Below are positions 1 to 64,000 of a stretch of 64,000 nucleotides of DNA, one piece after another. The position numbers were made by a program, and so were the translations under genes. The notes below the pieces were generated by a model, which saw nothing but the letters and a program-made list of their open reading frames with translations, had not been told where the DNA came from and did not search any database. Every line of letters begins with the position of its first letter. Position 1 is the stretch's first letter. The stretch spans positions 1-64,000 of the forward strand of contig NZ_SKBU01000007.1 in the NCBI RefSeq assembly GCF_004337705.1. The letters run 5' to 3'. This stretch comes from Rubrobacter taiwanensis (lineage in GTDB: Bacteria; Actinomycetota; Rubrobacteria; Rubrobacterales; Rubrobacteraceae).

Positions 1-604
1 GGGGCTCGATGGCGTTCGGGATCAGACGCTGCTGGATGTACCTCTCTTTGACCACCACATCCGCCCGCTCGAACGCCTCCTCCACATCCCCGACCTCAAG
101 CGGCCAGGTGTAGCACTCGTTGGTGCCGAGCTCCTCATGCACCAGCGGCGAGCCCTCTTCGAGCGCCGCCTCCACGTCCACCACCGCATCCAGCGGCTCG
201 TAGTCCACCTGAATGGCCTCCAGCGCGTCGCGCGCCCGGTAGCGGTCGGTCGCCAGCACCACCGCGACCGCATCCCCCACGTAGTTCACCTCCCCGCGGG
301 CCAGCGGCCAGTGATCCGGGATGCGGATGTCCTCCGTGACCGGCCAGCCACAGGGGATACCGACTACCCACTCATCGGCCAGATCCCGGCCGGTGAAGGC
401 CGCCACCACACCGGGCATCTCCCTGGCAGGCGAGACGTCCAGGTTGGTGATCCTGGCGTGCGCGAACGGGCTGCGCAAGACCGCCATGTGCACCGTCCCC
501 GGCAGCCGGATGTTGTCCGTCCACTCCCCCCGGCCCTCCAGAAAGACCGGGTCCTCTTTGCGCGGCAGGCTCGTGCCAACGTGCGTCTGAGCTACATCAG
601 CCAT
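1..604 (-). CDS. Xanthine dehydrogenase / CO dehydrogenase-family molybdopterin-binding large subunit, 3' end outside window
   Basis: The first about 201 residues of a molybdenum hydroxylase large subunit are present and the gene runs off the left edge. The N-terminus carries the family's RKEDPVFLEGRGEWTDNI segment, then the a/b hammerhead domain with the typical MAVLRSPFAHARI stretch and GEVNYVGDAVAVVLA. The ATG lies 3' of AAAGGTGGAG, a good ribosome binding site. Such subunits bind the Mo-pterin cofactor and oxidise CO, purines, aldehydes or aromatic acids together with FAD and 2Fe-2S subunits. The substrate cannot be assigned because the active-site loops lie outside the window. Divergent from the symporter at 712. 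Confidence 0.88.
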   Translation of the reverse strand, partial: MADVAQTHVGTSLPRKEDPVFLEGRGEWTDNIRLPGTVHMAVLRSPFAHARITNLDVSPAREMPGVVAAFTGRDLADEWVVGIPCGWPVTEDIRIPDHWPLARGEVNYVGDAVAVVLATDRYRARDALEAIQVDYEPLDAVVDVEAALEEGSPLVHEELGTNECYTWPLEVGDVEEAFERADVVVKERYIQQRLIPNAIEP

Positions 605-711
605 CTGAACTCCACCTTTCCCTCACGTAACGCAGGTAACGTAGCACAGCGGGTAGCTCCGGGCAACAGTATCCTTGTATCATTACTGCAACGTAGCAGG
701 AAGGAGACGGG
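605..711. promoter_or_regulatory. Divergent promoter region with a 9-bp direct repeat
   Basis: This 107-bp gap must hold the promoters for the molybdenum hydroxylase (minus) and the symporter (plus). The 9-mer AACGTAGCA occurs at 638-646 and again at 690-698, 52 bp apart, close to five helical turns. GTAACG is also repeated at 627-632 and 636-641. No convincing sigma70-type -35/-10 pair was found. Regulatory use of the repeats is inference. Confidence 0.35.
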
Positions 712-2142
712 ATGGAGAATTCGCTGGACTACGCGGTGATCTTGTTCTACTTCGCCGCGGTGGTGGGGGCGGGTTACTGGGGTTTGAAGCTGGCGCGCAG
801 TGCGGAGGACTACCTCGTTGCCGGGCGGCGCCTGGGGTTTCCGATGTACGTGGGCACCATGAGTGCGGTGGTGCTGGGTGGGGCTTCTACGGTTGGCGGG
901 GTGAGTTTGGGGTACCAGTATGGCATCTCGGGGTTGTGGCTGGTGTTCATGATCGGGCTCGGGGTGGTGGCGTTGGGTTTCTTGCTCTCGACCCGGCTGG
1001 CGAACCTGGGAGTCTACACCGTATCCGAGATGCTGAGCCTGCGCTACGGGGGTTCGGCGGGTTTGATCAGTGCGGTTGTGGTCTCCTCGTACGCCTTGAT
1101 GATAGCCGTCACCTCCACGATAGCTCTTGGAGCGGTCTTCAACGTGGCGCTCGGGCTCTCGCCGGTGTGGGCGATCCTGATCGGGGGTGGCGTCGTAGTG
1201 CTCTACTCGTTCGCGGGTGGGATGTGGTCCGTAACCCTCACGGACATCCTGCAGTTCTGCGTGATGACGGTTGGGATCTTCTTCGTGCTGCTGCCGCTCT
1301 CCGTGTCTGAGGCCGGCGGGATTTCCGGGATGCGGGCTGCGCTACCGGACTCCTTCTTCTCTCTTACGGCTATCGGAGGCGGAACCATCTTCACCTACTT
1401 CCTGCTCTACGTGTTCGGGCTGATGATCGGGCAGGACATATGGCAGCGGGTCTTCACCGCGCGCGGTCCCTCCGTGGCGCGGTGGGGGAGCATAGCGGCC
1501 GGGGTTTACTGTCTGCTCTACGCTCTGGCCGGGGCTCTGATCGGGTCTGCTGCCCGGGTGCTCTTGCCGGAGCTGGAGGCTGCGGACAACGCGTTCGCCG
1601 CCGTTGCGATCGCGACCCTGCCGGTCGGGCTCCTGGGGCTGGTGCTCGCTGCGGCGCTGGCCGCGGTAATGTCCACTGCAAGCTCGGCCCTCTTGGCCTC
1701 CTCCACCATACTCGCCAACGACGTCTACGCCCGGCTGGCCCGCGGCGTTCACAACCGGGTTCTCATCAGTCGGCTGGCGACCCTGCTCGTGGGCGTGGCG
1801 GTGCTCGGCATTGCCATCGCCGTAGGCGATGTTGTCGGCGCGCTGACCGTGGCATACAACCTGCTCACGGGCGCGCTCTTCATCCCGATCGTGGGCGCGC
1901 TCTTCTGGCGGCGGGCGACGGGTGCGGGGGCTCTGGCCGCAATGCTGGTGAGCAGCGGTGTGGTGATAGCGCTCATGTACACCCGCGGGCTCTTCTCCAA
2001 CGACCCGATCATCTACGGCATGCTGGCCAGCCTCGGGGTCTTCGTCGCGGTGAGCCTGCTCTCGCGCGGTCCGGGCCCACAAGAGCAGGAAGCCTGGGAG
2101 AAGCGTCTGAGGGAGCCCGTGCGGCGGGATGAGCTACACTAG
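712..2142 (+). CDS. Sodium:solute symporter (SSS family)
   Basis: A 476-residue polytopic membrane protein of SSS-family size with about 13 hydrophobic segments. Family features include an N-terminal EDYLVAGRRLG motif after TM1 and a central MSTASSALLASSTILANDVY stretch at about residues 321-340, typical of the Na+-site helix and following loop. The ATG follows AGGAAGGAGACGGG. It would import an organic solute with Na+. Its end overlaps, or nearly touches, the downstream aldehyde dehydrogenase, so uptake and oxidation of one compound may be coupled; the solute is unknown. The 5' third is rich in G/T-ending codons (ggg, ttg) compared with its C-ending neighbours. Confidence 0.9.
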   Translation: MENSLDYAVILFYFAAVVGAGYWGLKLARSAEDYLVAGRRLGFPMYVGTMSAVVLGGASTVGGVSLGYQYGISGLWLVFMIGLGVVALGFLLSTRLANLGVYTVSEMLSLRYGGSAGLISAVVVSSYALMIAVTSTIALGAVFNVALGLSPVWAILIGGGVVVLYSFAGGMWSVTLTDILQFCVMTVGIFFVLLPLSVSEAGGISGMRAALPDSFFSLTAIGGGTIFTYFLLYVFGLMIGQDIWQRVFTARGPSVARWGSIAAGVYCLLYALAGALIGSAARVLLPELEAADNAFAAVAIATLPVGLLGLVLAAALAAVMSTASSALLASSTILANDVYARLARGVHNRVLISRLATLLVGVAVLGIAIAVGDVVGALTVAYNLLTGALFIPIVGALFWRRATGAGALAAMLVSSGVVIALMYTRGLFSNDPIIYGMLASLGVFVAVSLLSRGPGPQEQEAWEKRLREPVRRDELH

Positions 2143-2167
2143 CCAGATACGGTTCGAGGAGGAAGCT

Positions 2168-3628
2168 GTGATCGAAGAACAGGTAGCGGACAGGATATTT
2201 GTCGGCGGGGAGTGGGCTGAGGCCGCCTCCGGCAAGACCTTCGAGGTCACAAACCCCGCAACCGGCGAGGTCATCGCCACCCTCCCGGACGGCGGGCGCG
2301 AGGACATGCGCCGTGCCGTAGACGCCGCCGCCTCCGCCCAGCCGGAGTGGGGCGAGAGTCTGGCGGCGGAGCGCAGCGCCATCCTGCAGCGGGTCGCCCG
2401 GACCATGCGCGAGCGGAGCGAGGAGCTCGGGCGCATCATGACGCTGGAGCAGGGCAAACCGCTCGCCGAGGCGCGGGGTGAGATCGGATATGCTGCCTCG
2501 TTTCTAGAGTGGTTTGCCGAGGAGGCCAAGAGGATCTACGGCGAGACCATACCCGCCAACACGCAGGACAAGCGCATCCTGGTCATAAAGCGGCCCGTGG
2601 GGGTAGCGGCGGCCATAACGCCGTGGAACTTCCCGGCGGCCATGATCACGCGCAAGCTCGGCGCGGCGCTGGCTGCCGGCTGCGCCATGGTCATAAAGCC
2701 CTCGGAGCTGACCCCGCTCTCCGCTCTTGAGATAGCCAGGATCTTCGAGGAAGCCGGGCTGCCCAAGGGCGTGCTCTCAGTGGTTGCGGGGCTCGATGCC
2801 GCGGACATAACCTCTGCTGTTATGGAGGACGGGCGGGTCAGGAAGCTCTCTTTCACCGGCTCGACGGAGGTGGGGAAGCTCCTGATGAAGCAGGCCGCCG
2901 ACACCATGAAGCGTCTCTCTTTAGAGCTGGGCGGTCACGCGCCGTTCATCGTCTTTGAGGACGCGGACATAGAGGCGGCCGTAGAGCACGCGGCCGCTTC
3001 CAAAATGCGCAACATGGGCCAGACGTGCGTGTGCGCCAACCGCATCTTTGTGCAGCGCGGCGTGATGGAGGAGTTTGCCGAGAAGCTCACCGCCAGGATG
3101 GCCGCCATGAAGGTCGGCAACGGCCTCGAAGAAGGGGTTGAGGTAGGGCCGCTCATCGAGGAGAAGGCCGTGCAGAAGGTCGAGCGGCATGTCGCCGACG
3201 CCCGCAAAAAAGGCGCGAAGGTGCTTCTGGGCGGTGAGCGGATCAACGGCGCGGGCAACTTCTACGCGCCCACCGTGCTGCTCGACGCCGACGAGACGAT
3301 GCTCGTGGCGCGGGAGGAGACCTTCGGGCCCGTGGCGGCGCTCATGCCGTTCGAGAGCGAGGAGGAGGTGGTGCGGCGGGCCAACGACACCTCCTACGGG
3401 CTTGCCGCCTACTACTTCACGCGCGACGTGGGGCGGGTGATCAGGCTGGCGGAGAGGCTGGAGTACGGCATCCTCGGGGCCAACGACGGGATGCCCTCCA
3501 CGGCCCAGGCGCCCTTTGGCGGCGTCAAGGAGAGCGGCTTCGGCCGGGAGGGCAGCCACTACGGCATGGAGGAGTATCTGGATATCAAGTACGTCTCGCT
3601 GGGCGGCGTTAGTAGTTCTCCTCGGTAG
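2168..3628 (+). CDS. gabD: NAD(P)-dependent succinate-semialdehyde dehydrogenase-like aldehyde dehydrogenase
   Basis: An aldehyde dehydrogenase oxidising a semialdehyde to the acid. It shows the ITPWNFPAAMITRKLGAAL cofactor segment, the FTGSTEVGK Rossmann turn, the LELGGHAPFIV segment with the general-base Glu, and the nucleophile Cys287 in GQTCVCANR. The length of 486 residues fits GabD-type enzymes, and the GGHAPFIVF wording favours succinate-semialdehyde dehydrogenase. I chose the GTG at 2168 because GAGGAGGAAGCT precedes it; an in-frame ATG at 2129 would add 13 residues and overlap the symporter gene by 14 bp. The 3' end overlaps the convergent AI-2E-type gene by 20 bp. Confidence 0.85.
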   Translation: MIEEQVADRIFVGGEWAEAASGKTFEVTNPATGEVIATLPDGGREDMRRAVDAAASAQPEWGESLAAERSAILQRVARTMRERSEELGRIMTLEQGKPLAEARGEIGYAASFLEWFAEEAKRIYGETIPANTQDKRILVIKRPVGVAAAITPWNFPAAMITRKLGAALAAGCAMVIKPSELTPLSALEIARIFEEAGLPKGVLSVVAGLDAADITSAVMEDGRVRKLSFTGSTEVGKLLMKQAADTMKRLSLELGGHAPFIVFEDADIEAAVEHAAASKMRNMGQTCVCANRIFVQRGVMEEFAEKLTARMAAMKVGNGLEEGVEVGPLIEEKAVQKVERHVADARKKGAKVLLGGERINGAGNFYAPTVLLDADETMLVAREETFGPVAALMPFESEEEVVRRANDTSYGLAAYYFTRDVGRVIRLAERLEYGILGANDGMPSTAQAPFGGVKESGFGREGSHYGMEEYLDIKYVSLGGVSSSPR

Positions 3629-4721
3629 TGATCCTGACCCGGAAGAAGTCGAAGAGGACCCGGAGGACGGCGACGGTCGGCACGGCCAGCACGACGCCGA
3701 GCAGCCCGGCGATCTCCCCGCCCGCGATGACGGCGAGCAGGATGATGATCGGGTGCACGCGCACGGCCACTCCCTGGATACGCGGGGTGAGCAGGTTGCT
3801 CTCTATCTGCTGGATCGCGAAGAAGACTATGGCCGTCAGGACCGCCGTGAGCGGCGAGACGAAGAACGCGACGATAACCGCCGGTATCGCGCCGAGCCAG
3901 GCTCCGAGGTAGGGTATGATAGCCGTTATCGAGACCCAGGCGCCGAGCAGGATCGCATACGGGACGCCCAAGATGGCGAGCGCGATGGCCGAGAGCACGC
4001 CTTGCGCTATGAGCACGAAGGCCAGCCCGGAGAGGTAGCGCGAGAGCGAGAACCCGAAGGAGTCCCACAGCTCCCGGGCATCCCGCCGGTAGCGAGAGGG
4101 AACGGCGAGCAGGTAGGCGGCCTTGATCCGCCGCACGTCTATCAGGAGGTAGGCCGCCACAAAGAGCATTCCGAAAAGGGCGATGCCGATGCTGATCACC
4201 CCCGAGACGAACCCCACCAGCCCGCCGAGGGCCCGCTCGGCCAGCGCCTGGGCCCGGTTGAAGAGATCCTCACCCAGATTGGAGATGAAGTCCTCCGGCG
4301 TCCCCGGCAGGAGGTTGCGGTCGGCGAGCATCATCACCAGGCTGCGGAGCATCCGGTCCGCCTCGCCGGCAATGGCCGGTGTGGCGGCTATGAGCGCGCT
4401 GAGCTGCTCTATGAGTATCGGTACCAGCACCGCGATGGCGAACACCACCAACCCGGCCAGCGAGAGGAAGCTGACCAGGATCGCCAGCCCCCGCGGCATG
4501 ATCTGTGAGAGAGCCCGCACCGGGAACGAGATTATGATGGCCAGCGCAAATCCGCCGATAGCTATTATCGGGACGCTGGGCGCCGCCCACATGATGAGCA
4601 GCAGCGCCGCCAGCGCCCCGGCCAGCAGCAGGTTGCGGGTGCGCCGGGAGATCCGGATCGGGGTCGGGTGGATCATCGGCCGGGCCTTCTTGCGGCCCGC
4701 TCTTTTGCGCCTCAGCCTCAC
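3609..4721 (-). CDS. AI-2E family transporter (YdiK/TqsA-like permease)
   Basis: A 370-residue membrane protein with an Arg/Lys-rich N-terminus and the AI-2E transporter pattern: paired N-terminal helices, a soluble central region (LPGTPEDFISNLGEDLF), then a cluster of C-terminal helices including LGVPYAILLGAWVSITAIIP and the conserved PRIQGVAVRVHPIIILLAV stretch. Family members export small molecules or act as Na+/H+ antiporters, so the substrate cannot be read from sequence. It starts with GTG after CGGAGAG; an internal ATG at codon 16 is an alternative. Its last 20 bp overlap the end of gabD. Confidence 0.85.
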   Translation of the reverse strand: MRLRRKRAGRKKARPMIHPTPIRISRRTRNLLLAGALAALLLIMWAAPSVPIIAIGGFALAIIISFPVRALSQIMPRGLAILVSFLSLAGLVVFAIAVLVPILIEQLSALIAATPAIAGEADRMLRSLVMMLADRNLLPGTPEDFISNLGEDLFNRAQALAERALGGLVGFVSGVISIGIALFGMLFVAAYLLIDVRRIKAAYLLAVPSRYRRDARELWDSFGFSLSRYLSGLAFVLIAQGVLSAIALAILGVPYAILLGAWVSITAIIPYLGAWLGAIPAVIVAFFVSPLTAVLTAIVFFAIQQIESNLLTPRIQGVAVRVHPIIILLAVIAGGEIAGLLGVVLAVPTVAVLRVLFDFFRVRITTEENY

Positions 4722-4838
4722 TGCGCTCTCCGGGAGGTCGTCTCCATACAGGGAGTTTACCGTTTCCGCGCAGGACGTGGCCGCTGGAAGCCGGGCGAGG
4801 TATGGTAAGGGGCTGGAGAAGAAAGCAGGAGGTTCTTG

Positions 4839-5516
4839 ATGCCCGAGTTTATCCGGCTCTCATACGATATCCGCGGCGGAGACCCCGGCTGGCCGGGGAA
4901 CCCGAAATACTCCTACCAGCGGCACACCTCCATAGAGGACGGCAGCCCTGCCAACACCTACCGGCTGGACCTCTTCAACCACTTCGGGACGCACCTGGAC
5001 GCTCCCAACCACTTCAACCCGGACGGGCCGAAGATAGCCGACGTCCCGATGGACCGGTTCGTCTATGAGCGCCCGCTGCTGATCGAGACCCCGAAAGGGA
5101 GCGATGAGCTCGTGATGCGGGAGGAGCTGGAGCGGCACGCAGATGCCATCCGGGAGTGCGACCTGCTGCTGCTGCGGAGCGGCTGGCAGAGGCTGCGCGC
5201 CGAAGACCCCGAGCGGTACGCCGGCGAGGGGCCGGGCGTCGCGCCCGAGGCGTGCGAGTACCTGATCGAGGAGTTCCCGGGACTGAAGGCCGTGGGGATG
5301 GACTGGATCTCGCTCGCAGCCTACCGGCGCCCCGAGGAGGGGAAGCTGGCGCACCAGATCTTGTGCGGCGTCCACCACCCGGGGCGGTACGTCATCATAA
5401 TCGAGGACATCAACCTGAGCCTGGCTCCGCAGGAGATGCGGCGGGTCTACGCCATCCCGCTCTTCCCCGAGGTCGTGGACAGCAGCCCCTGCACCGTCTT
5501 CGCCGAGTCTCCCTAG
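4839..5516 (+). CDS. Cyclase family protein (kynurenine formamidase-like hydrolase)
   Basis: A 225-residue metal-dependent hydrolase of the cyclase superfamily. The signature HFGTHLDAPNHF, the divalent metal site of kynurenine formamidases and isatin hydrolases, lies at about residues 48-59, and an N-terminal LSYDIRGGDPGWPGNP matches the family's opening strand. The ATG follows AGGAGGTTCTTG; the adjacent TTG three bases earlier is less likely. Substrate unknown: kynurenine formamidase is possible, but no other tryptophan-degradation gene is nearby. Its TAG overlaps the convergent SDR stop in the tetranucleotide CTAG. Confidence 0.85.
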   Translation: MPEFIRLSYDIRGGDPGWPGNPKYSYQRHTSIEDGSPANTYRLDLFNHFGTHLDAPNHFNPDGPKIADVPMDRFVYERPLLIETPKGSDELVMREELERHADAIRECDLLLLRSGWQRLRAEDPERYAGEGPGVAPEACEYLIEEFPGLKAVGMDWISLAAYRRPEEGKLAHQILCGVHHPGRYVIIIEDINLSLAPQEMRRVYAIPLFPEVVDSSPCTVFAESP

Positions 5517-6271
5517 TCCATCAGCAAACCGCCGTTGACCTCGATCACCTCGCCGACCACGTAGTTGGCGCGCTCTGAAGCCAGGAAGAGCATCGCTCCC
5601 ACCGTCTCCTCCGGCGTTCCCGCCCGCCCGATCGGGATGGCGGAGACCAGCTTCTCCATCACCTCCGGCGGCGTGTAGCGCTCGTGGAAGGGAGTTTGGA
5701 TGACCCCCGGAGCGACCGCGTTTACCAGGATGCCTTCGCCCACGAGCTCCTTCGCCATCGCCCGGGTGAGCGTGCTCACCCCGCCCTTGGCCGTCGCGTA
5801 AGCCATCGAGCCCGGCCCGCCGCCGTTGCGCGCCGCTATGGATGTGACATTGATGATCCTGGCCCGCTCACTGCGCCGCAGGAGCGGCAGCGCCGCCTGC
5901 GAGCAGAGGAAGACCGACTTGAGGTTCACAGCCATCACCCGGTCCCACAGCTCCTCGCTCATCTCGGAGAGGGTGGTGCGTTCGATCAGGGCTCCGGCGT
6001 TGTTCACGAGCACGTCCAGCCGGCCGAAGCGCCTCTCTATCTCCCCAACCATGCGCCGGACATCCGCAGCTTTCGAGACGTCTCCCCGTACCAGCAGCGC
6101 CTCGCGGCCGAGAGACTCTATCTCACCGGCCACCTCCTGCGCCGGGCCTTCGCTGCTGTTGTAGTGGACGGCGACGGCGCAGCCTTCCCGGGCGAAACCG
6201 ATCGCGGCCGCCCGTCCTATCCCCGTACTGCTCCCCGTGACCCAGACTACCGTTCCTTCGGAGAAGATCAT
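5513..6271 (-). CDS. SDR family NAD(P)-dependent oxidoreductase (FabG-like)
   Basis: A classical short-chain dehydrogenase of 252 residues. It has the cofactor motif GSSTGIGRA near residue 13, the structural NNAG motif, catalytic Ser in VTSIAARNGG, and YATAKGG, the YxxxK motif. The C-terminal FLASERANYVVGEVIEVNGG is typical of FabG and glucose dehydrogenase-like SDRs. It begins at ATG after GAGGGAGTGAGGG. Substrate cannot be deduced. An 8-bp dyad lies 26 bp upstream of the start (6297-6319). Confidence 0.88.
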   Translation of the reverse strand: MIFSEGTVVWVTGSSTGIGRAAAIGFAREGCAVAVHYNSSEGPAQEVAGEIESLGREALLVRGDVSKAADVRRMVGEIERRFGRLDVLVNNAGALIERTTLSEMSEELWDRVMAVNLKSVFLCSQAALPLLRRSERARIINVTSIAARNGGGPGSMAYATAKGGVSTLTRAMAKELVGEGILVNAVAPGVIQTPFHERYTPPEVMEKLVSAIPIGRAGTPEETVGAMLFLASERANYVVGEVIEVNGGLLMD

Positions 6272-6296
6272 CCCTCACTCCCTCTCTCGCTTACAG

Positions 6297-6319
6297 CCAG
6301 TTGTTTCTAACACAACTGG
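6297..6319. promoter_or_regulatory. Dyad between divergent SDR and DUF3006 genes, candidate operator or hairpin
   Basis: CCAGTTGT, a seven-base spacer and ACAACTGG form a perfect 8-bp inverted repeat. It sits in the 122-bp gap between the SDR start and the DUF3006 start. It could be an operator for an unidentified regulator or a hairpin in either leader; no T-tract follows, so a terminator is unlikely. Confidence 0.35.
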
Positions 6320-6393
6320 AGCCGTTCCCGCAGGTTTCGCCCGGCGGACTTCCGGGCAATACCAGACACGGAGGCGATCAAAGAGGAGGAGAG

Positions 6394-6597
6394 TTGGCCC
6401 TGACGGCTACCGTCACCGGATTCGACGGCGGAAACGTGACGATGCTCATCGGAGAGCGCGAGATAGTCGTGGACCGCTCCGAGCTGCCGGAGGACATCGG
6501 GCAGGGAGACGTGCTGCGGCTGGAGTTCTCCGTGGAGCGCCGCACCATGAAGGACACCGACACCGAGCGCGGGAGCCGTCCCGGGGAAGAGGACTAG
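6394..6597 (+). CDS. DUF3006 domain-containing protein
   Basis: A small 67-residue protein with the compact beta pattern of DUF3006: ATVTGFDGGNVTMLIGE, then EIVVDRSELPEDIGQGDVLRLEF, and a charged tail. I placed the start at TTG 6394 because GAGGAGGAG lies just upstream; a longer reading from 6301 would add 31 residues of unlike composition. Function unknown; these proteins often lie beside beta-lactamase-fold or ComEC-type proteins elsewhere. The TAG stop shares CTAG with the convergent EamA gene. Confidence 0.75.
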   Translation: MALTATVTGFDGGNVTMLIGEREIVVDRSELPEDIGQGDVLRLEFSVERRTMKDTDTERGSRPGEED

Positions 6598-7547
6598 CGC
6601 CGGGGTCTGAACCCGGCGCTGCCGGCCGCCGCCGCGCTGACCAGCAGGATCGCGGCCCACGACCGGAGCTGCAGCGCCTCGCTCAGGATCACGAACCCGA
6701 TAAGCGCGGCCACCGCGGGCTCCAGGCTCATCAGCACCCCGAACACCCGCGCGGGCATCCTCTTGAGCGCTTCTATCTCCAGCGTGTAGGGGATGGCGGT
6801 CGAGAGCAGCGCGATCCCGGCCCCGGCGAGCAGCACGCCCGGAGCCAGCAGCTCCGTCCCGGCCTGCCAGAGCCCGACCGGGGCCACGAGCACCGCTCCC
6901 ACGCCCGTGGCGAGTGCGAGGCCCGTGCCTCCGGCGAAGCTCCGGCCTAGCAGGCCTCCGAGCAGCACGTAGCACGCCCAGAACGCCCCGGCCAGCAGCG
7001 CGAAGATTACGCCCACCGGGTCCAGAGCCTCGCCGCCCGCTACCCCGGTCGTGCTCGCGAAGGGGGAGAGCAGGAAGATCCCGCCGGCGGCCAGTGCGCC
7101 CCAAAGGAAGTCCAGCAGCCGCCGTGAGCCGAGGAGCGCTACGGCGAGCGGCCCGGTGAACTCCAGCGTCACGGCGACCCCCAGCGGTATGCGCTCTAGC
7201 GCCGAGTAGAAGCAGAAGTTCATCCCGGCGAGCACGAATCCGAAGGTGGCCGCCAGTGCGAGGCTCCTGCGCGAGGACAGTACCGCGCCCGCCAGCCGCC
7301 TTCGCCAGAGGAACGCCAGTAGCAGCGCCGCCAGCCCGACCCTGAGAAACACCGCCCCGCCGGGACCTACAGCCTCGAAGAGGCTCTTGGCCATCGCCGC
7401 TCCGAGCTGTACGGAGAGCACCGCCAGCAACACCAGCGCCGGCGGAGGGATGGACCCGGAGGCCTCGCGCAGCACGGCCACCCGCCCGGCGGCAAGCTCG
7501 CGCCCGAAGGGCCCGCGGTAGCGGAACGCCCGGTCAGGGGCGGCCAA
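6594..7547 (-). CDS. EamA family (DMT) transporter, RhtA-like exporter
   Basis: A 317-residue membrane protein with about ten hydrophobic segments in two EamA repeats. Phrases such as FCFYSALERIPLGVAVTLEF and LEIEALKRMPARVFGVLMSL resemble RhtA-type threonine/homoserine exporters. Repeat one spans roughly residues 35-160 and repeat two 170-310. The reading frame opens with TTG at 7547; later GTG codons near residue 23 are alternatives, since the first 30 residues are not hydrophobic. The exported substrate is unproven. It lies 29 bp downstream of the ADP-ribosylglycohydrolase gene and is probably co-transcribed. Confidence 0.85.
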   Translation of the reverse strand: MAAPDRAFRYRGPFGRELAAGRVAVLREASGSIPPPALVLLAVLSVQLGAAMAKSLFEAVGPGGAVFLRVGLAALLLAFLWRRRLAGAVLSSRRSLALAATFGFVLAGMNFCFYSALERIPLGVAVTLEFTGPLAVALLGSRRLLDFLWGALAAGGIFLLSPFASTTGVAGGEALDPVGVIFALLAGAFWACYVLLGGLLGRSFAGGTGLALATGVGAVLVAPVGLWQAGTELLAPGVLLAGAGIALLSTAIPYTLEIEALKRMPARVFGVLMSLEPAVAALIGFVILSEALQLRSWAAILLVSAAAAGSAGFRPRR

Positions 7548-7576
7548 CTACCGGAATCCTCTCTCTACACTCCGGG

Positions 7577-8623
7577 TCACGGGGCGCATTCTCTCAGGTC
7601 CGGCGGGCGGTTTCGAGGCTTTTTCGCCTTGATCCGGCAGCACCGGCGGGCCAGCTCTGCGAGCTCTTCGTAACCCCACGTTCCGTTGTCCGTCACGCGG
7701 CGAGCCAGGTCTTCCGGAACGCCTTCTATCCCCAAGTGTGCCCCGCTGATGGCTCCCGCCATCGCCGCCGTCGTGTCCACGTCGCCGCCCGCCGAGATCG
7801 CATTCCGCACCGTCTCCCGGTAGTCCTCCGGGCTCCTCAAGAAGGAGTACAGGCTCCAGAGCACGCTGCCGACCACGAAGGGCGAGATCCCCCACCGGGG
7901 ATCGTGCTCCCCGGATTCCAGCCCCGCCCGGGAGATCGGCCCGGCAGCCTCTCCGGGCGGAAGCTCTACCCACTCTTCCAGCCGGCGGATGTAGCCGCCG
8001 AAAGAGGGCTCTACCGCAGCCGTCCACTCGCTCAGTTGCGCCAGAAAGCAGCCGAAGTCCACCGGCCGCTCCTGGAACGCGAGCGCCACGGCCCCGGCTA
8101 TGGCGACGGCCCCCGCCGAACACCGATCGTCCCGGTGGGTGATTATCCCCTGCTCCCGGGCCGCCCGGACCAGCCCTTCCGGATCGTCGTGGAAGAGAAG
8201 CCCCACCGGCCCGGCGCGCATCGCGCTCCCGTTCCCGGCCGCCGGAGGCGGCGTCCCGGACTCGCGCCAGGAGACGCCCCCGATCAATCGCCGCGCCGCC
8301 TCCTCCGTGGCCCGACCCTGACCGACGATGCGCACCTCCCGGAAGATGGCCGCGATCCGGCGCGCGTAATCCTCCGGGTCAAACCTCCCCAGCTCCGCGT
8401 AGCTCTGCAACAGCTCCCGGGCGAGCTGCGAGTCGTCAGAGTACTGGCCGAACCGGTACGGCTCGCGCCCTGCTTCCCCCGGCACTCCCTCATCCAGAAC
8501 CCGGTCTATGTACCGGCGGCAGACCTCCGGCAGCCGCCCCTCAACCACAAACCCCAGAGCATCCCCCGTGCACTGCCCGATGAGACACCCCACAAACCTC
8601 TCCTCAGCGACCAGAACTCTCAA
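7577..8623 (-). CDS. ADP-ribosylglycohydrolase family protein
   Basis: A 348-residue all-helical ADP-ribosylglycohydrolase-fold protein. The binuclear Mg site motifs are visible: GDALGFVVEG near residue 20, YSDDSQLA near 63, GNGSAMRAGPVGLLF in the middle and GGDVDTTAAMAGAISGAHLG near residue 270. Such enzymes remove ADP-ribose from proteins (DraG-like) or hydrolyse related ADP-ribosyl compounds. No ADP-ribosyltransferase or nitrogenase gene is visible nearby. Because a LacI-type operator lies in its upstream gap next to the ribose operon, a role in salvaging ribosyl compounds is possible, but this is inference. Confidence 0.9.
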   Translation of the reverse strand: MRVLVAEERFVGCLIGQCTGDALGFVVEGRLPEVCRRYIDRVLDEGVPGEAGREPYRFGQYSDDSQLARELLQSYAELGRFDPEDYARRIAAIFREVRIVGQGRATEEAARRLIGGVSWRESGTPPPAAGNGSAMRAGPVGLLFHDDPEGLVRAAREQGIITHRDDRCSAGAVAIAGAVALAFQERPVDFGCFLAQLSEWTAAVEPSFGGYIRRLEEWVELPPGEAAGPISRAGLESGEHDPRWGISPFVVGSVLWSLYSFLRSPEDYRETVRNAISAGGDVDTTAAMAGAISGAHLGIEGVPEDLARRVTDNGTWGYEELAELARRCCRIKAKKPRNRPPDLRECAP

Positions 8624-8690
8624 CCTCCTCCAGAGTAACGGTACTCCTTGCCAACTTTAAAATACTCCTCACGTTCTGAGAGACCCACTC

Positions 8691-8719
8691 TTGTAATCGT
8701 TTACGTAAACGATTACACT
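8691..8719 (+). promoter_or_regulatory. Promoter of the ribose operon, overlapping the operator
   Basis: TTGTAA at 8691-8696, a 17-bp spacer and TACACT at 8714-8719 form a plausible sigma70-type promoter. Transcription would start about 14 bases before the lacI TTG codon at 8740, which follows AGGAGGAGC. The whole promoter is covered by the palindrome at 8692-8717. Confidence 0.6.
8692..8717. promoter_or_regulatory. LacI/RbsR-type operator, perfect 26-bp palindrome
   Basis: The half-site TGTAATCGTTTAC is followed directly by its exact reverse complement. The core, with central CG flanked by TTTA/TAAA and outer half-sites, fits LacI/GalR-family operators, which carry a central CpG. It lies just upstream of a LacI-family gene and covers its promoter, so autoregulation and control of rbsACBKD are the likely roles. 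It may also affect the divergent ADP-ribosylglycohydrolase gene. Confidence 0.8.
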
Positions 8720-8739
8720 AGGATACAGGAGGAGCTGGT

Positions 8740-9741
8740 TTGAGCACGATCAAGGACGTGGCCCGGGAGGCGGGGGTATCTACGGCGACGGTATCGCGGG
8801 TGATGAGCGGCAGCGGCCGGGTGAGCGAGCGGATGCGCGAGCGGGTTTTGGCGGCGGCCGACCGGCTTGGGTACCGGCCGAATGCGATGGCCCGGTCTCT
8901 GCGGAGCGAGACGACGCGGACGCTGGGGCTCGTGGTCTCCAACGTGCTCAACCCCTTCTTCACGGCGGTGGCGCGGGCTGTGGAGGACGCTGCTCACGAG
9001 CGGGGGTACAGCCTCATTCTGGGGAACGCTGACGAGGACCCGGAGAAGGAGGAGCTGTATCTGAATGTGCTTCTGGAGCGGCGGGTGGACGGTCTTATCG
9101 TGAGTCCGGCGCGGGCTGAGTCGCCGTATCTGGCGGAGGTTGTGGAGGAGGGCGTTCCGGTCGTGTTCGTGGACCGGCACATCGAGGGGATAGGTGCTCC
9201 GGTGGTGCGCGCGGACGGCCGGCGGGCGGTGGGGGAGCTGGTGGAGTATCTGGTAGGGCTTGGGCACCGGGAGCTGGCGGTGATCTCTGGGCCGCCGGAG
9301 GTCGTGTCGGGCCGGGAGCGGTTGGAGGCGTTTGTGGGTGCGGCGCAGCAGCGCGGCGTGCCGGTGATGGAGGAGCGCGTCCGGGTGGGGGACTTCCGCC
9401 GGGCGAGCGGTGCGGTGGCGATGCGGGAGCTGCTGGCGTTGAGGGAGAGGCCGACGGCGGTCTTCGTTGCGAACAACCTGATGGCGCTCGGCGCGCTGCG
9501 TGAGGTCCGGCGCGCCGGGCTGAAGGTCCCGGAGGACATCTCGCTGGCCAGCTTCGACGACGTGAGCTGGTTCGAGCTGGTGGAGCCGCCGGTTACCGCG
9601 ATCTCACAGCCCACCGGCGAGCTCGGCGCTGCGGCGGCCCGGATGCTGCTGGAGATGGTCGAGGAGGGGCGCCGGCCCCGGTCGCTGATTATGGATGCTG
9701 AGCTGGTGGTGCGGGACTCGTGCGGGAGGCCGGGGCGGTGA
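8740..9741 (+). CDS. rbsR: LacI family transcriptional regulator, probable ribose operon repressor
   Basis: A 333-residue LacI/GalR regulator. Residues 1-50 form the helix-turn-helix and hinge (TIKDVAREAGVSTATVSRVM, then LGYRPNAMARSLR), followed by a periplasmic-binding-protein-like effector domain. The start is TTG after AGGAGGAGC. It is the first gene of an operon with a full D-ribose ABC transporter, ribokinase and pyranase, so ribose is the inferred inducer. Its stop overlaps the rbsA GTG start by 4 bp (GTGA). The promoter-overlapping palindrome upstream is the expected binding site. Confidence 0.88.
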   Translation: MSTIKDVAREAGVSTATVSRVMSGSGRVSERMRERVLAAADRLGYRPNAMARSLRSETTRTLGLVVSNVLNPFFTAVARAVEDAAHERGYSLILGNADEDPEKEELYLNVLLERRVDGLIVSPARAESPYLAEVVEEGVPVVFVDRHIEGIGAPVVRADGRRAVGELVEYLVGLGHRELAVISGPPEVVSGRERLEAFVGAAQQRGVPVMEERVRVGDFRRASGAVAMRELLALRERPTAVFVANNLMALGALREVRRAGLKVPEDISLASFDDVSWFELVEPPVTAISQPTGELGAAAARMLLEMVEEGRRPRSLIMDAELVVRDSCGRPGR

Positions 9742-11237
9742 GCGAGGAGCTGCTGGAGATGCGGGGCATCACCAAGCGCTTCCCGGGCGTGGTGGCGCTG
9801 GATAAGGTGGACTTCAAGTTGCGGGCGGGCGAGGTGCACGTGCTGCTCGGTGAGAACGGGGCCGGCAAGAGCACGCTCGTCAAGATCCTCTCCGGGGCGT
9901 ACCGGCCGGACGAGGGCGAGATCCTGCGCGGTGGCGTGCCGGTGGAGATAGACTCCGCCGAGGACGCGCAGAAGTTGGGTATCTCTACCATCTACCAAGA
10001 GTTCAACCTGATCCCGGAGCTCAGCGTGGCCGAGAACATCCTGCTCGGGCGCCAGCCGCGGCGGTTCGGGATCGTGGACCGGCGCAGGATGTTGCAGCGG
10101 GCGCAGGAAGTGCTGGACGAGATGCGCGTCAAGGTGGACCCGCGGGCGCTCGTCTCCGAGCTCGGGGTGGCGCAGCGGCAGATGGTCGAGATCGCCAAGG
10201 CACTGAGCCTGGAGTCCGAGATCCTCATCTTAGACGAGCCGACGGCCGTGCTCTCCGGGCAGGAGATAGAGCGGCTGTTCGAGATCATCCGGGCGTTCAG
10301 GGACGAGGGCGTCGGGATCATCTACATCTCGCACCACCTGGAGGAGGTAGCCGGGATCGGGGACCGAGTGACGGTGCTGCGCGACGGGAGAGTCGCGGGG
10401 CACCTACCCGCGGATGCGAGCCGCGAAGAGATGGTACGCCTGATGGTCGGGCGCGAGATCGAGAACCAGTACCCCCGCCGCCGGAGCGCGGCGGGCGAGG
10501 TGCTGCTGGAGGTGAGGAACCTCTCGCGGGCGGGGGTGTTGCGGGACATCTCGTTCCAGGTGCGCGCCGGGGAGGTGGTCGGGGTAGCCGGGCTCGTTGG
10601 GGCCGGGCGCACGGAGCTGGCACGCGCCATCTTCGGCGCCGATCCTGTGGACTCCGGCGAGATCTTGGTCGGGGAGCGGAAGATGGAGCCGGGAGACATC
10701 CGGGAGGCCCGCAGGAAGGGCATCGGGTTCATTCCTGAGGACCGGCAGGGGCAGGGGCTCGTCCCCAGGCTCTCGGTGCTGGAGAACCTGGGGTTGGCGG
10801 CTCTCTCCAGGAGTGTGCGGCTGGGGATGATCCGGCGGGGGGAGCTGCGGCGCAAGGCTCGGGAGATGGTCGAGGGGTTAAACATCCGCACGCCGGGGCT
10901 GGAGCAGGAGGTCCGGTACCTCTCCGGTGGCAACCAGCAGAAGGTGGTTATCGGGAAGTGGCTGCTTGCGGACTCGAAGGTCCTCATCCTGGACGAGCCG
11001 ACTCGCGGGGTGGACGTGGGGGCCAAGGTGGAGATCTACGAGCTTATCAACCGCCTTACCGACGAGGGCGCCGCCGTGCTCATGATCTCCAGCGACCTCC
11101 CAGAGGTGCTCGGTATGAGCGACCGCATCCTGGTGATGAGCCAGGGGCGCATCACGGGCGAGCTGCCGGCCAGGGAGGCGACGCAGGAGCGGGTGATGGA
11201 GCTGGCGACGCCGGAGAGCGAGGTTGTCGTTGAGTAG
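9738..11237 (+). CDS. rbsA: Ribose ABC transporter ATP-binding protein
   Basis: A 499-residue fused double ATPase of the carbohydrate uptake class CUT2. The first half has Walker A GENGAGKST near residue 38 and Walker B LILDEPTAVLS. The second half has the usual degenerate P-loop GLVGAGRTELA, signature YLSGGNQQKV and LILDEPTRGVDVG. I chose GTG 9738, which overlaps the lacI TGA and follows GGGAGG; a GTG at 9720 is the alternative. It energises import through RbsC and overlaps rbsC by 14 bp. Confidence 0.93.
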   Translation: MSEELLEMRGITKRFPGVVALDKVDFKLRAGEVHVLLGENGAGKSTLVKILSGAYRPDEGEILRGGVPVEIDSAEDAQKLGISTIYQEFNLIPELSVAENILLGRQPRRFGIVDRRRMLQRAQEVLDEMRVKVDPRALVSELGVAQRQMVEIAKALSLESEILILDEPTAVLSGQEIERLFEIIRAFRDEGVGIIYISHHLEEVAGIGDRVTVLRDGRVAGHLPADASREEMVRLMVGREIENQYPRRRSAAGEVLLEVRNLSRAGVLRDISFQVRAGEVVGVAGLVGAGRTELARAIFGADPVDSGEILVGERKMEPGDIREARRKGIGFIPEDRQGQGLVPRLSVLENLGLAALSRSVRLGMIRRGELRRKAREMVEGLNIRTPGLEQEVRYLSGGNQQKVVIGKWLLADSKVLILDEPTRGVDVGAKVEIYELINRLTDEGAAVLMISSDLPEVLGMSDRILVMSQGRITGELPAREATQERVMELATPESEVVVE

Positions 11238-12180
11238 GCCGAGCTTCAGAGAGCTCCTGAGCCGCAGCGGGCCGCTCGGCGGGCTGGTGCTCCTGTGCGC
11301 GGTGATGGCGTTCCTCTCCCCGATCTTCCTGACCTTCACCAACCTTTTCAACGTCGGAACCCAGATAGCGGTCATTGCGATCCTGGCCTTCGGGGTCACC
11401 TTCGTTATCATCTCGGGCGGCATAGATCTCTCGGTGGGGAGCGTGCTGGCGCTGGCCGGGATCGTGTTCGGTTGGGCGGCGGTGTCGGCTGGACTGCCGC
11501 TGCCGCTGGCCGTTGCGGCCGGGCTCGGCGCGGGGGCGCTGGCGGGGCTGGTGAACGGGTTGCTGATCACACTGGGTAACCTGCCGCCGTTCATTGCGAC
11601 GCTGGCGATGCTCAGCGCCGCGCGAGGTCTGGCGCTTGTGATCTCGGGTGGCATCCCGATCAGCGACATCCCCGAGTCCATCCAGTATCTGGGGAGCAGG
11701 GATCTGTTCGGGGTGATCCCGCTGCCGGTGGTGGTCATGGTGGTGATGTGGGTCATCACCGTATTCATCCTGCGCTATACCTACGCCGGACGCTGCATGT
11801 ACGCCATCGGCGGCAACGAGGAGGCCGCCCGGCTCTCCGGCATCAACGTCTTCGTCCAGAAGCTCCTCGTATACACCCTCTCTGGGCTCTACGCCGGGAT
11901 CGCGGGGATACTCACCACGGCGCGGCTGGCCTCAGCGCAGCCGCAGGCCGGGTTCACCTTTGAGCTGGACGCCATCGCGGCGGTCGTGATCGGTGGGGCG
12001 AGTCTCCAGGGCGGGGTGGGCACGGCCTCGGGGACGCTCATCGGGGCGTTTATCCTGGGCGTGCTGCGCAACGGGCTGAACCTGATGAACGTCTCGGCGT
12101 TCTGGCAGCAGGTGGTTATAGGGGTTGTGATCGCCCTGGCGGTCATGACAGATACCTTGCGCCGCAGGCGCAAACGATAG
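11224..12180 (+). CDS. rbsC: Ribose ABC transporter permease
   Basis: A 318-residue CUT2 permease with about eight or nine hydrophobic helices. Characteristic stretches are FVIISGGIDLSVGSVLALAG, the conserved EAARLSGINV cytoplasmic loop that contacts the ATPase, and AVVIGGASLQGGVGTASGTL near the C-terminus. The start is TTG 11224 inside the end of rbsA, preceded by GGAGAGCGAGG; a second TTG lies two codons later. It forms the channel for sugar delivered by RbsB. Confidence 0.93.
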   Translation: MSLSRPSFRELLSRSGPLGGLVLLCAVMAFLSPIFLTFTNLFNVGTQIAVIAILAFGVTFVIISGGIDLSVGSVLALAGIVFGWAAVSAGLPLPLAVAAGLGAGALAGLVNGLLITLGNLPPFIATLAMLSAARGLALVISGGIPISDIPESIQYLGSRDLFGVIPLPVVVMVVMWVITVFILRYTYAGRCMYAIGGNEEAARLSGINVFVQKLLVYTLSGLYAGIAGILTTARLASAQPQAGFTFELDAIAAVVIGGASLQGGVGTASGTLIGAFILGVLRNGLNLMNVSAFWQQVVIGVVIALAVMTDTLRRRRKR

Positions 12181-12193
12181 AAAGGAGATCGCA

Positions 12194-13117
12194 ATGAAAC
12201 GCGTACTCTCGTTATTGGTGGCGCTCACTCTGGCGGTTACGGTCGCCGGGTGCGGCGGAGCTGCGGGTGACGGTGGCGAGGGCACGAGGATAGCGCTCTC
12301 CATCTCCACACTGAACAACCCGTTCTTCGTGACGCTGCGCGACGGGGCGCAGGCGGCGGCGGACGAGGCCGGGGTGGAGCTGATCGTGGCCGACGCCCAG
12401 AACGATGCCTCCCGGCAGCAGAACGACATCCAGAACTTCGTCACCCAGCAGGTGGATGCCATCCTGGTGAACCCGGTGGATTCCGACGCCGTGGTCCCGG
12501 CGGTCGAGGCGGCCAACCAAGCGGACATCCCGGTCCTGGCGCTGGACCGCGGCGCTTCGGGCGGCGAGATCGTAACCACTATCGCCTCGGACAACGTTCA
12601 GGGCGGCCGGCTCGCCGGGGAGGAGCTGATCCGGCTCGTCGAAGAGGGACCGGTCGTTCAGCTCGAAGGCATCCCCGGCACCTCGGCGGCCCGGGACCGG
12701 GGGCAGGGCTTCCGGGAAGCGATAGAGGCCCAGGACGCCGTCGAACTCGTCGCCAGCCAGCCGGCGGACTTCGACCGGAGCGAGGGGCTGAACGTGATGC
12801 AGAACCTGATCCAGGCCAATCCGGACATAAGGGGCGTCTTCGCGCAGAACGACGAGATGGCGCTCGGCGCGGTCCAGGCACTCGGCGACCGCGCGGGGAG
12901 CGAGGTGATCGTGGTCGGCTTCGACGCCATAGAGGACGCGATCGGGGCCATCCGGGAGGGCAGGATGAACGCCACCATCGCCCAGCAGCCGGAGGAGATG
13001 GGGCGTCTCGGCGTCGAGAATGCTATAAAGGCCATCGAAGGGGAGCGAGTCCCGGAGGAGATCCCCGTCGAGGTTAAGCTGGTAACGCAGGAGAACGTGG
13101 AGGAGTTCGCGGAGTAG
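12194..13117 (+). CDS. rbsB: Ribose ABC transporter substrate-binding lipoprotein
   Basis: A 307-residue periplasmic-binding-protein fold (type 1) protein anchored as a lipoprotein: signal peptide MKRVLSLLVALTLAVTVAGC with the lipobox Cys at residue 20. The mature part starts with ISTLNNPFFVTLRDGAQAAA, and contains AQNDASRQQNDIQNFVTQ and VGFDAIEDAIGAIREGRMNA, all typical of RbsB. The ATG follows AAAGGAGATCGCA. It binds the sugar outside the membrane and delivers it to RbsC. Confidence 0.93.
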   Translation: MKRVLSLLVALTLAVTVAGCGGAAGDGGEGTRIALSISTLNNPFFVTLRDGAQAAADEAGVELIVADAQNDASRQQNDIQNFVTQQVDAILVNPVDSDAVVPAVEAANQADIPVLALDRGASGGEIVTTIASDNVQGGRLAGEELIRLVEEGPVVQLEGIPGTSAARDRGQGFREAIEAQDAVELVASQPADFDRSEGLNVMQNLIQANPDIRGVFAQNDEMALGAVQALGDRAGSEVIVVGFDAIEDAIGAIREGRMNATIAQQPEEMGRLGVENAIKAIEGERVPEEIPVEVKLVTQENVEEFAE

Positions 13118-13121
13118 CGGC

Positions 13122-14027
13122 TTGGCGGAGGTCTTCGTAGCAGGCTCCATAAACCAGGACTTCGTGCTCCGGGTGGAGCGCCGCCCGCAACCCGGCGAGA
13201 CGGTCACCGGCGCCGAGCTCTCCACCCTCCCCGGCGGCAAGGGGGCTAACCAGGCCACGGCCGCAGCCCGCCTGGGGGCCTCGGTCGCGATGCTGGGCCG
13301 GGTCGGGGAGGACTCTTTAGGCGAGGCCATGCTCCGTAACCTGCGCGAGAAGGGCGTGGACTCAAGCCGGGTGGAGGCCATCCCGGGTATATCCACCGGA
13401 GCGGCGTTCATCACCGTGACCCCGGACGGGGAGAACGCCATCGTGGTCTCGCCGGGGGCGAATCACCGCCTGATGCCGGAGGATGTGAGCGCGGCCGCGC
13501 AGGACATCCGGGCCGCGAGGGTGCTGGTGGCCCAGATGGAGCTGCCCGTCGAGACGGTAGCGCGGGCGGCGGAGGTCGCCGCCTCCGGCGGGACGCGTTT
13601 CGTGCTGAACCTGGCCCCGATGCGCGAGGTCCCGGACGGGCTGCTGGAGATCCCAGACCCCCTGGTCGTCAACGAGCACGAGGCCGCGTTCCTGCTCGGT
13701 ACGGAAGTCGAGCCGGTAGAGGATGCGCGGGAAGCCGCCGGGAAGCTGCTGGAGCTGGGACCGCGCTCGGCCGTGATCACGCTCGGGGCCGCCGGGGCGG
13801 TCTTCGCGGGCGGCGGGAAGACCGGCCACTTCCCGGCTCCGGAGGTGGAGGTGGTGGATACCACGGGCGCGGGGGATGCGTTCGTGGGGGCGCTCGCCGT
13901 GAAGCTGGCCCGGGGAGACGCTTTGGGCGACGCCGTCTCCTACGCGGTGCGGGCCGGCTCGGCGGCGGTCACGAAGCCCGGAGCGCAGGGCTCGCTCCCC
14001 ACGCCGGAGGTCGTGGAGCGGTTGTGA
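13122..14027 (+). CDS. rbsK: Ribokinase
   Basis: A 301-residue PfkB-family kinase that phosphorylates D-ribose to ribose 5-phosphate. It shows the N-terminal GSINQDFVLRVERRPQPGET segment, the substrate-binding LPGGKGANQATAAARLG and the anion-hole/catalytic motif DTTGAGDAFVGAL with the base Asp near residue 251. It starts with TTG, four bases after the rbsB stop. The stop overlaps the rbsD start (GTGA). Position inside the ribose operon supports the ribose specificity. Confidence 0.93.
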   Translation: MAEVFVAGSINQDFVLRVERRPQPGETVTGAELSTLPGGKGANQATAAARLGASVAMLGRVGEDSLGEAMLRNLREKGVDSSRVEAIPGISTGAAFITVTPDGENAIVVSPGANHRLMPEDVSAAAQDIRAARVLVAQMELPVETVARAAEVAASGGTRFVLNLAPMREVPDGLLEIPDPLVVNEHEAAFLLGTEVEPVEDAREAAGKLLELGPRSAVITLGAAGAVFAGGGKTGHFPAPEVEVVDTTGAGDAFVGALAVKLARGDALGDAVSYAVRAGSAAVTKPGAQGSLPTPEVVERL

Positions 14028-14413
14028 GAAAGGGGGGCATCCTGAACGCACAGCTCGCCGGCGCGCTGGCCCGGCTGGGCCACACGGACCTCGTGGTAGT
14101 CTGCGACTGCGGGCTGCCGGTCCCGGACGGTCCGGAGGTGGTGGATCTCGCCTTCAGGTTCGGCACTCTCTCCTTCGAGGAGGTTCTCAGAGGGCTCCTG
14201 GGCGAGCTGGTCGTCGAGCGGGCGACGGCCGCGCTGGAGGTCAGGGAGGCCAACCCCGGCTGTTACCGGCTGCTAAAGAGCGAGCTGGGGGGCTTGGATC
14301 TCATCCCGCACGAGCAGCTGAAGCTCCTGGTAAGGGAGGCGAAGCTGGTGGTGAGGACGGGCGAGGCGCGGCCGTACGCGAACGTTATCCTGCGCTGCGG
14401 CGTGCCCTTTTAG
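14024..14413 (+). CDS. rbsD: D-ribose pyranase
   Basis: A 129-residue RbsD/FucU-fold protein converting beta-pyranose to beta-furanose ribose, the form ribokinase uses. The start MRKGGILNAQL and His20 in RLGHTD match RbsD (catalytic His20), and the C-terminal YANVILRCGVPF is the second family motif. GTG start overlapping the ribokinase stop. Last gene of the operon; in Escherichia coli rbsD comes first. I see no convincing intrinsic terminator in the 69-bp gap that follows. Confidence 0.93.
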   Translation: MRKGGILNAQLAGALARLGHTDLVVVCDCGLPVPDGPEVVDLAFRFGTLSFEEVLRGLLGELVVERATAALEVREANPGCYRLLKSELGGLDLIPHEQLKLLVREAKLVVRTGEARPYANVILRCGVPF

Positions 14414-14482
14414 CCGGCGGTCCCGGCGGGTAGGTTAACCAGGCAGGCGGTTCTCAGAGCAGGTTTTCAGGAGGGAGCTTCT

Positions 14483-15430
14483 ATGCGCGCGATGGTGATT
14501 GCGGACTTCGGAGGGCCGGAGGTCTTCGAGCAGCGGGACGTCGAGCGTCCCGAGCCCGGGCCGGGCGAGGTCCTGGTGCGGGTTGTCGCCTCCGGGACGA
14601 ACCCGGTGGACGCCAAGATCCGGGCCGGAGCCATCCCGGTCGTGGAGCCGCCCGCCGTGATCGGCTACGACGTTTCCGGGGTTGTGGAGGAGGCGGGGCC
14701 TGGGGTGGACGACCTCCGGCCGGGCGACGAGGTCTACTTCACGCCCGAGATCTTCGGCAACCCGCACGGCAGCTACGCCGAGTACGTGGTCGCTCCGGCG
14801 AGCATCGTGGCGCTCAAGCCCGCCGGCCTGAGCCACGTGGAGGCCGCGGCGGTTCCTCTGGCGGGCGGTACGGCGTACGAGGCCCTGATCCGGCGTCTTG
14901 AGGTACGGCCCGGCGAGACGGTGCTCATTCACGGCGGGGCCGGGGGCGTCGGATCGTTCGCCGTCCAGATAGCGAAGGCCGCCGGGGCGTATGTGATCGC
15001 GACCGCCGGACCTTCCAACCAGGAGACTTTGGGCGAACTCGGGGCAGATGTGGCGGTAGACTACCGGAGCCAGGACTTCTCGGAGGCCGCGCTGCAGGAG
15101 ACCGGCGGCGAGGGGGTAGACGCCGTCTTCGACGCGGTCGGCGGACAGCTCGTGAGAAGCCTGGAGGCGACGCGGCCGTTCGGGCGGCTGGCGAGCATCC
15201 TGCCGATCCAGGGAGACCTCACCCACGCCTATCTCAACAACCAGACCATTTACGGCGTCTTCCTGACCCGCGAGCGCCGGCGGCTGGAGGAACTGACGCG
15301 GCTCATCGAGCAGGGCAAGATGCTGCCTCTGGTGGATGAGGTGCTGCCGTTGGAGCACGTTAGCAGGGCTCACGAGCGGCTGGACTCCGGACACGGCCGC
15401 GGTAAGGTCGTGCTGGAAGTGTCCGGGTAG
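14483..15430 (+). CDS. NADP-dependent quinone oxidoreductase-like MDR protein
   Basis: A 315-residue medium-chain dehydrogenase/reductase without the catalytic zinc ligands, resembling quinone oxidoreductases. An N-terminal GroES-like domain (VVASGTNPVDAKIRAG, VIGYDVSGVVEEAG) is followed by a Rossmann domain with HGGAGGVGSFAVQIAKAAGA near residue 150. The ATG follows GGAGGGAGCTTCT. Likely reduces quinones or enones with NADPH; the physiological substrate is unknown. It stands alone between the ribose operon and the LCP gene. Confidence 0.88.
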   Translation: MRAMVIADFGGPEVFEQRDVERPEPGPGEVLVRVVASGTNPVDAKIRAGAIPVVEPPAVIGYDVSGVVEEAGPGVDDLRPGDEVYFTPEIFGNPHGSYAEYVVAPASIVALKPAGLSHVEAAAVPLAGGTAYEALIRRLEVRPGETVLIHGGAGGVGSFAVQIAKAAGAYVIATAGPSNQETLGELGADVAVDYRSQDFSEAALQETGGEGVDAVFDAVGGQLVRSLEATRPFGRLASILPIQGDLTHAYLNNQTIYGVFLTRERRRLEELTRLIEQGKMLPLVDEVLPLEHVSRAHERLDSGHGRGKVVLEVSG

Positions 15431-15522
15431 GGAGACTGCAAAGCGCCCGGATCGTGAGGTATATTAGATGAACTTGAGGAGGCCGGAGCGGGCTCCGGCG
15501 CGAGGCCGTCTTGGAGAGGAGC

Positions 15523-16542
15523 ATGCAGAGATCCGGGACAGAAGAGGCGCGCTCTTCCGGGGAGAAACCGGAAGAGCGGCGCGGGCGGTGGTGGCGCTGG
15601 GGGCTCCTCTCGGCGCTCGGCGTCCTCGCGGTAATCGCCGGTGCTCTGGCCGGATTCATGGCGGCCGGCTCCCCGAACACCGGCGGTACCAACCCGATCG
15701 CCGAGATCGTCGGCGGCGACTCGCCCGGCATGTTCATAAGCCGCGAGCCCCAGTATCTGCTCTTCCTCGGGGCCGATGATGAGATGAACGAGCCCGAAGA
15801 GGCTTCGCGCTCCGACACAATAATCCTGATCCGCATCGCGGGGGAGGGTATATCCATGCTCTCCATCCCGCGGGACACGCGGGTCCACATCCCCGGCTAC
15901 GGATATGACAAGATCAACCACGCCTTCGCCTACGGCGGGCCCGAGCTCATGCTCCGGACCGTCTCCGGGTTTACCGGCATAGAGGTGGAGGACTACGCCA
16001 TCGCCAACTTCGAGGGGTTGCGGGAGGTGGTCGAGGCGATGGGCGGGGTAAGGGTCAACGTTCCCGTGGAGGTCGAGAAGCGCGCCTACCCCGGCGGCCC
16101 GATGATAAGGCTGGAGCCCGGCATCCAGACCCTCAACGGGGAGCAGGCCCTGGCCTACCTGCGCTGGCGGGCCGACTCCCAGGGCGACATCGGGCGCGTC
16201 AAGCGCCAGCAGGACTTCGTTTTCCGCGTCTTCAATCAGGCGTTCTCCCGCGAGAATATAGACCGCCTGCCGGAGGTAGAGGAGGCCGCGCTCAGCAACG
16301 TCGAGACTAACATGACGCGCAACGAGCTCATAGCGCTCGGTGCCCGGGTCAAGGCGCTCAGGGAAGAGGATGGCAGGATAAAGATCGAGGCCGGAACCGT
16401 CCCCGGCCACGAGCAGACGCTCTACTCGGAGCCGGCCGGGATGTACCTGAGCTTCTGGGTCCCGGATATGGTGGAGTTCCAGCAGGTCTTGAGCGAGACG
16501 GTCAAGCCGCCGGAGGAGCCTGAGGCGGCGAGCGGCGGTTAG
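15523..16542 (+). CDS. LytR-CpsA-Psr (LCP) family cell wall polymer ligase
   Basis: A 339-residue LCP protein: charged cytoplasmic N-terminus, one membrane helix at about residues 25-46 (WGLLSALGVLAVIAGALAG), then the extracellular LCP domain with SDTIILIRI, SIPRDTRVHIPGYGYDKINHA and LNGEQALAYLRWRADSQGDI. The conserved Arg and Asp residues that bind polyprenyl pyrophosphate are present. Such enzymes attach glycopolymers to peptidoglycan. Start: ATG 15523 with GGAGAGGAG close upstream; TTG 15511 is possible. The leader contains an AT-rich TATATT (15460-15465) and a palindrome (15482-15499). Confidence 0.88.
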   Translation: MQRSGTEEARSSGEKPEERRGRWWRWGLLSALGVLAVIAGALAGFMAAGSPNTGGTNPIAEIVGGDSPGMFISREPQYLLFLGADDEMNEPEEASRSDTIILIRIAGEGISMLSIPRDTRVHIPGYGYDKINHAFAYGGPELMLRTVSGFTGIEVEDYAIANFEGLREVVEAMGGVRVNVPVEVEKRAYPGGPMIRLEPGIQTLNGEQALAYLRWRADSQGDIGRVKRQQDFVFRVFNQAFSRENIDRLPEVEEAALSNVETNMTRNELIALGARVKALREEDGRIKIEAGTVPGHEQTLYSEPAGMYLSFWVPDMVEFQQVLSETVKPPEEPEAASGG

Positions 16543-16753
16543 TGCCCGCACCTCTTCTGTGGCGACCGCCGGCGAAGCTGAGCACGATCACACCGGGCGT
16601 TATGAAGAGGGCGGTGAAGATCACGTAGGGAGATTTGGCTCCCGGTCAGCCCGTAGGCGCGCCCGGGCCGCCCCGGCAGGCGGCCCGGCTGCGATTGCTG
16701 TCCGGCTGTGGCCTTGAGAGTGCGTACCGGGCCGAGTAGCCACCCTCCAGGCT
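16543..16753. other. Intergenic region between convergent LCP and OsmC genes
   Basis: This 211-bp gap holds a strong GC hairpin (16663-16688) and, on the minus strand at about 16549-16640, a short open stretch encoding a hydrophobic segment (VIFTALFITPGVIVLSFAGG followed by RHRR). That stretch has a GTG but no good ribosome binding site and follows directly after an in-frame stop, so I do not call it a gene. It could be a decayed membrane-protein fragment. Confidence 0.4.
16663..16688. terminator. GC hairpin between convergent genes, possible bidirectional terminator
   Basis: CCGGGCCGCC, a six-base loop and GGCGGCCCGG form a perfect 10-bp stem. It lies between the LCP stop (16542) and the OsmC stop (16754), where transcripts from both sides end. 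There is no T-tract on either side, so it would not be a classical intrinsic terminator. Confidence 0.5.
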
Positions 16754-17197
16754 TTAGCTCTCCAGAGACGCTTCGAGCCGGATGTCCACGTTGCCGCGCA
16801 GGGCGTTTGAGACCGGACAGCCCTGCTCGGCCTCCTCGGCGGCTGAGCGGAAGTCCTCGGCCGTGATTCCTGGCACCCGCCCCCGCACGCTGAGGTCCAC
16901 GCGCGATATCTTCACTCCGTCCGGGATCTCGTCCAGCGCGCAGACCGCGCTCACCTCCAGCCGCTCCGGCGGGGTCTCCCGGCCCTCCAGCACGTGTGAG
17001 AGGGCCATGGCGTAGCACCCGGCGTGGGCTGCGGCTATCAGTTCCTCGGGGGAGGTCTTGCCGTCGGGACGCTCGGTGCGGGCCGGCCAGCTTACGGGCA
17101 GCTCTCCCAGCGCGCCACTGCCCCCGGTGAGACGCCCGGTGCCGCGGGCGAGACCGCCCTCCCATACCACCTCTGCTCTGCGTTCCGCCAGCGCCAT
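16754..17197 (-). CDS. OsmC/Ohr family peroxiredoxin
   Basis: A 147-residue OsmC-fold thiol peroxidase that would detoxify organic hydroperoxides. The two redox cysteines are seen: Cys61 in AHAGCYAMALSH and Cys127 in EQGCPVSNALRG. Other family features are GKTSPEELIAAAHAG and the Glu-rich stretch before the second Cys. The ATG follows AAAGGAGGCGAAT, an excellent ribosome binding site. The wording favours the OsmC branch over Ohr. Divergent from the NlpC/P60 gene at 17368. Confidence 0.9.
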   Translation of the reverse strand: MALAERRAEVVWEGGLARGTGRLTGGSGALGELPVSWPARTERPDGKTSPEELIAAAHAGCYAMALSHVLEGRETPPERLEVSAVCALDEIPDGVKISRVDLSVRGRVPGITAEDFRSAAEEAEQGCPVSNALRGNVDIRLEASLES

Positions 17198-17257
17198 ATT
17201 CGCCTCCTTTCGTCGAACACTGCGAGAAGATACTACCAGAGGTCTCCCGGCTCCACG

Positions 17258-17276
17258 GAAATTGTGAAAAAATTTC
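17258..17276. promoter_or_regulatory. AT-rich dyad in the OsmC / NlpC-P60 divergent region
   Basis: GAAATT, seven bases and AATTTC form an inverted repeat in an unusually AT-rich island of this GC-rich sequence. It lies 61 bp upstream of the OsmC start. It could be a peroxide-responsive regulator site or a promoter element; no regulator is identified. Confidence 0.3.
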
Positions 17277-17307
17277 AGAATTCTCTAAAGTTTCGTTACG
17301 CGAGGCC

Positions 17308-17329
17308 CAATAAACGTCTATATTTATTG
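17308..17329. promoter_or_regulatory. AT-rich dyad upstream of the NlpC/P60 gene
   Basis: CAATAAA, an eight-base spacer and TTTATTG form a 7-bp inverted repeat 39 bp before the TTG start at 17368. TATATT at 17319-17324 inside it could be a -10 element. Either a promoter/operator or the leader hairpin of the NlpC/P60 transcript. Confidence 0.35.
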
Positions 17330-17367
17330 CGATACGGTAACGGGCCCGTGGTTCCTGGAGGGGGCGA

Positions 17368-18276
17368 TTGAAGAACGGTTTTTCTCTGGCGCTGATCGCG
17401 CTTCTGCTCGCGGGGGTAGTAGGGTTGGCTGCGGGCCCGGCGGAGTCGGCCCGGTACGTGCAGGTGGTAGACAACGAGACTCCTGGGCGCTTTGCGGCCT
17501 CCGAGAGCTGGGGCGCGAGCTCCTACAGCCCGGAGCGCTACGGAGAGAACTACCGCTTTGCGACCCCCAAGCCGGTAGCCGACGCCGCGCGCTACAAGGT
17601 CAGGATACCGGCCACGGACCGCTACAGGGTCCATGCCCGCTGGCCTGCAAATCCCGGCTATAATCCCAGAGCGCGGATAGGGATTCACACGACCTCCGGC
17701 TGGCAGTGGGTGACCGTCGATCAGCGGCAGAACGGCGGCCGGTGGGTGCATCTGGGGACCTTCAGGATGGCCGCTGGGGACGGTTGGAAGATCCGGGTTG
17801 CCCGCCGCTCTGGCAGCGAGGGCTACATAATCGCCGATGCGGTGCGGGTTGCGCGGGTGACCGAGACGCAGCAGACCGCCTCGGGGGGGCAGGTTACCGG
17901 GAAGGAGATTCTGGCCGAGGCGCGGACGTGGCTCGGCGTCCCGTACCAGTATGGGGGTACCTCGCGCCAGGGGGTGGACTGCTCCGGCCTGACGCTCAAG
18001 GTCTACGAGAAGTTCGGCATCCGGTTGCCGCGCACGGCGCACGACCAGTACCACTCCGGTCCGGGGACGAAGGTCGCCAAGACCGAGCTCCGGCGCGGAT
18101 ATCTGGTCTTCGGCTACGCCGACGGGTACGGTTCGGGCATCCAGCACGTCGGCATCGTCACCGGCGACGGGCGCATGATCCACGCTCCCGCTCCCGGCAC
18201 CGTGGTCCGCTACGACGACCTGCCCAACGGCTGGTACAACATCCTGGGCGTCAAGCGCATCGTGCCGCCGGCGTAG
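17368..18276 (+). CDS. Secreted NlpC/P60 peptidoglycan hydrolase with golvesin-like domain
   Basis: A 302-residue exported protein. Residues 1-28 form a Sec signal peptide. Residues about 29-164 match the golvesin C-terminal-like beta-sandwich (IPATDRYRVHARWPANP, WVTVDQRQNGGRWVHLGTF, IIADAVRV). Residues about 177-300 are an NlpC/P60 domain with catalytic Cys205 in GVDCSGLT, His260 in IQHVGI and a third polar residue near His272. It would cleave peptidoglycan stem peptides; the golvesin-like part may bind the wall. TTG start after GGAGGGGGCGA. No c-di-AMP riboswitch-like leader is apparent. Confidence 0.88.
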   Translation: MKNGFSLALIALLLAGVVGLAAGPAESARYVQVVDNETPGRFAASESWGASSYSPERYGENYRFATPKPVADAARYKVRIPATDRYRVHARWPANPGYNPRARIGIHTTSGWQWVTVDQRQNGGRWVHLGTFRMAAGDGWKIRVARRSGSEGYIIADAVRVARVTETQQTASGGQVTGKEILAEARTWLGVPYQYGGTSRQGVDCSGLTLKVYEKFGIRLPRTAHDQYHSGPGTKVAKTELRRGYLVFGYADGYGSGIQHVGIVTGDGRMIHAPAPGTVVRYDDLPNGWYNILGVKRIVPPA

Positions 18277-18309
18277 TAAACGGCCCCGCTTCAGGCTACC
18301 ATTAGGCTC

Positions 18310-18615
18310 ATGAAGGTGGACTTCCTGTACTATGAGGACTGCCCGTCGCACGGCCGGGCGTTGGAGCGCTTGCGGCGGGTGATCTCCGAGGAGGGTGTCG
18401 AGGCGGAGGTCGAGGTGACGGAGGTGAAGACCGAGGAGCAGGCCGCCGAGCTGCGCTTCGTCGGCTCCCCGACCATTCGCGTGGACGGAGAGGACATAGT
18501 TCCGCCGCCGGATGGTGCGCCCTACGCTCTCACCTGCCGGGCCTACACGCTGGAGGACGGGCGAGTCTCCCCGCTGCCCTCTGAGGAGAGCATCCGGCGG
18601 GCGTTGCGGCGGTAG
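18310..18615 (+). CDS. Thioredoxin-fold (glutaredoxin-like) protein
   Basis: A 101-residue protein beginning MKVDFLYYEDCPSHGRALERL, the opening of a small thioredoxin-fold family that has one redox Cys (residue 11) at the usual active-site turn instead of CxxC. FVGSPTIRVDGEDI contains the fold's cis-Pro after Ser. The C-terminal region has YALTCRAY and then a charged helix. Function is unknown; members often lie near MerR regulators or mercury-related genes, which are not present here. Tandem with another thioredoxin-fold gene 62 bp downstream. Confidence 0.75.
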   Translation: MKVDFLYYEDCPSHGRALERLRRVISEEGVEAEVEVTEVKTEEQAAELRFVGSPTIRVDGEDIVPPPDGAPYALTCRAYTLEDGRVSPLPSEESIRRALRR

Positions 18616-18677
18616 CGGCTCCTCGTCCGAGCGTTTACCCTGAGATCCGGAGAGAGTCCGAGCGACGGAGGTGAACC

Positions 18678-19211
18678 GTGGCCAACATAAGGATCGGAGA
18701 TAACGCCATACCGTTCAACCTGCCCGGCGTGGACGGGAGGAAGTATCTGCTCTCAGACTACGACGACCGGGAGGCGGTGGCTGTGATCTTCACCTGCAAC
18801 CACTGCCCCTACGCCCGGGCATGGGAGGACCGGCTGGTGCAGATCCAGGCCGACTACGCCGGCCGGGGGGTGCAGCTCATAGCCATAAACTCCAACGACG
18901 CGAGCAAGTACCCCGACGACAGCTTCGAAAAGATGAAGGAGCGGGCCGAGGAGAAGGGGTTCAACTTCCCCTATCTCCACGACGAAGATCAGGAAGTGGC
19001 CCGGGCCTACGGTGCGGAGCGCACGCCGGAGGTCTTCCTCTTCGACGCGGACGGCATCCTGCGCTACCACGGCACCGTGGACGACAACTACGAGGATCCG
19101 GAGGCGGTGAGGGAGGCCTACCTGCGCGACGCGATAGAAGCCGTCCTGGAGGGGCGGGAGCCCGCCACGGCCGAGACCGCTCCGGTGGGGTGCACGATCA
19201 AGTGGAAGTAG
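18678..19211 (+). CDS. Thioredoxin family protein (AhpC/TSA-like)
   Basis: A 177-residue cytosolic peroxiredoxin/thioredoxin-like protein with active-site CNHCPYA near residue 40, a QADYAGRGVQLIAINSNDAS segment, ERTPEVFLFDADGILRYHG with the cis-Pro, and a C-terminal VGCTIKWK that carries a conserved Cys in this subgroup. Start ATG/GTG after GGAGGTGAACC. Likely a thiol-disulfide or peroxide reductase. Nothing indicates its partner. It faces the sppA operon, and its 3' side carries the palindrome at 19231-19264. Confidence 0.85.
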   Translation: MANIRIGDNAIPFNLPGVDGRKYLLSDYDDREAVAVIFTCNHCPYARAWEDRLVQIQADYAGRGVQLIAINSNDASKYPDDSFEKMKERAEEKGFNFPYLHDEDQEVARAYGAERTPEVFLFDADGILRYHGTVDDNYEDPEAVREAYLRDAIEAVLEGREPATAETAPVGCTIKWK

Positions 19212-19230
19212 TGGTTCTGTTCTCCGGGCG

Positions 19231-19264
19231 CTACCGACCCGGCGCGTACGCGCCGGGCCGGTAG
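19231..19264. terminator. 34-nt near-perfect palindrome at the convergent end of thioredoxin and sppA genes
   Basis: The core CCCGGCGCGT is followed by its exact reverse complement, giving a 20-bp palindrome. Flanking CTACCG and CGGTAG extend the pairing after one A/C mismatch. The element contains the sppA stop codon and encodes that protein's last residues (RPGAYAPGR). It lies 19 bp beyond the thioredoxin stop, so it could terminate transcripts from both strands, though without a T-tract. Confidence 0.65.
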
Positions 19265-20256
19265 AGGTACTGAAGCTCCGGCGTGGGATCGAAGCCGGCG
19301 GCGCGCAGGATCGTCAGGATCTCCGGCTCGGGCGGCGCCAGGCGGGCCATCAGCAGGTCGAGAAAGCCCGGCCGCTGCTCGTAGCGTACGACCGTGGCCT
19401 CGTCCACCCCCGCGAGCTCGCGGGCCGTCGCGGCGGCGTCCTCCAGGTTCCCAAGCCCGTCTACCAGCCCGAGCTGCTCGGCCTGCTGGCCCGAGTAGAT
19501 CCTGCCGTCGGCCAGCTCCCGCACCCGCTCTTCCGGGAGGTCCCGGCCCTCTACTATGACGCCGACGAACCTGTCGTAGGCCTCGTCGATGAAGGACTGG
19601 AGGATCTCACGCTCTTCGGGTGTCAGCTCGTCGAAGGGGGAGGCCATGTTCTTGAACTCCCCGCTCTGGACGACGACCTCCTCTATGCCCAGCCGGTCTG
19701 CAGCCTCGGCGTAGTTCACGGACCGGAAGATGACGCCTATAGAGCCCGTCAGGGTGGTGGGGTTAGCCACGATGCGGTCGGCGGCGGTGGAGATGTAGTA
19801 GCCGCCGGAGGCCGCTGTGGAGCCCATCGAGACGACGACGGGCTTCTCCGTGCGCTCCCTGAAGTCCAGGATCGCCTGATGCATCTCGTCGCTGGCCACG
19901 ACCCCGCCGCCGGGCGATTCGACCTCCAGGATCACGGCTTGTACGCCGGTGTCCCGGGCGGCCTGTTCCAGCTGGCTGCGCAGGGTCTCCGGCGTGGCAC
20001 CGGCCTGGGCGAAGAGTCCCTCCGCCTGCAATCCGATGACCCCCGTCACCGGCAGGACGGCTATCTTCTCCGGCCCCTCGCCCATGACGTATCTCTCGTC
20101 CCAGGTGATCCGGCTCGCAGCGGCCTCACCGGGGGCCGGACGCCCGGCGAGAGCCACCACGGCCACGGCGACGATAACCGTCAGCAACACCAGGGCTCCG
20201 GCCGTCAGCAGGATCCAGAGCCAGGTGCGGCTTCTGCGGCGCGGTGCTTCCTCCAT
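19231..20256 (-). CDS. sppA: Signal peptide peptidase SppA (S49 family)
   Basis: A 341-residue membrane-anchored serine protease. One helix at about residues 11-37 is followed by the extracytoplasmic S49 domain. The nucleophile is Ser150 in STAASGGYY and the general base Lys202 in GEFKNM, 52 residues apart as in Bacillus SppA. ESPGGGVVASDEM and TLTGSIGVIF are further family motifs. It degrades cleaved signal peptides. Its GGAGGAGG ribosome binding site lies inside the end of the upstream Yip1 gene, so the two are translationally linked. The C-terminus is encoded by a palindrome. Confidence 0.92.
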   Translation of the reverse strand: MEEAPRRRSRTWLWILLTAGALVLLTVIVAVAVVALAGRPAPGEAAASRITWDERYVMGEGPEKIAVLPVTGVIGLQAEGLFAQAGATPETLRSQLEQAARDTGVQAVILEVESPGGGVVASDEMHQAILDFRERTEKPVVVSMGSTAASGGYYISTAADRIVANPTTLTGSIGVIFRSVNYAEAADRLGIEEVVVQSGEFKNMASPFDELTPEEREILQSFIDEAYDRFVGVIVEGRDLPEERVRELADGRIYSGQQAEQLGLVDGLGNLEDAAATARELAGVDEATVVRYEQRPGFLDLLMARLAPPEPEILTILRAAGFDPTPELQYLYRPGAYAPGR

Positions 20257-20260
20257 CGCT

Positions 20261-20932
20261 CTATCCTCCTCCGAAGGTCCCGGCGAGCGTGACGACCAGG
20301 ACCACGACGATAGTTATGGCCAGCAGGATCAGGCCCCCGCAGCCCACACATGAGAGCGCGCAGGCTCCGCCGGACTCCCCGTAGCTGAGCTGCCGGGCAA
20401 AGCGGCTCCCCACGATGACGAGCGCCACATGCCAGATGCCGGACCCGAGCAGGATCAAGAACCCCAACAGACCCAGCAGAACCCCTACCGGGCTGTCCGG
20501 TCCGGCTGCGAGCTGCAGGCCGGTCAGGGGCATCTGCACCAGGGTCTCCAGTGCGAGCGGCAGGCACGCCACGCCGACGATGGCGAGCATGTTGCTCAGG
20601 GGTCCGCTGCCCCCGAAGATGCGGGTGGCGAGCTGCATCACCAGCGAGACGGCGATCCACCAGATGAAGGGCAGGAGCACGGCGAAGACGACCGCCAGAA
20701 CCCGGGCCGTGAGCAGGAGCTCTCCCTCGAACAGCTCCGGCGGGAGCTGCGGGAAGTCCTCGGGGGAGAACTGCTGCTCTACGGGGAACAGAAAGACTTC
20801 CAGCGCAGCCGACAGGAGGCTCAGCGCCGCCCACAGCGCCACTATCCCGAATCCGGCCGCCGCGCCGCCGCCCTCTCTCGTGAGACGCTCCATCGCGCGG
20901 GCCGGGGCCCAGATCACATCCAGTACGCCCAA
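20261..20932 (-). CDS. Yip1 domain-containing membrane protein
   Basis: A 223-residue membrane protein starting MGVLDVIWAPARAMERL, the typical opening of bacterial Yip1-domain proteins, with five or six hydrophobic helices and a C-terminal glycine-rich end. The GACALSCVGCGG stretch before the last helix has three cysteines and is unusual. TTG start with CGAGGTGG upstream. Function unknown; co-transcription with sppA (4 bp apart) hints at a membrane-quality-control role, which is inference. Confidence 0.8.
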   Translation of the reverse strand: MGVLDVIWAPARAMERLTREGGGAAAGFGIVALWAALSLLSAALEVFLFPVEQQFSPEDFPQLPPELFEGELLLTARVLAVVFAVLLPFIWWIAVSLVMQLATRIFGGSGPLSNMLAIVGVACLPLALETLVQMPLTGLQLAAGPDSPVGVLLGLLGFLILLGSGIWHVALVIVGSRFARQLSYGESGGACALSCVGCGGLILLAITIVVVLVVTLAGTFGGG

Positions 20933-20999
20933 AGAGCTACCACCTCGATTCGTCCGGCTTCAATGCCTCATTCCAGGCATATCTTACACGTCCGGCCCT

Positions 21000-21884
21000 C
21001 TAGCTGAGCATGAAGGGCGGTCTGCGCTCCCGCGCTGAGAGCAGGGCGTCCTTGGCCTCTTCCGGCGAGACGGACTCGTCGCGGCGCTCCAGCACGAGCT
21101 GCTCCCGGTGGGCCACGATCCACATATACAGATCCGGCTCGGTGCGGCCCGGGAAGGCGTCTAGTACGCGCTCCTCCCGGATCATGCGCGCTATGGGTCT
21201 GTAGGAGTGCTCGTACCAGTCCCGGATGGCCTCTTCCGGCGAGACGTAGCGCCGCCAGAGCTGGGAGAGCCGGAAGCCGTGCGCCTCGATGAGCGTCGCC
21301 AGCCGCCGGTAGTCTGCCACGTCCGAGAACTCCAGTTTCAGGTCCGGCAGCACCCGGTCTATCGGGAGGCGTTCCAGCAGCCGCCGGTACTCGTACATCC
21401 GGAGCAGGTCGCCGGCCGTCAGTGCCGAGTCGACCGGGACGCGGGTACGCAGCTCGGTGACGTCGGCGTCTATCATCTCGATGCCCTGCTGGCGCGCTAC
21501 CGAGACCCGGTGGTTGCCGTCGCGCACGAAGTAGGCGTCCCCGATCTTGTACAGGCTCACCGGCGGCAGCTCCTCGGCCCGGTGGAAGGCCTGATCTATG
21601 CGCTTCCACCGTTGCTTGATGCTCTCGGTGGAGGGGAGGAAAGCCCGGTCGAAGTCCCGGTGCCGCCCGACGCTGCCCACGATCTTCTCCACCGGCACTA
21701 CCTGCATCCCCAGATGCACCTGATTGAAGACGCCGAGCGCGTCCCGGACCTCCTCGAAGGAGAGGAGCCGGTTGGAGGCGGGGTCGTTGCGCAGGAAGGC
21801 CCGCAGCCGCCGGAGGAACGCCCGCCGCCGGGCCCGGGAGAAGTCCTGATCTGCCTGCTCTTCGAGGTTCATGTGCTCGACCAC
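21000..21884 (-). CDS. ParB/sulfiredoxin-fold domain protein
   Basis: A 294-residue soluble protein. The recognisable part is YFVRDGNHRVSVARQQGIEMIDADV near residues 121-145, matching the ParB/sulfiredoxin-fold nucleotide-binding signature (DGxHR). An LGMQVVPVEKIVGSVGR segment precedes it, and the rest is helical and charged (YRPIARMI, RTEPDLYMWIVAHREQL). No helix-turn-helix or ParA gene is present, so a partition role is unlikely. Similar proteins occur in Actinobacteria and Chloroflexi without known function. GTG start; an ATG lies four codons later. Confidence 0.7.
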   Translation of the reverse strand: MVEHMNLEEQADQDFSRARRRAFLRRLRAFLRNDPASNRLLSFEEVRDALGVFNQVHLGMQVVPVEKIVGSVGRHRDFDRAFLPSTESIKQRWKRIDQAFHRAEELPPVSLYKIGDAYFVRDGNHRVSVARQQGIEMIDADVTELRTRVPVDSALTAGDLLRMYEYRRLLERLPIDRVLPDLKLEFSDVADYRRLATLIEAHGFRLSQLWRRYVSPEEAIRDWYEHSYRPIARMIREERVLDAFPGRTEPDLYMWIVAHREQLVLERRDESVSPEEAKDALLSARERRPPFMLS

Positions 21885-21965
21885 GGGGAAAATCTACTCC
21901 CGCCTCTGCCGGAGAACAAGCCCCCCGGGGTTAAATCCGTGTAAAACCGGCCGCCCTGCACTCTT

Positions 21966-23105
21966 CTACTGGTAGCTGATCACCGCCGGGGCGGGATCCA
22001 GCAGCAGGACCTCCTCCGGGGCGAGCGGCGGATCGTCCCGCTCGCGGAAGATCCTGATCCCGCCGTACTGGATCGGCTCCTGGCGCACGAGAAGGTCGTA
22101 GCGGATGGTCTTCTCTGCCGGGGTTCCGACCCCGTCGGTGTTCAGAACCACCTGCACGTTATCTGTGGGTCGGATGCGCTGTTTGTCGGCGATGATCCCC
22201 TCTGCGAACTGGTGTACGATCAGGACCTTGTCCGGCAGGTCGTTCTCTTCTACCAGCCGGTCGAGGAGTTCTATGGCCGCCTGGATCTCACCCCGGTCCA
22301 TCGAGCCGAGGTTTACCCCCGGCACCTGCCCCTCCCCGACGGCGTACTCGGTGTCTAGCGCCAGATGTACGTGGGGAAGCTCCAGGAACGGGCGGACGGC
22401 CTCTATCTCGTCCGCCACGGTGCTGCGCCCGATCTGGAGATCCAGGATCAGCAATGCCCCATGCCGGGACGCGAGGTCGGCGTACTCTTCTATCTGCTCG
22501 GGCGGGAGCCGGTCCAGGTAGAGACCGTCGGTCCCGGGCGTCCTCCGGGCGGCGGAGACGACGAGATCCACCGCGGGAACGGCCGGGCGTTCCGGATCGG
22601 CTGCCGAGTAGGCGGCCGCTTCCTCCCCGAGGCGTTCCATGGTCTCCTCCGGCTCGTGCCGGGCGAGCAGTCCGGCGTGCTCCGGCAGCGGTGACCCGTA
22701 GTAGGCCACGATCCGGTGCCCTTTCAGCGGTCCGTCCGAAGGGTCGGCGGCTCCGGCCACCAGCGTCTCCCCGAGCGGCACGCTCCGCTCGGCGTCCGGC
22801 CGGTATCCGCCGGCTTCGGGCCGGGAGCTCTCCGCTAACCGATACTGCAGGGGAGGCTGCTCCCCGGCGGTGCGGGCGAGCGGCTCCGCGTCCGGCGGCG
22901 GGGGGACGGCCGCATAGGGCCGCTCCGGGGCTGCAGCGGATGACGCCGCGGCCTGGGGGCCGGGGTCTCTGACACCCGCCGGCTGCGTCTGGCCGCCGCA
23001 GCCCCGGAAGAGAACGAAGATCAGGAGCGCCGCCAGCAGCAGGCAGAGGAGGGCGAACCGCCTCCGGCGGCGGTACTTCCTCCTCCGGCTCATCCGGACT
23101 CTCAA
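21966..23105 (-). CDS. Membrane-anchored protein of unknown function, TIM-barrel-like
   Basis: A 379-residue protein I do not recognise. Residues 1-17 are Arg/Lys-rich, residues about 18-35 form a membrane anchor or signal helix followed by RGCGG, and residues about 40-120 are Pro/Ala-rich and probably disordered. From HRIVAYYGSPLPEHAG (about 130) to the end, alternating strands and helices (LILDLQIG, HVHLALDTEY, VLIVHQFAEG) look like a TIM-barrel, as in glycosidase-like cell-wall proteins. No catalytic pair can be named with confidence. TTG start after GGGAGGGTGC; it lies 17 bp after the metallophosphoesterase gene. Confidence 0.7.
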   Translation of the reverse strand: MRVRMSRRRKYRRRRRFALLCLLLAALLIFVLFRGCGGQTQPAGVRDPGPQAAASSAAAPERPYAAVPPPPDAEPLARTAGEQPPLQYRLAESSRPEAGGYRPDAERSVPLGETLVAGAADPSDGPLKGHRIVAYYGSPLPEHAGLLARHEPEETMERLGEEAAAYSAADPERPAVPAVDLVVSAARRTPGTDGLYLDRLPPEQIEEYADLASRHGALLILDLQIGRSTVADEIEAVRPFLELPHVHLALDTEYAVGEGQVPGVNLGSMDRGEIQAAIELLDRLVEENDLPDKVLIVHQFAEGIIADKQRIRPTDNVQVVLNTDGVGTPAEKTIRYDLLVRQEPIQYGGIRIFRERDDPPLAPEEVLLLDPAPAVISYQ

Positions 23106-23122
23106 GCACCCTCCCGCCGGCC

Positions 23123-23785
23123 TTAAATCTCTACGAGTCGGTGTCCGAACACGTTCACTATCCGGGTCCCGCCGCGCTGCAGCTCGCGCACCGGCTCGGC
23201 CCCGTAGAGGTGTACGTGGCCGTGCAGCCAGAGCTTCGGCCGGTGGCGGTTTATGAGCTCCACGAAGGATCTGAATCCCGTATGACAGGGATCTTCCCGG
23301 TCGCCGAGACCGAACGGGGGGGAGTGGGTTACGAATACGTCCGGCGCGGAGCGTCCCAGCGCCCTTCCGAGCGCTATTCTGGCCGAGAGCCGCCAGCTCT
23401 TGAGGCGCATCTCGCGCTCGGTGTACTGGTGGGGGCCGCCGGAGTAGAGCATCGAGCCGGAGAAACCGGCGAAGGTTACGCCGTTTAGGCTCTGCGTGCG
23501 GCCGTCCAGCGGGATGCAGCCCTCCGGCGGGCGTTGCGCCTTACCCTTCTTCTGCGCGGACGATCCGGGCTCCGGGTCGTGGTTGCCCAGCACGTAGAGC
23601 AGCGGCACGTTCAGCATCGTGACCACGTACTCCAGGTACTCGAACGGCAGGTCCCCGCAGGAGACGACGGCCTCCACGTCTGGAGCCAGGCTTTTGATGC
23701 CCGGCCCGTATATGAACGGTTCGACCCTGTCGCTTATGGCGAGGATCTTGATCTCGGCCGACCTCCCTTCTCCCGTCCGGAACAT
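23123..23785 (-). CDS. Calcineurin-like metallophosphoesterase
   Basis: A 220-residue metallophosphoesterase. Metal-site motifs are ISDRVEP near residue 17 (the first His of the usual DxH is absent, as in one subgroup of this family), CGDLPFEYLEYV, VLGNHDPEPG, VTHSPPFGLGDRED and LHGHVHLYG. It could act on cyclic nucleotides, nucleotide or protein phosphates; substrate not predictable. No strong ribosome binding site precedes the ATG, and translation could begin differently. First gene of a minus-strand run down to sppA. Confidence 0.85.
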   Translation of the reverse strand: MFRTGEGRSAEIKILAISDRVEPFIYGPGIKSLAPDVEAVVSCGDLPFEYLEYVVTMLNVPLLYVLGNHDPEPGSSAQKKGKAQRPPEGCIPLDGRTQSLNGVTFAGFSGSMLYSGGPHQYTEREMRLKSWRLSARIALGRALGRSAPDVFVTHSPPFGLGDREDPCHTGFRSFVELINRHRPKLWLHGHVHLYGAEPVRELQRGGTRIVNVFGHRLVEI

Positions 23786-23867
23786 TCTACCAGCGATGAG
23801 TTAGAATGTGCTCCGGCGTGCCGGAGGGGTTGCGGCACGGACTCTGCTGGAGGAGGTGCGTATCTTC

Positions 23868-24278
23868 TTGGGGGCACCGGAGACGCCCAGACTCACCGTC
23901 GACGTCATCGTCCCGGACGAGCGAGGCCGGGTGCTCTTGATCCGGCGCAAACGGCCGCCTTTCGAGGGGCGGTGGGCGCTGCCGGGCGGCTTCGTGGACG
24001 TCGGGGAGACGGTCGAGAGCGCCGCCGTGCGGGAGGTGCGCGAGGAGACCGGGCTCGAGGTGGAGCTCGTGCGGCTCGTCGGGGTGTACTCCGAGCCGGA
24101 CCGCGACCCGCGCGGGCACAACGTGAGCGTGACGTACCTGGCGCGGGCCACCGGCGGCGAGCTCGCCGCCGCGGACGACGCGTCCGAAGCGCGCTTCATG
24201 GACCCCGCGGCAGTGGAGCTGGCCTTCGACCACGCCGCGATCGTGGAGGATGCGCTCCGGCTCCTGGAGCGCCGGTGA
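23868..24278 (+). CDS. Nudix hydrolase
   Basis: A Nudix protein of 136 residues. The Nudix box GGFVDVGETVESAAVREVREETGLEV matches GX5EX7REUXEEXGU (positions roughly 39-61), after the strand RGRVLLIRRKRPPFEGRWALP. I set the start at TTG 23868 because AGGAGGTG lies nine bases upstream; reading from GTG 23808 would add 20 residues. It resembles ADP-ribose pyrophosphatase/NadM-like Nudix proteins that cleave nucleoside diphosphate derivatives. Close upstream of the LacI/HAD gene pair. Confidence 0.87.
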   Translation: MGAPETPRLTVDVIVPDERGRVLLIRRKRPPFEGRWALPGGFVDVGETVESAAVREVREETGLEVELVRLVGVYSEPDRDPRGHNVSVTYLARATGGELAAADDASEARFMDPAAVELAFDHAAIVEDALRLLERR

Positions 24279-24297
24279 GCCGGTGCGGGGGCAGGGG

Positions 24298-25329
24298 ATG
24301 GTAAGACCGGTTACGGCGGGGACTCGCGGCGCGAGCATAAGGGATGTGGCGCGGGCTGCAGGGGTCTCCATCTCCACGGTGAGCCGGGTAGTGAACGGGA
24401 CGGCACCGGTCGCCCCGGCGACGCGGGAGCGGGTAGAGGCCGCCATAGAGGCGCTCGGATACCGGCCGAGTGCGATCGCTCGCCAGCTCGCCTCGCGCAG
24501 CTCCGGCACGGTGGGGCTCCTCGTTCCGCACCTCTCCGATCCGGCCTGCGCCATGGTGGCCGAGGGGGTCGAGGCGGCGGCGCGGGCACGCAAGCTGTCG
24601 GTCATCCTGTGCCAGACCGGCTCCTGCGGCGAGGCGGAGCATCTGGTCCGGCTGGCTGAGCTACGGGTGGCGGGCGTGGTCGTTGTGGCCTCTGAGCCGG
24701 ACGGGGAAGAGCCGCGAGATGGCTGCTACCGGACTCTGGCAGGTGAGGTCCCGCTGGTTCTCGCCGGGACGGGCGCGGGTGCCGTCCGCGTGGACGAGAG
24801 AGAGGCGGGCTACCTCGCCGCCGGGCACCTCCTGGAGCTGGGGCACGAGAAGCTCGCGTTCCTCGGCGGTAGCGCCGGTTCCACCGTTGTCCGGCGCAGG
24901 CTGGAGGGTATCGAGCGTGCCTTAAGAGAGGCGGGGATGGAGTACGGCAGCACGCTGCACCTCCCGGGCGGCTCCGGCTTCGAGGACGGACGGGCCGCCT
25001 TCGGTCGGCTCGCGCGCCGCGAGGATCGGCCGACCGGTCTTGTGTGCGTCAGTGACCTTCTGGCCGCCGGGGTGCTGCGGGCCGCCGCTGAGATGGATCT
25101 GGGCGTGCCGGAGGACCTCTCGGTGGTCGGAATCGATGACGTTTCGCTCTCCCGCTGCTTCTCCCCGCCGCTCACCACGGTGGCCAGGCCGCTGCGCGAG
25201 CTCGGCCGGCTGGCCGTTGAGGAGCTGGTTGCGCTCATGGCCGGCTCGGAGCCAGGGACGTGCGAGCTCAAACCGGAGCTCGTGGTGCGCGGGAGCACGG
25301 GGCCGCCGGACGGCCGGGAGGAAGGGTGA
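24298..25329 (+). CDS. LacI family transcriptional regulator
   Basis: A 343-residue LacI/GalR protein with the DNA-binding domain at residues 9-65 (SIRDVARAAGVSISTVSRVV, LGYRPSAIARQLA) and an effector domain with GHEKLAFLGG and LSVVGIDDVSLSRCFSPPLT. ATG 24298 follows GGGGGCAGGGG; an upstream frame-compatible start would overlap the Nudix gene. Effector unknown: no sugar transporter is adjacent, only a HAD hydrolase overlapping by one base. I see no clear palindromic operator immediately upstream. Confidence 0.88.
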   Translation: MVRPVTAGTRGASIRDVARAAGVSISTVSRVVNGTAPVAPATRERVEAAIEALGYRPSAIARQLASRSSGTVGLLVPHLSDPACAMVAEGVEAAARARKLSVILCQTGSCGEAEHLVRLAELRVAGVVVVASEPDGEEPRDGCYRTLAGEVPLVLAGTGAGAVRVDEREAGYLAAGHLLELGHEKLAFLGGSAGSTVVRRRLEGIERALREAGMEYGSTLHLPGGSGFEDGRAAFGRLARREDRPTGLVCVSDLLAAGVLRAAAEMDLGVPEDLSVVGIDDVSLSRCFSPPLTTVARPLRELGRLAVEELVALMAGSEPGTCELKPELVVRGSTGPPDGREEG

Positions 25330-26039
25330 TGAGCCTATCCGGAGTAAGAGCGCTTGCTTTCGACGTCTTTGGCACGGTCGTGGACTGGCGCTCCACGATT
25401 ATCGAGGAGGGCGGGCGGCTGAACCGGGAGAAGGGGCTGGATGTGGACTGGGCCGCCTTCGCCGACGCCTGGCGCGAGGAGTATAGGCCCTCGATGGACC
25501 GGGTGCGGCGCGGGGAACTGCCGTGGACGAAGCTGGACGATCTGCACCGCGCCTCCCTCGAGAAGCTGCTGGACGAGTTCGGCGTAGAGGGGTTGAATGA
25601 TGCCGAAAAGGAGCGCCTCAACCGCGTCTGGCACCGGCTCAAACCTTGGCCCGACGCCGTAGAGGGCCTCAAGCGGCTGCGGCGGCGCTACATCCTGGCG
25701 ACCCTCTCCAACGGCAACGTTGCGCTGCTGGTAAACATGGCAAAGCGCGCCGGGCTGCCCTGGGACTGCGTGCTCTCGGCCGAGCTGGCGCGCCGCTACA
25801 AGCCCGACCGGGAGGTGTACCTGATGGCGGCGGAGCTTCTGGGGCTAAAGGCGGGGGAGGTTGGCATGGTCGCGGCGCACGCCGAAGACCTCCTCGCCGC
25901 CCGTCAGGCGGGCTTGAGGACCGTGTTCGTACCGCGCCCGCTGGAGTTCGGTCCGGGAGGCGCGGCGGAGGCTCCCGACCCATCCTTCGATATGGTAGTG
26001 GAAGACCTCACGGATCTGGCCCGGAGGCTCGGGCTCTGA
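25329..26039 (+). CDS. Haloacid dehalogenase type II / HAD hydrolase
   Basis: A 236-residue HAD-superfamily enzyme of the 2-haloacid dehalogenase type. Motif I is AFDVFGTVVDW with nucleophile Asp12, motif II ATLSNGN, motif III RRYKPDREVY, and motif IV VAAHAEDLLAARQAG. Its start overlaps the lacI stop (TGATG) with GGGAGGAAGG upstream. True dehalogenase or a phosphatase of the same fold cannot be told apart here. The HAD gene is probably co-regulated with the LacI protein. Confidence 0.87.
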   Translation: MSLSGVRALAFDVFGTVVDWRSTIIEEGGRLNREKGLDVDWAAFADAWREEYRPSMDRVRRGELPWTKLDDLHRASLEKLLDEFGVEGLNDAEKERLNRVWHRLKPWPDAVEGLKRLRRRYILATLSNGNVALLVNMAKRAGLPWDCVLSAELARRYKPDREVYLMAAELLGLKAGEVGMVAAHAEDLLAARQAGLRTVFVPRPLEFGPGGAAEAPDPSFDMVVEDLTDLARRLGL

Positions 26040-26058
26040 GAGCCGCTTCACCCCGGCC

Positions 26059-26092
26059 GAGCGGATCGCGACCTCGCTTACGGTCGCCGCTC
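26059..26092. terminator. Hairpin between convergent HAD and small orphan genes
   Basis: GAGCGG plus CGACC pair with GGTCGCCGCTC across an eight-base loop; a four-base bulge (ATCG) interrupts the 5' arm. It lies in the 63-bp gap between the HAD stop (26039) and the orphan gene's stop (26103). No T-tract, so its use as a bidirectional terminator is likely only from position. Confidence 0.4.
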
Positions 26093-26102
26093 AGCGCGCC
26101 GG

Positions 26103-26345
26103 CTACTTTACCACCTCGTAGTCCTTGTCGGCGCGGTCGTAGCGCGCCCAGGCCTCCTCTGCGGGCATCTCCCGGTCCAGGGGCATCACCGCGACGTTCT
26201 CCGGGGCCGCCTGCTCCTCGGTGAAGATGCACAGGGCGTAGGGCGCGTCGTTGGGCTCGAGCTGGTGCCAACGGCCGGACTTCGTCTCCGAGATGTGCAC
26301 GACCCGGATCTGGTCCCTCCGGATCTTGGTCTTCTCGCGGTCCAA
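26103..26345 (-). CDS. Small hypothetical protein
   Basis: An 80-residue protein I do not recognise. It starts with a charged helix (DREKTKIRRDQIRVVHISE), has a central hydrophobic strand APYALCIFTEEQ and ends in a charged helix (PAEEAWARYDRADKDYEVV). TTG start after GGAGGGAGATC, a strong ribosome binding site, which supports its being real. No signal peptide or membrane helix. It stands alone between the HAD and LonN-domain genes. Confidence 0.65.
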   Translation of the reverse strand: MDREKTKIRRDQIRVVHISETKSGRWHQLEPNDAPYALCIFTEEQAAPENVAVMPLDREMPAEEAWARYDRADKDYEVVK

Positions 26346-26491
26346 GATCTCCCTCCTCGCTGGCTCTCCCTATCCTTTATACCGGGCGTTCCGGTCCGCC
26401 AAACCCGCAGGCTCTGTAACGGTATACCCTGTGTCCACCTCCGGCAGCGGGTAAGATAGGGGCGACCGGAGTGCGAGAAGGAGTATTTTCC

Positions 26492-27151
26492 GTGGCGGAC
26501 ATACCTCTCTTCCCATTGAACGTCGTGCTCATGCCGGGCACTCCGCTGCCGCTGCACATCTTCGAAGAGCGCTACAAGCAGATGGTGAACGAGTGTCTGG
26601 AGACGGGTTCGGAGTTCGGCATGGTCCTCTCGGACGAGTCCGGGACCCGGGAGGTGGGCTGCACGGCGCGCATCGTGGAGCTGGTGCAGCGGTTCGAAGA
26701 CGGGAGGATGCTGATCCTGGTCGAGGGCTCGCGCCGCTTCAGGCTCCGCAACATCCTCTCCGGCCGCCGGCCATACTATGTGGGAGAGGTGGAGTACCTC
26801 GCCGAGGAGACCCCCGGAGACGAGGTGACCGGGCTCGCCGAGGAGTGCATCGCGCTTCTGGAACGGGTGGTAGAGATAGCCACCGAGGGCGAGGTGGACA
26901 TAGAGGTCGAGCCGCCCTACCGCAACCTCTCGTTCGCCATCGCCGGCCGGATAGAGTTCGAGACCGAGGTGCGGCAGCAGATCTTGGAGCTCCCGAGCGA
27001 GCGCGAGCGGCTGGAGAAGCTAAAGCAGCTGCTGACCGAGGCGGCCGATCGGCTGGAGAAGACGCGAAAGATCCGGGAGATAGCCGAGACCAACGGACAT
27101 ATCCGTCGCCGCCCCTCTCCGGACGAACCGCCTACTCCTCCGGAGGAGTAA
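26492..27151 (+). CDS. LON peptidase substrate-binding (LonN) domain protein
   Basis: A 219-residue stand-alone LonN-domain protein without the AAA+ or protease parts of Lon. The opening IPLFPLNVVLMPGTPLPLHIFEERYKQMV is the domain's signature, followed by GCTARIVELVQRFEDGRMLILVEG. The C-terminal half is helical and charged, ending in a Pro/Glu tail. GTG 26492 is chosen because AAGGAG lies eight bases upstream. Such proteins are widespread and probably bind unfolded or substrate proteins. The last 20 bp overlap the convergent MscS gene in a perfect palindrome. Confidence 0.88.
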   Translation: MADIPLFPLNVVLMPGTPLPLHIFEERYKQMVNECLETGSEFGMVLSDESGTREVGCTARIVELVQRFEDGRMLILVEGSRRFRLRNILSGRRPYYVGEVEYLAEETPGDEVTGLAEECIALLERVVEIATEGEVDIEVEPPYRNLSFAIAGRIEFETEVRQQILELPSERERLEKLKQLLTEAADRLEKTRKIREIAETNGHIRRRPSPDEPPTPPEE

Positions 27152-28076
27152 GCTCCTTGAGCCGCTCGACCGTCCGCCGGTCCGCCGTGTAGACCAGCGG
27201 TTCGGCCGCCAGATCCTCCTCGCCCGCGGCGGCGCGGATGCGCTGCGTCAGCTTCTCCCGCGGCAGCCAGTCCATCGAGGGCAGTGCACTGGCCTCGATC
27301 GTGAGCCGTACCCCGCCGCCGGCGAACTCCTCCCGCCGCACGAGGCGCGGCGGGGTGACGTACAGCTCGTCGGCCTCCTCCAGCGCCCGCACCACCCTCC
27401 CGGCCGCCTCCGGATTCCGGAGCTGCACCTCGACCGTGAATCGCTGACGGCCCTGTACGTAGTTGGTCACGCCGGTTATGACGCCGTTGGGGATGTAGAC
27501 CACCTCGCCGGAGACCGTGCGGAGCTTCGTGGTGCGCAGGCCGAACTCCTCCACTACCCCGAAGGCTCCCATCGGTTGTACGGAGATGAAGTCTCCGACG
27601 CTGTATTGGTCCTCAAAGAGGATCGAGAACCCGGCGACTATGTCGCGCAGGAAGCTCTGCGCGCCGAAGATCACCAGCGCCGCGAGCACCGAGGTCCCGG
27701 CCACGACCGGTAGGGCCTCTCTGAGGAAAGCGCTGACCGCCACGAGCGCCACCACGATGAAGGTGGCGTACTTGAGCAGGTTGCGGATGAGGGTTACGGC
27801 CGTGTCCTGGCGTTTGATCCGGGCTCTGGTCTGCGGGTCGGGCCGTCCCTCCGCCGGCCGCCGCCAGTAGAGGAGGCGGGGGAGGATCCTGACCGCCAGC
27901 CGGTAGAAGAGGATTCCCAGCAGGATGGCGAGGACCGTCGCCGCCAGACTGGCGACGAAATCCGGGCCGGTGACGTAGTCCAGAAGCCGCTCGTAGAACC
28001 CGATGAGCCCGTCGACGGCCCGGCCGGCCTCCTCGACCGCGTTCTCGGCCTGAAAGAGCGGTGCGCCTGCCGTCAC
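27132..28076 (-). CDS. Mechanosensitive ion channel family protein (MscS)
   Basis: A 314-residue MscS-type channel: N-terminal periplasmic helix, TM segments at about 38-62 and 95-118, and the pore helix region with VVAGTSVLAALVIFGAQSFLRDIVAG, followed by the beta domain (YSVGDFISVQPMGAFGVVEEFGLRTTKLR, VYIPNGVITGVTNY). It releases solutes on osmotic down-shock. GTG start, 21 bp after ddl. The C-terminal TPPEE comes from a palindrome shared with the LonN gene. A second MscS paralogue lies at 41270. Confidence 0.88.
   Translation of the reverse strand: MTAGAPLFQAENAVEEAGRAVDGLIGFYERLLDYVTGPDFVASLAATVLAILLGILFYRLAVRILPRLLYWRRPAEGRPDPQTRARIKRQDTAVTLIRNLLKYATFIVVALVAVSAFLREALPVVAGTSVLAALVIFGAQSFLRDIVAGFSILFEDQYSVGDFISVQPMGAFGVVEEFGLRTTKLRTVSGEVVYIPNGVITGVTNYVQGRQRFTVEVQLRNPEAAGRVVRALEEADELYVTPPRLVRREEFAGGGVRLTIEASALPSMDWLPREKLTQRIRAAAGEEDLAAEPLVYTADRRTVERLKELTPPEE
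27133..27150. terminator. Perfect 18-bp palindrome spanning two convergent stop regions
   Basis: TACTCCTCC followed by GGAGGAGTA forms an exact palindrome inside the overlap of the LonN and MscS genes, so both proteins end in TPPEE. It could fold as a 7-bp stem with a CCGG loop in either transcript. No T-tract, so terminator function is inferred from position. Confidence 0.5.
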
Positions 28077-28097
28077 AGCGGGGATCTCCCCGGCTCT

Positions 28098-29147
28098 CTA
28101 ACCGTGCCGCTCCAGGGCGTGCCGGATCAGGCGGTCGAGCAGCTGCTCGTAGGAGAGGCCGCTGGCGGCCCAGAAGCGGGCGTAGCCGCTGGTGGGGGTG
28201 AAGCCGGGGATGGTGTTGATCTCGTTCAGGAGCACGCGGCCGGTCTCGCGCTCCAGGAAGAAGTCCACGCGGGCCATCCCGGCGGCATCCACGGCCCGGA
28301 AGGCCGTGCGGGCGATCTCCCGGATCGCCCGCGTCGTCTCATCCGGTATCCGGGCGGGGACCACGATCTCGCTCTCTCCTTCGGTGTACTTGGCTCTGTA
28401 GTCGTAGAAGTCGCGGTTCCGGACCACGATCTCGCCCGGCAGCGAGACCTCCGGCCACTCGTTGCCGAGCACGGAGACCTCTATCTCGCGGGCGTCGAGC
28501 CCCTGCTCGACGATGATCCTGCGGTCCAGCTCCGCGGCCTCTTCCAGACCGGCCCGGAGCTCGCCGGCGTCCCGGGCCTTGCTGATCCCGACGCTGGAGC
28601 CCAGGTTGGAGGGCTTCACGAAGCAGGGGTAGCCGAGCAGAGCCTCTATCCGGCCGATCCAGCCCTCCGGGTCACACTCCCACTCCTCCCGGGTGAGCCC
28701 GACCCAGTTTACCTGCGGCAGACCGTGGAAGGCGAAGATCTTCTTCATCGTGATCTTGTCCATCGAGACGGCGCTGCCGAGTACCCCGGAGCCCACATAC
28801 GGCACACCGGCCAGCTCCAGCAGCCCCTGCACCGTGCCGTCTTCGCCGTAGGGACCGTGCAGCACCGGGAAGACCACGTCGACGTCCCCGAAACCGTTCG
28901 GGAGCTTCTCGTCTCTGGTGGCCGGAGCCCGAGGCTCTTGCGCCTGCGGGATCGCTCTGCGGGCGGCGGCCTCCAGCTCCGACAGGGCGTTCTCGCCCAC
29001 GCGCCAGCGGCCCTCCCGGGTGATCCCCACCGGGAGAACCTCGTAGCGGCCGCTCTTCTCGAGCGCCTCTATCACGCCGCGGGCCGAGGCGAGCGAAACC
29101 TCGTGCTCTCCGCTGCGCCCGCCGAAGATCACCATTACTCGAACCAT
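28098..29147 (-). CDS. ddl: D-alanine--D-alanine ligase
   Basis: A 349-residue ATP-grasp enzyme joining two D-alanines for peptidoglycan precursors. It shows the N-terminal VIFGGRSGEHEVSLASA, HGPYGEDGTVQGLLELAGVPYVGSG, the ATP-grasp strands FVKPSNLGSSVGISKA, and the metal site VLLNEINTIPGFTPTSGY. ATG follows CGGAGGGTGTCGC. The Phe in DFYDYRAKY is typical of D-Ala specificity (not the vancomycin-resistance type). It is followed by mscS on the same strand. Confidence 0.95.
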   Translation of the reverse strand: MVRVMVIFGGRSGEHEVSLASARGVIEALEKSGRYEVLPVGITREGRWRVGENALSELEAAARRAIPQAQEPRAPATRDEKLPNGFGDVDVVFPVLHGPYGEDGTVQGLLELAGVPYVGSGVLGSAVSMDKITMKKIFAFHGLPQVNWVGLTREEWECDPEGWIGRIEALLGYPCFVKPSNLGSSVGISKARDAGELRAGLEEAAELDRRIIVEQGLDAREIEVSVLGNEWPEVSLPGEIVVRNRDFYDYRAKYTEGESEIVVPARIPDETTRAIREIARTAFRAVDAAGMARVDFFLERETGRVLLNEINTIPGFTPTSGYARFWAASGLSYEQLLDRLIRHALERHG

Positions 29148-29185
29148 GCGACACCCTCCGTTTTGGCTACCTATCCTAGCAGGTG

Positions 29186-29749
29186 TCAGTCCGGCCGGCT
29201 CTGAAGCCCGAGCTCCGGGGCGCGCTCACGCATCGCAGCCGCGACGAACTCTATGTGCTCGTCGAGATTCACCCCGAGCTCCTCGGCTCCCCGGACGATG
29301 TCTTCCCGGTCTACTCCGGCGGCGAACGACTTCTGCTTCATCTTCTTCCTGACGCTCTTCGCTTTCAGGCCCTCCAGCCCGTTCGGCCGCATGAGGGCCA
29401 CCGCGGTGATGAACCCGCAGAGCTCGTCCACAGCGTACAGGGTCTTGGACATCAGGGTATCGCGGGGCACACCCAGATAGTCTGCGTGGCCTTTTATGGC
29501 ATGCAGTACGTCTTCCGGGTAGCCCCGGCGCTCCAGCTCTCGCACGCCGACCATCGGATGCTCCTCCGGGGTGGGATGCTTCTCGTAGTCCATGTCGTGC
29601 AGGAGACCGGTGATGCCCCACTTCTCCTCGTCCTCGCCGAAGCGGCGGGCGTAGGCGCGCATGGCGGCCTCCACGGCCAGCATGTGCTTGCGCAGCGAGT
29701 CGCTCTCAGTCCACTCGCACAGCAGCTTCCAGGCCTCCTCGCGGTTCAT
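29186..29749 (-). CDS. HD domain (HDIG) hydrolase
   Basis: A 187-residue metal-dependent phosphohydrolase domain protein. The HDIG pattern is visible: KHMLAVEAAM near residue 22, GLLHDMDYEKHPTPEEHP near 49, and downstream KGHADYLG plus DELCGFITAVALMRP. No sensor or GGDEF domain is attached. It likely hydrolyses a nucleotide-type phosphate. ATG start follows GAGCC/GGAGGAGC upstream. Stands alone with short gaps on both sides. Confidence 0.85.
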   Translation of the reverse strand: MNREEAWKLLCEWTESDSLRKHMLAVEAAMRAYARRFGEDEEKWGITGLLHDMDYEKHPTPEEHPMVGVRELERRGYPEDVLHAIKGHADYLGVPRDTLMSKTLYAVDELCGFITAVALMRPNGLEGLKAKSVRKKMKQKSFAAGVDREDIVRGAEELGVNLDEHIEFVAAAMRERAPELGLQSRPD

Positions 29750-29788
29750 GCTCCTCCTCGGCTCGCTTCCACTGCTACGCGAAGGATT

Positions 29789-30232
29789 TTAACCGGAAGA
29801 TACGATCTCTATCGTGCCGCCCTGCCGGTTGGTCTGCTGTACGGAGCGGGTACGCTCACCGTCAGTCAGGATGACCCGCAGTACGTCAGAGCCGGGACTC
29901 TGTTTCTGGATCCTGCACCGCAGCTCCCGCCCGCCGAGCTCGTAGGTGTAGCGCCTGGGAACCTGGCCGCTGATGACCGTCCGCTCCTCACCTACGGTGC
30001 AGACCCCGGAGAAACGGGTTCTCTCCCCGCCCTCCAGCCGCAGCACGACGCTCTCTGCGGCGGCCCCCTGCCATTCGTATTGCAGCTCCCCGGGGGCCGG
30101 CCCTTCTTCTCCCGTTACCTCCAGGGTGGGCTCCCGGTAGTCGCCGGAATGCTCGGTAACCCCGTCCGAACCGCCGTTCGCGCATCCTGCGAGGAGGAAC
30201 ATCGTTGCCAGAATGGCCAGAGCGTGTTTCAA
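29789..30232 (-). CDS. Hypothetical lipoprotein
   Basis: A 147-residue secreted lipoprotein: TTG start after GGAGG, signal sequence KHALAILATMFLLAGC with lipobox Cys17, then a short Gly/Ser linker and a beta-rich domain (LEVTGEEGPAPGELQYEWQG, RYTYELGGRELRCRIQKQS, GGTIEIVSSG) with two further cysteines (78 and 106) that may pair. I do not recognise a family. A longer reading extending to 30379 would put an unlike Arg-rich sequence in front and is rejected. Confidence 0.75.
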   Translation of the reverse strand: MKHALAILATMFLLAGCANGGSDGVTEHSGDYREPTLEVTGEEGPAPGELQYEWQGAAAESVVLRLEGGERTRFSGVCTVGEERTVISGQVPRRYTYELGGRELRCRIQKQSPGSDVLRVILTDGERTRSVQQTNRQGGTIEIVSSG

Positions 30233-30285
30233 GAAACCTCCGGATAGCGTACGGGACTGGATTCTACCATCCGGAGAGCCGGTCC

Positions 30286-31494
30286 CTAAGCCCCGTAGCG
30301 GTTGAGCTTGAGCGCGTGGCCCATGAGCAGGCCCATGACCTCCTCCGCCGGGAAGGTGCCGAGCACGCCGCCGGCGCAAGCCCGCTCACCGAAGCCACCG
30401 GCGGTGGGCACGGCCCACCGCGAGTGCAGCAGGAAGGGGACCGGGTGCCAGGAGTGGCTGCGCAGCGCCGCCGGGGTGGAGTGGTCGCCGGTGACCGCGA
30501 ACGCCGCCGGACCTGCCTCCAGAATCTCCGGGATCAGGGCGTCGACCTCCTCTATGACCCGCGCCTTGCGCTCGAAGTCTCCATCCTCGCCGGCGCTGTC
30601 GGTAGGCTTGATGTGAACGAAGAAGAAGTCGTATCCTTCCCAGCTCTCCCGGAGGGTCCGGATCTCGCCGGCTATCCCCTCGCCTTCCTGCAGCACCTCC
30701 ATCCCCGCGAGCCGGGCGAGTCCCTTGTACATCGGGTAGCTCGCGATGGCCGCGGCCCGGAGCCGGTACACCTCGTCGAACTTCGGCAGCGCAGGATGCA
30801 TCCCGAAGCCACGCAATAGCACCGTATTGGCCGGATGCCGGTCGCTCAGGATCTCGTTCGCCTGCTGCACGAAGGCGTTAGCCAGCTCGGCGCTGCGCCG
30901 GGCCTTCTGTGAGTCGGGGTCGGTGGGCCGGACCGGGAGCGGTTTCTTCCCGGTCTGCTGCGGGTCGGTGTCCGAGAGGGCGTCCGAGAGATCCTCGGCA
31001 CGGAACACCACGACTGCCCGGTGCTCCTTCTCCGGCACCACGAAGGTCTCCACCGGGGAGAGATCTACCTTCTCGTTCAGCAGCGCGGCCAGCTCCGAGC
31101 CGAGCTCGCTCGGGATGCGCCCCGCGCGCCGGTCCGTGATCTCACCGGTCTCGCTCATGGTGGCGAAGTTGATCCGGGCCGCAAGGTCGGTGTCCTCGAG
31201 CTCGAACCCGACGCCGAGCGCGCTCAGAACGCCCCGCCCCACCGGGTGCTGCAGAGGATCGTAGCCGAAGAGGGAGAGGTGCCCCGGACCACTGCCGGGG
31301 CTCACACCCGCCGCCACAGGCCGGATCAGACCGAGCTCCGAGCGGGCCGCGAGCGCGTCCAGGTTCGGGGTGCCGGCTGCCTCCAGCTCGGTCTTGCCGG
31401 CGGGACCCGGCAGCCCTCCCAGACCGTCCAGGACGAGCAGTACTATCTTCGATTCGGTGCGGACCGAAAGCTCTCGCATCAGGTTCAGGTCCAA
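30286..31494 (-). CDS. apgM: 2,3-bisphosphoglycerate-independent phosphoglycerate mutase, archaeal type
   Basis: A 402-residue alkaline-phosphatase-superfamily mutase interconverting 3- and 2-phosphoglycerate. The N-terminal LLVLDGLGG metal site, the nucleophilic Ser in SPGSGPGHLSLFGYDP, and C-terminal VTGDHSTPAALRSHSWHPVPFLL match the archaeal (aPGAM) branch. TTG 31494 follows GGGAGGCAGCC; an internal ATG lies five codons on. An open frame upstream to 32526 runs antisense through the MBL gene and is not part of it. Divergent from the MBL gene at 31591. Confidence 0.9.
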   Translation of the reverse strand: MDLNLMRELSVRTESKIVLLVLDGLGGLPGPAGKTELEAAGTPNLDALAARSELGLIRPVAAGVSPGSGPGHLSLFGYDPLQHPVGRGVLSALGVGFELEDTDLAARINFATMSETGEITDRRAGRIPSELGSELAALLNEKVDLSPVETFVVPEKEHRAVVVFRAEDLSDALSDTDPQQTGKKPLPVRPTDPDSQKARRSAELANAFVQQANEILSDRHPANTVLLRGFGMHPALPKFDEVYRLRAAAIASYPMYKGLARLAGMEVLQEGEGIAGEIRTLRESWEGYDFFFVHIKPTDSAGEDGDFERKARVIEEVDALIPEILEAGPAAFAVTGDHSTPAALRSHSWHPVPFLLHSRWAVPTAGGFGERACAGGVLGTFPAEEVMGLLMGHALKLNRYGA

Positions 31495-31590
31495 GGCTGC
31501 CTCCCTCGTAGTAGTTCGCTCCGGCTCTACGCCGGGAGAACAGCATAGATATAATGCCGGACGCAGGCAAGCTGCTGGACCGGAGGGCGG

Positions 31591-32493
31591 ATGAGGGTAG
31601 AGGTGCTGGATCTGAACTTCCTGGACCGGAAGGGACTTATCAGGGCGTTTCTGCTGCGGAACGGGGATTCCGCAGCGCTGGTGGAGACGGGGCCCGCCAC
31701 CGGTCTGGAGAGCCTCATGCGCGGGCTGGAGGAGCGGGGCGTGGCGCCGCGAGACGTGCGCCAGGTCTTCCTGACGCATATCCATCTTGACCACGCCGGA
31801 GCCTCTGGCACCCTGGCGGAGCTGCTGCCCGACGCCACCTTCTACGTGCACGAGGTCGGAGCCCCGCACATGATAGACCCCTCCAGACTCCTGAAGAGCG
31901 CCGGCCGTATCTACGGCGAGAATATGGAGGCGCTCTGGGGCGAGGTGCGCCCGCTGCCGGAGGATCGGCTGGTGAGGCTGAAGGGCGGGGAGCGGCTGGA
32001 GGCTGCCGGAGGTGAAGTGGTCGCCCACTACACCCCCGGGCATGCCTACCACCACCTCGTCTACCACGAGCCGGAGAGCGGCGCCATGTTCACCGGCGAC
32101 GTGGGGGGAGTGCGTATGCCCGCAGCGGCGTACGTCCGGCCGCCGATCGTGCCCCCGGAGTTCGACCCGGAGGCCTGGCAGGAGAGCATCCGGAAGATCC
32201 GGGAGATCTCGCCATCCTCGCTCTGGCTCACGCACGGTGGCGAGTTTGCCGACGTCGAGCGCCACCTGAACCAACTGGAAGATCGCCTGAGAAGCTGGGT
32301 GGAGTTCGTCGAACTGCGCCTGAAAGAGGGTATGGACGAAGAGGAGATCCTGGCCGATCTCCGAGAGTACGGCGATGCCGAACTGGCCGAACTCGGCGCC
32401 GATGAAGAGACGCGCCAGAGCTACGAGTTCGCCAGCGCGTACTGGATCGCGGTCTCCGGCCTGATGCGCTACTTCTCCAGGAAGGGGCGCTGA
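31591..32493 (+). CDS. MBL fold metallo-hydrolase
   Basis: A 300-residue metallo-beta-lactamase-fold hydrolase. The metal motif THIHLDHAG lies near residue 62, followed by a third-His motif HYTPGHAYHHLVY and GAMFTGDVGG. The last 80 residues are helical with a dimerisation-like tail (FVELRLKEGMDEEEILADLRE), as in RNase Z-like and glyoxalase II-like proteins. The ATG follows CCGGAGGGCGG. Substrate unknown. Divergent from the phosphoglycerate mutase gene. Confidence 0.88.
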   Translation: MRVEVLDLNFLDRKGLIRAFLLRNGDSAALVETGPATGLESLMRGLEERGVAPRDVRQVFLTHIHLDHAGASGTLAELLPDATFYVHEVGAPHMIDPSRLLKSAGRIYGENMEALWGEVRPLPEDRLVRLKGGERLEAAGGEVVAHYTPGHAYHHLVYHEPESGAMFTGDVGGVRMPAAAYVRPPIVPPEFDPEAWQESIRKIREISPSSLWLTHGGEFADVERHLNQLEDRLRSWVEFVELRLKEGMDEEEILADLREYGDAELAELGADEETRQSYEFASAYWIAVSGLMRYFSRKGR

Positions 32494-32617
32494 CCGGCCG
32501 GAGAACTTGTAATACCTGTAAGACATCTAGTAGTATGCCGGGCTATGATCGGGAGGAGGGCAGGCTCTCGGCCTTCTGGGGCTCTACGTGCGGAGGAGGC
32601 CTGAGGGGGGTACGTTC

Positions 32618-33679
32618 GTGCGGGGGTACGGGGTTGCGGTCATACCGGGAGACGGGGTTGGGCCGGAGGTAGTTGGGACGGCATGCAGGGTTTTGGACCG
32701 TGCTGGGGAGCTGTGGGGTTTTGAGCTCCGCTGGGAGATTTTCGACTGGGGGTGCGGGCGCTATCTCCGCACCGGGCGGGTGATGCCGCGGGACGGGCTG
32801 GATAGGCTGCGGGGGTGTGATGCGATCTTCCTCGGCCCCGTGGGGCATCCCACGGTACCCGACCGCATTCCGCTGGAGGGGCTATTGATTCCGATCCGGC
32901 GTGGCTTTGAGCAGTACGTGGATCTGCGACCCGCAAGGCTCTTCGATGGCGTCCGCTCTCCTATCCGCAACGTGCGGGGCGGGGAGATAGACTTCGTCGT
33001 GGTGCGGGAGAACAGCGAGGGGGAGTGTTCGGAGGTCGGGGGGCGGCTGCACCGGGGGACCCTGCGGGAGATGGCCGTGCAGGAGGCCGTCTTCTCGCGG
33101 CCCGGGCTGGAGCGCATCATGCGCTATGCCTTCGAACTCGCGCGCGAGCGCGGCGGTGAGCTGGCTTCGGCCGTTGCGGTGGACGGCATCACGCACACGA
33201 TGCCGCTTTGGGACGAGGTCTTCTCCGGGCTCGCGGAGGAGTATCCGGATGTACGGACCGTCCGGCACTCCGCGGAGGAGCTGGCGGCTCTCTTCGTGTT
33301 GCGTCCCCAGCAGTTCGACGTGGTGGTGGCCTCGAGCCTCCTGGGCGGCATTCTGGCCGATCTGGGTGCCGCCGTCTCCGGCAGTGGTGGCATGGCGCCT
33401 TCGGCCAGTCTCAATCCGGGGCGGGAGCACCCCTCGATGTTCGGGCCCCGGCACGGGCCCGTGCCGGAGGCGGCCGGGAGGGGGACGGCCAATCCTCTGG
33501 GGCAGGTCTGGTCCGGGGCCATGATGCTGGAGCACCTCGGGGAGAGGGAGGCTTGTGAGGGGATCATGGCCGCTCTGCAGCGCGTCCTGCCCCACACGGA
33601 GGGGCTTACCCCGGACCTGGGCGGCTCGGCGCGCACCGCGCAGGTGGCGAACGCCCTGATGGGTGCCCTGGAGTGCTAG
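32618..33679 (+). CDS. Tartrate/D-malate dehydrogenase-like protein with replaced catalytic residues
   Basis: A 353-residue member of the isocitrate/isopropylmalate dehydrogenase fold closest to tartrate dehydrogenase: VAVIPGDGVGPEVV, GPVGHPTVPDRIPLEGLLIPIR, VREN..GE, MPLWDEVF, SASLNPGREHPSMFGPRHG. In the family, Tyr and Lys do catalysis and Asp bind Mg/Mn. Here the EGEY position is Cys137, the TKSN Lys is Ala187 (SAVAVDG), and the first Asp of GDILSD is Gly244. Asp199 (WDE) and Asp248 remain. GTG 32618 follows AGGGGGGT; GTG 32588 is possible. Convergent with a GntR gene (abutting stops). Confidence 0.85.
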   Translation: MRGYGVAVIPGDGVGPEVVGTACRVLDRAGELWGFELRWEIFDWGCGRYLRTGRVMPRDGLDRLRGCDAIFLGPVGHPTVPDRIPLEGLLIPIRRGFEQYVDLRPARLFDGVRSPIRNVRGGEIDFVVVRENSEGECSEVGGRLHRGTLREMAVQEAVFSRPGLERIMRYAFELARERGGELASAVAVDGITHTMPLWDEVFSGLAEEYPDVRTVRHSAEELAALFVLRPQQFDVVVASSLLGGILADLGAAVSGSGGMAPSASLNPGREHPSMFGPRHGPVPEAAGRGTANPLGQVWSGAMMLEHLGEREACEGIMAALQRVLPHTEGLTPDLGGSARTAQVANALMGALEC

Positions 33680-34432
33680 CTACCCCTCCGGGGGCGCCAG
33701 GCCTTCTCCGGAGGGGTCGAAGCCCAGCTCCGAGGCCCGCTCTGCCACGTGGTGCCACATGGCGCGGGATGCGCTGCCGGAAGACCGGCGCTTCACGGCG
33801 CCGTATATCTCCGCGTGGGACTCCAGCTCCCACTTTGAACGCTCCAGAGACCTGAGCCCGGCGCGGCGGGCTTCGAACAGCAGGGGCTCGATGCCGCGGC
33901 AGATGGAGAGGTACAGCGGGTTGCCGGAGGCGCGGGCCAGAGCTTCGTGGAACGCCATGTCTGCAAACACCCGCCCCCTCAGGCTGTCTCTCTCTATGTG
34001 AGACTCCAGATTCCGCAGGGAAGCCTCGAGCCGCTCCAGATGCTCATCCCCGGCCCGCCGCGCCGCCAGCGCCGCCATCTGCGGCTCGAAAGCCAGCCGC
34101 ACCTCCATCACGGCGCTCAGGGGCACGTCCGCGCTTCTGTCCCAGATCCCCGGTGGGTCCTCCCGCGCGTCGGGGTCCGCTACGAACGAGCCGCGGCCCA
34201 TCTGGATCTCGATCAGACCCATCGAGCTCAGCACGCGCAGCGCCTCCCGCACCGAAGATCTGCCAACCCCGAACCGGTCACACAACATCCGCTCAGAAGG
34301 CAGCCGGTCTCCGGGCCGAAGTATCCCCATTCTTATCTCGTCGGAGAGGGCCTCGACGATCTCGTCTACCACACCTCTCCGCCCCGAACTCCCTCTGAAG
34401 TACATGCTTGCAGGTCGCGTTGTGGCGGACAT
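33680..34432 (-). CDS. FadR-type (FCD) GntR transcriptional regulator
   Basis: A 250-residue GntR-family regulator. The winged helix covers residues about 20-90 (ILRPGDRLPSERMLCDRFGVGRSSVREALRVLSSMGLIEI), and the FCD effector domain covers 100-240 with ADMAFHEALARASGNPLY, holding conserved Asp/His metal ligands. The effector is probably a small organic acid. Its stop codon abuts that of the dehydrogenase-like gene (TAGCTA), so they are neighbours, not operon partners. The ribosome binding site sits in a hairpin (34436-34453). Confidence 0.88.
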   Translation of the reverse strand: MSATTRPASMYFRGSSGRRGVVDEIVEALSDEIRMGILRPGDRLPSERMLCDRFGVGRSSVREALRVLSSMGLIEIQMGRGSFVADPDAREDPPGIWDRSADVPLSAVMEVRLAFEPQMAALAARRAGDEHLERLEASLRNLESHIERDSLRGRVFADMAFHEALARASGNPLYLSICRGIEPLLFEARRAGLRSLERSKWELESHAEIYGAVKRRSSGSASRAMWHHVAERASELGFDPSGEGLAPPEG

Positions 34433-34435
34433 TTC

Positions 34436-34453
34436 CCCAAGCTACGGCTTGGG
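34436..34453 (-). promoter_or_regulatory. Leader hairpin covering the GntR ribosome binding site
   Basis: CCCAAGC, loop TACG and GCTTGGG form a perfect 7-bp stem that ends three bases before the ATG of the GntR gene. On the minus strand the downstream arm supplies the GGGG just before the start. It could act as an operator for autoregulation or as a translation-controlling hairpin. Confidence 0.4.
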
Positions 34454-34461
34454 CGCCAAGT

Positions 34462-34490
34462 ATATTATCATGAGCTAATTCATATTGTAA
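34462..34490 (-). promoter_or_regulatory. Candidate promoter of the GntR gene
   Basis: On the minus strand, TTACAA (34485-34490), a 17-bp spacer and TAATAT (34462-34467) form a sigma70-like promoter in an AT-rich patch. It also contains the imperfect dyad ATGA-N6-TCAT (34470-34483), a possible GntR site. Transcription would begin about 25 bases before the ATG. Confidence 0.45.
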
Positions 34491-34503
34491 CCGGTGATCC
34501 GGC

Positions 34504-35901
34504 TCAGCCGCTCTCTTTGAGGGCGGCGATGACGTCCTGGAGGCCTTGCCTGGCGTCGGCGAAGAGCATCATGGTCTTCTCCTGGTAGAAGAGCGGGTTG
34601 TCCACACCGGCGAATCCGGGGCTCAGGGAGCGCTTGATAAAGATCACGCGCCGGGCGCTCTCCACGTCCAGGACGGGCATGCCGCTGATGGGGCTGTCCA
34701 GATTCGGGTCTTTGGCGGCGGGGTTCACCACGTCGTTGGCTCCGACCACGATGACGGCGTCGGTCTCGGGGAAGTCGGCGTTGATCTCCTCCAGGTCCAG
34801 GAGCTTATCGTAGGGGACGTCGGCTTCGGCCAGGAGCACGTTCATGTGTCCGGGCATCCTCCCGGCGACCGGATGGATGGCGAACCGTACCACCTTGCCC
34901 TTCCGCTCCAGCACCTCCACGAGCTCGGCGGCCAGCGTCTGGGCCTGGGCTACGGCGAGGCCGTAGCCGGGGACTATGATCACGGAGTCGGCGTCGTAGT
35001 TGAGCACGGCGGCCACGTCCTCCGGCGTCACGGAGTTGACCGGCTTCTCGTCCTCTTCCTTCTTCGCAGCGGCCGGCGGTGATGCGCCGACCCCCGCGAA
35101 GATGATCTTGTTCAGCGGCCGGCCCAGGGAGCTGCTCATAAGCCGGGTGAGGATCGTACCCGAGGCCCCGACCAGCGCCCCGGCGATGATCAGGACCTCA
35201 TTGCTCAAGAGGAAGCCGCTCATGGCCGCGGCGAGCCCGGTGAAGGCGTTCAGGAGCGAGATGACGATCGGCATGTCCGCCCCGCCGATGGGAATCACCA
35301 GCAGCACGCCGAGCGTAAGGGCTATGAGGAAGACGAGCCAGACGGAGAGCAGCGGCAGGGGCCCGCCCGCGAGGGCGTTGATGCCCAGCAGGACCGCCGC
35401 GCCCAGCAGCCCGGCGTTCGCCACCTTCTGGTAGGGGAAGGTTACGCTCCCGGCCAGGAAGAGCTCCTCCAGCTTGACGTAGGCGATGGCGCTCCCGGCG
35501 AAGCTGACGCTGCCGATCAGGATGCCGGCCAGGATGAAGAAGACGTCGGCCCGGTCGCCCGCCACCTGTCCGATGTGTATCTGGTAGAACTCCGCGAGCG
35601 CGATGAACGCCACCGCGCCGCCGCCCACCCCGTTGAAGGCGGCCACCATCTGCGGCATCGCCGTCATCGGCACCCTCACGGCCGAGACGTACCCGATCAC
35701 CGAGCCGATCGCTACACCGACGAGGATCTCCCAGTAGCTGACGATCCGCTGGTCCAGCAGCGTCACACCGAGGGCGATCGCCATGCCGATCGCAGCCAGG
35801 CTGTTGCCCGAGCGGGCCGTCTCCGGCGAGCGCAGCCGCCGCACGCCGAGGATGAAGAGCAAAGCCGCGAACATGTACGAGAGCGTCATGAAGGTGTGCA
35901 C
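34504..35901 (-). CDS. pntB: Proton-translocating NAD(P) transhydrogenase, beta subunit
   Basis: A 465-residue membrane subunit: about nine TM helices (residues 1-270), then the soluble NADP(H)-binding domain III with PGYGLAVAQAQ near residue 320, VRFAIHPVAGRMPGHMNVLLAEA, VVGANDVVNPAA and SLSPGFAGVDNPLFY. It couples hydride transfer between NADH and NADP+ to proton movement. GTG start, two bases after the alpha-2 gene stop, with GAGGAGG upstream; ATG four codons later is an alternative. Last gene of the pntA1-A2-B operon. Confidence 0.93.
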   Translation of the reverse strand: MHTFMTLSYMFAALLFILGVRRLRSPETARSGNSLAAIGMAIALGVTLLDQRIVSYWEILVGVAIGSVIGYVSAVRVPMTAMPQMVAAFNGVGGGAVAFIALAEFYQIHIGQVAGDRADVFFILAGILIGSVSFAGSAIAYVKLEELFLAGSVTFPYQKVANAGLLGAAVLLGINALAGGPLPLLSVWLVFLIALTLGVLLVIPIGGADMPIVISLLNAFTGLAAAMSGFLLSNEVLIIAGALVGASGTILTRLMSSSLGRPLNKIIFAGVGASPPAAAKKEEDEKPVNSVTPEDVAAVLNYDADSVIIVPGYGLAVAQAQTLAAELVEVLERKGKVVRFAIHPVAGRMPGHMNVLLAEADVPYDKLLDLEEINADFPETDAVIVVGANDVVNPAAKDPNLDSPISGMPVLDVESARRVIFIKRSLSPGFAGVDNPLFYQEKTMMLFADARQGLQDVIAALKESG

Positions 35902-35902
35902 G

Positions 35903-36226
35903 CTACACCCGCCTCCTCACCCGGCGGACGCGCCGCTTCTTCTGCGGCTCGCGCTTGAACATCTCCAGCATCCTGTTCGTAACCACAAATCCGCCCACGA
36001 CGTTGATGGTGGCGAAGATGACCGCGATCATGCCCAGGACGGTGGTGAGCAGGCTCTCGGAGGCCCCGAGTACCAGCAGCGCCCCGACCAGGATGATGCC
36101 GTGGATGGCGTTCGTGGCGCTCATGAGCGGCGTGTGCAGCAGGCTCGGCACGCGGGAGATGAGCTCGAAGCCGATCACGGCCGCCAGGACGAAGATGATG
36201 ATCTCCAGCAGGAGCTGCTGGTCCAT
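35903..36226 (-). CDS. pntAB: NAD(P) transhydrogenase alpha subunit, C-terminal membrane part (alpha-2)
   Basis: A 107-residue membrane protein with three to four helices, the separate C-terminal TM piece of PntA found in the three-gene transhydrogenases. The conserved RVPSLLHTPLMSATNAIHGI stretch lies near residues 25-44. The tail is Lys/Arg-rich (KKRRVRRVRRRV). It assembles with PntA1 and PntB. The start overlaps the pntA stop by one base; GTG/ATG boundaries are tightly packed. Confidence 0.92.
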   Translation of the reverse strand: MDQQLLLEIIIFVLAAVIGFELISRVPSLLHTPLMSATNAIHGIILVGALLVLGASESLLTTVLGMIAVIFATINVVGGFVVTNRMLEMFKREPQKKRRVRRVRRRV

Positions 36227-37527
36227 CAGCTCTCACCTCCCTCGAGCGCCTCGCGGGTGGGGGCGTGGCGGATCTCGCCCGCGTGCGTGACGCACGCCGC
36301 GTCGGTTATCTCGTCCTCGAAGTCTAGCTTCAGCCGGAGGTTGCCCTCCTCGTCTCTGTCCGCCAGATAGGAGAGGAGCGCGTACATGTTGCGCGAGTAC
36401 ATCTGGCTGGCGTGTACCGGTACCGAGCCCGGCAGATTGAGCGGGCCGTGGATCCGGACCCCGTTGTGCTCGACCACCTTGCCCGGCACCGTCAGCTCGC
36501 AGTTGCCGCCGGTCTCTGCTGCCAGATCCACGATTACCGTCCCCGGCCGCATCTCCTCCACCATGTCCTTCGTGATCAGGACCGGTGCCCTCCGGCCCGG
36601 GACGGCCGCCGTGGTGATGACCAGGTCCATCTCCCGCAGCCGCTCCCGGATCATCTCCCGGTCCCGCCGCTGCTTCTCCTCGGGCTGCACGGTCGCATAC
36701 CCGCCGGTGCTTGCACCGCTCTCCGCTTCCTCCGCGATCCCGGCCTCCGGACCTTCCTCCTTGCCGTCCCGCTCGGCGAAGGAGTAGAACCCGAGCGCCA
36801 CCATGAGCCGCGCGAAGGGAGAGAGTACCCGTTCCTCTTCCACGACCTCCTCTTCTTCGGCGGCTGCTCCCCCGGGCTCTGCCGACTCCAGAAACCGCGC
36901 CCCCAGGCTCTCTATCTGCTCTTTCGTCTCCGGCCGGATGTCGAAGGCCTCGACCTCCGCCCCCAGCCTCCTGGCGGTCGCTATGGCCTGCAGCCCCGCC
37001 ACCCCGGCCCCCAGCACCAGCACCTTCGCCGCCCGGGTGGTCCCGGCGGCCGTCGTCATCATGGGGAGATACTTGCCGAGGGCGTTGGCCCCGAGCAGTA
37101 CCGCCTTGTAGCCTGCGAGCGAGGCCATGGAAGAGAGGGTGTCCATCGCCTGCGCCCGCGTTATGCGGGGGATGAGGTCCATGCTGAAGAGGGTGACGCC
37201 CGCCGCCGCGATCCGCTGCACGAGCTCGGGATAGAAGGCGGGCTGGATCGAGGTGATGAGGACGCTCCCTTCGCGCAGCAGGGGCAGCTCTTCCTGTGTG
37301 GGGCGCTGCACCTTCAGGACGATGTCCGCCGAACCGAATACCTCGCCGGCGCTCTCTGCCACCCGTGCCCCGGCTTCCCGGTACTCTTCGTCCGGGTGGT
37401 ATTCGCGGCCCGCGCCACTCTCGACCAGAACCTCAAAGCCGTCCCGGACGAGCTTCTCCACCGTCTCGGGCACGAGGGCGACCCGGTTCTCGCCGCCTCT
37501 GGCCTCTCTGACTATCCCCACCTTCAT
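36226..37527 (-). CDS. pntA: NAD(P) transhydrogenase alpha subunit with acidic insertion
   Basis: A 433-residue soluble NAD(H)-binding subunit (domain I). Motifs: MKVGIVREARGGENRVALVP, LGAGVAGLQAIATARRLGAEV near 171-191, FDIRPETKEQIESLGARFLE, VITTAAVPGRRAP. Between GARFLE (about 214) and STGGYA (about 273) there is a long Glu-rich insertion with a hydrophobic ARLMVALGFYSF stretch; ordinary PntA has about 12 residues there. The ATG at 37527 is eight bases from a TATAAT, suggesting a leaderless transcript; TTG 37536 is less likely. Confidence 0.9.
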   Translation of the reverse strand: MKVGIVREARGGENRVALVPETVEKLVRDGFEVLVESGAGREYHPDEEYREAGARVAESAGEVFGSADIVLKVQRPTQEELPLLREGSVLITSIQPAFYPELVQRIAAAGVTLFSMDLIPRITRAQAMDTLSSMASLAGYKAVLLGANALGKYLPMMTTAAGTTRAAKVLVLGAGVAGLQAIATARRLGAEVEAFDIRPETKEQIESLGARFLESAEPGGAAAEEEEVVEEERVLSPFARLMVALGFYSFAERDGKEEGPEAGIAEEAESGASTGGYATVQPEEKQRRDREMIRERLREMDLVITTAAVPGRRAPVLITKDMVEEMRPGTVIVDLAAETGGNCELTVPGKVVEHNGVRIHGPLNLPGSVPVHASQMYSRNMYALLSYLADRDEEGNLRLKLDFEDEITDAACVTHAGEIRHAPTREALEGGES

Positions 37528-37535
37528 GGCCCGCA

Positions 37536-37541
37536 ATTATA
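37536..37541 (-). promoter_or_regulatory. Candidate -10 element of pntA
   Basis: TATAAT on the minus strand lies with eight bases between it and the pntA ATG. A start of transcription at or next to the A of ATG would give a leaderless mRNA, which fits the missing ribosome binding site. No clear -35 element is seen 17 bp upstream. Confidence 0.35.
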
Positions 37542-37568
37542 TTGCAGGGGGAAGTTCTGCGCTTCCTC

Positions 37569-38087
37569 CTACGGCCCCGTCTCGCCCCGCGAGACGTGCC
37601 GGGCCACGATTCCGGGCACCTGCCCGGGGCCGACACCCGTGTGCCAGGAGCCGTCCGGGTAGATGACGGCGTTGGGCCCGCGCTTGCAGAGCCCGAGGCA
37701 GTCCACCTCATTGACCCTGACCCGGCGCATGCCCCGCGAACGGAACTCGCGCTTGAAGAGCTTCTTCAGCTCCTTCGAGCCCCGCTTGCGGCAGTCCCCG
37801 CCGCAGCAGACCAGAACGTGCGCCCGGTAGCCGCCCGCTTTCACACCGTTCTGCGGGGGCGCAGGCTCCGCAGGAGCCTCCCGGGGAGCGAGCGGTTTCT
37901 GTACGCCTCCTGCCTCCTCCCACTCCAGCTTCAGGCTGAGCTTGCGGCGGCGCTTTTTGGCCTTGCTCTTGATCCTGGCCCGCAGCTCCTCCGGAGCCCG
38001 CACAGGCCGCCCGTCCACCAGCAGCGTCCCGGACCGGAGCTGCCCGGCGAATCGTTCCAGCCAGGAGATCAACTCCCTCCGGCGCAT
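37569..38087 (-). CDS. amphi-Trp domain fused to a thioredoxin-like [2Fe-2S] ferredoxin domain
   Basis: A 172-residue two-domain protein. Residues 1-60 (RRRELISWLERFAGQLRSGT, then RARIKSKAKKRRRKLSLKLEWEE) fit the amphi-Trp domain, with the closing Trp. After an Ala/Pro linker, residues about 93-172 form a thioredoxin-like 2Fe-2S domain with clustered Cys in VCCGGDCRKRGS and VDCLGLCKRGPNAVIYPDGSWH. ATG 38087 follows AGGAGGAGAG. It may pass electrons or sense redox state next to the transhydrogenase. Upstream in-frame sequence to 38273 is not counted. Confidence 0.78.
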   Translation of the reverse strand: MRRRELISWLERFAGQLRSGTLLVDGRPVRAPEELRARIKSKAKKRRRKLSLKLEWEEAGGVQKPLAPREAPAEPAPPQNGVKAGGYRAHVLVCCGGDCRKRGSKELKKLFKREFRSRGMRRVRVNEVDCLGLCKRGPNAVIYPDGSWHTGVGPGQVPGIVARHVSRGETGP

Positions 38088-38225
38088 CTCTCCTCCTGCT
38101 TCTTGTTGAGAGTCGTTTGCAACAGGCCCTAATATACAACAACGGCTGCGGGGGAGGCGGATTTGCGTTGCCGGGGCCGGCCCGGATCTGCTAATCTCAG
38201 GCCGCACATCTGCCGTGAGGGAGCT

Positions 38226-39131
38226 TTGGGCGAGCATCTGGCCGTCATAGACGTGGGGTCGAACACGATCCACCTGCTGGTGGGCACGGTGGAGGGGGGG
38301 CTGGTGTTACCCCGGGCGAGCGAGAAGGTCTCGGTACGGCTCGGGGAGGGGGTTGAGAGGACGGGGCGGCTCCAGGAGTCTCGGCTGCAGATTGCGGTGG
38401 CGGCCATAGACCTCTTCGCCCGGATCTCGGCTCTGCACGGGGCCGTGCGGCCGGAGATCGTCGCCACCAGCGCGGTGCGGGAGGCGGTGAACGGGCGGGA
38501 GCTGATCCGGGCCGTCCAGGTGCTCAGCGGGCTGGAGGTGCGGTTGCTCTCGGGTGAGGAGGAGGCCGTACTGGGGTTCCGCGGGGCGATGTCCGCGGTG
38601 AGGTTGGAGCCGGGGGCTCCGGTGCTGGTGGTGGATCTCGGGGGAGGTTCGGCGCAGTTCATCTTCGGCGGCATCGAAGGACCGGAGTGCCGGGTCTCGC
38701 TACCGCTGGGCACCGGCCGCATCACCGAGCGTTTCGTTACCGGGGAGACCGCCCGCCGGGAGGAGCTGGAGCGGGTACGGGAGCACGTGCTGGCGGCGCT
38801 GCCGGACTGGGAGCTGCCGGAGGGCACGGTCGCGCTCGCGGTCGGGGGCTCGGCGCGGGCCATGCTCAAGAGCAAGCCCAACCCGCTCACGCCGGAGGCT
38901 CTGGGCGAGGTGGCGGCCGAGGTCGGGGAGCGAACGGCGGCGGTGTACGCGCGGGAGCGGGGGCTGAGCCCGGTACGGGCCCGGGTGCTTCCGGCGGCGG
39001 CCGCGACGTTGGGTGCGGTGCTGGAGAGGTTCGGGCTGCCGCACTTCACGGTAGTGCGCGGAGGGGTGAGGGAGGGGGTTCTGCTGACGGCGGCCATGAA
39101 CGGCGAGGTGCGGGGTTGGAGACCGGAATAA
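38226..39131 (+). CDS. ppx: Ppx/GppA phosphatase (exopolyphosphatase family)
   Basis: A 301-residue actin-fold phosphatase hydrolysing polyphosphate or pppGpp. Typical segments are LAVIDVGSNTIHLLVGTVEG at the start, ATSAVREAVNGRELIRAV, LLSGEEEAVLGFRGAM, VVDLGGGSAQFIFGG and LPLGTGRITERFV. It is the short form without the C-terminal HD domain. TTG 38226 follows GAGGGAG. The gene overlaps ppk1 by 16 bp, so the polymer-breaking and polymer-making enzymes are co-expressed. Confidence 0.9.
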   Translation: MGEHLAVIDVGSNTIHLLVGTVEGGLVLPRASEKVSVRLGEGVERTGRLQESRLQIAVAAIDLFARISALHGAVRPEIVATSAVREAVNGRELIRAVQVLSGLEVRLLSGEEEAVLGFRGAMSAVRLEPGAPVLVVDLGGGSAQFIFGGIEGPECRVSLPLGTGRITERFVTGETARREELERVREHVLAALPDWELPEGTVALAVGGSARAMLKSKPNPLTPEALGEVAAEVGERTAAVYARERGLSPVRARVLPAAAATLGAVLERFGLPHFTVVRGGVREGVLLTAAMNGEVRGWRPE

Positions 39132-41188
39132 GGCTTACGGAGCCGGAGCTGTACATAAACCGGGAGCTCTCGTGGCTGCAGTTCAACGACCGGGTGCTGC
39201 ATCAGGCCCGGGAGCGGCGGCATCCCCTGCTGGAGCGGGTACGGTTCGTGGCCATCTCGGAGACCAATCTGGATGAGTTCTTCATGATCCGGGTGGCGGG
39301 ACTGCAGCAGCAGCTCGCCTCCGAGCGTCCCAACCCCGTCCCGGACGGGATGTCGCCGGAGGAGCAGCTCGCCCAGATCCAGGTCCACACCCGGGCCTTC
39401 TTCGCTGAGCAGCGCCGGATACTGCGGGAGGAGCTGCTGCCCGAGCTGGAAGGGGAGGGGATCCGGATCGTCCCCTACAACCGGCTCGACCGCCGGGAGA
39501 AGGAGGAACTGCGCCGGGAGTTCGAGCGCGAGATCCTGCCCATCCTCACCCCGCTGGCCATAGACCCGGCGCACCCGTTCCCGCACATCTCCAACCTCTC
39601 GCTCAACCTGCTCGTCGTCATCCGGGACCGGGGGCGGGAGGTGCTCGCCCGGCTCAAGGTGCCCAACACCCTCAAGCGTTTCCTGCGGATCTCGCCGCCG
39701 CAGGAGCCGCCGGAGCCGGGGCAGCACCACGAGGTGAACCTGGTGCGGCTGGAGGAGGTGGTGGCGGCGAATCTGGACGAGCTCTTCCCGGGAAAGGAGA
39801 TAGTCGCCAGCTACGTCTTCCAGGTGGTGCGCAACGCGGACCTCGTAATCCAGGAAGACGAGGCCGCGGATCTTCTGCGGGCGGTGGAGGACGAGCTCGG
39901 CCAGCGGCAGTTCGGGCAGAGCGTGCGGCTGGTGGTTACCGGGGAGATGCCGGGGGAGCTGCGCGAGTGGCTGGCCGGGCATCTGGGGGTCGATCACAGC
40001 GCCATCTTCGCCGTCGAGGAGCCGCTGGGGCTTGCGGATCTGGAGGAGCTGACGCACGCCAGCCGGCCGGATCTGCTCTACCCGCCCATCGCGCCCCGTA
40101 TCCCGGAGGAGTTCAAGAAGGGCCGGTCCATCTTCGCTTCCATCCGGCAGGGGGACATCCTGCTCTACCATCCGTACGACTCTTTCGCTCCGGTGGTGGA
40201 CTTCGTGCGGGCCGGTGCGACGGACGGCGGGGTGCTGGCCATCAAGCAGACCCTCTACCGGGTCGGCACGAACTCTCCGATCATTGAGGCTCTGCTGGAG
40301 GCGCGGGACGAGCGCACGCAGGTGGCGGTGCTCGTGGAGCTGAAGGCCCGCTTCGATGAGGAGCCGAACATCGGGTGGGCGCGGCAGCTGGAGGCCAGGG
40401 GCGTGCACGTGGCCTACGGCATCGTAGGGCTCAAGACGCACGCCAAGATCTGTCTGCTCGTGCGCCGGGAGGAGGGCGGGCTGCGGCGCTATCTGCATCT
40501 GGGGACCGGCAACTACAACCCCTCGACCGCGCGCGCCTACACGGACTTCTCGTATTTTACCGCCGACCCGGATCTGGGCGAGGACGGCACGGACCTCTTC
40601 AACTCCCTGACCGGCTACTCCGAGCAGGAGGAGTACCGCAAGCTGCTCGTCGCACCGGGCCGGATGCGGCGGCGGCTCCTGCAGATGATAGAGCGCGAGG
40701 CGGAGAAGGCCGCGGGCGGCAGGCCCGCCCGCATCGTCTGCAAGATAAACCAGCTCACCGACCCGGAGATGATCCGGGCCCTCTACCGGGCTTCGCGAGC
40801 CGGGGTGCGGATAGATCTGATCGTGCGCGGGACCTGCTGTCTTAAGCCCGGCATTCCCGGGGTGAGCGAGAACATCCGGGTGGTCTCGCTCGTGGGCCGC
40901 TTTCTGGAGCACGCCCGGGCTTACGTCTTCGGGGCGGGGGAGGACGAGGAGATCTATCTCGGCAGCGCCGACCTGATGGAGCGCAATCTGGACCGCCGGG
41001 TGGAGATCATCTTCCCCCTGCGGGATGAGGCTAGCCGGCGGAAGGTCCGGCGCATCCTGCAGCTCCAGCTCTCCGACACCGCCAACGCCTGGGAGCTCGG
41101 GCCCGATGGCTCCTACGAGCGGCTCCGGCCGGAGGAGGGGAAGGAGCCGCTGGACAGCCAGGCACTCCTGCTGGAAGAGCCCGTCTAG
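39116..41188 (+). CDS. ppk1: Polyphosphate kinase 1
   Basis: A 690-residue PPK1, the usual size. It polymerises ATP gamma-phosphate into polyphosphate. The N-terminal domain has YINRELSWLQFNDRVLHQA and ISETNLDEFFMIRV, and the catalytic core has GLKTHAKICLLVRREEG with the autophosphorylated His442 and LHLGTGNYNPSTARAYTDFS with His461, spaced 19 apart as in Escherichia coli. The frame starts with TTG inside the end of ppx. A longer open frame upstream is the shadow of ppx. Confidence 0.93.
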   Translation: METGIRLTEPELYINRELSWLQFNDRVLHQARERRHPLLERVRFVAISETNLDEFFMIRVAGLQQQLASERPNPVPDGMSPEEQLAQIQVHTRAFFAEQRRILREELLPELEGEGIRIVPYNRLDRREKEELRREFEREILPILTPLAIDPAHPFPHISNLSLNLLVVIRDRGREVLARLKVPNTLKRFLRISPPQEPPEPGQHHEVNLVRLEEVVAANLDELFPGKEIVASYVFQVVRNADLVIQEDEAADLLRAVEDELGQRQFGQSVRLVVTGEMPGELREWLAGHLGVDHSAIFAVEEPLGLADLEELTHASRPDLLYPPIAPRIPEEFKKGRSIFASIRQGDILLYHPYDSFAPVVDFVRAGATDGGVLAIKQTLYRVGTNSPIIEALLEARDERTQVAVLVELKARFDEEPNIGWARQLEARGVHVAYGIVGLKTHAKICLLVRREEGGLRRYLHLGTGNYNPSTARAYTDFSYFTADPDLGEDGTDLFNSLTGYSEQEEYRKLLVAPGRMRRRLLQMIEREAEKAAGGRPARIVCKINQLTDPEMIRALYRASRAGVRIDLIVRGTCCLKPGIPGVSENIRVVSLVGRFLEHARAYVFGAGEDEEIYLGSADLMERNLDRRVEIIFPLRDEASRRKVRRILQLQLSDTANAWELGPDGSYERLRPEEGKEPLDSQALLLEEPV

Positions 41189-41205
41189 CGGGTCTTCGCT
41201 TTGAA

Positions 41206-41219
41206 ACCGGCGCGCCGGT
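41206..41219. repeat. Perfect 14-bp palindrome between ppk1 and mscS
   Basis: ACCGGCGCGCCGGT is self-complementary, 17 bp after the ppk1 stop. It could end the ppk1 transcript, but no T-tract follows, so I give only weak support. Confidence 0.3.
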
Positions 41220-41269
41220 CTGCTACGTTTGCGCTGCAGTCGGTTCTCTGAGGAGGCGGGCGCTTCAGG

Positions 41270-42169
41270 ATGACTGAGCTTATCTCCATGATCCGGGACG
41301 TTGCGGCGGAGCCTTTCGTGCAGGCAGGGCTGCGGGCCGCCCTCATAATCGTGGGGGCCTTCGGCCTCTACTGGCTGATCAAGGCCCTCTCACACCGTAT
41401 CGTGGATATGGTTAGGAATGGAGAGGCCGGGGACATACTGAGCCGCCGGGAGCGGGAGAAGCGGGCCACGACGCTGGCCGGTATAGTTCGGGCGGCCTCC
41501 CTGGTCGTGATACTCGTCATCGCGACCATCATGGTGCTCGGGGTGTTCGGATACAACGTCGCCCCGCTTCTGGCCGGTGCCGGGATCGTGGGCATCGCGG
41601 TCGGCTTCGGGGCGCAGAACCTGGTGCGGGACGTGATCACGGGCTTCTTCATCCTGCTGGAGAACCAGTACAGCGTGGGGGACGTGGTGCAGATCAACGG
41701 CGTCGCCGGGGTGGTGACGCACGTGGGGCTGCGCACTACGACGCTGCGCGATCTAGAAGGGGCTACGCACATAATACCCAACGGGATCATCGAGATGGTC
41801 TCGAACATCACCAAGGAGTACAGCCAGGCTCTGGTGGATGTCGAGGTGGCCTACAAGGAAGACCTCGACCGGGTGAGGGAGGTCCTGCTGCAGGTGGGCC
41901 GGGAGCTGATGCGGGACCCGGAGTTCGGCCCGCACGTGCTGGAGGAGCCGCAGGTGCTGGGGGTCGAGGCCTTCGGCGCCTCGGGGATAACGATCCGGAT
42001 GGTCTGCAAGACCGCCGCCGACCAGAAGTGGAGCATCACCCGCGAACTGCGGCGGCGGATCAAGGTCGCCTTCGACCGCGAGGGCATCGAGATTCCCTGG
42101 CCCCATCAGAAGGTCTTCTATTACAGCGCTTCGGAAGGCCCGGACGGATCCGGACGCCCCGCCGGGTGA
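41270..42169 (+). CDS. Mechanosensitive ion channel family protein (MscS)
   Basis: A 299-residue channel with three TM segments (about 22-42, 70-92, 95-125). The pore/beta region reads LLAGAGIVGIAVGFGAQNLVRDVITG then YSVGDVVQINGVAGVVTHVGLRTTTLRDLEGATHIIPNGII, the MscS core. The C-terminal domain is alpha/beta and ends in PWPHQKVFYY. ATG after GGAGGCGGGCGCTTCAGG. Releases solutes at low osmolarity. It follows ppk1 by 81 bp. A second MscS lies at 27132. Confidence 0.9.
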   Translation: MTELISMIRDVAAEPFVQAGLRAALIIVGAFGLYWLIKALSHRIVDMVRNGEAGDILSRREREKRATTLAGIVRAASLVVILVIATIMVLGVFGYNVAPLLAGAGIVGIAVGFGAQNLVRDVITGFFILLENQYSVGDVVQINGVAGVVTHVGLRTTTLRDLEGATHIIPNGIIEMVSNITKEYSQALVDVEVAYKEDLDRVREVLLQVGRELMRDPEFGPHVLEEPQVLGVEAFGASGITIRMVCKTAADQKWSITRELRRRIKVAFDREGIEIPWPHQKVFYYSASEGPDGSGRPAG

Positions 42170-42177
42170 GGCCGTCT

Positions 42178-42549
42178 CTAGCGGTCCTGCAGCACGTCGC
42201 AGGCGATCAGCTCCTCCCGGTATTCCTGCAGCCCGTTGTGGGCGAGCCTCAGCACCTCCAGAACCCGCCAGTCGGTTATGGAGTAGTAGGCGTGACGCCC
42301 CTCGCGCCGCGCCTGGACGAAGCCGCACTGTGCCAGAGATCGCAGGTGATCCGAGACGCGCGGCTGCGGCGCTCCCACCTGCTCGACCAGATCGCCCACG
42401 CGCATCTCGCCCTCGCGCGCGAGCAGCAGCAGGATGGAGAGCCGGGTCGCGTTTGCGAAACCGTCGAAGAGCCGGGCCAGAATCCGCACCTCTCTGCTGG
42501 TCCGGCCGACGGGTATGTCATCCAGCGGCAGCTTCATCTTCTCCTGCAT
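42178..42549 (-). CDS. ArsR family transcriptional regulator
   Basis: A 123-residue small winged-helix repressor. The recognition region is LVEQVGAPQPRVSDHLRSLAQCGFVQARREGRHAYYSI (approx. residues 53-90). There is no CVC metal motif of the ArsR/SmtB kind; Cys residues occur at LAQCGF and ACDVLQDR. The effector is unknown. It starts with ATG next to a spaced dyad upstream. It converges on mscS and diverges from the S9 peptidase. Confidence 0.85.
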   Translation of the reverse strand: MQEKMKLPLDDIPVGRTSREVRILARLFDGFANATRLSILLLLAREGEMRVGDLVEQVGAPQPRVSDHLRSLAQCGFVQARREGRHAYYSITDWRVLEVLRLAHNGLQEYREELIACDVLQDR

Positions 42550-42711
42550 TCCGGCGCTCCTCTCGCAGTACGCCCGATCCCAGACGGTATGAATCTTCTA
42601 TTACAGATATACTACCCGAACTGTACCGGGATAGGCACGTGTTCCGTTCGCGGCCGGTCCCCTGCCGTATGATTTAATCTCCCTCCGGGAAGCCAGAGAA
42701 GGAGCCGAAGC
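42550..42711. promoter_or_regulatory. Divergent region between ArsR and S9 peptidase genes
   Basis: TACAG (42602-42606) and CTGTA (42621-42625), 14 bases apart, form a spaced dyad that could be an ArsR operator. TATGAT at 42668-42673 may be the -10 of the S9 peptidase gene, although no clear -35 is seen. Nothing else is recognised in this stretch. Confidence 0.3.
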
Positions 42712-44481
42712 GTGACCTACGATTTCTCCCGGTACCTCAAGATCCGGTCCGCCTACGGAGCGTCCTGGTCGCCGGACGGCCGCCGGGTGGCCTTCCTGAC
42801 GGACATCACCGGCGTTCCTCAGGTGTGGGAGGTGGCCGCGGCCGGCGGCTGGCCGGACCAGCTGACCTTCTACGACGAGCCGGTGGCCGGGGTCGAGTAC
42901 TCGCCGGTGGACGACCGGCTCGTCTTCAGCATGGACGCCGGCGGGAACGAGCGGATGCAGATCTTCCTGCTGGAGGACGGGGAGGTTCGAGATCTCACCC
43001 GGAGGCCGGACGCCATCCACTACTTCGGCGGCTGGTCGCCTGACGGGAGCCGGATCGCCTTCACGGCTACCCGGCGCAACGGCACGGACTTCGACGTGTA
43101 CGTGCAGGACGTTACCGCCGATCCCGAGCCGGTGTGGGAGGTCTCCGGGTACCATACCGTCGCCGGCTGGTCGCCGGACGGGAGCTTCCTCATCGTCTCC
43201 CGCCACTCCTCCAATCTGGACAACGATCTCTACCGCCTGGACCTCTCCACCGGCGAGGCCGCGCACCTCACTCCGCACGAGGGTGACGCCCGCTTCCACG
43301 CGGTTAACGTGACGCCAGACGGGAAGCACGCCTACCTGGCCACCGACCGGGACGGGGACTTCCTGCGCCTGGCGCGTCTGGACCTGGAGTCGCTGGAGAT
43401 CGAGTACCTCACCCCGGACGAGTGGGACGTGGAGAGCGTGAGGCTCTCGCGGGACGGCGGATACCTGCTCGCCGCCCGCAACGTGGAGGGCTACTCGGAC
43501 CCCATGCTATTCAGCGGCAGAGGCCGGCGGCTTCCCGATCCGGCGGTGCCCGGGGGTGTGCTCTCCGGTTTTGAGTACTCGCCGGACGGCCGGCGTCTCG
43601 CCTTCACGCTCAACGGCCCGGACCGCAATCCGGACGTGTGGCTGGTGGACCTCCCGGACGGCGAACCGGCGCGCCTCACGCGCTCGGCGACGGCGGGCAT
43701 CCCGCGGCATACCTTCCGGCGGCCCGAGCTCGTGCGCTACCCGACCTTCGACGGGCGTGAGATCCCGGCCCTCTTCTACACCCCGGAGAACGGCCGGAAC
43801 GCTCCCGTGGTGGTGAACGTGCACGGCGGCCCGGAGGCTCAGGCCCGGCCGCTCTTCGCGCCGGTCACGCAGTACCTCCTGCACCGCGGCTACGCCGTCT
43901 TCGCGCCCAACGTGCGCGGCTCCACCGGCTACGGCAAGGCCTACACGCATCTCGACGACGTCTACCTGCGGATGGACTCGGTAAGGGATCTGGCACACTG
44001 TGCTTACTGGCTCCGCGGGCAGGGGTACGAGCGCATCGCCGTCATGGGCGGATCCTACGGTGGGTTCATGGTGCTCGCCGCGCTCACCGAGTATCCGGAG
44101 CTCTGGACCGCCGGAGTGGACATCGTGGGCATCGCCAACATGGTCACCTTCCTGCAGAACACCGGCAGCTACCGCCGGAAGCTGCGCGAGGCCGAGTACG
44201 GCTCCCTGGAGCGCGATCGGGAGTTTCTAAAGTCCATCAGCCCGATCCACAAAGCTCACAAGATAAGGGCCCCGCTCATGGTCATCCACGGCAAGAACGA
44301 TCCCCGCGTCCCGGTGGGGGAGGCGGAGCAGATCGTGGAGCGGGTGCGGAAGAACGGCGGCGTGGTCGAGTACCTCCTCTACGAGGACGAGGGGCACGGT
44401 CTGGCCAAGCTCAAGAACCGCCTGGACGCCTACCCGAAGATAGTCTCGTTCCTGGACCGGTATCTGGCCGGCGGGTTTTGA
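42712..44481 (+). CDS. S9 family serine peptidase (acylaminoacyl peptidase-like)
   Basis: A 589-residue prolyl-oligopeptidase-family enzyme. Residues 1-320 form a beta-propeller from repeated WSPDGRRVAF/WSPDGSRIAF-type units. The alpha/beta-hydrolase domain follows with Ser448 in GGSYGGFMVL, Asp530 in GKNDPRVP and His562 in EDEGHGLAK. No signal peptide, so it is cytosolic. GTG start after GAAGGAGCCGAAGC. It would cleave peptides or acyl-peptides. Followed by two cyclic-nucleotide-domain genes. Confidence 0.92.
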   Translation: MTYDFSRYLKIRSAYGASWSPDGRRVAFLTDITGVPQVWEVAAAGGWPDQLTFYDEPVAGVEYSPVDDRLVFSMDAGGNERMQIFLLEDGEVRDLTRRPDAIHYFGGWSPDGSRIAFTATRRNGTDFDVYVQDVTADPEPVWEVSGYHTVAGWSPDGSFLIVSRHSSNLDNDLYRLDLSTGEAAHLTPHEGDARFHAVNVTPDGKHAYLATDRDGDFLRLARLDLESLEIEYLTPDEWDVESVRLSRDGGYLLAARNVEGYSDPMLFSGRGRRLPDPAVPGGVLSGFEYSPDGRRLAFTLNGPDRNPDVWLVDLPDGEPARLTRSATAGIPRHTFRRPELVRYPTFDGREIPALFYTPENGRNAPVVVNVHGGPEAQARPLFAPVTQYLLHRGYAVFAPNVRGSTGYGKAYTHLDDVYLRMDSVRDLAHCAYWLRGQGYERIAVMGGSYGGFMVLAALTEYPELWTAGVDIVGIANMVTFLQNTGSYRRKLREAEYGSLERDREFLKSISPIHKAHKIRAPLMVIHGKNDPRVPVGEAEQIVERVRKNGGVVEYLLYEDEGHGLAKLKNRLDAYPKIVSFLDRYLAGGF

Positions 44482-44548
44482 CTGCCCCCGGAGGCGTGAT
44501 AGATTAGGAGCCGAGAAGGTGCGGAAGATCCCGGGTGGGTGAGACATC

Positions 44549-45076
44549 TTGACCGGCGACCGACTGAAGGAGATCGGCCTCTTCGAATCGCTCGGCGACG
44601 AGGGGCGCGCGGAGTTCGCGGCCGCCTCGGAGGAGGTCCGTTTCAGCCCCGGAGAGGCTATCATAGAAGAGGGCACCGAGCCGGACTCCATGTACGTGCT
44701 GCTCTCCGGGAGGGCCGAGGTGTACAGGCGCGTCCGGGGCGGTGTGGAGGAGCGGCTGGCCGCCATAGACGCGGACGACGGCGGCGCCGTCGTCGGAGAG
44801 CGCGGTCTCCTGAGACCGAGCCCGGCCTCGGCCACGGTGCGGGCGGTGGATGCGGTGGAGGCGGTGAGGATCCCGCGGCAAGTCTTCCGCCGCATGATCG
44901 AGGCCGGTCACCCGGCGGCGTACGAGCTCGCCTACCGGATCTCGCGCACGCTGGCCCGCCGGCTCGTTCAGCTCGACGAGGAGGCCGCACGCGCCATCCG
45001 CCGGCTGGAAGACCGGCCGCAGGACGCCGAGCTGGAGGTCTTCAGGGACCGGCTCATAACCGAGTGGTCCGTCTAG
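44549..45076 (+). CDS. Cyclic-nucleotide-binding-domain protein without DNA-binding domain (copy 1)
   Basis: A 175-residue protein with one cNMP-binding beta-roll (residues about 5-120): FSPGEAIIEEGTEPDSMYVLLSGRAEVYRR, then GERGLLRPSPASATVRA in place of the phosphate-binding cassette. The Arg of the canonical P-R-A/S-A-T is replaced here, so classical cNMP binding is doubtful. No HTH follows; instead a helical tail ends in FRDRLITEW. TTG start after a GGTGGGTGAG. Paralogue of the next gene, 10 bp downstream. Confidence 0.78.
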   Translation: MTGDRLKEIGLFESLGDEGRAEFAAASEEVRFSPGEAIIEEGTEPDSMYVLLSGRAEVYRRVRGGVEERLAAIDADDGGAVVGERGLLRPSPASATVRAVDAVEAVRIPRQVFRRMIEAGHPAAYELAYRISRTLARRLVQLDEEAARAIRRLEDRPQDAELEVFRDRLITEWSV

Positions 45077-45086
45077 GAGGAGTGGC

Positions 45087-45605
45087 ATGAGCGCTGCCCG
45101 CACGCTGGAAGAGACGGGGCTCTTTCCCTCCCTTACCCCGGAGGAGCGCGCCGAGCTGGAGGCGCGCTTCGAACCGGTCCGCTTCCGCGCCGGGGAAGAG
45201 ATCTTCTACGAGGCCGGCCCCGAGGAGCACCTCTACGTGGTGGTCTCCGGCACGGTCGAGGTCCTAAAGAGTGTCTCCGGCCTCCGCCGCCAAAGGCTCG
45301 CCGTGATGGAGGCTCCGACCCTGATCGGGGAGATGGGGCTGCTGACCGAGCCGCGGGCCGCCGCGAGCGTCCTCGCCCGCACGCCGGTGGAGGCCCGGCG
45401 CATCGCACACGCGGAGTTTCTGCGGCTGCTGGAGGGCGGCTCGACCGCCGCCTACAAAGTCGTCTACCGCATCGGCGAGCTTCTCGCCGAGCGCATGGCC
45501 CGCACCAACGAGAAGCTCTCGGCTGTGATCTCCGACCTTGACGAGGCCCGTCTCACGCGGGACGCTGGCGTCTTCCGTGACCGCCTCGCCGACGAGTGGT
45601 TCTGA
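45087..45605 (+). CDS. Cyclic-nucleotide-binding-domain protein without DNA-binding domain (copy 2)
   Basis: A 172-residue paralogue of the preceding protein with the same layout: FRAGEEIFYEAGPEEHLYVVVSGTVEVLK, a cassette GEMGLLTEPRAAASV which keeps the Arg, a helical stretch RIGELLAERMARTNEKLS and the shared end FRDRLADEW. ATG after AGGAGGAGTGGC. It may bind cAMP or another ligand, while copy 1 may not. Both precede an aldo/keto reductase gene. Confidence 0.8.
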   Translation: MSAARTLEETGLFPSLTPEERAELEARFEPVRFRAGEEIFYEAGPEEHLYVVVSGTVEVLKSVSGLRRQRLAVMEAPTLIGEMGLLTEPRAAASVLARTPVEARRIAHAEFLRLLEGGSTAAYKVVYRIGELLAERMARTNEKLSAVISDLDEARLTRDAGVFRDRLADEWF

Positions 45606-45606
45606 G

Positions 45607-46551
45607 ATGGTGAGCTCCGCGGAGGTGCGGCTGGGAGACCTGAGGGTGGTGCCGCTCGGCGTCGGCACCTGGGCCTGGGGCACGAAGCGCCTCTGGGGCT
45701 ATGGCGGGGACTACGACGAGCGCGATCTGGAGGCGGCCTTCCGGACGAGCCTGGAGGCCGGGATCACGCTCTTCGATACGGCCGAGATCTACGGCAGCGG
45801 GGCCTCCGAGCGCATCCTGGGGCGCCTGATCCGGAAGAGCGGTGAGGAGGTGGTAGTCGCCACGAAGTTCGCTCCGCTGCCCTACCGCTTGGGGGCCCGG
45901 TCGCTGCTGAAGGCCGTCCAAGGGAGCCGGGAACGCCTCGGCATCGAGACCGTAGACCTCTACCAGGTGCACTTCCCCAGCCCCCTGCTCAGCATAGAGC
46001 GGCTGATGGATGCGCTCGCCGAAGCCGTCAAGCGGGGCTGGGTGCGCAACGTGGGGGTGAGTAACTACGGCGCCGGCCAGATGTTCCGGGCCGCCCGCCG
46101 ACTGGAGCGTCACGGCATTCCGCTCGCCTCCAATCAGGTGCACTACAGCCTGCTGCACCGCGCCCCGGAGCGCAACGGCGTGCTGGACGCCTGCCGCGAG
46201 CTCGGCGCGGTCCTCATCGCCTACAGTCCGCTCGCCCAGGGGCTGCTAACCGGCAAGTACCGCCCGGGCGTCAGGGCCGCCGGGGGTCTGCGGCGGCTAG
46301 ACCGCCGTTTCCGGCGGAAAGGGCTGGAGCGCATCCGGCCGGTGGTGGATCTGCTGCGCCGTGTGGGGGAGGCGCACGGCGGCAGAACGCCCGCGCAGGT
46401 CGCGCTCAACTGGCTGGCGATGCGGGACGGGGTCCTGCCCATCCCGGGGGCCAAGAACGAGCGTCAGGCGCGCGAGAACGCGGGCGCGCTCGGCTGGCGG
46501 ATGAGCGAGGATGAGTTCCACCGCCTGGAACGCGCCACGCGCGCCCTGTGA
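45607..46551 (+). CDS. Aldo/keto reductase
   Basis: A 314-residue TIM-barrel NADPH reductase. Catalytic tetrad: Asp/Tyr in LFDTAEIYGSGASE, Lys in VVATKFAP, and His in DLYQVHFPSP. The C-terminal LPIPGAKNERQARENAGALG binds NADP. Start: ATG at 45607, which directly follows the stop of the CNBD gene, has no strong ribosome binding site, and GTG codons at 45610 and 45625 are alternatives. Substrate unknown. It may be translated by coupling with the upstream gene. Confidence 0.88.
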   Translation: MVSSAEVRLGDLRVVPLGVGTWAWGTKRLWGYGGDYDERDLEAAFRTSLEAGITLFDTAEIYGSGASERILGRLIRKSGEEVVVATKFAPLPYRLGARSLLKAVQGSRERLGIETVDLYQVHFPSPLLSIERLMDALAEAVKRGWVRNVGVSNYGAGQMFRAARRLERHGIPLASNQVHYSLLHRAPERNGVLDACRELGAVLIAYSPLAQGLLTGKYRPGVRAAGGLRRLDRRFRRKGLERIRPVVDLLRRVGEAHGGRTPAQVALNWLAMRDGVLPIPGAKNERQARENAGALGWRMSEDEFHRLERATRAL

Positions 46552-46560
46552 GGAGCGTGG

Positions 46561-47256
46561 CTATCCCCTCAGGCGCCGGTCGTACTCCTCGAGGAGGCTC
46601 TCGCGGTTCTTGGTCTGAACTTCGTAAGCCCTCAGGGTCGAGATCTCGGCCGGGGAGAGGCCCTCGAGGCGGCCCTTGATCTCCTCCACGTTCAGCTCGT
46701 CGTAGTTCCTGATCGGCAGAACCGAGCTCGTCACCGCCCGCACGCCCTCCTGGTAGAGGGCGAACGGGGCGCTCAGCAAGTCCATATACGCCTTCACCGA
46801 TTCCCGGGCCAGGTTCTGGAACGCCTCCATCTGCTCCCGGGGAGCCTCTACCAGCAGGGACCGGGTGGCCTCGGCCTGGTCCCTCAGGGTCGCGACCACG
46901 GTCTCGATCCAGTCCTGGGCCAGCTTCGTGTTGCGCTCCTGGGCCTCGTTGGCGTTCTCCACCACAGTCCGGTAGGCGTTCAGGCTCTCGGTCAGCGCCC
47001 GGGTGGTCTCCTCCTGCCGCTTGATCGCCTCCTCGACCACCTTCACGTAAGACTCCATGCTGCGCGTCAGCGCCCGGTTCGTCTCCGCCTGAGCCTTGAA
47101 GGACTCGATCACGTTCTCTACCCAGCTCTGGGCCAGCTTCGTGTTGCGCTCCTGGGCCGCAAGCGCGAGGTTCACGAACTCCTGCGCCGCCTCCGAGCTC
47201 ATGCCGGCCATCCTTCGGGCCGCTTCGGTCATCCTCTCCGCGCTGCGCTCGTCCAT
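46561..47256 (-). CDS. Coiled-coil protein with internal duplication
   Basis: A 231-residue highly helical, charged protein of unknown function, resembling phasins in composition. QERNTKLAQSWVENVIESFKAQAETNRAL near residue 35 recurs as QERNTKLAQDWIETVVATLRDQAEATRSL 71 residues later, encoded by a 31-bp exact DNA repeat (47128-47158 and 46915-46945). The C-terminus (NYDELNVEEIKGRLEGLSPAEIS, then YEVQTKNRESLLEEYDRRL) has the look of a conserved actinobacterial tail. ATG after AAAGGAGAGAGC. Last gene before the V-ATPase operon, 77 bp downstream of atpB. Confidence 0.75.
   Translation of the reverse strand: MDERSAERMTEAARRMAGMSSEAAQEFVNLALAAQERNTKLAQSWVENVIESFKAQAETNRALTRSMESYVKVVEEAIKRQEETTRALTESLNAYRTVVENANEAQERNTKLAQDWIETVVATLRDQAEATRSLLVEAPREQMEAFQNLARESVKAYMDLLSAPFALYQEGVRAVTSSVLPIRNYDELNVEEIKGRLEGLSPAEISTLRAYEVQTKNRESLLEEYDRRLRG
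46915..47158. repeat. 31-bp direct repeat inside the coiled-coil gene
   Basis: The same 31 bases occur at 46915-46945 and 47128-47158, 213 bp (71 codons) apart in the same frame. Both encode AQERNTKLAQ, so a recent internal duplication or strong conservation is implied. Confidence 0.8.
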
Positions 47257-47333
47257 GCTCTCTCCTTTCCCGCAGCCGATCTGCACTTAAGAATCTACCC
47301 ACATGTCCGCGGGAAAAACAAGCTGCGGGTCCG

Positions 47334-48730
47334 CTAAGAGGGCCGGTAACGCTCGATGATCTCGGGCTTGATCCTCTTAAGCTCGCTCTCCGGGAAGTCC
47401 GCCAGAAGCTCCCAGGAGAGATCCAGCGTCTCCTCGATGGAGCGCCGCCGCGCCCCCTGACCCACGAGCCGCTCCTCGAACCTGTCCGCGAAGGCCAGAT
47501 AGCGGCGGTCGTCATCCGAGAGCGCCCCCTCCCCGACGATGGAGACCAGCCGCCGCAGCTCCTTGCCGCGCGAGAGGGAGGCGTAGAGCTGGTCTGCCAC
47601 GGCCCGGTGGTCTTCGCGCGTCTTGCCCTCGCCGATCCCCTCGTTCATCAGGCGGGAGAGGGAGGGGAGCACGTCGATCGGCGGGTAGATGCCGCGCCGG
47701 TCCAGCTCCCTGGACAGCACGATCTGGCCCTCAGTTATGTAGCCGGTTAGATCCGGGATGGGGTGGGTCACGTCGTCGTCGGGCATCGAGAGGATCATAA
47801 GCTGCGTCACCGATCCCGGCCGGCCCCTCACCCGCCCGGCCCGCTCGAAGAGGGAGGCCAGATCGGTGTACATGTAGCCCGGGTAGCCGCGCCTTCCCGG
47901 GATCTCGCGCCGTGCCGCCGACACCTCGCGCAGGGCTTCGCAGTAGTTGGTCACGTCGGCCAGGATCACGAGCACGTGCCGCCCCTCCTCCCAGGCGAGG
48001 TGCTCGGCGACCGTGAGCGCGGCGCGCGGGGTGAGCAGACGCTCGATGGTGGGGTCATCTGCGAGGTTGAGGAAGAGAACCGAGCGCTCCAGCGCGGCGC
48101 TGCCGGCGAAGCGGCGCCGGAAGAAGGCCGCCTCGCGCTGGGTGACGCCGATGGCGGCGAAGACCACGACGAAGCCCTCGTCGTCGCCGGGTACCCGGGC
48201 TCCCTCGGCGATCTGAGCCGCGAGCTCCATCGCCGGCAGCCCGAATCCGGAGAAGATGGGCAGCTTCTGGCCGCGCACGAGGGTGTTCAACCCGTCTATG
48301 GCCGAAACCCCCGTCTCTATGAAGTCCTCCGGATGGGCGCGGGCGTACGGGTTGAGGGGTTCGCCGTTGACGTCCCGGTAGTCGTCGGGGCTCAGGGGCG
48401 GGCCGCCGTCTATGGGATCGCCCGACCCGTCCAGAATGCGCCCGAGGAGGTTCTGGCCCACGGCCATCTTCGCGACCTCCCCGCGGGGCCTGACACTGGT
48501 GCCGGGCCGGTTGAGGCCCTGGGTGCCACCCAGAACCTGCACAACCATCCTGTCATCTTCGACCTCCAGGACCTGTCCCCGGCGCGTCTCCCCGGCCGGG
48601 GTGACGACGTCCACGAGCTCGTCGTAGCCCACCTCCCCGACGCGCTCGGCCACCAGCAGCGGTCCCGAGATGTAGGAGACCGTCCAGTACTCGACGGCGA
48701 AGAGCCCGTCCGCCGTTGTGATGCGGCCGT

Positions 48731-48734
<4 letters not shown>
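47334..48734 (-). CDS. atpB: V/A-type ATP synthase subunit B (non-catalytic)
   Basis: A 466-residue B subunit of the V/A-type ATPase. It shows [52 protein letters not shown] (degenerate P-loop), [19 protein letters not shown] and [20 protein letters not shown]. It forms the hexamer with subunit A. GTG/ATG start overlaps the subunit A stop by four bases. Final gene of the operon; usual subunit D does not follow it. Confidence 0.95.
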
Positions 48735-50517
<1,783 letters not shown>

Positions 50518-50521
<4 letters not shown>

Positions 50522-50859
50522 TGCTCAGCACCTCCTTCGAAGGTTATCTCGTAGCCCACGGCCTGCCAGAGCATCCGGGCGAGCCGCCGCTTGCGCTCTC
50601 TTCCGGCCTCCGCGCCCTCTCCGGCCGGGAGCGGCACGACGAGCGGTTCGGTCGTCTCGTCGAGCCTGCGAAGCAGCTTGCGGTCGAGGCGCGCGTGGTA
50701 CGGTTCGTGCACGGCTATGACGCCGCGCTCGCCGCGTTCGTCCACCAGCTCCCGCAGCTTTGCGGCGGTCTCCTCCGGGGAGCTCACCGCAACGGTCGAG
50801 GCCCCGGCGAGCCGGTAGCCGAGGGCGAGGTCCGGGGTCGTGAGCACCACGAGCCTCAT
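50518..50859 (-). CDS. atpF: V/A-type ATP synthase subunit F
   Basis: A 113-residue Rossmann-like central-stalk subunit F. The start [21 protein letters not shown] and later [13 protein letters not shown] match the family. It sits between C and A in the operon and overlaps both neighbours by four bases. Confidence 0.92.
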
Positions 50860-51974
50860 TCCGCTCCTGCCTCACCGCTCTCGGGGAGGATCATGCGCTT
50901 CCGGACCCTCTCGGGAGAGAGGTTGCGGGCCGCACCCTCCGCCAGAAGGCGCAGGTTATGCGCCTCGATCTGCTTGGCCGCGGCGTACGCCACGGGCAGA
51001 TCTATCCCGAGCTGATCGCCCCGGAGGAACAGGGCGGTGGCATCCCGCAGCCGGCGGGTCTCCAGCTCGTGCTGCAGCCCGGCCAGGTTCTGATCCTGCC
51101 CCCAGCGCTCCAGCGGCTCTTGCCATGCGCCCGGACCGGCCTCGGCGAGCGCGGCGGCCACTCCCGCGGCGTCGGGCCGCCGGATGGCCTCGTCGAGCGA
51201 CTCGGGCCGGACGGCCCCGCCCGGCAGGTAGACCTCGAGGTCGCCCGGCTGCGGCAGCCGCTCTATCTCGCCGCGGGCAAGGGCCTCGCGCAGCCGCAGC
51301 GCGGTGAGCAGGTTGCGCTCCGCTATCTCCCGGCCGAAGAGGCGTTGCAGAGCCTCGCTCCCGGGTCTCAGGCTCTCCAGAGCGTCCGAGGTCCGGCGGG
51401 CCCAGCCCGCAGTGACCCGGTGCTCCAGTGCGGCGAAGTCCTCGGTGCGCTCATACTCGGGCCAGGCGCGCCGCAGGGTGCGTGCCGTGTCCCAGTCGGG
51501 CAGCTGCCAGCGGACGAGCAGCTGAACCGCTGCGGCCAGCTCGCTCTGGCGGGCTACCTCGCGCACCAGCGCGTCGTTCAGGCTCCCCATCGGGAAGACG
51601 TATGCCGGCGTCTCCTCGGGGTCCGACCGCGTGGCGACCCCGCGCAGGAGCGTGAGAGCGTTGTGCAGGTCCCAGCGGGAGAGCAGCAGGTCCACAAGCT
51701 CCCGCGCGCTCCCGTCGTAGAAGGAGCGCATCTCCTCTAGTGCCCGGGCGAAGTGACGGCGCACGGCTTCGTGCACCCGCCGCGCGCCGCGCTGCCGGGT
51801 GATCGCAGCCTCCACCTCCGGACCGTAGGGGGTGGAGGCGAGCGCCCCCAGAATGCCGTCCACGTCCTTGCCGAGCAGCGCTTCGTAATCTGAACGGTGC
51901 AGAAGCCCGGCCTTGCGCACCCGCAGGCGCGTGTTGCCGTAGGTGAAGTCTGCGCCCGAGGATAGCAGCCTCAA
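50856..51974 (-). CDS. atpC: V/A-type ATP synthase subunit C
   Basis: A 372-residue all-helical V0D/AC39-type subunit linking the central stalk to the membrane ring. Recognisable segments are FTYGNTRLRVRKAGLLHRSDYEALL near the N-terminus, LLSRWDLHNALTLLRGVATR and EAHNLRLLAEGAARNLSPERVRKRM near the end. Overlaps E and F by four bases each. Confidence 0.9.
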   Translation of the reverse strand: MRLLSSGADFTYGNTRLRVRKAGLLHRSDYEALLGKDVDGILGALASTPYGPEVEAAITRQRGARRVHEAVRRHFARALEEMRSFYDGSARELVDLLLSRWDLHNALTLLRGVATRSDPEETPAYVFPMGSLNDALVREVARQSELAAAVQLLVRWQLPDWDTARTLRRAWPEYERTEDFAALEHRVTAGWARRTSDALESLRPGSEALQRLFGREIAERNLLTALRLREALARGEIERLPQPGDLEVYLPGGAVRPESLDEAIRRPDAAGVAAALAEAGPGAWQEPLERWGQDQNLAGLQHELETRRLRDATALFLRGDQLGIDLPVAYAAAKQIEAHNLRLLAEGAARNLSPERVRKRMILPESGEAGAE

Positions 51975-52570
51975 TGCCCCTCCCCGGTGATCTCCGCGAG
52001 CCGGCGGGCGTACCAGAGCCTGAGGCGGGGTTCGGCATTGGCCAGGCGCTCCTCGAAGGTGTTGCGCACCACGCGGCCGTCGCCGCTCTCCAGCACCGGT
52101 CCGCCGAGCGTCTCCTCGTGCGAGGTCTCGACGGCAAGTTCCGCGCCGGTCTCCCGCGCCAGCTCGGTGGCCAGGGCCTCATCGCGCGGGTCCACGCGCA
52201 GCACCCGGGCCTCCGGGAGGGCAGCGAGGCCCTCCCGGAGCAGGGTGCGGAACGCGGTGCGGTAGGCTGGCGTGCCGCGCAGGGCGGCGAGGCGGGAGCG
52301 CACCTCCTCCAGGAGCCGCTCCAGTGCCTCTTCGCGCGAGCCGTGCACGATGCGTGACGCCTCCAGACGGGCGCCGGCGACGCGGCGCTCGGCCTCGGCC
52401 CGGGCCTCGGCCTCGCGCGGCGGCAGCACCTCCTCCCGCACCGCCCGGGCTCTCTCGCGAGCCCGGGCGAGAATCTCCTCGGCCTCGGCCCGGCTCTCGG
52501 CTTCGAGGTGTTCGTTCTCCCGTCTCGCTTCGGCCTCGATGGAGGCCAGCAGGTTCTCCAGCGGGCTCAA
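51971..52570 (-). CDS. atpE: V/A-type ATP synthase subunit E
   Basis: A 199-residue peripheral stalk subunit: an Ala/Glu/Arg-rich coiled coil (residues 1-90) followed by a globular C-terminal domain with LPEARVLRVDPRDEALATELA and GGPVLESGDGRVVRNTFEER. It overlaps subunit C by four bases. Start ATG lies 10 bp after the subunit K stop. Confidence 0.9.
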   Translation of the reverse strand: MSPLENLLASIEAEARRENEHLEAESRAEAEEILARARERARAVREEVLPPREAEARAEAERRVAGARLEASRIVHGSREEALERLLEEVRSRLAALRGTPAYRTAFRTLLREGLAALPEARVLRVDPRDEALATELARETGAELAVETSHEETLGGPVLESGDGRVVRNTFEERLANAEPRLRLWYARRLAEITGEGH

Positions 52571-52580
52571 GGTCGCCCTC

Positions 52581-52796
52581 CTACAGGAGGAGGATGACCA
52601 TGGCCGCCACGGCGAAACCCAGGATCACCAGGGTCTCGGGGATGGCGATGAGCAGGATCGCCCGTCCCGTGAGCTCCGGCTTCTCCGCGATGGCGCCCAT
52701 CGCCGCGGCTCCGATGCGGCTCTGGGCCAGACCCGTGGCGATGGCCGAGAGGCCGATGGCTATGCCGGCCCCTATGGCGATAAGTCCGACTTCCAC
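52581..52796 (-). CDS. atpK: V/A-type ATP synthase subunit K (proteolipid, c-ring)
   Basis: A 71-residue single-hairpin proteolipid with two TM helices (about 4-36 and 45-71). Ion-binding Glu54 lies in IAIPETLVIL; Gln25 sits in the first helix (GLAQSRIG), 29 residues earlier, the same spacing as Gln110-Glu139 in Enterococcus NtpK from memory. GTG start after AAAGGAGTGAAGCA. It forms the rotor ring, and is shorter than the duplicated four-helix versions. Confidence 0.93.
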   Translation of the reverse strand: MEVGLIAIGAGIAIGLSAIATGLAQSRIGAAAMGAIAEKPELTGRAILLIAIPETLVILGFAVAAMVILLL

Positions 52797-52800
52797 TGCT

Positions 52801-54753
52801 TCACTCCTTTCCTTCGCTCGTTGACCTTACGGACTCCGGAGACCCGGCCAGGCGCGCCCCGAAGGGCGTGAACGGCCGGCCGCCTCCGGCGTAGAACTTG
52901 GTGAAGAACTCCACGTAGTGGAGCCGCAGAGACTGGACCATGGGGCTGAAGGCGGCGAGCGCCAGGTTGAGCGCGTGGAAGAACGCCGCTACCACGACCC
53001 CGATCCAGAGCGGCGCCACGAAGGCAAACTCGTTGGCCACGATGGCGAGGTAGGCCGAGGCGAACCCCACGGCCGCGAGCCGCAGGTACGAGAGCACGTT
53101 GCCCACGGCTCCGATCAGCTCCAGCGGCCCGGTCATCAGGCCCAGCTTCCCTTGCGACACCATAACGATGACCAGCCCCACGATCACCACCGCCACCGCC
53201 GGGGTGATGGCGCCGTCGGGCACCAGGCCGGCCGCGAGGCCTGCCAGGGCGAGCAGACCGGCTATCACCACCAGGGTCCCGGCCCTCTCCAGCAGCTCAC
53301 CGCGGTGGCGCTCCTGCCAGCTCTGCCAGATCCCCAGGAGCAGCCCGAGCACAACGTGCGTGACCCCCACGGCTATGCCGAAGATCAGGACCGGTGTCAG
53401 AGCCTCGGGCCGGTAGGTCCACAGCGACCAGTCGTAGCCGAGCAGCCGGCGGGCCAGATTGCCGAGGGCCTCCCCGTAGATGAACCCGAAGATTATCGAC
53501 CACACCGAGCCTACTATCAGTACCGAGGCCAGATCCCTGAGGGTCCCCGGCTCCGTAAACCGCCGCTTCATCCAGAGCGCGATCCCGAGCAGCACCAGTC
53601 CGTAGACCACGTCCCCGACGATGACCCCGAACATGAAGGGTAAAAAGAGCGCCATGAGCCCGGTGGGATCGAGCGTCCCGGGCCTGGGCAGATCCAGCAG
53701 GCGCACCAGCGACTCGAAGGGACGGGCAACGGCCGGGTTGCGCATCAGAACGGGCGTCTTCTCGTCCCGGGGGTCGGCGGGCAGCTCCTCGACGACGACC
53801 TCGGGCCCCACGTTCTCTTCGAGAGTACTGCGCAGGGAGCCGAGCCGGTGCGCGGGCACCCACCCGGCGATGACGAACGCCCGGCGCGTGCCTCCGGCGC
53901 GCTCCACCGCCTCCAGTTGCTCCAGCTCGGCCCGCAGCTCGGAGAGCAGCACGCTCCACTCCCGCTTGTAGGGTCTGAGCAGAGCGCGCAGCTCCTCCCT
54001 GGTCGCGGAGATCTCGCCCGGGATCTCGTCCAACCGTTTCCGCATCGCGAGGACCGTGCCGTGCAGCGAGAGGTGTTCGTACTCCTCGGGGAGCCTGGTG
54101 GGCCGGATCTGCTCCTCGCCGAGCAGCTCGCGCACCGCCGCGGCATCGTCGTGGTGGAAGACCAGCACGCATCCTATAGCGCCCTCTTCGATGGTCTCGT
54201 GGGCCAGCTCGAAGCGGCCGTCCAGCCGGGCGTCCAGCTCCCGCCGCAGCGCCTCCACAACGCCCTCATCCTCGGTGTTCAGGACGAGCGCGACCGTGTC
54301 GAGGCGCAGCAGGTCTGGGTTGCGGTCCTCCAGCCGGGCGAGCTCGGGCATCAGCGGGAGTAGGTGCTCCAGCGGCCTGAGATAGCGCGGGAGGATGACC
54401 TGCTCGTTTCTGAGGTCGTCCAGACGCCGGGTGAGCTTCTCGACCCGCGGCGAGATCTCCTCCAACTGTTTCCGGATCTCGTCCGTATCCACCCAGCCGG
54501 GGACCCGATCCGTGCGGTCCTCGTGCCCGTTTCCCATCAGGCCCAGCAGGGCTTCCAGCTCGGCGATCAGGACCCGCAGCTCGTCCGCCCGCCGGCCGTG
54601 CTTCTCGTCCCCGGCCAGCGGCTCGACCTCGAACTCCTCGTCGCTGCGCACGTCCGCGAGCTGCACCAGCTCCATCCGGTGCAGCTCTTCCAGCGTGCTC
54701 TCGAGTTCCCGCTGAGGCCCGATAATGCGGACCTTCGCCATCGGGACGAGCAC
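52801..54753 (-). CDS. atpI: V/A-type ATP synthase subunit I (a subunit)
   Basis: A 650-residue stator subunit. Residues 1-330 form the soluble N-terminal domain with coiled coils (ESTLEELHRMELVQLADVRS). The C-terminal half has about seven TM helices, with LMALFLPFMFGVIVGDVVYGLVLLGIALWMKRRF and LGNVLSYLRLAAVGFASAYL-like stretch that forms the ion half-channels with the conserved Arg. It moves protons or Na+ past the K ring. Confidence 0.93.
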   Translation of the reverse strand: MLVPMAKVRIIGPQRELESTLEELHRMELVQLADVRSDEEFEVEPLAGDEKHGRRADELRVLIAELEALLGLMGNGHEDRTDRVPGWVDTDEIRKQLEEISPRVEKLTRRLDDLRNEQVILPRYLRPLEHLLPLMPELARLEDRNPDLLRLDTVALVLNTEDEGVVEALRRELDARLDGRFELAHETIEEGAIGCVLVFHHDDAAAVRELLGEEQIRPTRLPEEYEHLSLHGTVLAMRKRLDEIPGEISATREELRALLRPYKREWSVLLSELRAELEQLEAVERAGGTRRAFVIAGWVPAHRLGSLRSTLEENVGPEVVVEELPADPRDEKTPVLMRNPAVARPFESLVRLLDLPRPGTLDPTGLMALFLPFMFGVIVGDVVYGLVLLGIALWMKRRFTEPGTLRDLASVLIVGSVWSIIFGFIYGEALGNLARRLLGYDWSLWTYRPEALTPVLIFGIAVGVTHVVLGLLLGIWQSWQERHRGELLERAGTLVVIAGLLALAGLAAGLVPDGAITPAVAVVIVGLVIVMVSQGKLGLMTGPLELIGAVGNVLSYLRLAAVGFASAYLAIVANEFAFVAPLWIGVVVAAFFHALNLALAAFSPMVQSLRLHYVEFFTKFYAGGGRPFTPFGARLAGSPESVRSTSEGKE

Positions 54754-54756
54754 GCT

Positions 54757-55134
54757 CTAGCTCACCTCTTCCGGAAGCAGGGCTTCGAGCACCTCCGCAG
54801 CCGCCGCATCCCGGTCTTTCTCCGCGAGCGCGAGTATCCTTTCGGCCTCCTTCCGGGCCCGACGCAGCAGGCGCCCGGCCTCAGCGTCGGCCGCACTCAG
54901 CAGCTCGGACCTTCGTGCCTCCGCCTCTTGCAGCGCCTCCTCCTGCGCCTTGCTCACGATGCGCCCGGCCTCCTCCCGGGCCGCTTCGAGACGCTCTCGC
55001 GCCGCCTCTCTCGCGTCCCGCTGCTTCTCCAGCTTCTCCTCCAACCGGCGGACGGCCTCAAGCGCGGCCTCCTCGCCACCCCGGCCGTTCTGCTCGACAC
55101 GCTGGCGGATGTCTCCCAGGGTCGTCTCCTTCAC
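54757..55134 (-). CDS. atpH: V/A-type ATP synthase peripheral stalk subunit (G/H, NtpF-like)
   Basis: A 125-residue almost entirely helical, Glu/Arg/Ala-rich coiled-coil protein. Its composition and place before the I gene match peripheral-stalk subunit G/H, which pairs with E. It starts with an ATG just after subunit D (5 bp). The assignment rests on context. Confidence 0.82.
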   Translation of the reverse strand: MKETTLGDIRQRVEQNGRGGEEAALEAVRRLEEKLEKQRDAREAARERLEAAREEAGRIVSKAQEEALQEAEARRSELLSAADAEAGRLLRRARKEAERILALAEKDRDAAAAEVLEALLPEEVS

Positions 55135-55139
55135 CTCCG

Positions 55140-55769
55140 TCAGGACCTCCCTTCAGAGCCGGACTTCATCCTCATCAGGCGCACGCGATCCTCCAGCTCG
55201 CGCTCATCCAGAACCATCTGTATGTAGTCGCGCTCCGCCTCCAGACGGGGGATCACGACGTGATCCAGAGCATTGACCCGCCGGGTGGTGCGCTCTATCT
55301 CCTCGGCCAGCCGCCGCAGCGATAGCTCGACGGCCACCACGTCCAGAAAACCTTCGAGCGCCGACTCGAAGGCCTCCGCCGCTTCGTCTATGCCGGGGGT
55401 GGTGGAGGCCAGACTGTAGCCACGTCCGAAGCGTGGGCGCCCGACCGGGTCGTGCTCAAGCTCTAAAACCGGTACCCCGGCCACGCTTCTGGAGGTCAAC
55501 CGCACCCCCACCTCCCCGCCGGCGGCTAGCGCGGCCGAACCCACGGCTTCGGGGCCGTCGAGGGCCATCGCCTCCCCGAGAGCCCCGCGGGCGTCGGCAG
55601 CCTGTTGCTCCAGAGACTCCAGCGCGTCGAGCGCCCGGGCGCTCAGCCGCTCGAACTCCTTCATCAGGGCGGTGCGCTTCTCCTTGAGCAGGTCCCGCCC
55701 CTGCGCGGCGAGAGAGATCCTGTTCCGCCGCGCCAGCAGCTCACTGCGGGTGGCACTGACGTTCTGCAT
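55140..55769 (-). CDS. atpD: V/A-type ATP synthase subunit D
   Basis: A 209-residue helical central-shaft subunit. The N-terminus NVSATRSELLARRNRISLAAQGRDLLKEKRTALMKEF and C-terminal RRLAEEIERTTRRVNALDHVVIPRLE are the D-subunit signatures. Here D is the first gene of the operon, while it follows B in most V/A-ATPase operons. ATG after GGATAGGAGGTT. Confidence 0.93.
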   Translation of the reverse strand: MQNVSATRSELLARRNRISLAAQGRDLLKEKRTALMKEFERLSARALDALESLEQQAADARGALGEAMALDGPEAVGSAALAAGGEVGVRLTSRSVAGVPVLELEHDPVGRPRFGRGYSLASTTPGIDEAAEAFESALEGFLDVVAVELSLRRLAEEIERTTRRVNALDHVVIPRLEAERDYIQMVLDERELEDRVRLMRMKSGSEGRS

Positions 55770-56162
55770 AACCTCCTATCCGCTGTGTGCGGCAGCACGA
55801 AAACGGCGGCCGTCACGGTCGCTACACTTCAGAAAATGGCCGGCAGATGCATCGTGCCGGAGAGAATGCATGCCTTGTGACCGGACGGCATGCAGAGATA
55901 AACTCTCCGGCTACCCTGCGCAGACTGCCGAAGCTCTTACTCCCTGTCTGACTCTGCCCGCGACTAGTCGTCGTCCACCAACAGATTGCTATCATCCGGC
56001 GGATGCAGCGTCAACGTGGAGAGCGAACCGCCTTACAATTCTCCTACAGGGAGCCGGAGAATAGCTGCAAAAGTGTCTATCACCGGGCGGAGCATCGAGC
56101 CGCCCCATCTGATAACCTAAAAAACCAGGGTATCCTGCCGGCGGAAGAGGAGATTGCGGGAG
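55770..56162. other. 393-bp intergenic region between V-ATPase operon and acetoacetyl-CoA synthetase
   Basis: No gene is seen. It must hold the divergent promoters of the V-ATPase operon (minus) and the acetoacetyl-CoA synthetase gene (plus). Its main structure is a nested hairpin at 55857-55910 in which ATGCATGC-like sequence recurs. The part 55911-56150 has no clear repeats and no recognised -35/-10 pair. Confidence 0.6.
55857..55910. promoter_or_regulatory. Nested hairpin, possible leader element or operator
   Basis: Outer arms CCGGAGAG (55857-55864) and CTCTCCGG (55903-55910) and inner arms TGCATGCC (55867-55874) and GGCATGCA (55887-55894) are all perfect 8-bp pairs, separated by a 2-base and an 8-base bulge and a 12-base loop. 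It lies 88 bp upstream of the atpD start. It might be an RNA leader structure of the V-ATPase operon or a protein-binding site; no known riboswitch is recognised. Confidence 0.5.
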
Positions 56163-58151
56163 ATGAGTGGGACTCCGGAGGGCAAGCTGCTGTGGGAGCC
56201 GTCCAGGGAGCAGGTGGAGCGCTCCGAGATCGCCCGCTACATGCGGTGGCTACGCGAGGAGCGCGGGGTGGAAGCCAGAAGCTACGAGGAGCTCTGGCGC
56301 TGGTCGGTGGGTGAGGTCGAGGACTTCTGGGCCTCCGTCTGGGATTACTGCGGGGTCAGCGAGTACGCGCCCTACGGGCGGGTGCTGGCGGAGCGCCGGA
56401 TGCCGGGGGCCCGCTGGTTCGAGGGGACTAGGCTGAACTACGCCCGCCGGATCTTCGAGAACTACCGGGGGGAGGCTCCGGCGCTCATCTACGCTTCGGA
56501 GCGGCGCGGGCTCTCGGAGGTTTCCTGGAGCGAGCTCAAAGAGAAGACGGCCGCGCTCGCCGCTGCGCTACGCGGGATGGGAGTGAGGCCGGGTGACCGC
56601 GTTGCCGCCTACGTTCCCAACTCGCCCGAGGCCATCGTTGCGTTTCTGGCCTGCGCGAGCGTCGGGGCGGTGTGGTCGAGCTGCTCGCCGGACTTCGGGA
56701 CCCGCGGTGTGGCGGACCGCTTCGAGCAGATCGAACCAAAAGTCCTCTTCGCCGTGGACGGCTACGTCTACGGCGGCAGGCCCTACGACCGGCTTTCCAC
56801 CGTCGCGCAGCTGCAGCGGGAGATGCCCTCGCTGGAGCGGACGGTTCTCATCCCGTACCTCTCGGACACCCCCGATACCGGTGTGCTGCGGGATGCGTTT
56901 CTCTGGGATGATCTGCTGACCGGCGCCGGCGGGGAGCTGGAGTTCGAGCCGGTCCCGTTCGACCATCCGCTCTGGATTCTCTACTCCTCCGGCACCACGG
57001 GGCTTCCCAAGGCCATCGTGCAGGGTCACGGGGGCATCATGCTGGAGCACCTGAAGCTGCTCCGGCTGCACCACGACCTGGGCCCCGACGACCGCCTCTT
57101 CTGGTTCACCACCACCGGCTGGATGATGTGGAACGTGGTGGTGAGCGGTCTTCTGACCGGGGCCGCGAGCGTGCTCTACGACGGCAGCCCCGGATACCCG
57201 GACATGAACGTGCTCTGGAGGTTCGCACAGGAGGCCGGCATCACGCTCTTCGGCACCAGCGCCGGGTATATCGGGGCGTGCGCGAAGGCCGGGGTGGAAC
57301 CGGGCCGCGATCACGACCTGAGCCGCCTGCGGAGCATCGGCTCCACCGGCTCCCCGCTGCCCCCCGAAGGCTTCGCCTGGGTCTACGAACACGTCAAGCA
57401 GGACCTCTGGCTGGCCTCCGTGAGCGGCGGCACCGACCTCTGCACGGCCTTCGTGGGCGGATGTCCGCTGCTGCCCGTGCACGCCGGGGAGCTGCAGTGC
57501 CGGTGCCTGGGGGCGAAGGTAGAGGCTTTCAGCGAACGGGGAGAGCCCCTCACGGACGAGGTGGGAGAGCTGGTGATAACCGAGCCGATGCCCTCCATGC
57601 CCCTCTACTTCTGGAACGACCCCGGAGGGGAGCGCTACCGGGAGAGCTACTTCGACACTTTCCCGGGCGTCTGGCGGCACGGGGACTGGATCAAGATAAA
57701 GCCCCGGGGAAGCTGCGTGATCTACGGGCGCAGCGACTCGACGATCAACCGCGGCGGCGTCCGGATGGGAACGAGCGAGATCTACGCCGCCGTCGAGAGC
57801 CTGCCCGAGATCGCCGACAGCCTCGTCGTGGATACCGAAGCTCTGGGTGGCAGATCCTACATGCCGCTCTTCGTCGTCCTCAACGAGGGCGAGGAGCTGA
57901 CCGAGGAGCTGAAGCAGCGCATAAAATCCCGCATCCGGCAGGACATCTCCCCGCGCCACGTGCCGGACGAGATCTTCGCCGTGCAGGAGATCCCGCGCAC
58001 CCTCAACGGCAAGAAACTGGAGGTGCCGGTCAAGAAGATCCTGATGGGCTCCCCCCCGGAGAGATCCCTCAACCCGGGATCCGTCGCCAACCCCAAAGCC
58101 GTGGAGTTCTTCGTCAGGCTGGCCCGAAAGCTGCAGAAGGAGGAGGTGTAG
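56163..58151 (+). CDS. aacS: Acetoacetate--CoA ligase
   Basis: A 662-residue acyl-adenylate enzyme activating acetoacetate to acetoacetyl-CoA. Specific features include the N-terminal DYCGVSEYAPYGRVLAERRMPGARWFEGTRLNYA region, the AMP-binding motif LYSSGTTGLPKAIVQGHGG near residue 277, SGGTDLCTAFVGG and the C-terminal RTLNGKKLEVPVKK with the adenylation Lys. ATG 56163 follows GAGGAG ten bases upstream; TTG 56154 is possible. It may recover acetoacetate for lipid or polyhydroxybutyrate metabolism. Confidence 0.92.
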   Translation: MSGTPEGKLLWEPSREQVERSEIARYMRWLREERGVEARSYEELWRWSVGEVEDFWASVWDYCGVSEYAPYGRVLAERRMPGARWFEGTRLNYARRIFENYRGEAPALIYASERRGLSEVSWSELKEKTAALAAALRGMGVRPGDRVAAYVPNSPEAIVAFLACASVGAVWSSCSPDFGTRGVADRFEQIEPKVLFAVDGYVYGGRPYDRLSTVAQLQREMPSLERTVLIPYLSDTPDTGVLRDAFLWDDLLTGAGGELEFEPVPFDHPLWILYSSGTTGLPKAIVQGHGGIMLEHLKLLRLHHDLGPDDRLFWFTTTGWMMWNVVVSGLLTGAASVLYDGSPGYPDMNVLWRFAQEAGITLFGTSAGYIGACAKAGVEPGRDHDLSRLRSIGSTGSPLPPEGFAWVYEHVKQDLWLASVSGGTDLCTAFVGGCPLLPVHAGELQCRCLGAKVEAFSERGEPLTDEVGELVITEPMPSMPLYFWNDPGGERYRESYFDTFPGVWRHGDWIKIKPRGSCVIYGRSDSTINRGGVRMGTSEIYAAVESLPEIADSLVVDTEALGGRSYMPLFVVLNEGEELTEELKQRIKSRIRQDISPRHVPDEIFAVQEIPRTLNGKKLEVPVKKILMGSPPERSLNPGSVANPKAVEFFVRLARKLQKEEV

Positions 58152-58168
58152 GCTTCTATTCTCGCGCT

Positions 58169-58468
58169 ATGGTAGTGATGAAAGAGAGAACCCGTACCGT
58201 ACCGCGCAAAAAGACCTCCCGGAAGGTCACCCAGGAACCACCCTATAAGGTCATCCTGCACAACGACGACTACAACACCATGGAGCACGTCGTGGAGACG
58301 CTGCGGAAGGTCATCGCAGGGATGACGCTCAAACGGGCGACCGAGGTCATGTGGGAAGCCCACACCAGAGGACAGGCGGTCGCCGCCAAATGCCACAAAG
58401 AACTCGCCGAACTCTACCGCGAACGGCTGGGCGAGGAAGGCCTGACCGCCACCATAGAACCCGACTGA
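58169..58468 (+). CDS. clpS: ATP-dependent Clp protease adaptor ClpS
   Basis: A 99-residue N-degron adaptor that brings N-end-rule substrates to the ClpAP/ClpCP protease. The fold motifs are PYKVILHNDDYNTMEHVVETL, then MTLKRATEVMWEAHTRGQAVAAKCHKELAELYRERL; the Asp-Asp pair and the hydrophobic pocket residues are present. Start chosen as ATG 58169; an ATG three codons later is also possible. The good AGGAGGTG upstream is 20 bases away. Ends ahead of a strong terminator. Confidence 0.92.
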   Translation: MVVMKERTRTVPRKKTSRKVTQEPPYKVILHNDDYNTMEHVVETLRKVIAGMTLKRATEVMWEAHTRGQAVAAKCHKELAELYRERLGEEGLTATIEPD

Positions 58469-58503
58469 ACCGGAGAACCCCCGCAGAATCGCATACATAG
58501 CCG

Positions 58504-58525
58504 AACCCGCCACGGCGGGTTTTCT
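58504..58525 (+). terminator. Rho-independent terminator after clpS
   Basis: AACCCGC, loop CACG and GCGGGTT form a perfect 7-bp GC-rich stem followed by TT and then CTC. It lies 35 bp after the clpS stop and just before the inositol-operon promoter. Confidence 0.85.
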
Positions 58526-58545
58526 CCCCACCGCACCGAGAACGC

Positions 58546-58574
58546 TTGACACAGTATTTAAGTCTTTATATAGT
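58546..58574 (+). promoter_or_regulatory. Strong sigma70-type promoter of the inositol operon
   Basis: TTGACA (58546-58551), a 17-bp spacer and TATAGT (58569-58574) match the consensus at 6/6 and 5/6 positions. Transcription would start near 58581, 30 bases before the GntR regulator start. Confidence 0.85.
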
Positions 58575-58583
58575 GAAGTCAAT

Positions 58584-58595
58584 ATGTAAATACAT
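58584..58595. promoter_or_regulatory. Dyad ATGTA-AA-TACAT, candidate operator of the inositol GntR regulator
   Basis: ATGTAAATACAT is an imperfect palindrome with two central bases, placed at about +4 to +15 of the predicted transcript and just before GGAGGAG. GntR/HutC regulators bind short dyads in this spot, so autorepression and operon control is plausible but unproven. Confidence 0.5.
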
Positions 58596-58609
58596 TACGG
58601 AGGAGTTAG

Positions 58610-59362
58610 ATGACTGAAGCTCTGGCCGGGGTAAGGCTCGACTACAGCAGTCCTGTACCGCTGTATCATCAGGCGGCCAGGGTGCTGGAGGAGGCCATTG
58701 AGGAGGGGCGGCTGGCGCGGGGCAGCAAGCTGCCCAGTGAGTTAGATCTTGCGGAGCAGTTAGGGATCAGCCGGCCCACGATGCGGGCGGCCATAAAGCA
58801 GCTGGTCGACAAGGGGCTACTCGTGAGGCGGCGGGGCATCGGGACCATGGTTGCGCCGAAGCCGGTGCGGCGGGTGGTTGCTTTGACCAGTCTGTATGAC
58901 GATTTGAAGGAGGCGGGTAGAGAGCCGAGGACGCGGGTACTGCGGTTCGAGGAGGCGGCTTGTCCGCCGGAGATCGCGGAGCAGTTGGGGGTAGAGCCGG
59001 GCGTCTCCGTGCTGAGCTTCGACCGGCTGCGCGTCGCGAACTCCGGCGACTACTATCCGATCGCGCTCATGCACAACGTCGTGCCGGCGGGGCTGTTGGA
59101 GATCGGGAGTGCGGATCTGGAGCGGACCGGCCTCTACGAGCTCTTCCGCGAGAGCGGCATCACGCCGCACGTCGCGACCCAGCGGATCGGTGCCCGGAAG
59201 GCCGGGGATGAGGAGGCGGAGCTTTTGGAGATCGAGCCCGGAGATCCCGTACTGACCATGATCCGGGTGGCCTACGACACCGAGGGTCGTCCCATAGAGT
59301 ACGGGTCGCACCGCTACCCGGCGGAGTCCTACTGGTTCGAGATGATGCTGATGGAGCTGTGA
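58610..59362 (+). CDS. iolR: GntR family (HutC/UTRA) transcriptional regulator, probable iol repressor
   Basis: A 250-residue GntR protein. The winged helix (residues about 14-75) has SKLPSELDLAEQLGISRPTMRAAIKQLVDKGLLVRRRGIGT; the UTRA ligand domain follows from ALTSLYDDLKEAGR to the end, with GRPIEYGSHRYPAESYWFEM. Located first in the inositol operon with a strong promoter, so it likely senses an inositol pathway intermediate. The gene name is a functional guess; it is not the DeoR-type IolR of Bacillus. Confidence 0.85.
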   Translation: MTEALAGVRLDYSSPVPLYHQAARVLEEAIEEGRLARGSKLPSELDLAEQLGISRPTMRAAIKQLVDKGLLVRRRGIGTMVAPKPVRRVVALTSLYDDLKEAGREPRTRVLRFEEAACPPEIAEQLGVEPGVSVLSFDRLRVANSGDYYPIALMHNVVPAGLLEIGSADLERTGLYELFRESGITPHVATQRIGARKAGDEEAELLEIEPGDPVLTMIRVAYDTEGRPIEYGSHRYPAESYWFEMMLMEL

Positions 59363-59402
59363 TTCCGGCGATTTGCGGCAGGCGGCGAGGAAGGGGGAGG
59401 GC

Positions 59403-61337
59403 ATGAGCGAAGACGGGCAACGGGCGCCGGACCTCGTGTGCATCGGGCGCACCTGCGTGGACCTCTACGCCGAGCAGGAGGGGGCGCCCCTCGAGGACGT
59501 TCAGTCCTTCCGCAAGTACGTCGGCGGCAGCGCGACGAACATCGCCATCGGTACGGCGCGGCTGGGGGTGCGGAGCGCGATGCTCACCCGCGTGGGAGCG
59601 GAGCAGATGGGCCGCTACGTGCGCCGGACCCTCTCGGAGAACGGTGTGGACACAAGCCGCGTCAGGTTAGATCCGGAGCGTCTCACGCCCTACGTCCTTC
59701 TCGCGGTCCGGGAGTCGGAGGGCTTCCCCAGGATCTTCGCGTATGGTGCCGCCGCCGACATGGCTCTGGGGGAGGAGGATGTGGACCTAGCCTTCATAGC
59801 CTCATCGAAGGCTCTGCTCGTCACGGGGACGCCCCTCTCGCGGCCCGGCCCCAGGGCGGCCACGTTCAAGGCTATACGGGCGGCGAGGGAGGCGGGGACG
59901 AGCGTCGTCTTCGATCTGGACTACCGGCCCGTCTTCTGGGGTGTGGCCTCGCACGAGCGGGGCGGCGAGATGTTCGTGGAGAGCGAGAAGGTCACGGAGA
60001 GCTACCGGGCCGCGTTGCCGGACTGCGACCTCGTCGTGGGCACCGAGGAGGAGGTCCGGATCGCCGGCGGCTCGGCGGATACGCTGGAGGCCCTCCGGAG
60101 CATTCGCAAGGAAAGCGGTGCTGTCATCGTGCTCAAGGTCGGCGCGATGGGGGCCGTGGTCTTCCCGGAAGAGATCCCGGAGAGCGTCGAAGACGGCGTG
60201 CGGGTTCCGGGCTTCCCGGTCGAAGTCTTCAACTCCGTCGGCGCGGGCGACGCCTTCATGAGCGGTTTCCTCTCCGGCTGGCTGCGCGGGGAGCCTCTGG
60301 AGGAGTGCCTCAGGCTCGGGAACGCTTGCGGGGCCATCGTGGTCTCCCGGCACGGCTGTTCTCCGGCTATGCCCACCCGGGAGGAGCTGGAGTACTTCCT
60401 GAACCTGGAAGAGAAGCCGCGCCGCCTGCGGGAGGACGGCTGGCTCAGCCATCTGCACCGTGTCACGACCCGCAAGAGCCCCGGCGAGCTGCGCGTGCTC
60501 GCCATAGACCATCGCTGGCAGCTCGAGGAGGCGGCCGACGAGCTCGGGGCCGGCCGCGGGCGCCTGCGCGACCTGAAGGTGCTGCTCGGGCGGGCCTTCC
60601 GGCGCGTGGCCGAGGACGATGAGGCAGCGGGCGTGTTGCTGGACGATATCTACGGAGATAGGGCGCTCGAGGAGCTCACCGGGAGCGGGTTCTGGATCGC
60701 CCGTGCCGTCGAGGTGGCCAGGAGCCGGCCCGTAGAGTTCGTCGGGGGGCCGAACGTCGCAGCCACGCTGAGGCGCTGGCCGCAGGAGCACGTTGTCAAG
60801 TGCAACCTCTACATGCACCCGCAGGACGATCCGGAGATCAGGCCGCTGCAGGAGCAGCGGGTCATCCAGCTCTACGACGCCTGCGTCCAGAACGACCGGC
60901 GGCTGCTGCTGGAGGTTCAAGCCCCGCAGGGTATGCAATACGACAAGACTAGCGTAGCGGGACTGCTCGCCCGGTTCTACGAGCTCGGGGTGCGCCCCGA
61001 CTGGTGGAAGCTGCCGCCGAACCCTGATCCGGAGGTGTGGCGCGGGATCGGGGACGTGGTGCGCAGGCACGATCCGTACTGCGCGGGCTTGCTGGTTCTG
61101 GGGCAGGGGCTCGAGGAAGAGAGACTGGTCCGGAGCTTCGCTGCGGCCTCATCCGAGCCGCTGTGCAGGGGGTTTGCCATCGGGCGCTCGATCTACGGGG
61201 AGGCCGCGCGCCGGTGGCTGGCCGGTGAGATAGGCGACGGTGAGCTCGTCTCCTCCGTGGCCGAAGGCTACGGGCGCATGAACGAGCTCTGGCGAAGGAG
61301 GAGCGAAGGCGGGATACGGGAAGGTGCAGCGGGATGA
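59403..61337 (+). CDS. iolC: Fused 5-dehydro-2-deoxygluconokinase / DUF2090 aldolase-like protein
   Basis: A 644-residue bifunctional protein of the inositol pathway. Residues 1-325 are a PfkB-type kinase (VGGSATNIAIGTARLGVRSA, FNSVGAGDAFMSGFLSGW) that phosphorylates 5-dehydro-2-deoxygluconate. Residues about 345-640 are a DUF2090 domain (LRVLAIDHRWQLEEAADELG, VKCNLYMHP, LVLGQGLEEERLVRSFAAA) of class I/II aldolase type, likely cleaving the phosphorylated product (role of IolJ). ATG after GAAGGGGGAGGGC; overlaps iolG by four bases. Confidence 0.9.
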   Translation: MSEDGQRAPDLVCIGRTCVDLYAEQEGAPLEDVQSFRKYVGGSATNIAIGTARLGVRSAMLTRVGAEQMGRYVRRTLSENGVDTSRVRLDPERLTPYVLLAVRESEGFPRIFAYGAAADMALGEEDVDLAFIASSKALLVTGTPLSRPGPRAATFKAIRAAREAGTSVVFDLDYRPVFWGVASHERGGEMFVESEKVTESYRAALPDCDLVVGTEEEVRIAGGSADTLEALRSIRKESGAVIVLKVGAMGAVVFPEEIPESVEDGVRVPGFPVEVFNSVGAGDAFMSGFLSGWLRGEPLEECLRLGNACGAIVVSRHGCSPAMPTREELEYFLNLEEKPRRLREDGWLSHLHRVTTRKSPGELRVLAIDHRWQLEEAADELGAGRGRLRDLKVLLGRAFRRVAEDDEAAGVLLDDIYGDRALEELTGSGFWIARAVEVARSRPVEFVGGPNVAATLRRWPQEHVVKCNLYMHPQDDPEIRPLQEQRVIQLYDACVQNDRRLLLEVQAPQGMQYDKTSVAGLLARFYELGVRPDWWKLPPNPDPEVWRGIGDVVRRHDPYCAGLLVLGQGLEEERLVRSFAAASSEPLCRGFAIGRSIYGEAARRWLAGEIGDGELVSSVAEGYGRMNELWRRRSEGGIREGAAG

Positions 61338-62377
61338 CGAAGGATGTGCGCGTAGGGTTGGTAGGTCTGGGGAGGATGGGCCGCTTTCACGCGGCAAACC
61401 TCGCAGGCCGCATTCCCGGGGCCCATCTGGTGAGGATCGTGGACGCAAACGAGAAGGTCGCCCGGGAGAACTCCGAGCGGCTGGGTGGGGTTGACTGGTC
61501 CACCGAATATGGGGATCTGCTGGAAGATGACCGGATCGAAGCGGTCATCGTGGCGAGCCCGACACCGCTGCACGCCGATATGGCCGAGGCGGCCGCAAGA
61601 GCGGGCAAGCACGTCTTCTGCGAGAAGCCCATCTCGCTGGAGCTGAGTCGCACATACGAGGTCATTGAGACGGTGCGTTCCTCCGGCGTGAAGCTGCAAG
61701 CCGGCTTCCACCGCCGCTTCGACCCCGACTACCGCACCGCGCGGGAGAAGATCTCCGCGGGCGAGGTAGGCGACATCTACCTCTTCCGCACCTCCCTTAG
61801 AGACATGCGCTCGCCTGGCTTTGAGTTCCTGAAGGGCTCCGGAGGGTTCTTCGCCGACGTCACCCTGCATGACTTCGACACCGCCCGCTGGATGATCGGC
61901 GAGATCGAAGAGGTCACGGCCTTCGGCGCGGCGCTCTCGGACCCCGGCTTCGAGGAGATCGGGGACATAGACAACGCCGTCGTCGTTTTGCGCTTCGCCA
62001 CGGGCGCTTTGGGGGTCATAGACAACAGCCGCGTGGCGGGCTACGGCTACGAGTGCTCCAGCGAGATCATGGGCTCCAGGGCCACCCTCAGGATCGGCAA
62101 CCACCGGCGCGTGGCGGTGCAGACGCTCACCCCCGACCGGGTGTGCCAGGACTACGTCTCCGACTTCGTCGAGCGTTTCGCCGGGGCCTACAGGAGCGAG
62201 ATTGAGCACTTCATCCGCGTGGTGCGTGAGGATCTGGAACCCGAGGTTGGCGGGGCCGATGACGCGGCCGCTCTTGCCCTCTCGCAAGCGGCCGCGCGCT
62301 CCTACCGGGAAGGCAGAACGGTGCGGCCGGAGAGCGGGATCAAGGACGGTGCCGTATTCTACGAGGTGCGGAAGTGA
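61334..62377 (+). CDS. iolG: myo-inositol 2-dehydrogenase
   Basis: A 347-residue Gfo/Idh/MocA dehydrogenase oxidising myo-inositol to 2-keto-inosose with NAD. GLGRMGRFHAANLAG is the N-terminal Rossmann motif, FCEKPISLELSRTYEV holds the catalytic Lys, and DVTLHDFDTARWM the Asp/His motif. ATGA overlap with iolC and GTGA overlap with the next gene indicate tight co-translation. Confidence 0.9.
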   Translation: MTKDVRVGLVGLGRMGRFHAANLAGRIPGAHLVRIVDANEKVARENSERLGGVDWSTEYGDLLEDDRIEAVIVASPTPLHADMAEAAARAGKHVFCEKPISLELSRTYEVIETVRSSGVKLQAGFHRRFDPDYRTAREKISAGEVGDIYLFRTSLRDMRSPGFEFLKGSGGFFADVTLHDFDTARWMIGEIEEVTAFGAALSDPGFEEIGDIDNAVVVLRFATGALGVIDNSRVAGYGYECSSEIMGSRATLRIGNHRRVAVQTLTPDRVCQDYVSDFVERFAGAYRSEIEHFIRVVREDLEPEVGGADDAAALALSQAAARSYREGRTVRPESGIKDGAVFYEVRK

Positions 62378-63420
62378 GCTCTCATCCGGATGTAATCTCG
62401 GTCGGTATCATAGGGGCGGGTAGCATGGGTGCCCGGCACGCTGCGACCCTGAGCACCTGCGTTCCGGGGGTGAGGGTGGCGGGCGTTATGGATCTGGACC
62501 GCTCGCGCGCGGAGAGGCTGTCTGCCGGCTGCGGTGCAGGTGTGATGGTCTTCGAGGACGGGCGTGAGCTGATCCGGCACGGCGGCATAGACGCCGTCGT
62601 GATAACCACGCCGGACGAGACCCATGCCGGGTTGGTTATAGAGTGCCTGGAGGCCGGAAAACCCGTCTTCTGTGAGAAGCCACTGGCCACCACCGTCGAG
62701 GAGGCTCGCCGGATCCTAGACGCCGAGGCGGCACTCGGCAGGAGGATGGTGGTGGTAGGCTTCATGAGGCGTTACGACCCTTCGCATCGAGAGGTCAGAG
62801 AGGCCATCGACTCCGGAGCCATAGGACGCCCAGTCCTGTTCCGGGGGATCCACCGGAACGCTGCTGCACTTCCGGGCACGACCTCGGAATCGGTGCTCGT
62901 CAACTCCGCCGTGCATGATCTCGATACCGCTAGGTGGCTGCTCGGACAAGAGATCGAAGAGGCCTACGTGTCCGGGGTAAGCACCGGGGCGCGTTCGGAC
63001 GACGGAGTGCTGGACCTGCAGATGATCCAGCTGAGACTGGGCGGCGGTTGCCTCGCCGATATCGAGGTCTATGTGAACGCCGGCTACGGATACGAGGTCG
63101 GCCTGGAGGTCGTCGGAGACTCGGGCACGGTAAGCATCGCCCCCTCCGGCTCCTCCATGCTGCGCAGGCAGCGCTGTGTGGGACGCCGTATCGAGGGCGA
63201 CTGGCTCGAAAGGTTCGACGCCGCATACGTGCTCGAAATGCAGCGGTGGATAGGAGACCTGCACGAGGGGAACTTTACAGGTCCGGACGCCTGGGACGGA
63301 TATGTCTCGCTCGCGGCGGTCGAATGCTGCATCTCGTCTCTGAACTCGGGATCCCCGCAGAGCCTGACTATCCCAGACCGGCCCGCGCTGTACGAAGGGA
63401 TCGCGGAGGTCAACAGATGA
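62374..63420 (+). CDS. Second Gfo/Idh/MocA family dehydrogenase in the inositol operon
   Basis: A 348-residue paralogue of IolG. GIIGAGSMGARHAATLS begins the nucleotide fold, FCEKPLATTVEEARR carries the catalytic Lys, and NSAVHDLDTARWLLG the Asp/His motif. Related operons use such second enzymes for scyllo-inositol or other inositol isomers (IolW/IolX-like). GTG start within the iolG stop; its stop overlaps iolE (ATGA). Substrate specificity is not readable. Confidence 0.88.
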   Translation: MSSHPDVISVGIIGAGSMGARHAATLSTCVPGVRVAGVMDLDRSRAERLSAGCGAGVMVFEDGRELIRHGGIDAVVITTPDETHAGLVIECLEAGKPVFCEKPLATTVEEARRILDAEAALGRRMVVVGFMRRYDPSHREVREAIDSGAIGRPVLFRGIHRNAAALPGTTSESVLVNSAVHDLDTARWLLGQEIEEAYVSGVSTGARSDDGVLDLQMIQLRLGGGCLADIEVYVNAGYGYEVGLEVVGDSGTVSIAPSGSSMLRRQRCVGRRIEGDWLERFDAAYVLEMQRWIGDLHEGNFTGPDAWDGYVSLAAVECCISSLNSGSPQSLTIPDRPALYEGIAEVNR

Positions 63421-64000
63421 GCGGAGGAGCGCGCGTCGCCGGCGCCCCGATCTCCTGGGGGGTCATCGAGATACCGGACTGGGGCTACCAGATGCCCGCC
63501 GACAGGGTGCTGCGCGAGGCCGCTTCTGTAGGGCTCACGGCGATGGAGGCGGGACCGGCAGGTTTCCTGCCGGAAGATCCGGACGGGGTCAAGGCTAAGC
63601 TAGCCGAGTACGGTCTGAGTCTTGTGGGGGGCTTCGTGCCCGCCGTACTGCACGATCCGGGCGTTAGCCTGCAGGGACTCCACCTCGTAGAGCGCCGGGC
63701 GAGGTTCTTCGCCGCCGTCGGGGCGGACACGCTGGTGCTCGCGGCGGCGACCGGCGCGGAGAGCTATGAAGAGGTCGTCGAACTGGACGAGGCGGGCTGG
63801 AAGGAGCTCTTCGAGAACCTCAAAAGGGCGGAGGAGATCTGCGTCCGCCACGGTCTTACGCTCGCGCTGCACCCCCACTTCGGGACCGTGATCGAGACCG
63901 ACGATCAGCTCCGGCGCTTTCTGGATAGTTGTGATACGGGCCTTTGTCTGGACACCGGGCACCTCGTGATCGGGGGCAGCGACCCGGTCGAGATCGCAGA
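63417..64000 (+). CDS. iolE: myo-inosose-2 dehydratase, 3' end outside window
   Basis: The first about 194 residues of a xylose-isomerase-fold enzyme of the inositol pathway, cut by the right edge. GAPISWGVIEIPDWGYQMPADRVLREAA is the IolE opening, followed by ALHPHFGTVIETDDQLRRFL and LCLDTGHLVIGG, which provides metal-ligand residues. ATG overlaps the upstream stop (ATGA). It dehydrates 2-keto-inosose to 3D-trihydroxycyclohexanedione. Confidence 0.9.
   Translation, partial: MSGGARVAGAPISWGVIEIPDWGYQMPADRVLREAASVGLTAMEAGPAGFLPEDPDGVKAKLAEYGLSLVGGFVPAVLHDPGVSLQGLHLVERRARFFAAVGADTLVLAAATGAESYEEVVELDEAGWKELFENLKRAEEICVRHGLTLALHPHFGTVIETDDQLRRFLDSCDTGLCLDTGHLVIGGSDPVEIA

Follow-up and report, generated by a model that had tools for sequence, protein, structure and literature searches.

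A tartrate dehydrogenase paralogue in Rubrobacter taiwanensis that has lost its active site and is probably a pseudoenzyme

A folded tartrate dehydrogenase paralogue with a dismantled active site

Based on family assignment, structural comparison and an alignment of homologues, we have identified in the 64,000-nucleotide stretch of Rubrobacter taiwanensis DNA analysed here (the window) a gene for a tartrate dehydrogenase (TDH)-like protein which is probably a pseudoenzyme, that is, a non-catalytic, folded paralogue of TDH that is kept now or was kept until recently; we give this reading a probability of about 0.5. Judged from the sequences, the TDH active site of this folded paralogue has truly been lost, and with unusual thoroughness; so far this is seen in one genome.

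The gene (32618-33679, forward strand) starts with GTG and encodes 353 residues. Its product matches the Iso_dh family of Pfam (PF00180; E 4e-67; 227 bits against a cut-off of 27) and belongs to that superfamily. The closest solved structure is the TDH of P. putida (3flk; alignment E 2e-94), which is also the best PDB match of the AlphaFold model (pLDDT 93.6; TM 0.94). A second, intact TDH is encoded on another contig of the same genome (C6); it is 61% identical to the window protein and aligns without a gap over about 348 residues, so that on sequence comparison the window gene is a paralogue of this enzyme. These matches bear out the assignment to the TDH/isopropylmalate dehydrogenase (IPMDH) type made in an earlier, sequence-only reading of this DNA. 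The C6 paralogue clears both NCBIfam equivalog models for TDH (TIGR02089 and NF006048) at 551 and 544 bits, whereas the window protein falls below both cut-offs (429 against 470.4 and 417 against 501). With characterised TDHs (TtuC/TDH, TIGR02089; 3flk) the window protein shares the fold, 45-61% identity, the substrate arginine triad and descent from the same type of locus with the same kind of GntR regulator, but it is devoid of the catalytic Tyr, Lys and Asn, of the metal-binding Asp244 and of most of the NAD loop, and its Asp220 has become Glu. The 3-isopropylmalate dehydrogenase LeuB has the same superfamily and fold and is 30-37% identical; it is not orthologous to the window protein, which groups with TDH and whose catalytic residues are lost.

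The extent of the change was assessed against 101 TDH-clade sequences, taken from the same taxonomic family, from a scan of the contigs of species genomes and from more distant genomes. In this alignment 75 columns are invariant, and 19 of them are changed in the window protein (M55V, A74P, S85P, W87E, Y137C, T186V, K187A, S188V, N189D, D220E, N240S, D244G, I257G, N264S, E276G, S281P, A282V, D284E and I285A); when each homologue is left out in turn, the next-worst sequences change three and two such columns. Ten of the altered residues (Y137, K187, N189, D220, N240, D244, E276, S281, A282 and D284) are present in 101/101 homologues and replaced only here. According to the alignments with 3flk and with the homologues, the catalytic Tyr is replaced in Y137C (codon TGT, 33026-33028), the catalytic Lys, which acts in trans in the dimer, in K187A (33176-33178) and a metal-binding Asp in D244G (33347-33349), all on the forward strand like the other positions given here. 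The homologue alignment adds N189D (33182-33184), the conversion to Glu of the metal-binding Asp that comes in trans from the other subunit (D220E, 33275-33277) and the loss of an Asn of the cofactor/substrate site (N240S, 33335-33337). Of the catalytic Tyr, Lys and Asn together with the two cis and one trans metal-binding Asp residues of TDH, only D248 (33359-33361) is retained. The adenine loop of the NAD site, EPVHGSAPD, has become GPRHGPVPE (33443-33469; E276G, V278R, S281P, A282V and D284E), with H279 kept. By comparison with the homologues, in which they are invariant, the three substrate arginines are all present: R94 (32897-32899), R104 (32927-32929) and R130 (33005-33007).

The sequence-only reading had placed Cys137 (codon at 33026), Ala187 (33176), Asp189 (33182) and Gly244 (33347) exactly where we find them, and 3flk has the Tyr, the Lys, the Asn and the first Asp of GDILSD opposite these four residues. 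Its alteration of EPVHGSAP to GPRHGPVP falls at the same place in the 3flk alignment, and the retained fold and arginine cluster that it described agree with the presence of R94, R104 and R130 and with the TM score to 3flk. It had overlooked D220E, N240S, the adenine-loop changes S281P, A282V and D284E, and S85P and W87E; beyond the four substitutions that it named, six more cofactor, metal or catalytic positions are altered (D220E, N240S, E276G, S281P, A282V and D284E). The observation of active-site loss is thus correct but understated, as far as sequence can tell, and the TDH reaction is almost certainly impossible for this protein.

Origin and setting of the gene

The intact TDH gene of contig C6 belongs to a tctC-tctA-tctB-TDH-MR/MLE locus that includes a divergently oriented gene for a GntR/FCD regulator, and the relative G015 has the same tct-TDH-MR/MLE arrangement. 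This locus, in which the MR/MLE gene is mandelate racemase-like, is conserved between L114 (~12400-18620, contig C6) and L182 (6791-13284), and its gene content suggests a pathway for hydroxydicarboxylate uptake and oxidation in this family. A 31-bp near-perfect palindrome, CAGGTTGTACTGGTAGTACCAGTACAACCTG, lies between the GntR gene and tctC (L114:17746-17776, contig C6) and is likely to be the operator of the intact locus. We considered and rejected an operator shared with the window pair: the core of CAGGTTGTACTGGTAGTACCAGTACAACCTG is absent, at up to three mismatches, from the window and the rest of the contig searched. Likewise, a search for TGGTNNNACCA that allowed one mismatch at most found no copy near the window pair and no excess over chance, and TNGTNNNACNA gave no match around the TDH-like gene.

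The TDH-like gene is followed by a convergent gene for a GntR/FCD regulator (33680-34432, reverse strand; PF00392 and PF07729), as the sequence-only reading had noted, and the stop codons of the two genes abut. This regulator is 55% identical to that of the C6 locus and 60% to that of G015 (52-60% over regulators of this type); of the 39 family genomes, only three carry the GntR type of the tct-TDH locus. In keeping with the FCD type, it retains D158, H162, H206 and H228, which are invariant with its relatives and which we take to be the FCD metal ligands. The window GntR and the regulator of the C6 locus are paralogues, and a link by ancestry between the window GntR and the TDH-like gene is therefore supported. 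By sequence, the window therefore holds a TDH and GntR pair from a tct-TDH-type locus without the transporter genes; both the tct and the MR/MLE partners are missing beside this copy. Candidate sigma-70-like promoters, recognised as consensus matches only, lie upstream of the TDH-like gene (32520-32549, forward strand) and of the GntR gene (34464-34491, reverse strand).

The pair is bordered on the left by a gene for an MBL-fold hydrolase (31591-32493, forward strand) and on the right by pntB (34504-35901, reverse strand), two conserved flanks that are neighbours in many relatives, where a mere 45-165 bases or so separate them. Their junction (32493-34504 in the window) is a variable slot in the family: it is empty in several genomes (L170-L176) and elsewhere receives unrelated cargo of about 0.6-16 kb, such as, in L162, a region with PTS/sugar kinase and dehydrogenase-complex genes or, in L181, a 9.6-kb set in which genes resembling those for monooxygenases and chaperonins were recognised by eye alone. 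Since the MBL gene and pntB are adjacent in some relatives and enclose varied cargo in others, the TDH-like gene and its GntR are best seen as an insertion in a permissive slot. The TDH gene and its regulator would thus have been copied or acquired from a tct-TDH locus of the tartrate utilisation type and have come to lie in the slot next to pntB. Later substitutions in the TDH-like gene would have removed the catalytic residues (Tyr, Lys and Asn), a metal-binding Asp and the greater part of the NAD-binding loop, but left the fold and the arginine triad in place.

Selection or drift after the loss of catalysis

In a quick tree, the window and C6 proteins are placed among TDHs from their own taxonomic family (G015, G021 and G034), and the end branch of the window protein is 3-4 times longer than that of the C6 copy (1.28 versus 0.35). 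In a Tajima relative-rate count with Phytohabitans as the reference, the window protein has 65 changes and C6 has 25 (P 2e-5). No orthologue with the same changes was found in the 39 family/class genomes, among the matches obtained by scanning 84,980 species genomes or on plasmids, and selection for a new role therefore cannot be shown by conservation. The sequence-only suggestion of a dead paralogue used for binding or sensing, or endowed with new chemistry, is accordingly upheld for its family, paralogy and active-site loss, but not for a conserved new role.

These observations make it quite possible, if less than probable, that the gene is a relaxed relic: a redundant TDH duplicate that no longer has its transporter partners and is subject to drift. 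The open frame would then be explained by the GC-richness of the genome and by how recently decay set in. Such a relic would be expected to be a singleton on an accelerated branch (here about threefold) and to stand, as this copy does, without its tct and MR/MLE partners. The branch of the adjacent GntR is also somewhat long, about 1.6 times those of the others when the regulator is used as a rate control, a comparison made with no true outgroup. Amino-acid-changing substitutions run from AT to GC in 46 cases and in reverse in 24, and GC1 and GC2 of the gene are raised (0.75 and 0.51 versus 0.65-0.67 and 0.44-0.46), a pattern that GC-biased mutation would produce in a gene under relaxed selection. 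The open frame was rejected as a proof of function: at this GC content and at the divergences that apply here, a neutral simulation leaves the frame without a stop with a probability of about 0.1-0.4.

The distribution of the changes speaks against simple decay. For this comparison, 14 invariant positions were assigned to what we take to be the catalytic and cofactor set. They are the equivalents of known residues of IPMDH and isocitrate dehydrogenase (IDH), drawn partly from PMC5241874. In this set 10 of 14 positions are altered, against 9 of the 61 other invariant positions (Fisher P = 6e-5), an enrichment to be read with the caveat that missing catalytic residues were the very reason for choosing this gene. 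A neutral simulation, run to the divergence that is observed (25% of the columns where four relatives agree) and started from the G015 sequence as a proxy for the ancestor, predicts about 3.5 catalytic changes where 10 are observed (P<=0.003), about 14 changes at other invariant positions against 9 (P ~0.07) and, among hydrophobic core columns, 8.5-10 that are broken against 4 (P 0.01-0.04). Columns that are 90-99% conserved are altered in 7 of 66 cases, less often than the strictly invariant ones. The aligned region has suffered no indel, and the branch omega, estimated from pairwise NG86 distances with dS near saturation, is about 0.31 for the window gene and about 0.13 for C6. Because the catalytic losses are concentrated and the core is spared, the fold looks selected after catalysis was lost, which favours a pseudoenzyme that is retained or was so until recently. 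Were the gene a relic after all, it would offer a snapshot of ordered loss, with the catalytic residues gone before the core.

Possible roles and other explanations

To our knowledge, regulatory pseudoenzymes in the decarboxylating-dehydrogenase superfamily are known only from the eukaryotic NAD-dependent IDH. Like the window protein, IDH3 beta and gamma and yeast Idh1 are non-catalytic paralogues in which metal-binding Asp residues are replaced and the fold is retained. In the human IDH3 alpha-gamma pair, metal and substrate are bound by Asp230, Asp234, Tyr126, Arg88, Arg98 and Arg119 of alpha and by Lys182 and Asp215 of gamma (PMC5241874). In the regulatory subunits the first two Asp residues are replaced, whereas the in-trans Lys and Asp are kept (PMC5241874); both of the latter are altered in the window protein (K187A and D220E), so that it departs from this definition, and a role as an IDH3-like activating subunit was set aside. 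Furthermore, IDH3 gamma keeps the ligand-binding Tyr that the window protein has lost, and the regulatory subunits are conserved across eukaryotes, unlike the window protein, for which we know of no orthologue.

A pseudoenzyme of this kind might act in one of two ways. It could bind a C4-type dicarboxylate through R94, R104 and R130 and compete for it, or it could mix into dimers with intact TDH. In this family both subunits contribute residues to an active site, and the window protein would give neither the cis Tyr and Asp nor the trans Lys and Asp; a mixed dimer with the C6 enzyme would therefore contain two dead sites, and the window protein would act as an inhibitor. A comparison of segments did not bring out any special conservation of the dimer interface towards intact TDH. 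We consider it rather unlikely that a bacterial pseudo-TDH is held under selection to control tartrate metabolism by dicarboxylate binding or by such mixed dead dimers, but, if true, it would be the inhibitory counterpart of the IDH3 regulatory subunits. A bacterial TDH paralogue without the cis and trans halves of its composite active site would be a clean system in which to test dominant-negative dimerisation, or else to follow the passage of a duplicated enzyme from catalysis to binding.

A neofunctionalised enzyme is improbable. Here the pocket formed by R94, R104, R130, D248 and H279 with the new C137, D189 and E220 would act on a dicarboxylate in a different reaction, probably one that needs no NAD. 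The retained arginines, D248 and H279, the appearance of potentially reactive residues exactly at catalytic positions and the predicted intactness of the fold are compatible with this idea. The many changes to Gly, Pro, Ala or Val have the look of loss and not of redesign, and a conserved new motif is not definable from one sequence. Very improbable is a still-active dehydrogenase that uses alternative pocket residues: such an enzyme would fit the full-length family match and the strong fold prediction, but Tyr, Lys, Asn and the metal-binding Asp are kept in all 101 homologues, the protein falls short of both TDH cut-offs, and mutation of the equivalent metal-binding Asp residues impairs the activity of human IDH3 (PMC5241874). 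A sequencing or assembly artefact can practically be dismissed, for the genome is a draft in 57 contigs but the gene diverges by about 39% from every relative without a frameshift, has a normal GC3 (0.84), lies between intact genes and differs by multi-base codon changes (such as K to A and W to E).

Other features of the window

The MBL gene is overlapped by a 746-residue open reading frame (30286-32526, reverse strand), which is an over-extended frame; the C-terminal portion is the phosphoglycerate mutase-like protein (PF10143/PF01676), and the N-terminal portion is antisense to the MBL gene. Further along the window lies a V/A-type ATPase gene cluster (47334-54753, reverse strand), of which the subunit at 47334-48734 was matched in Pfam and the others were recognised by eye.
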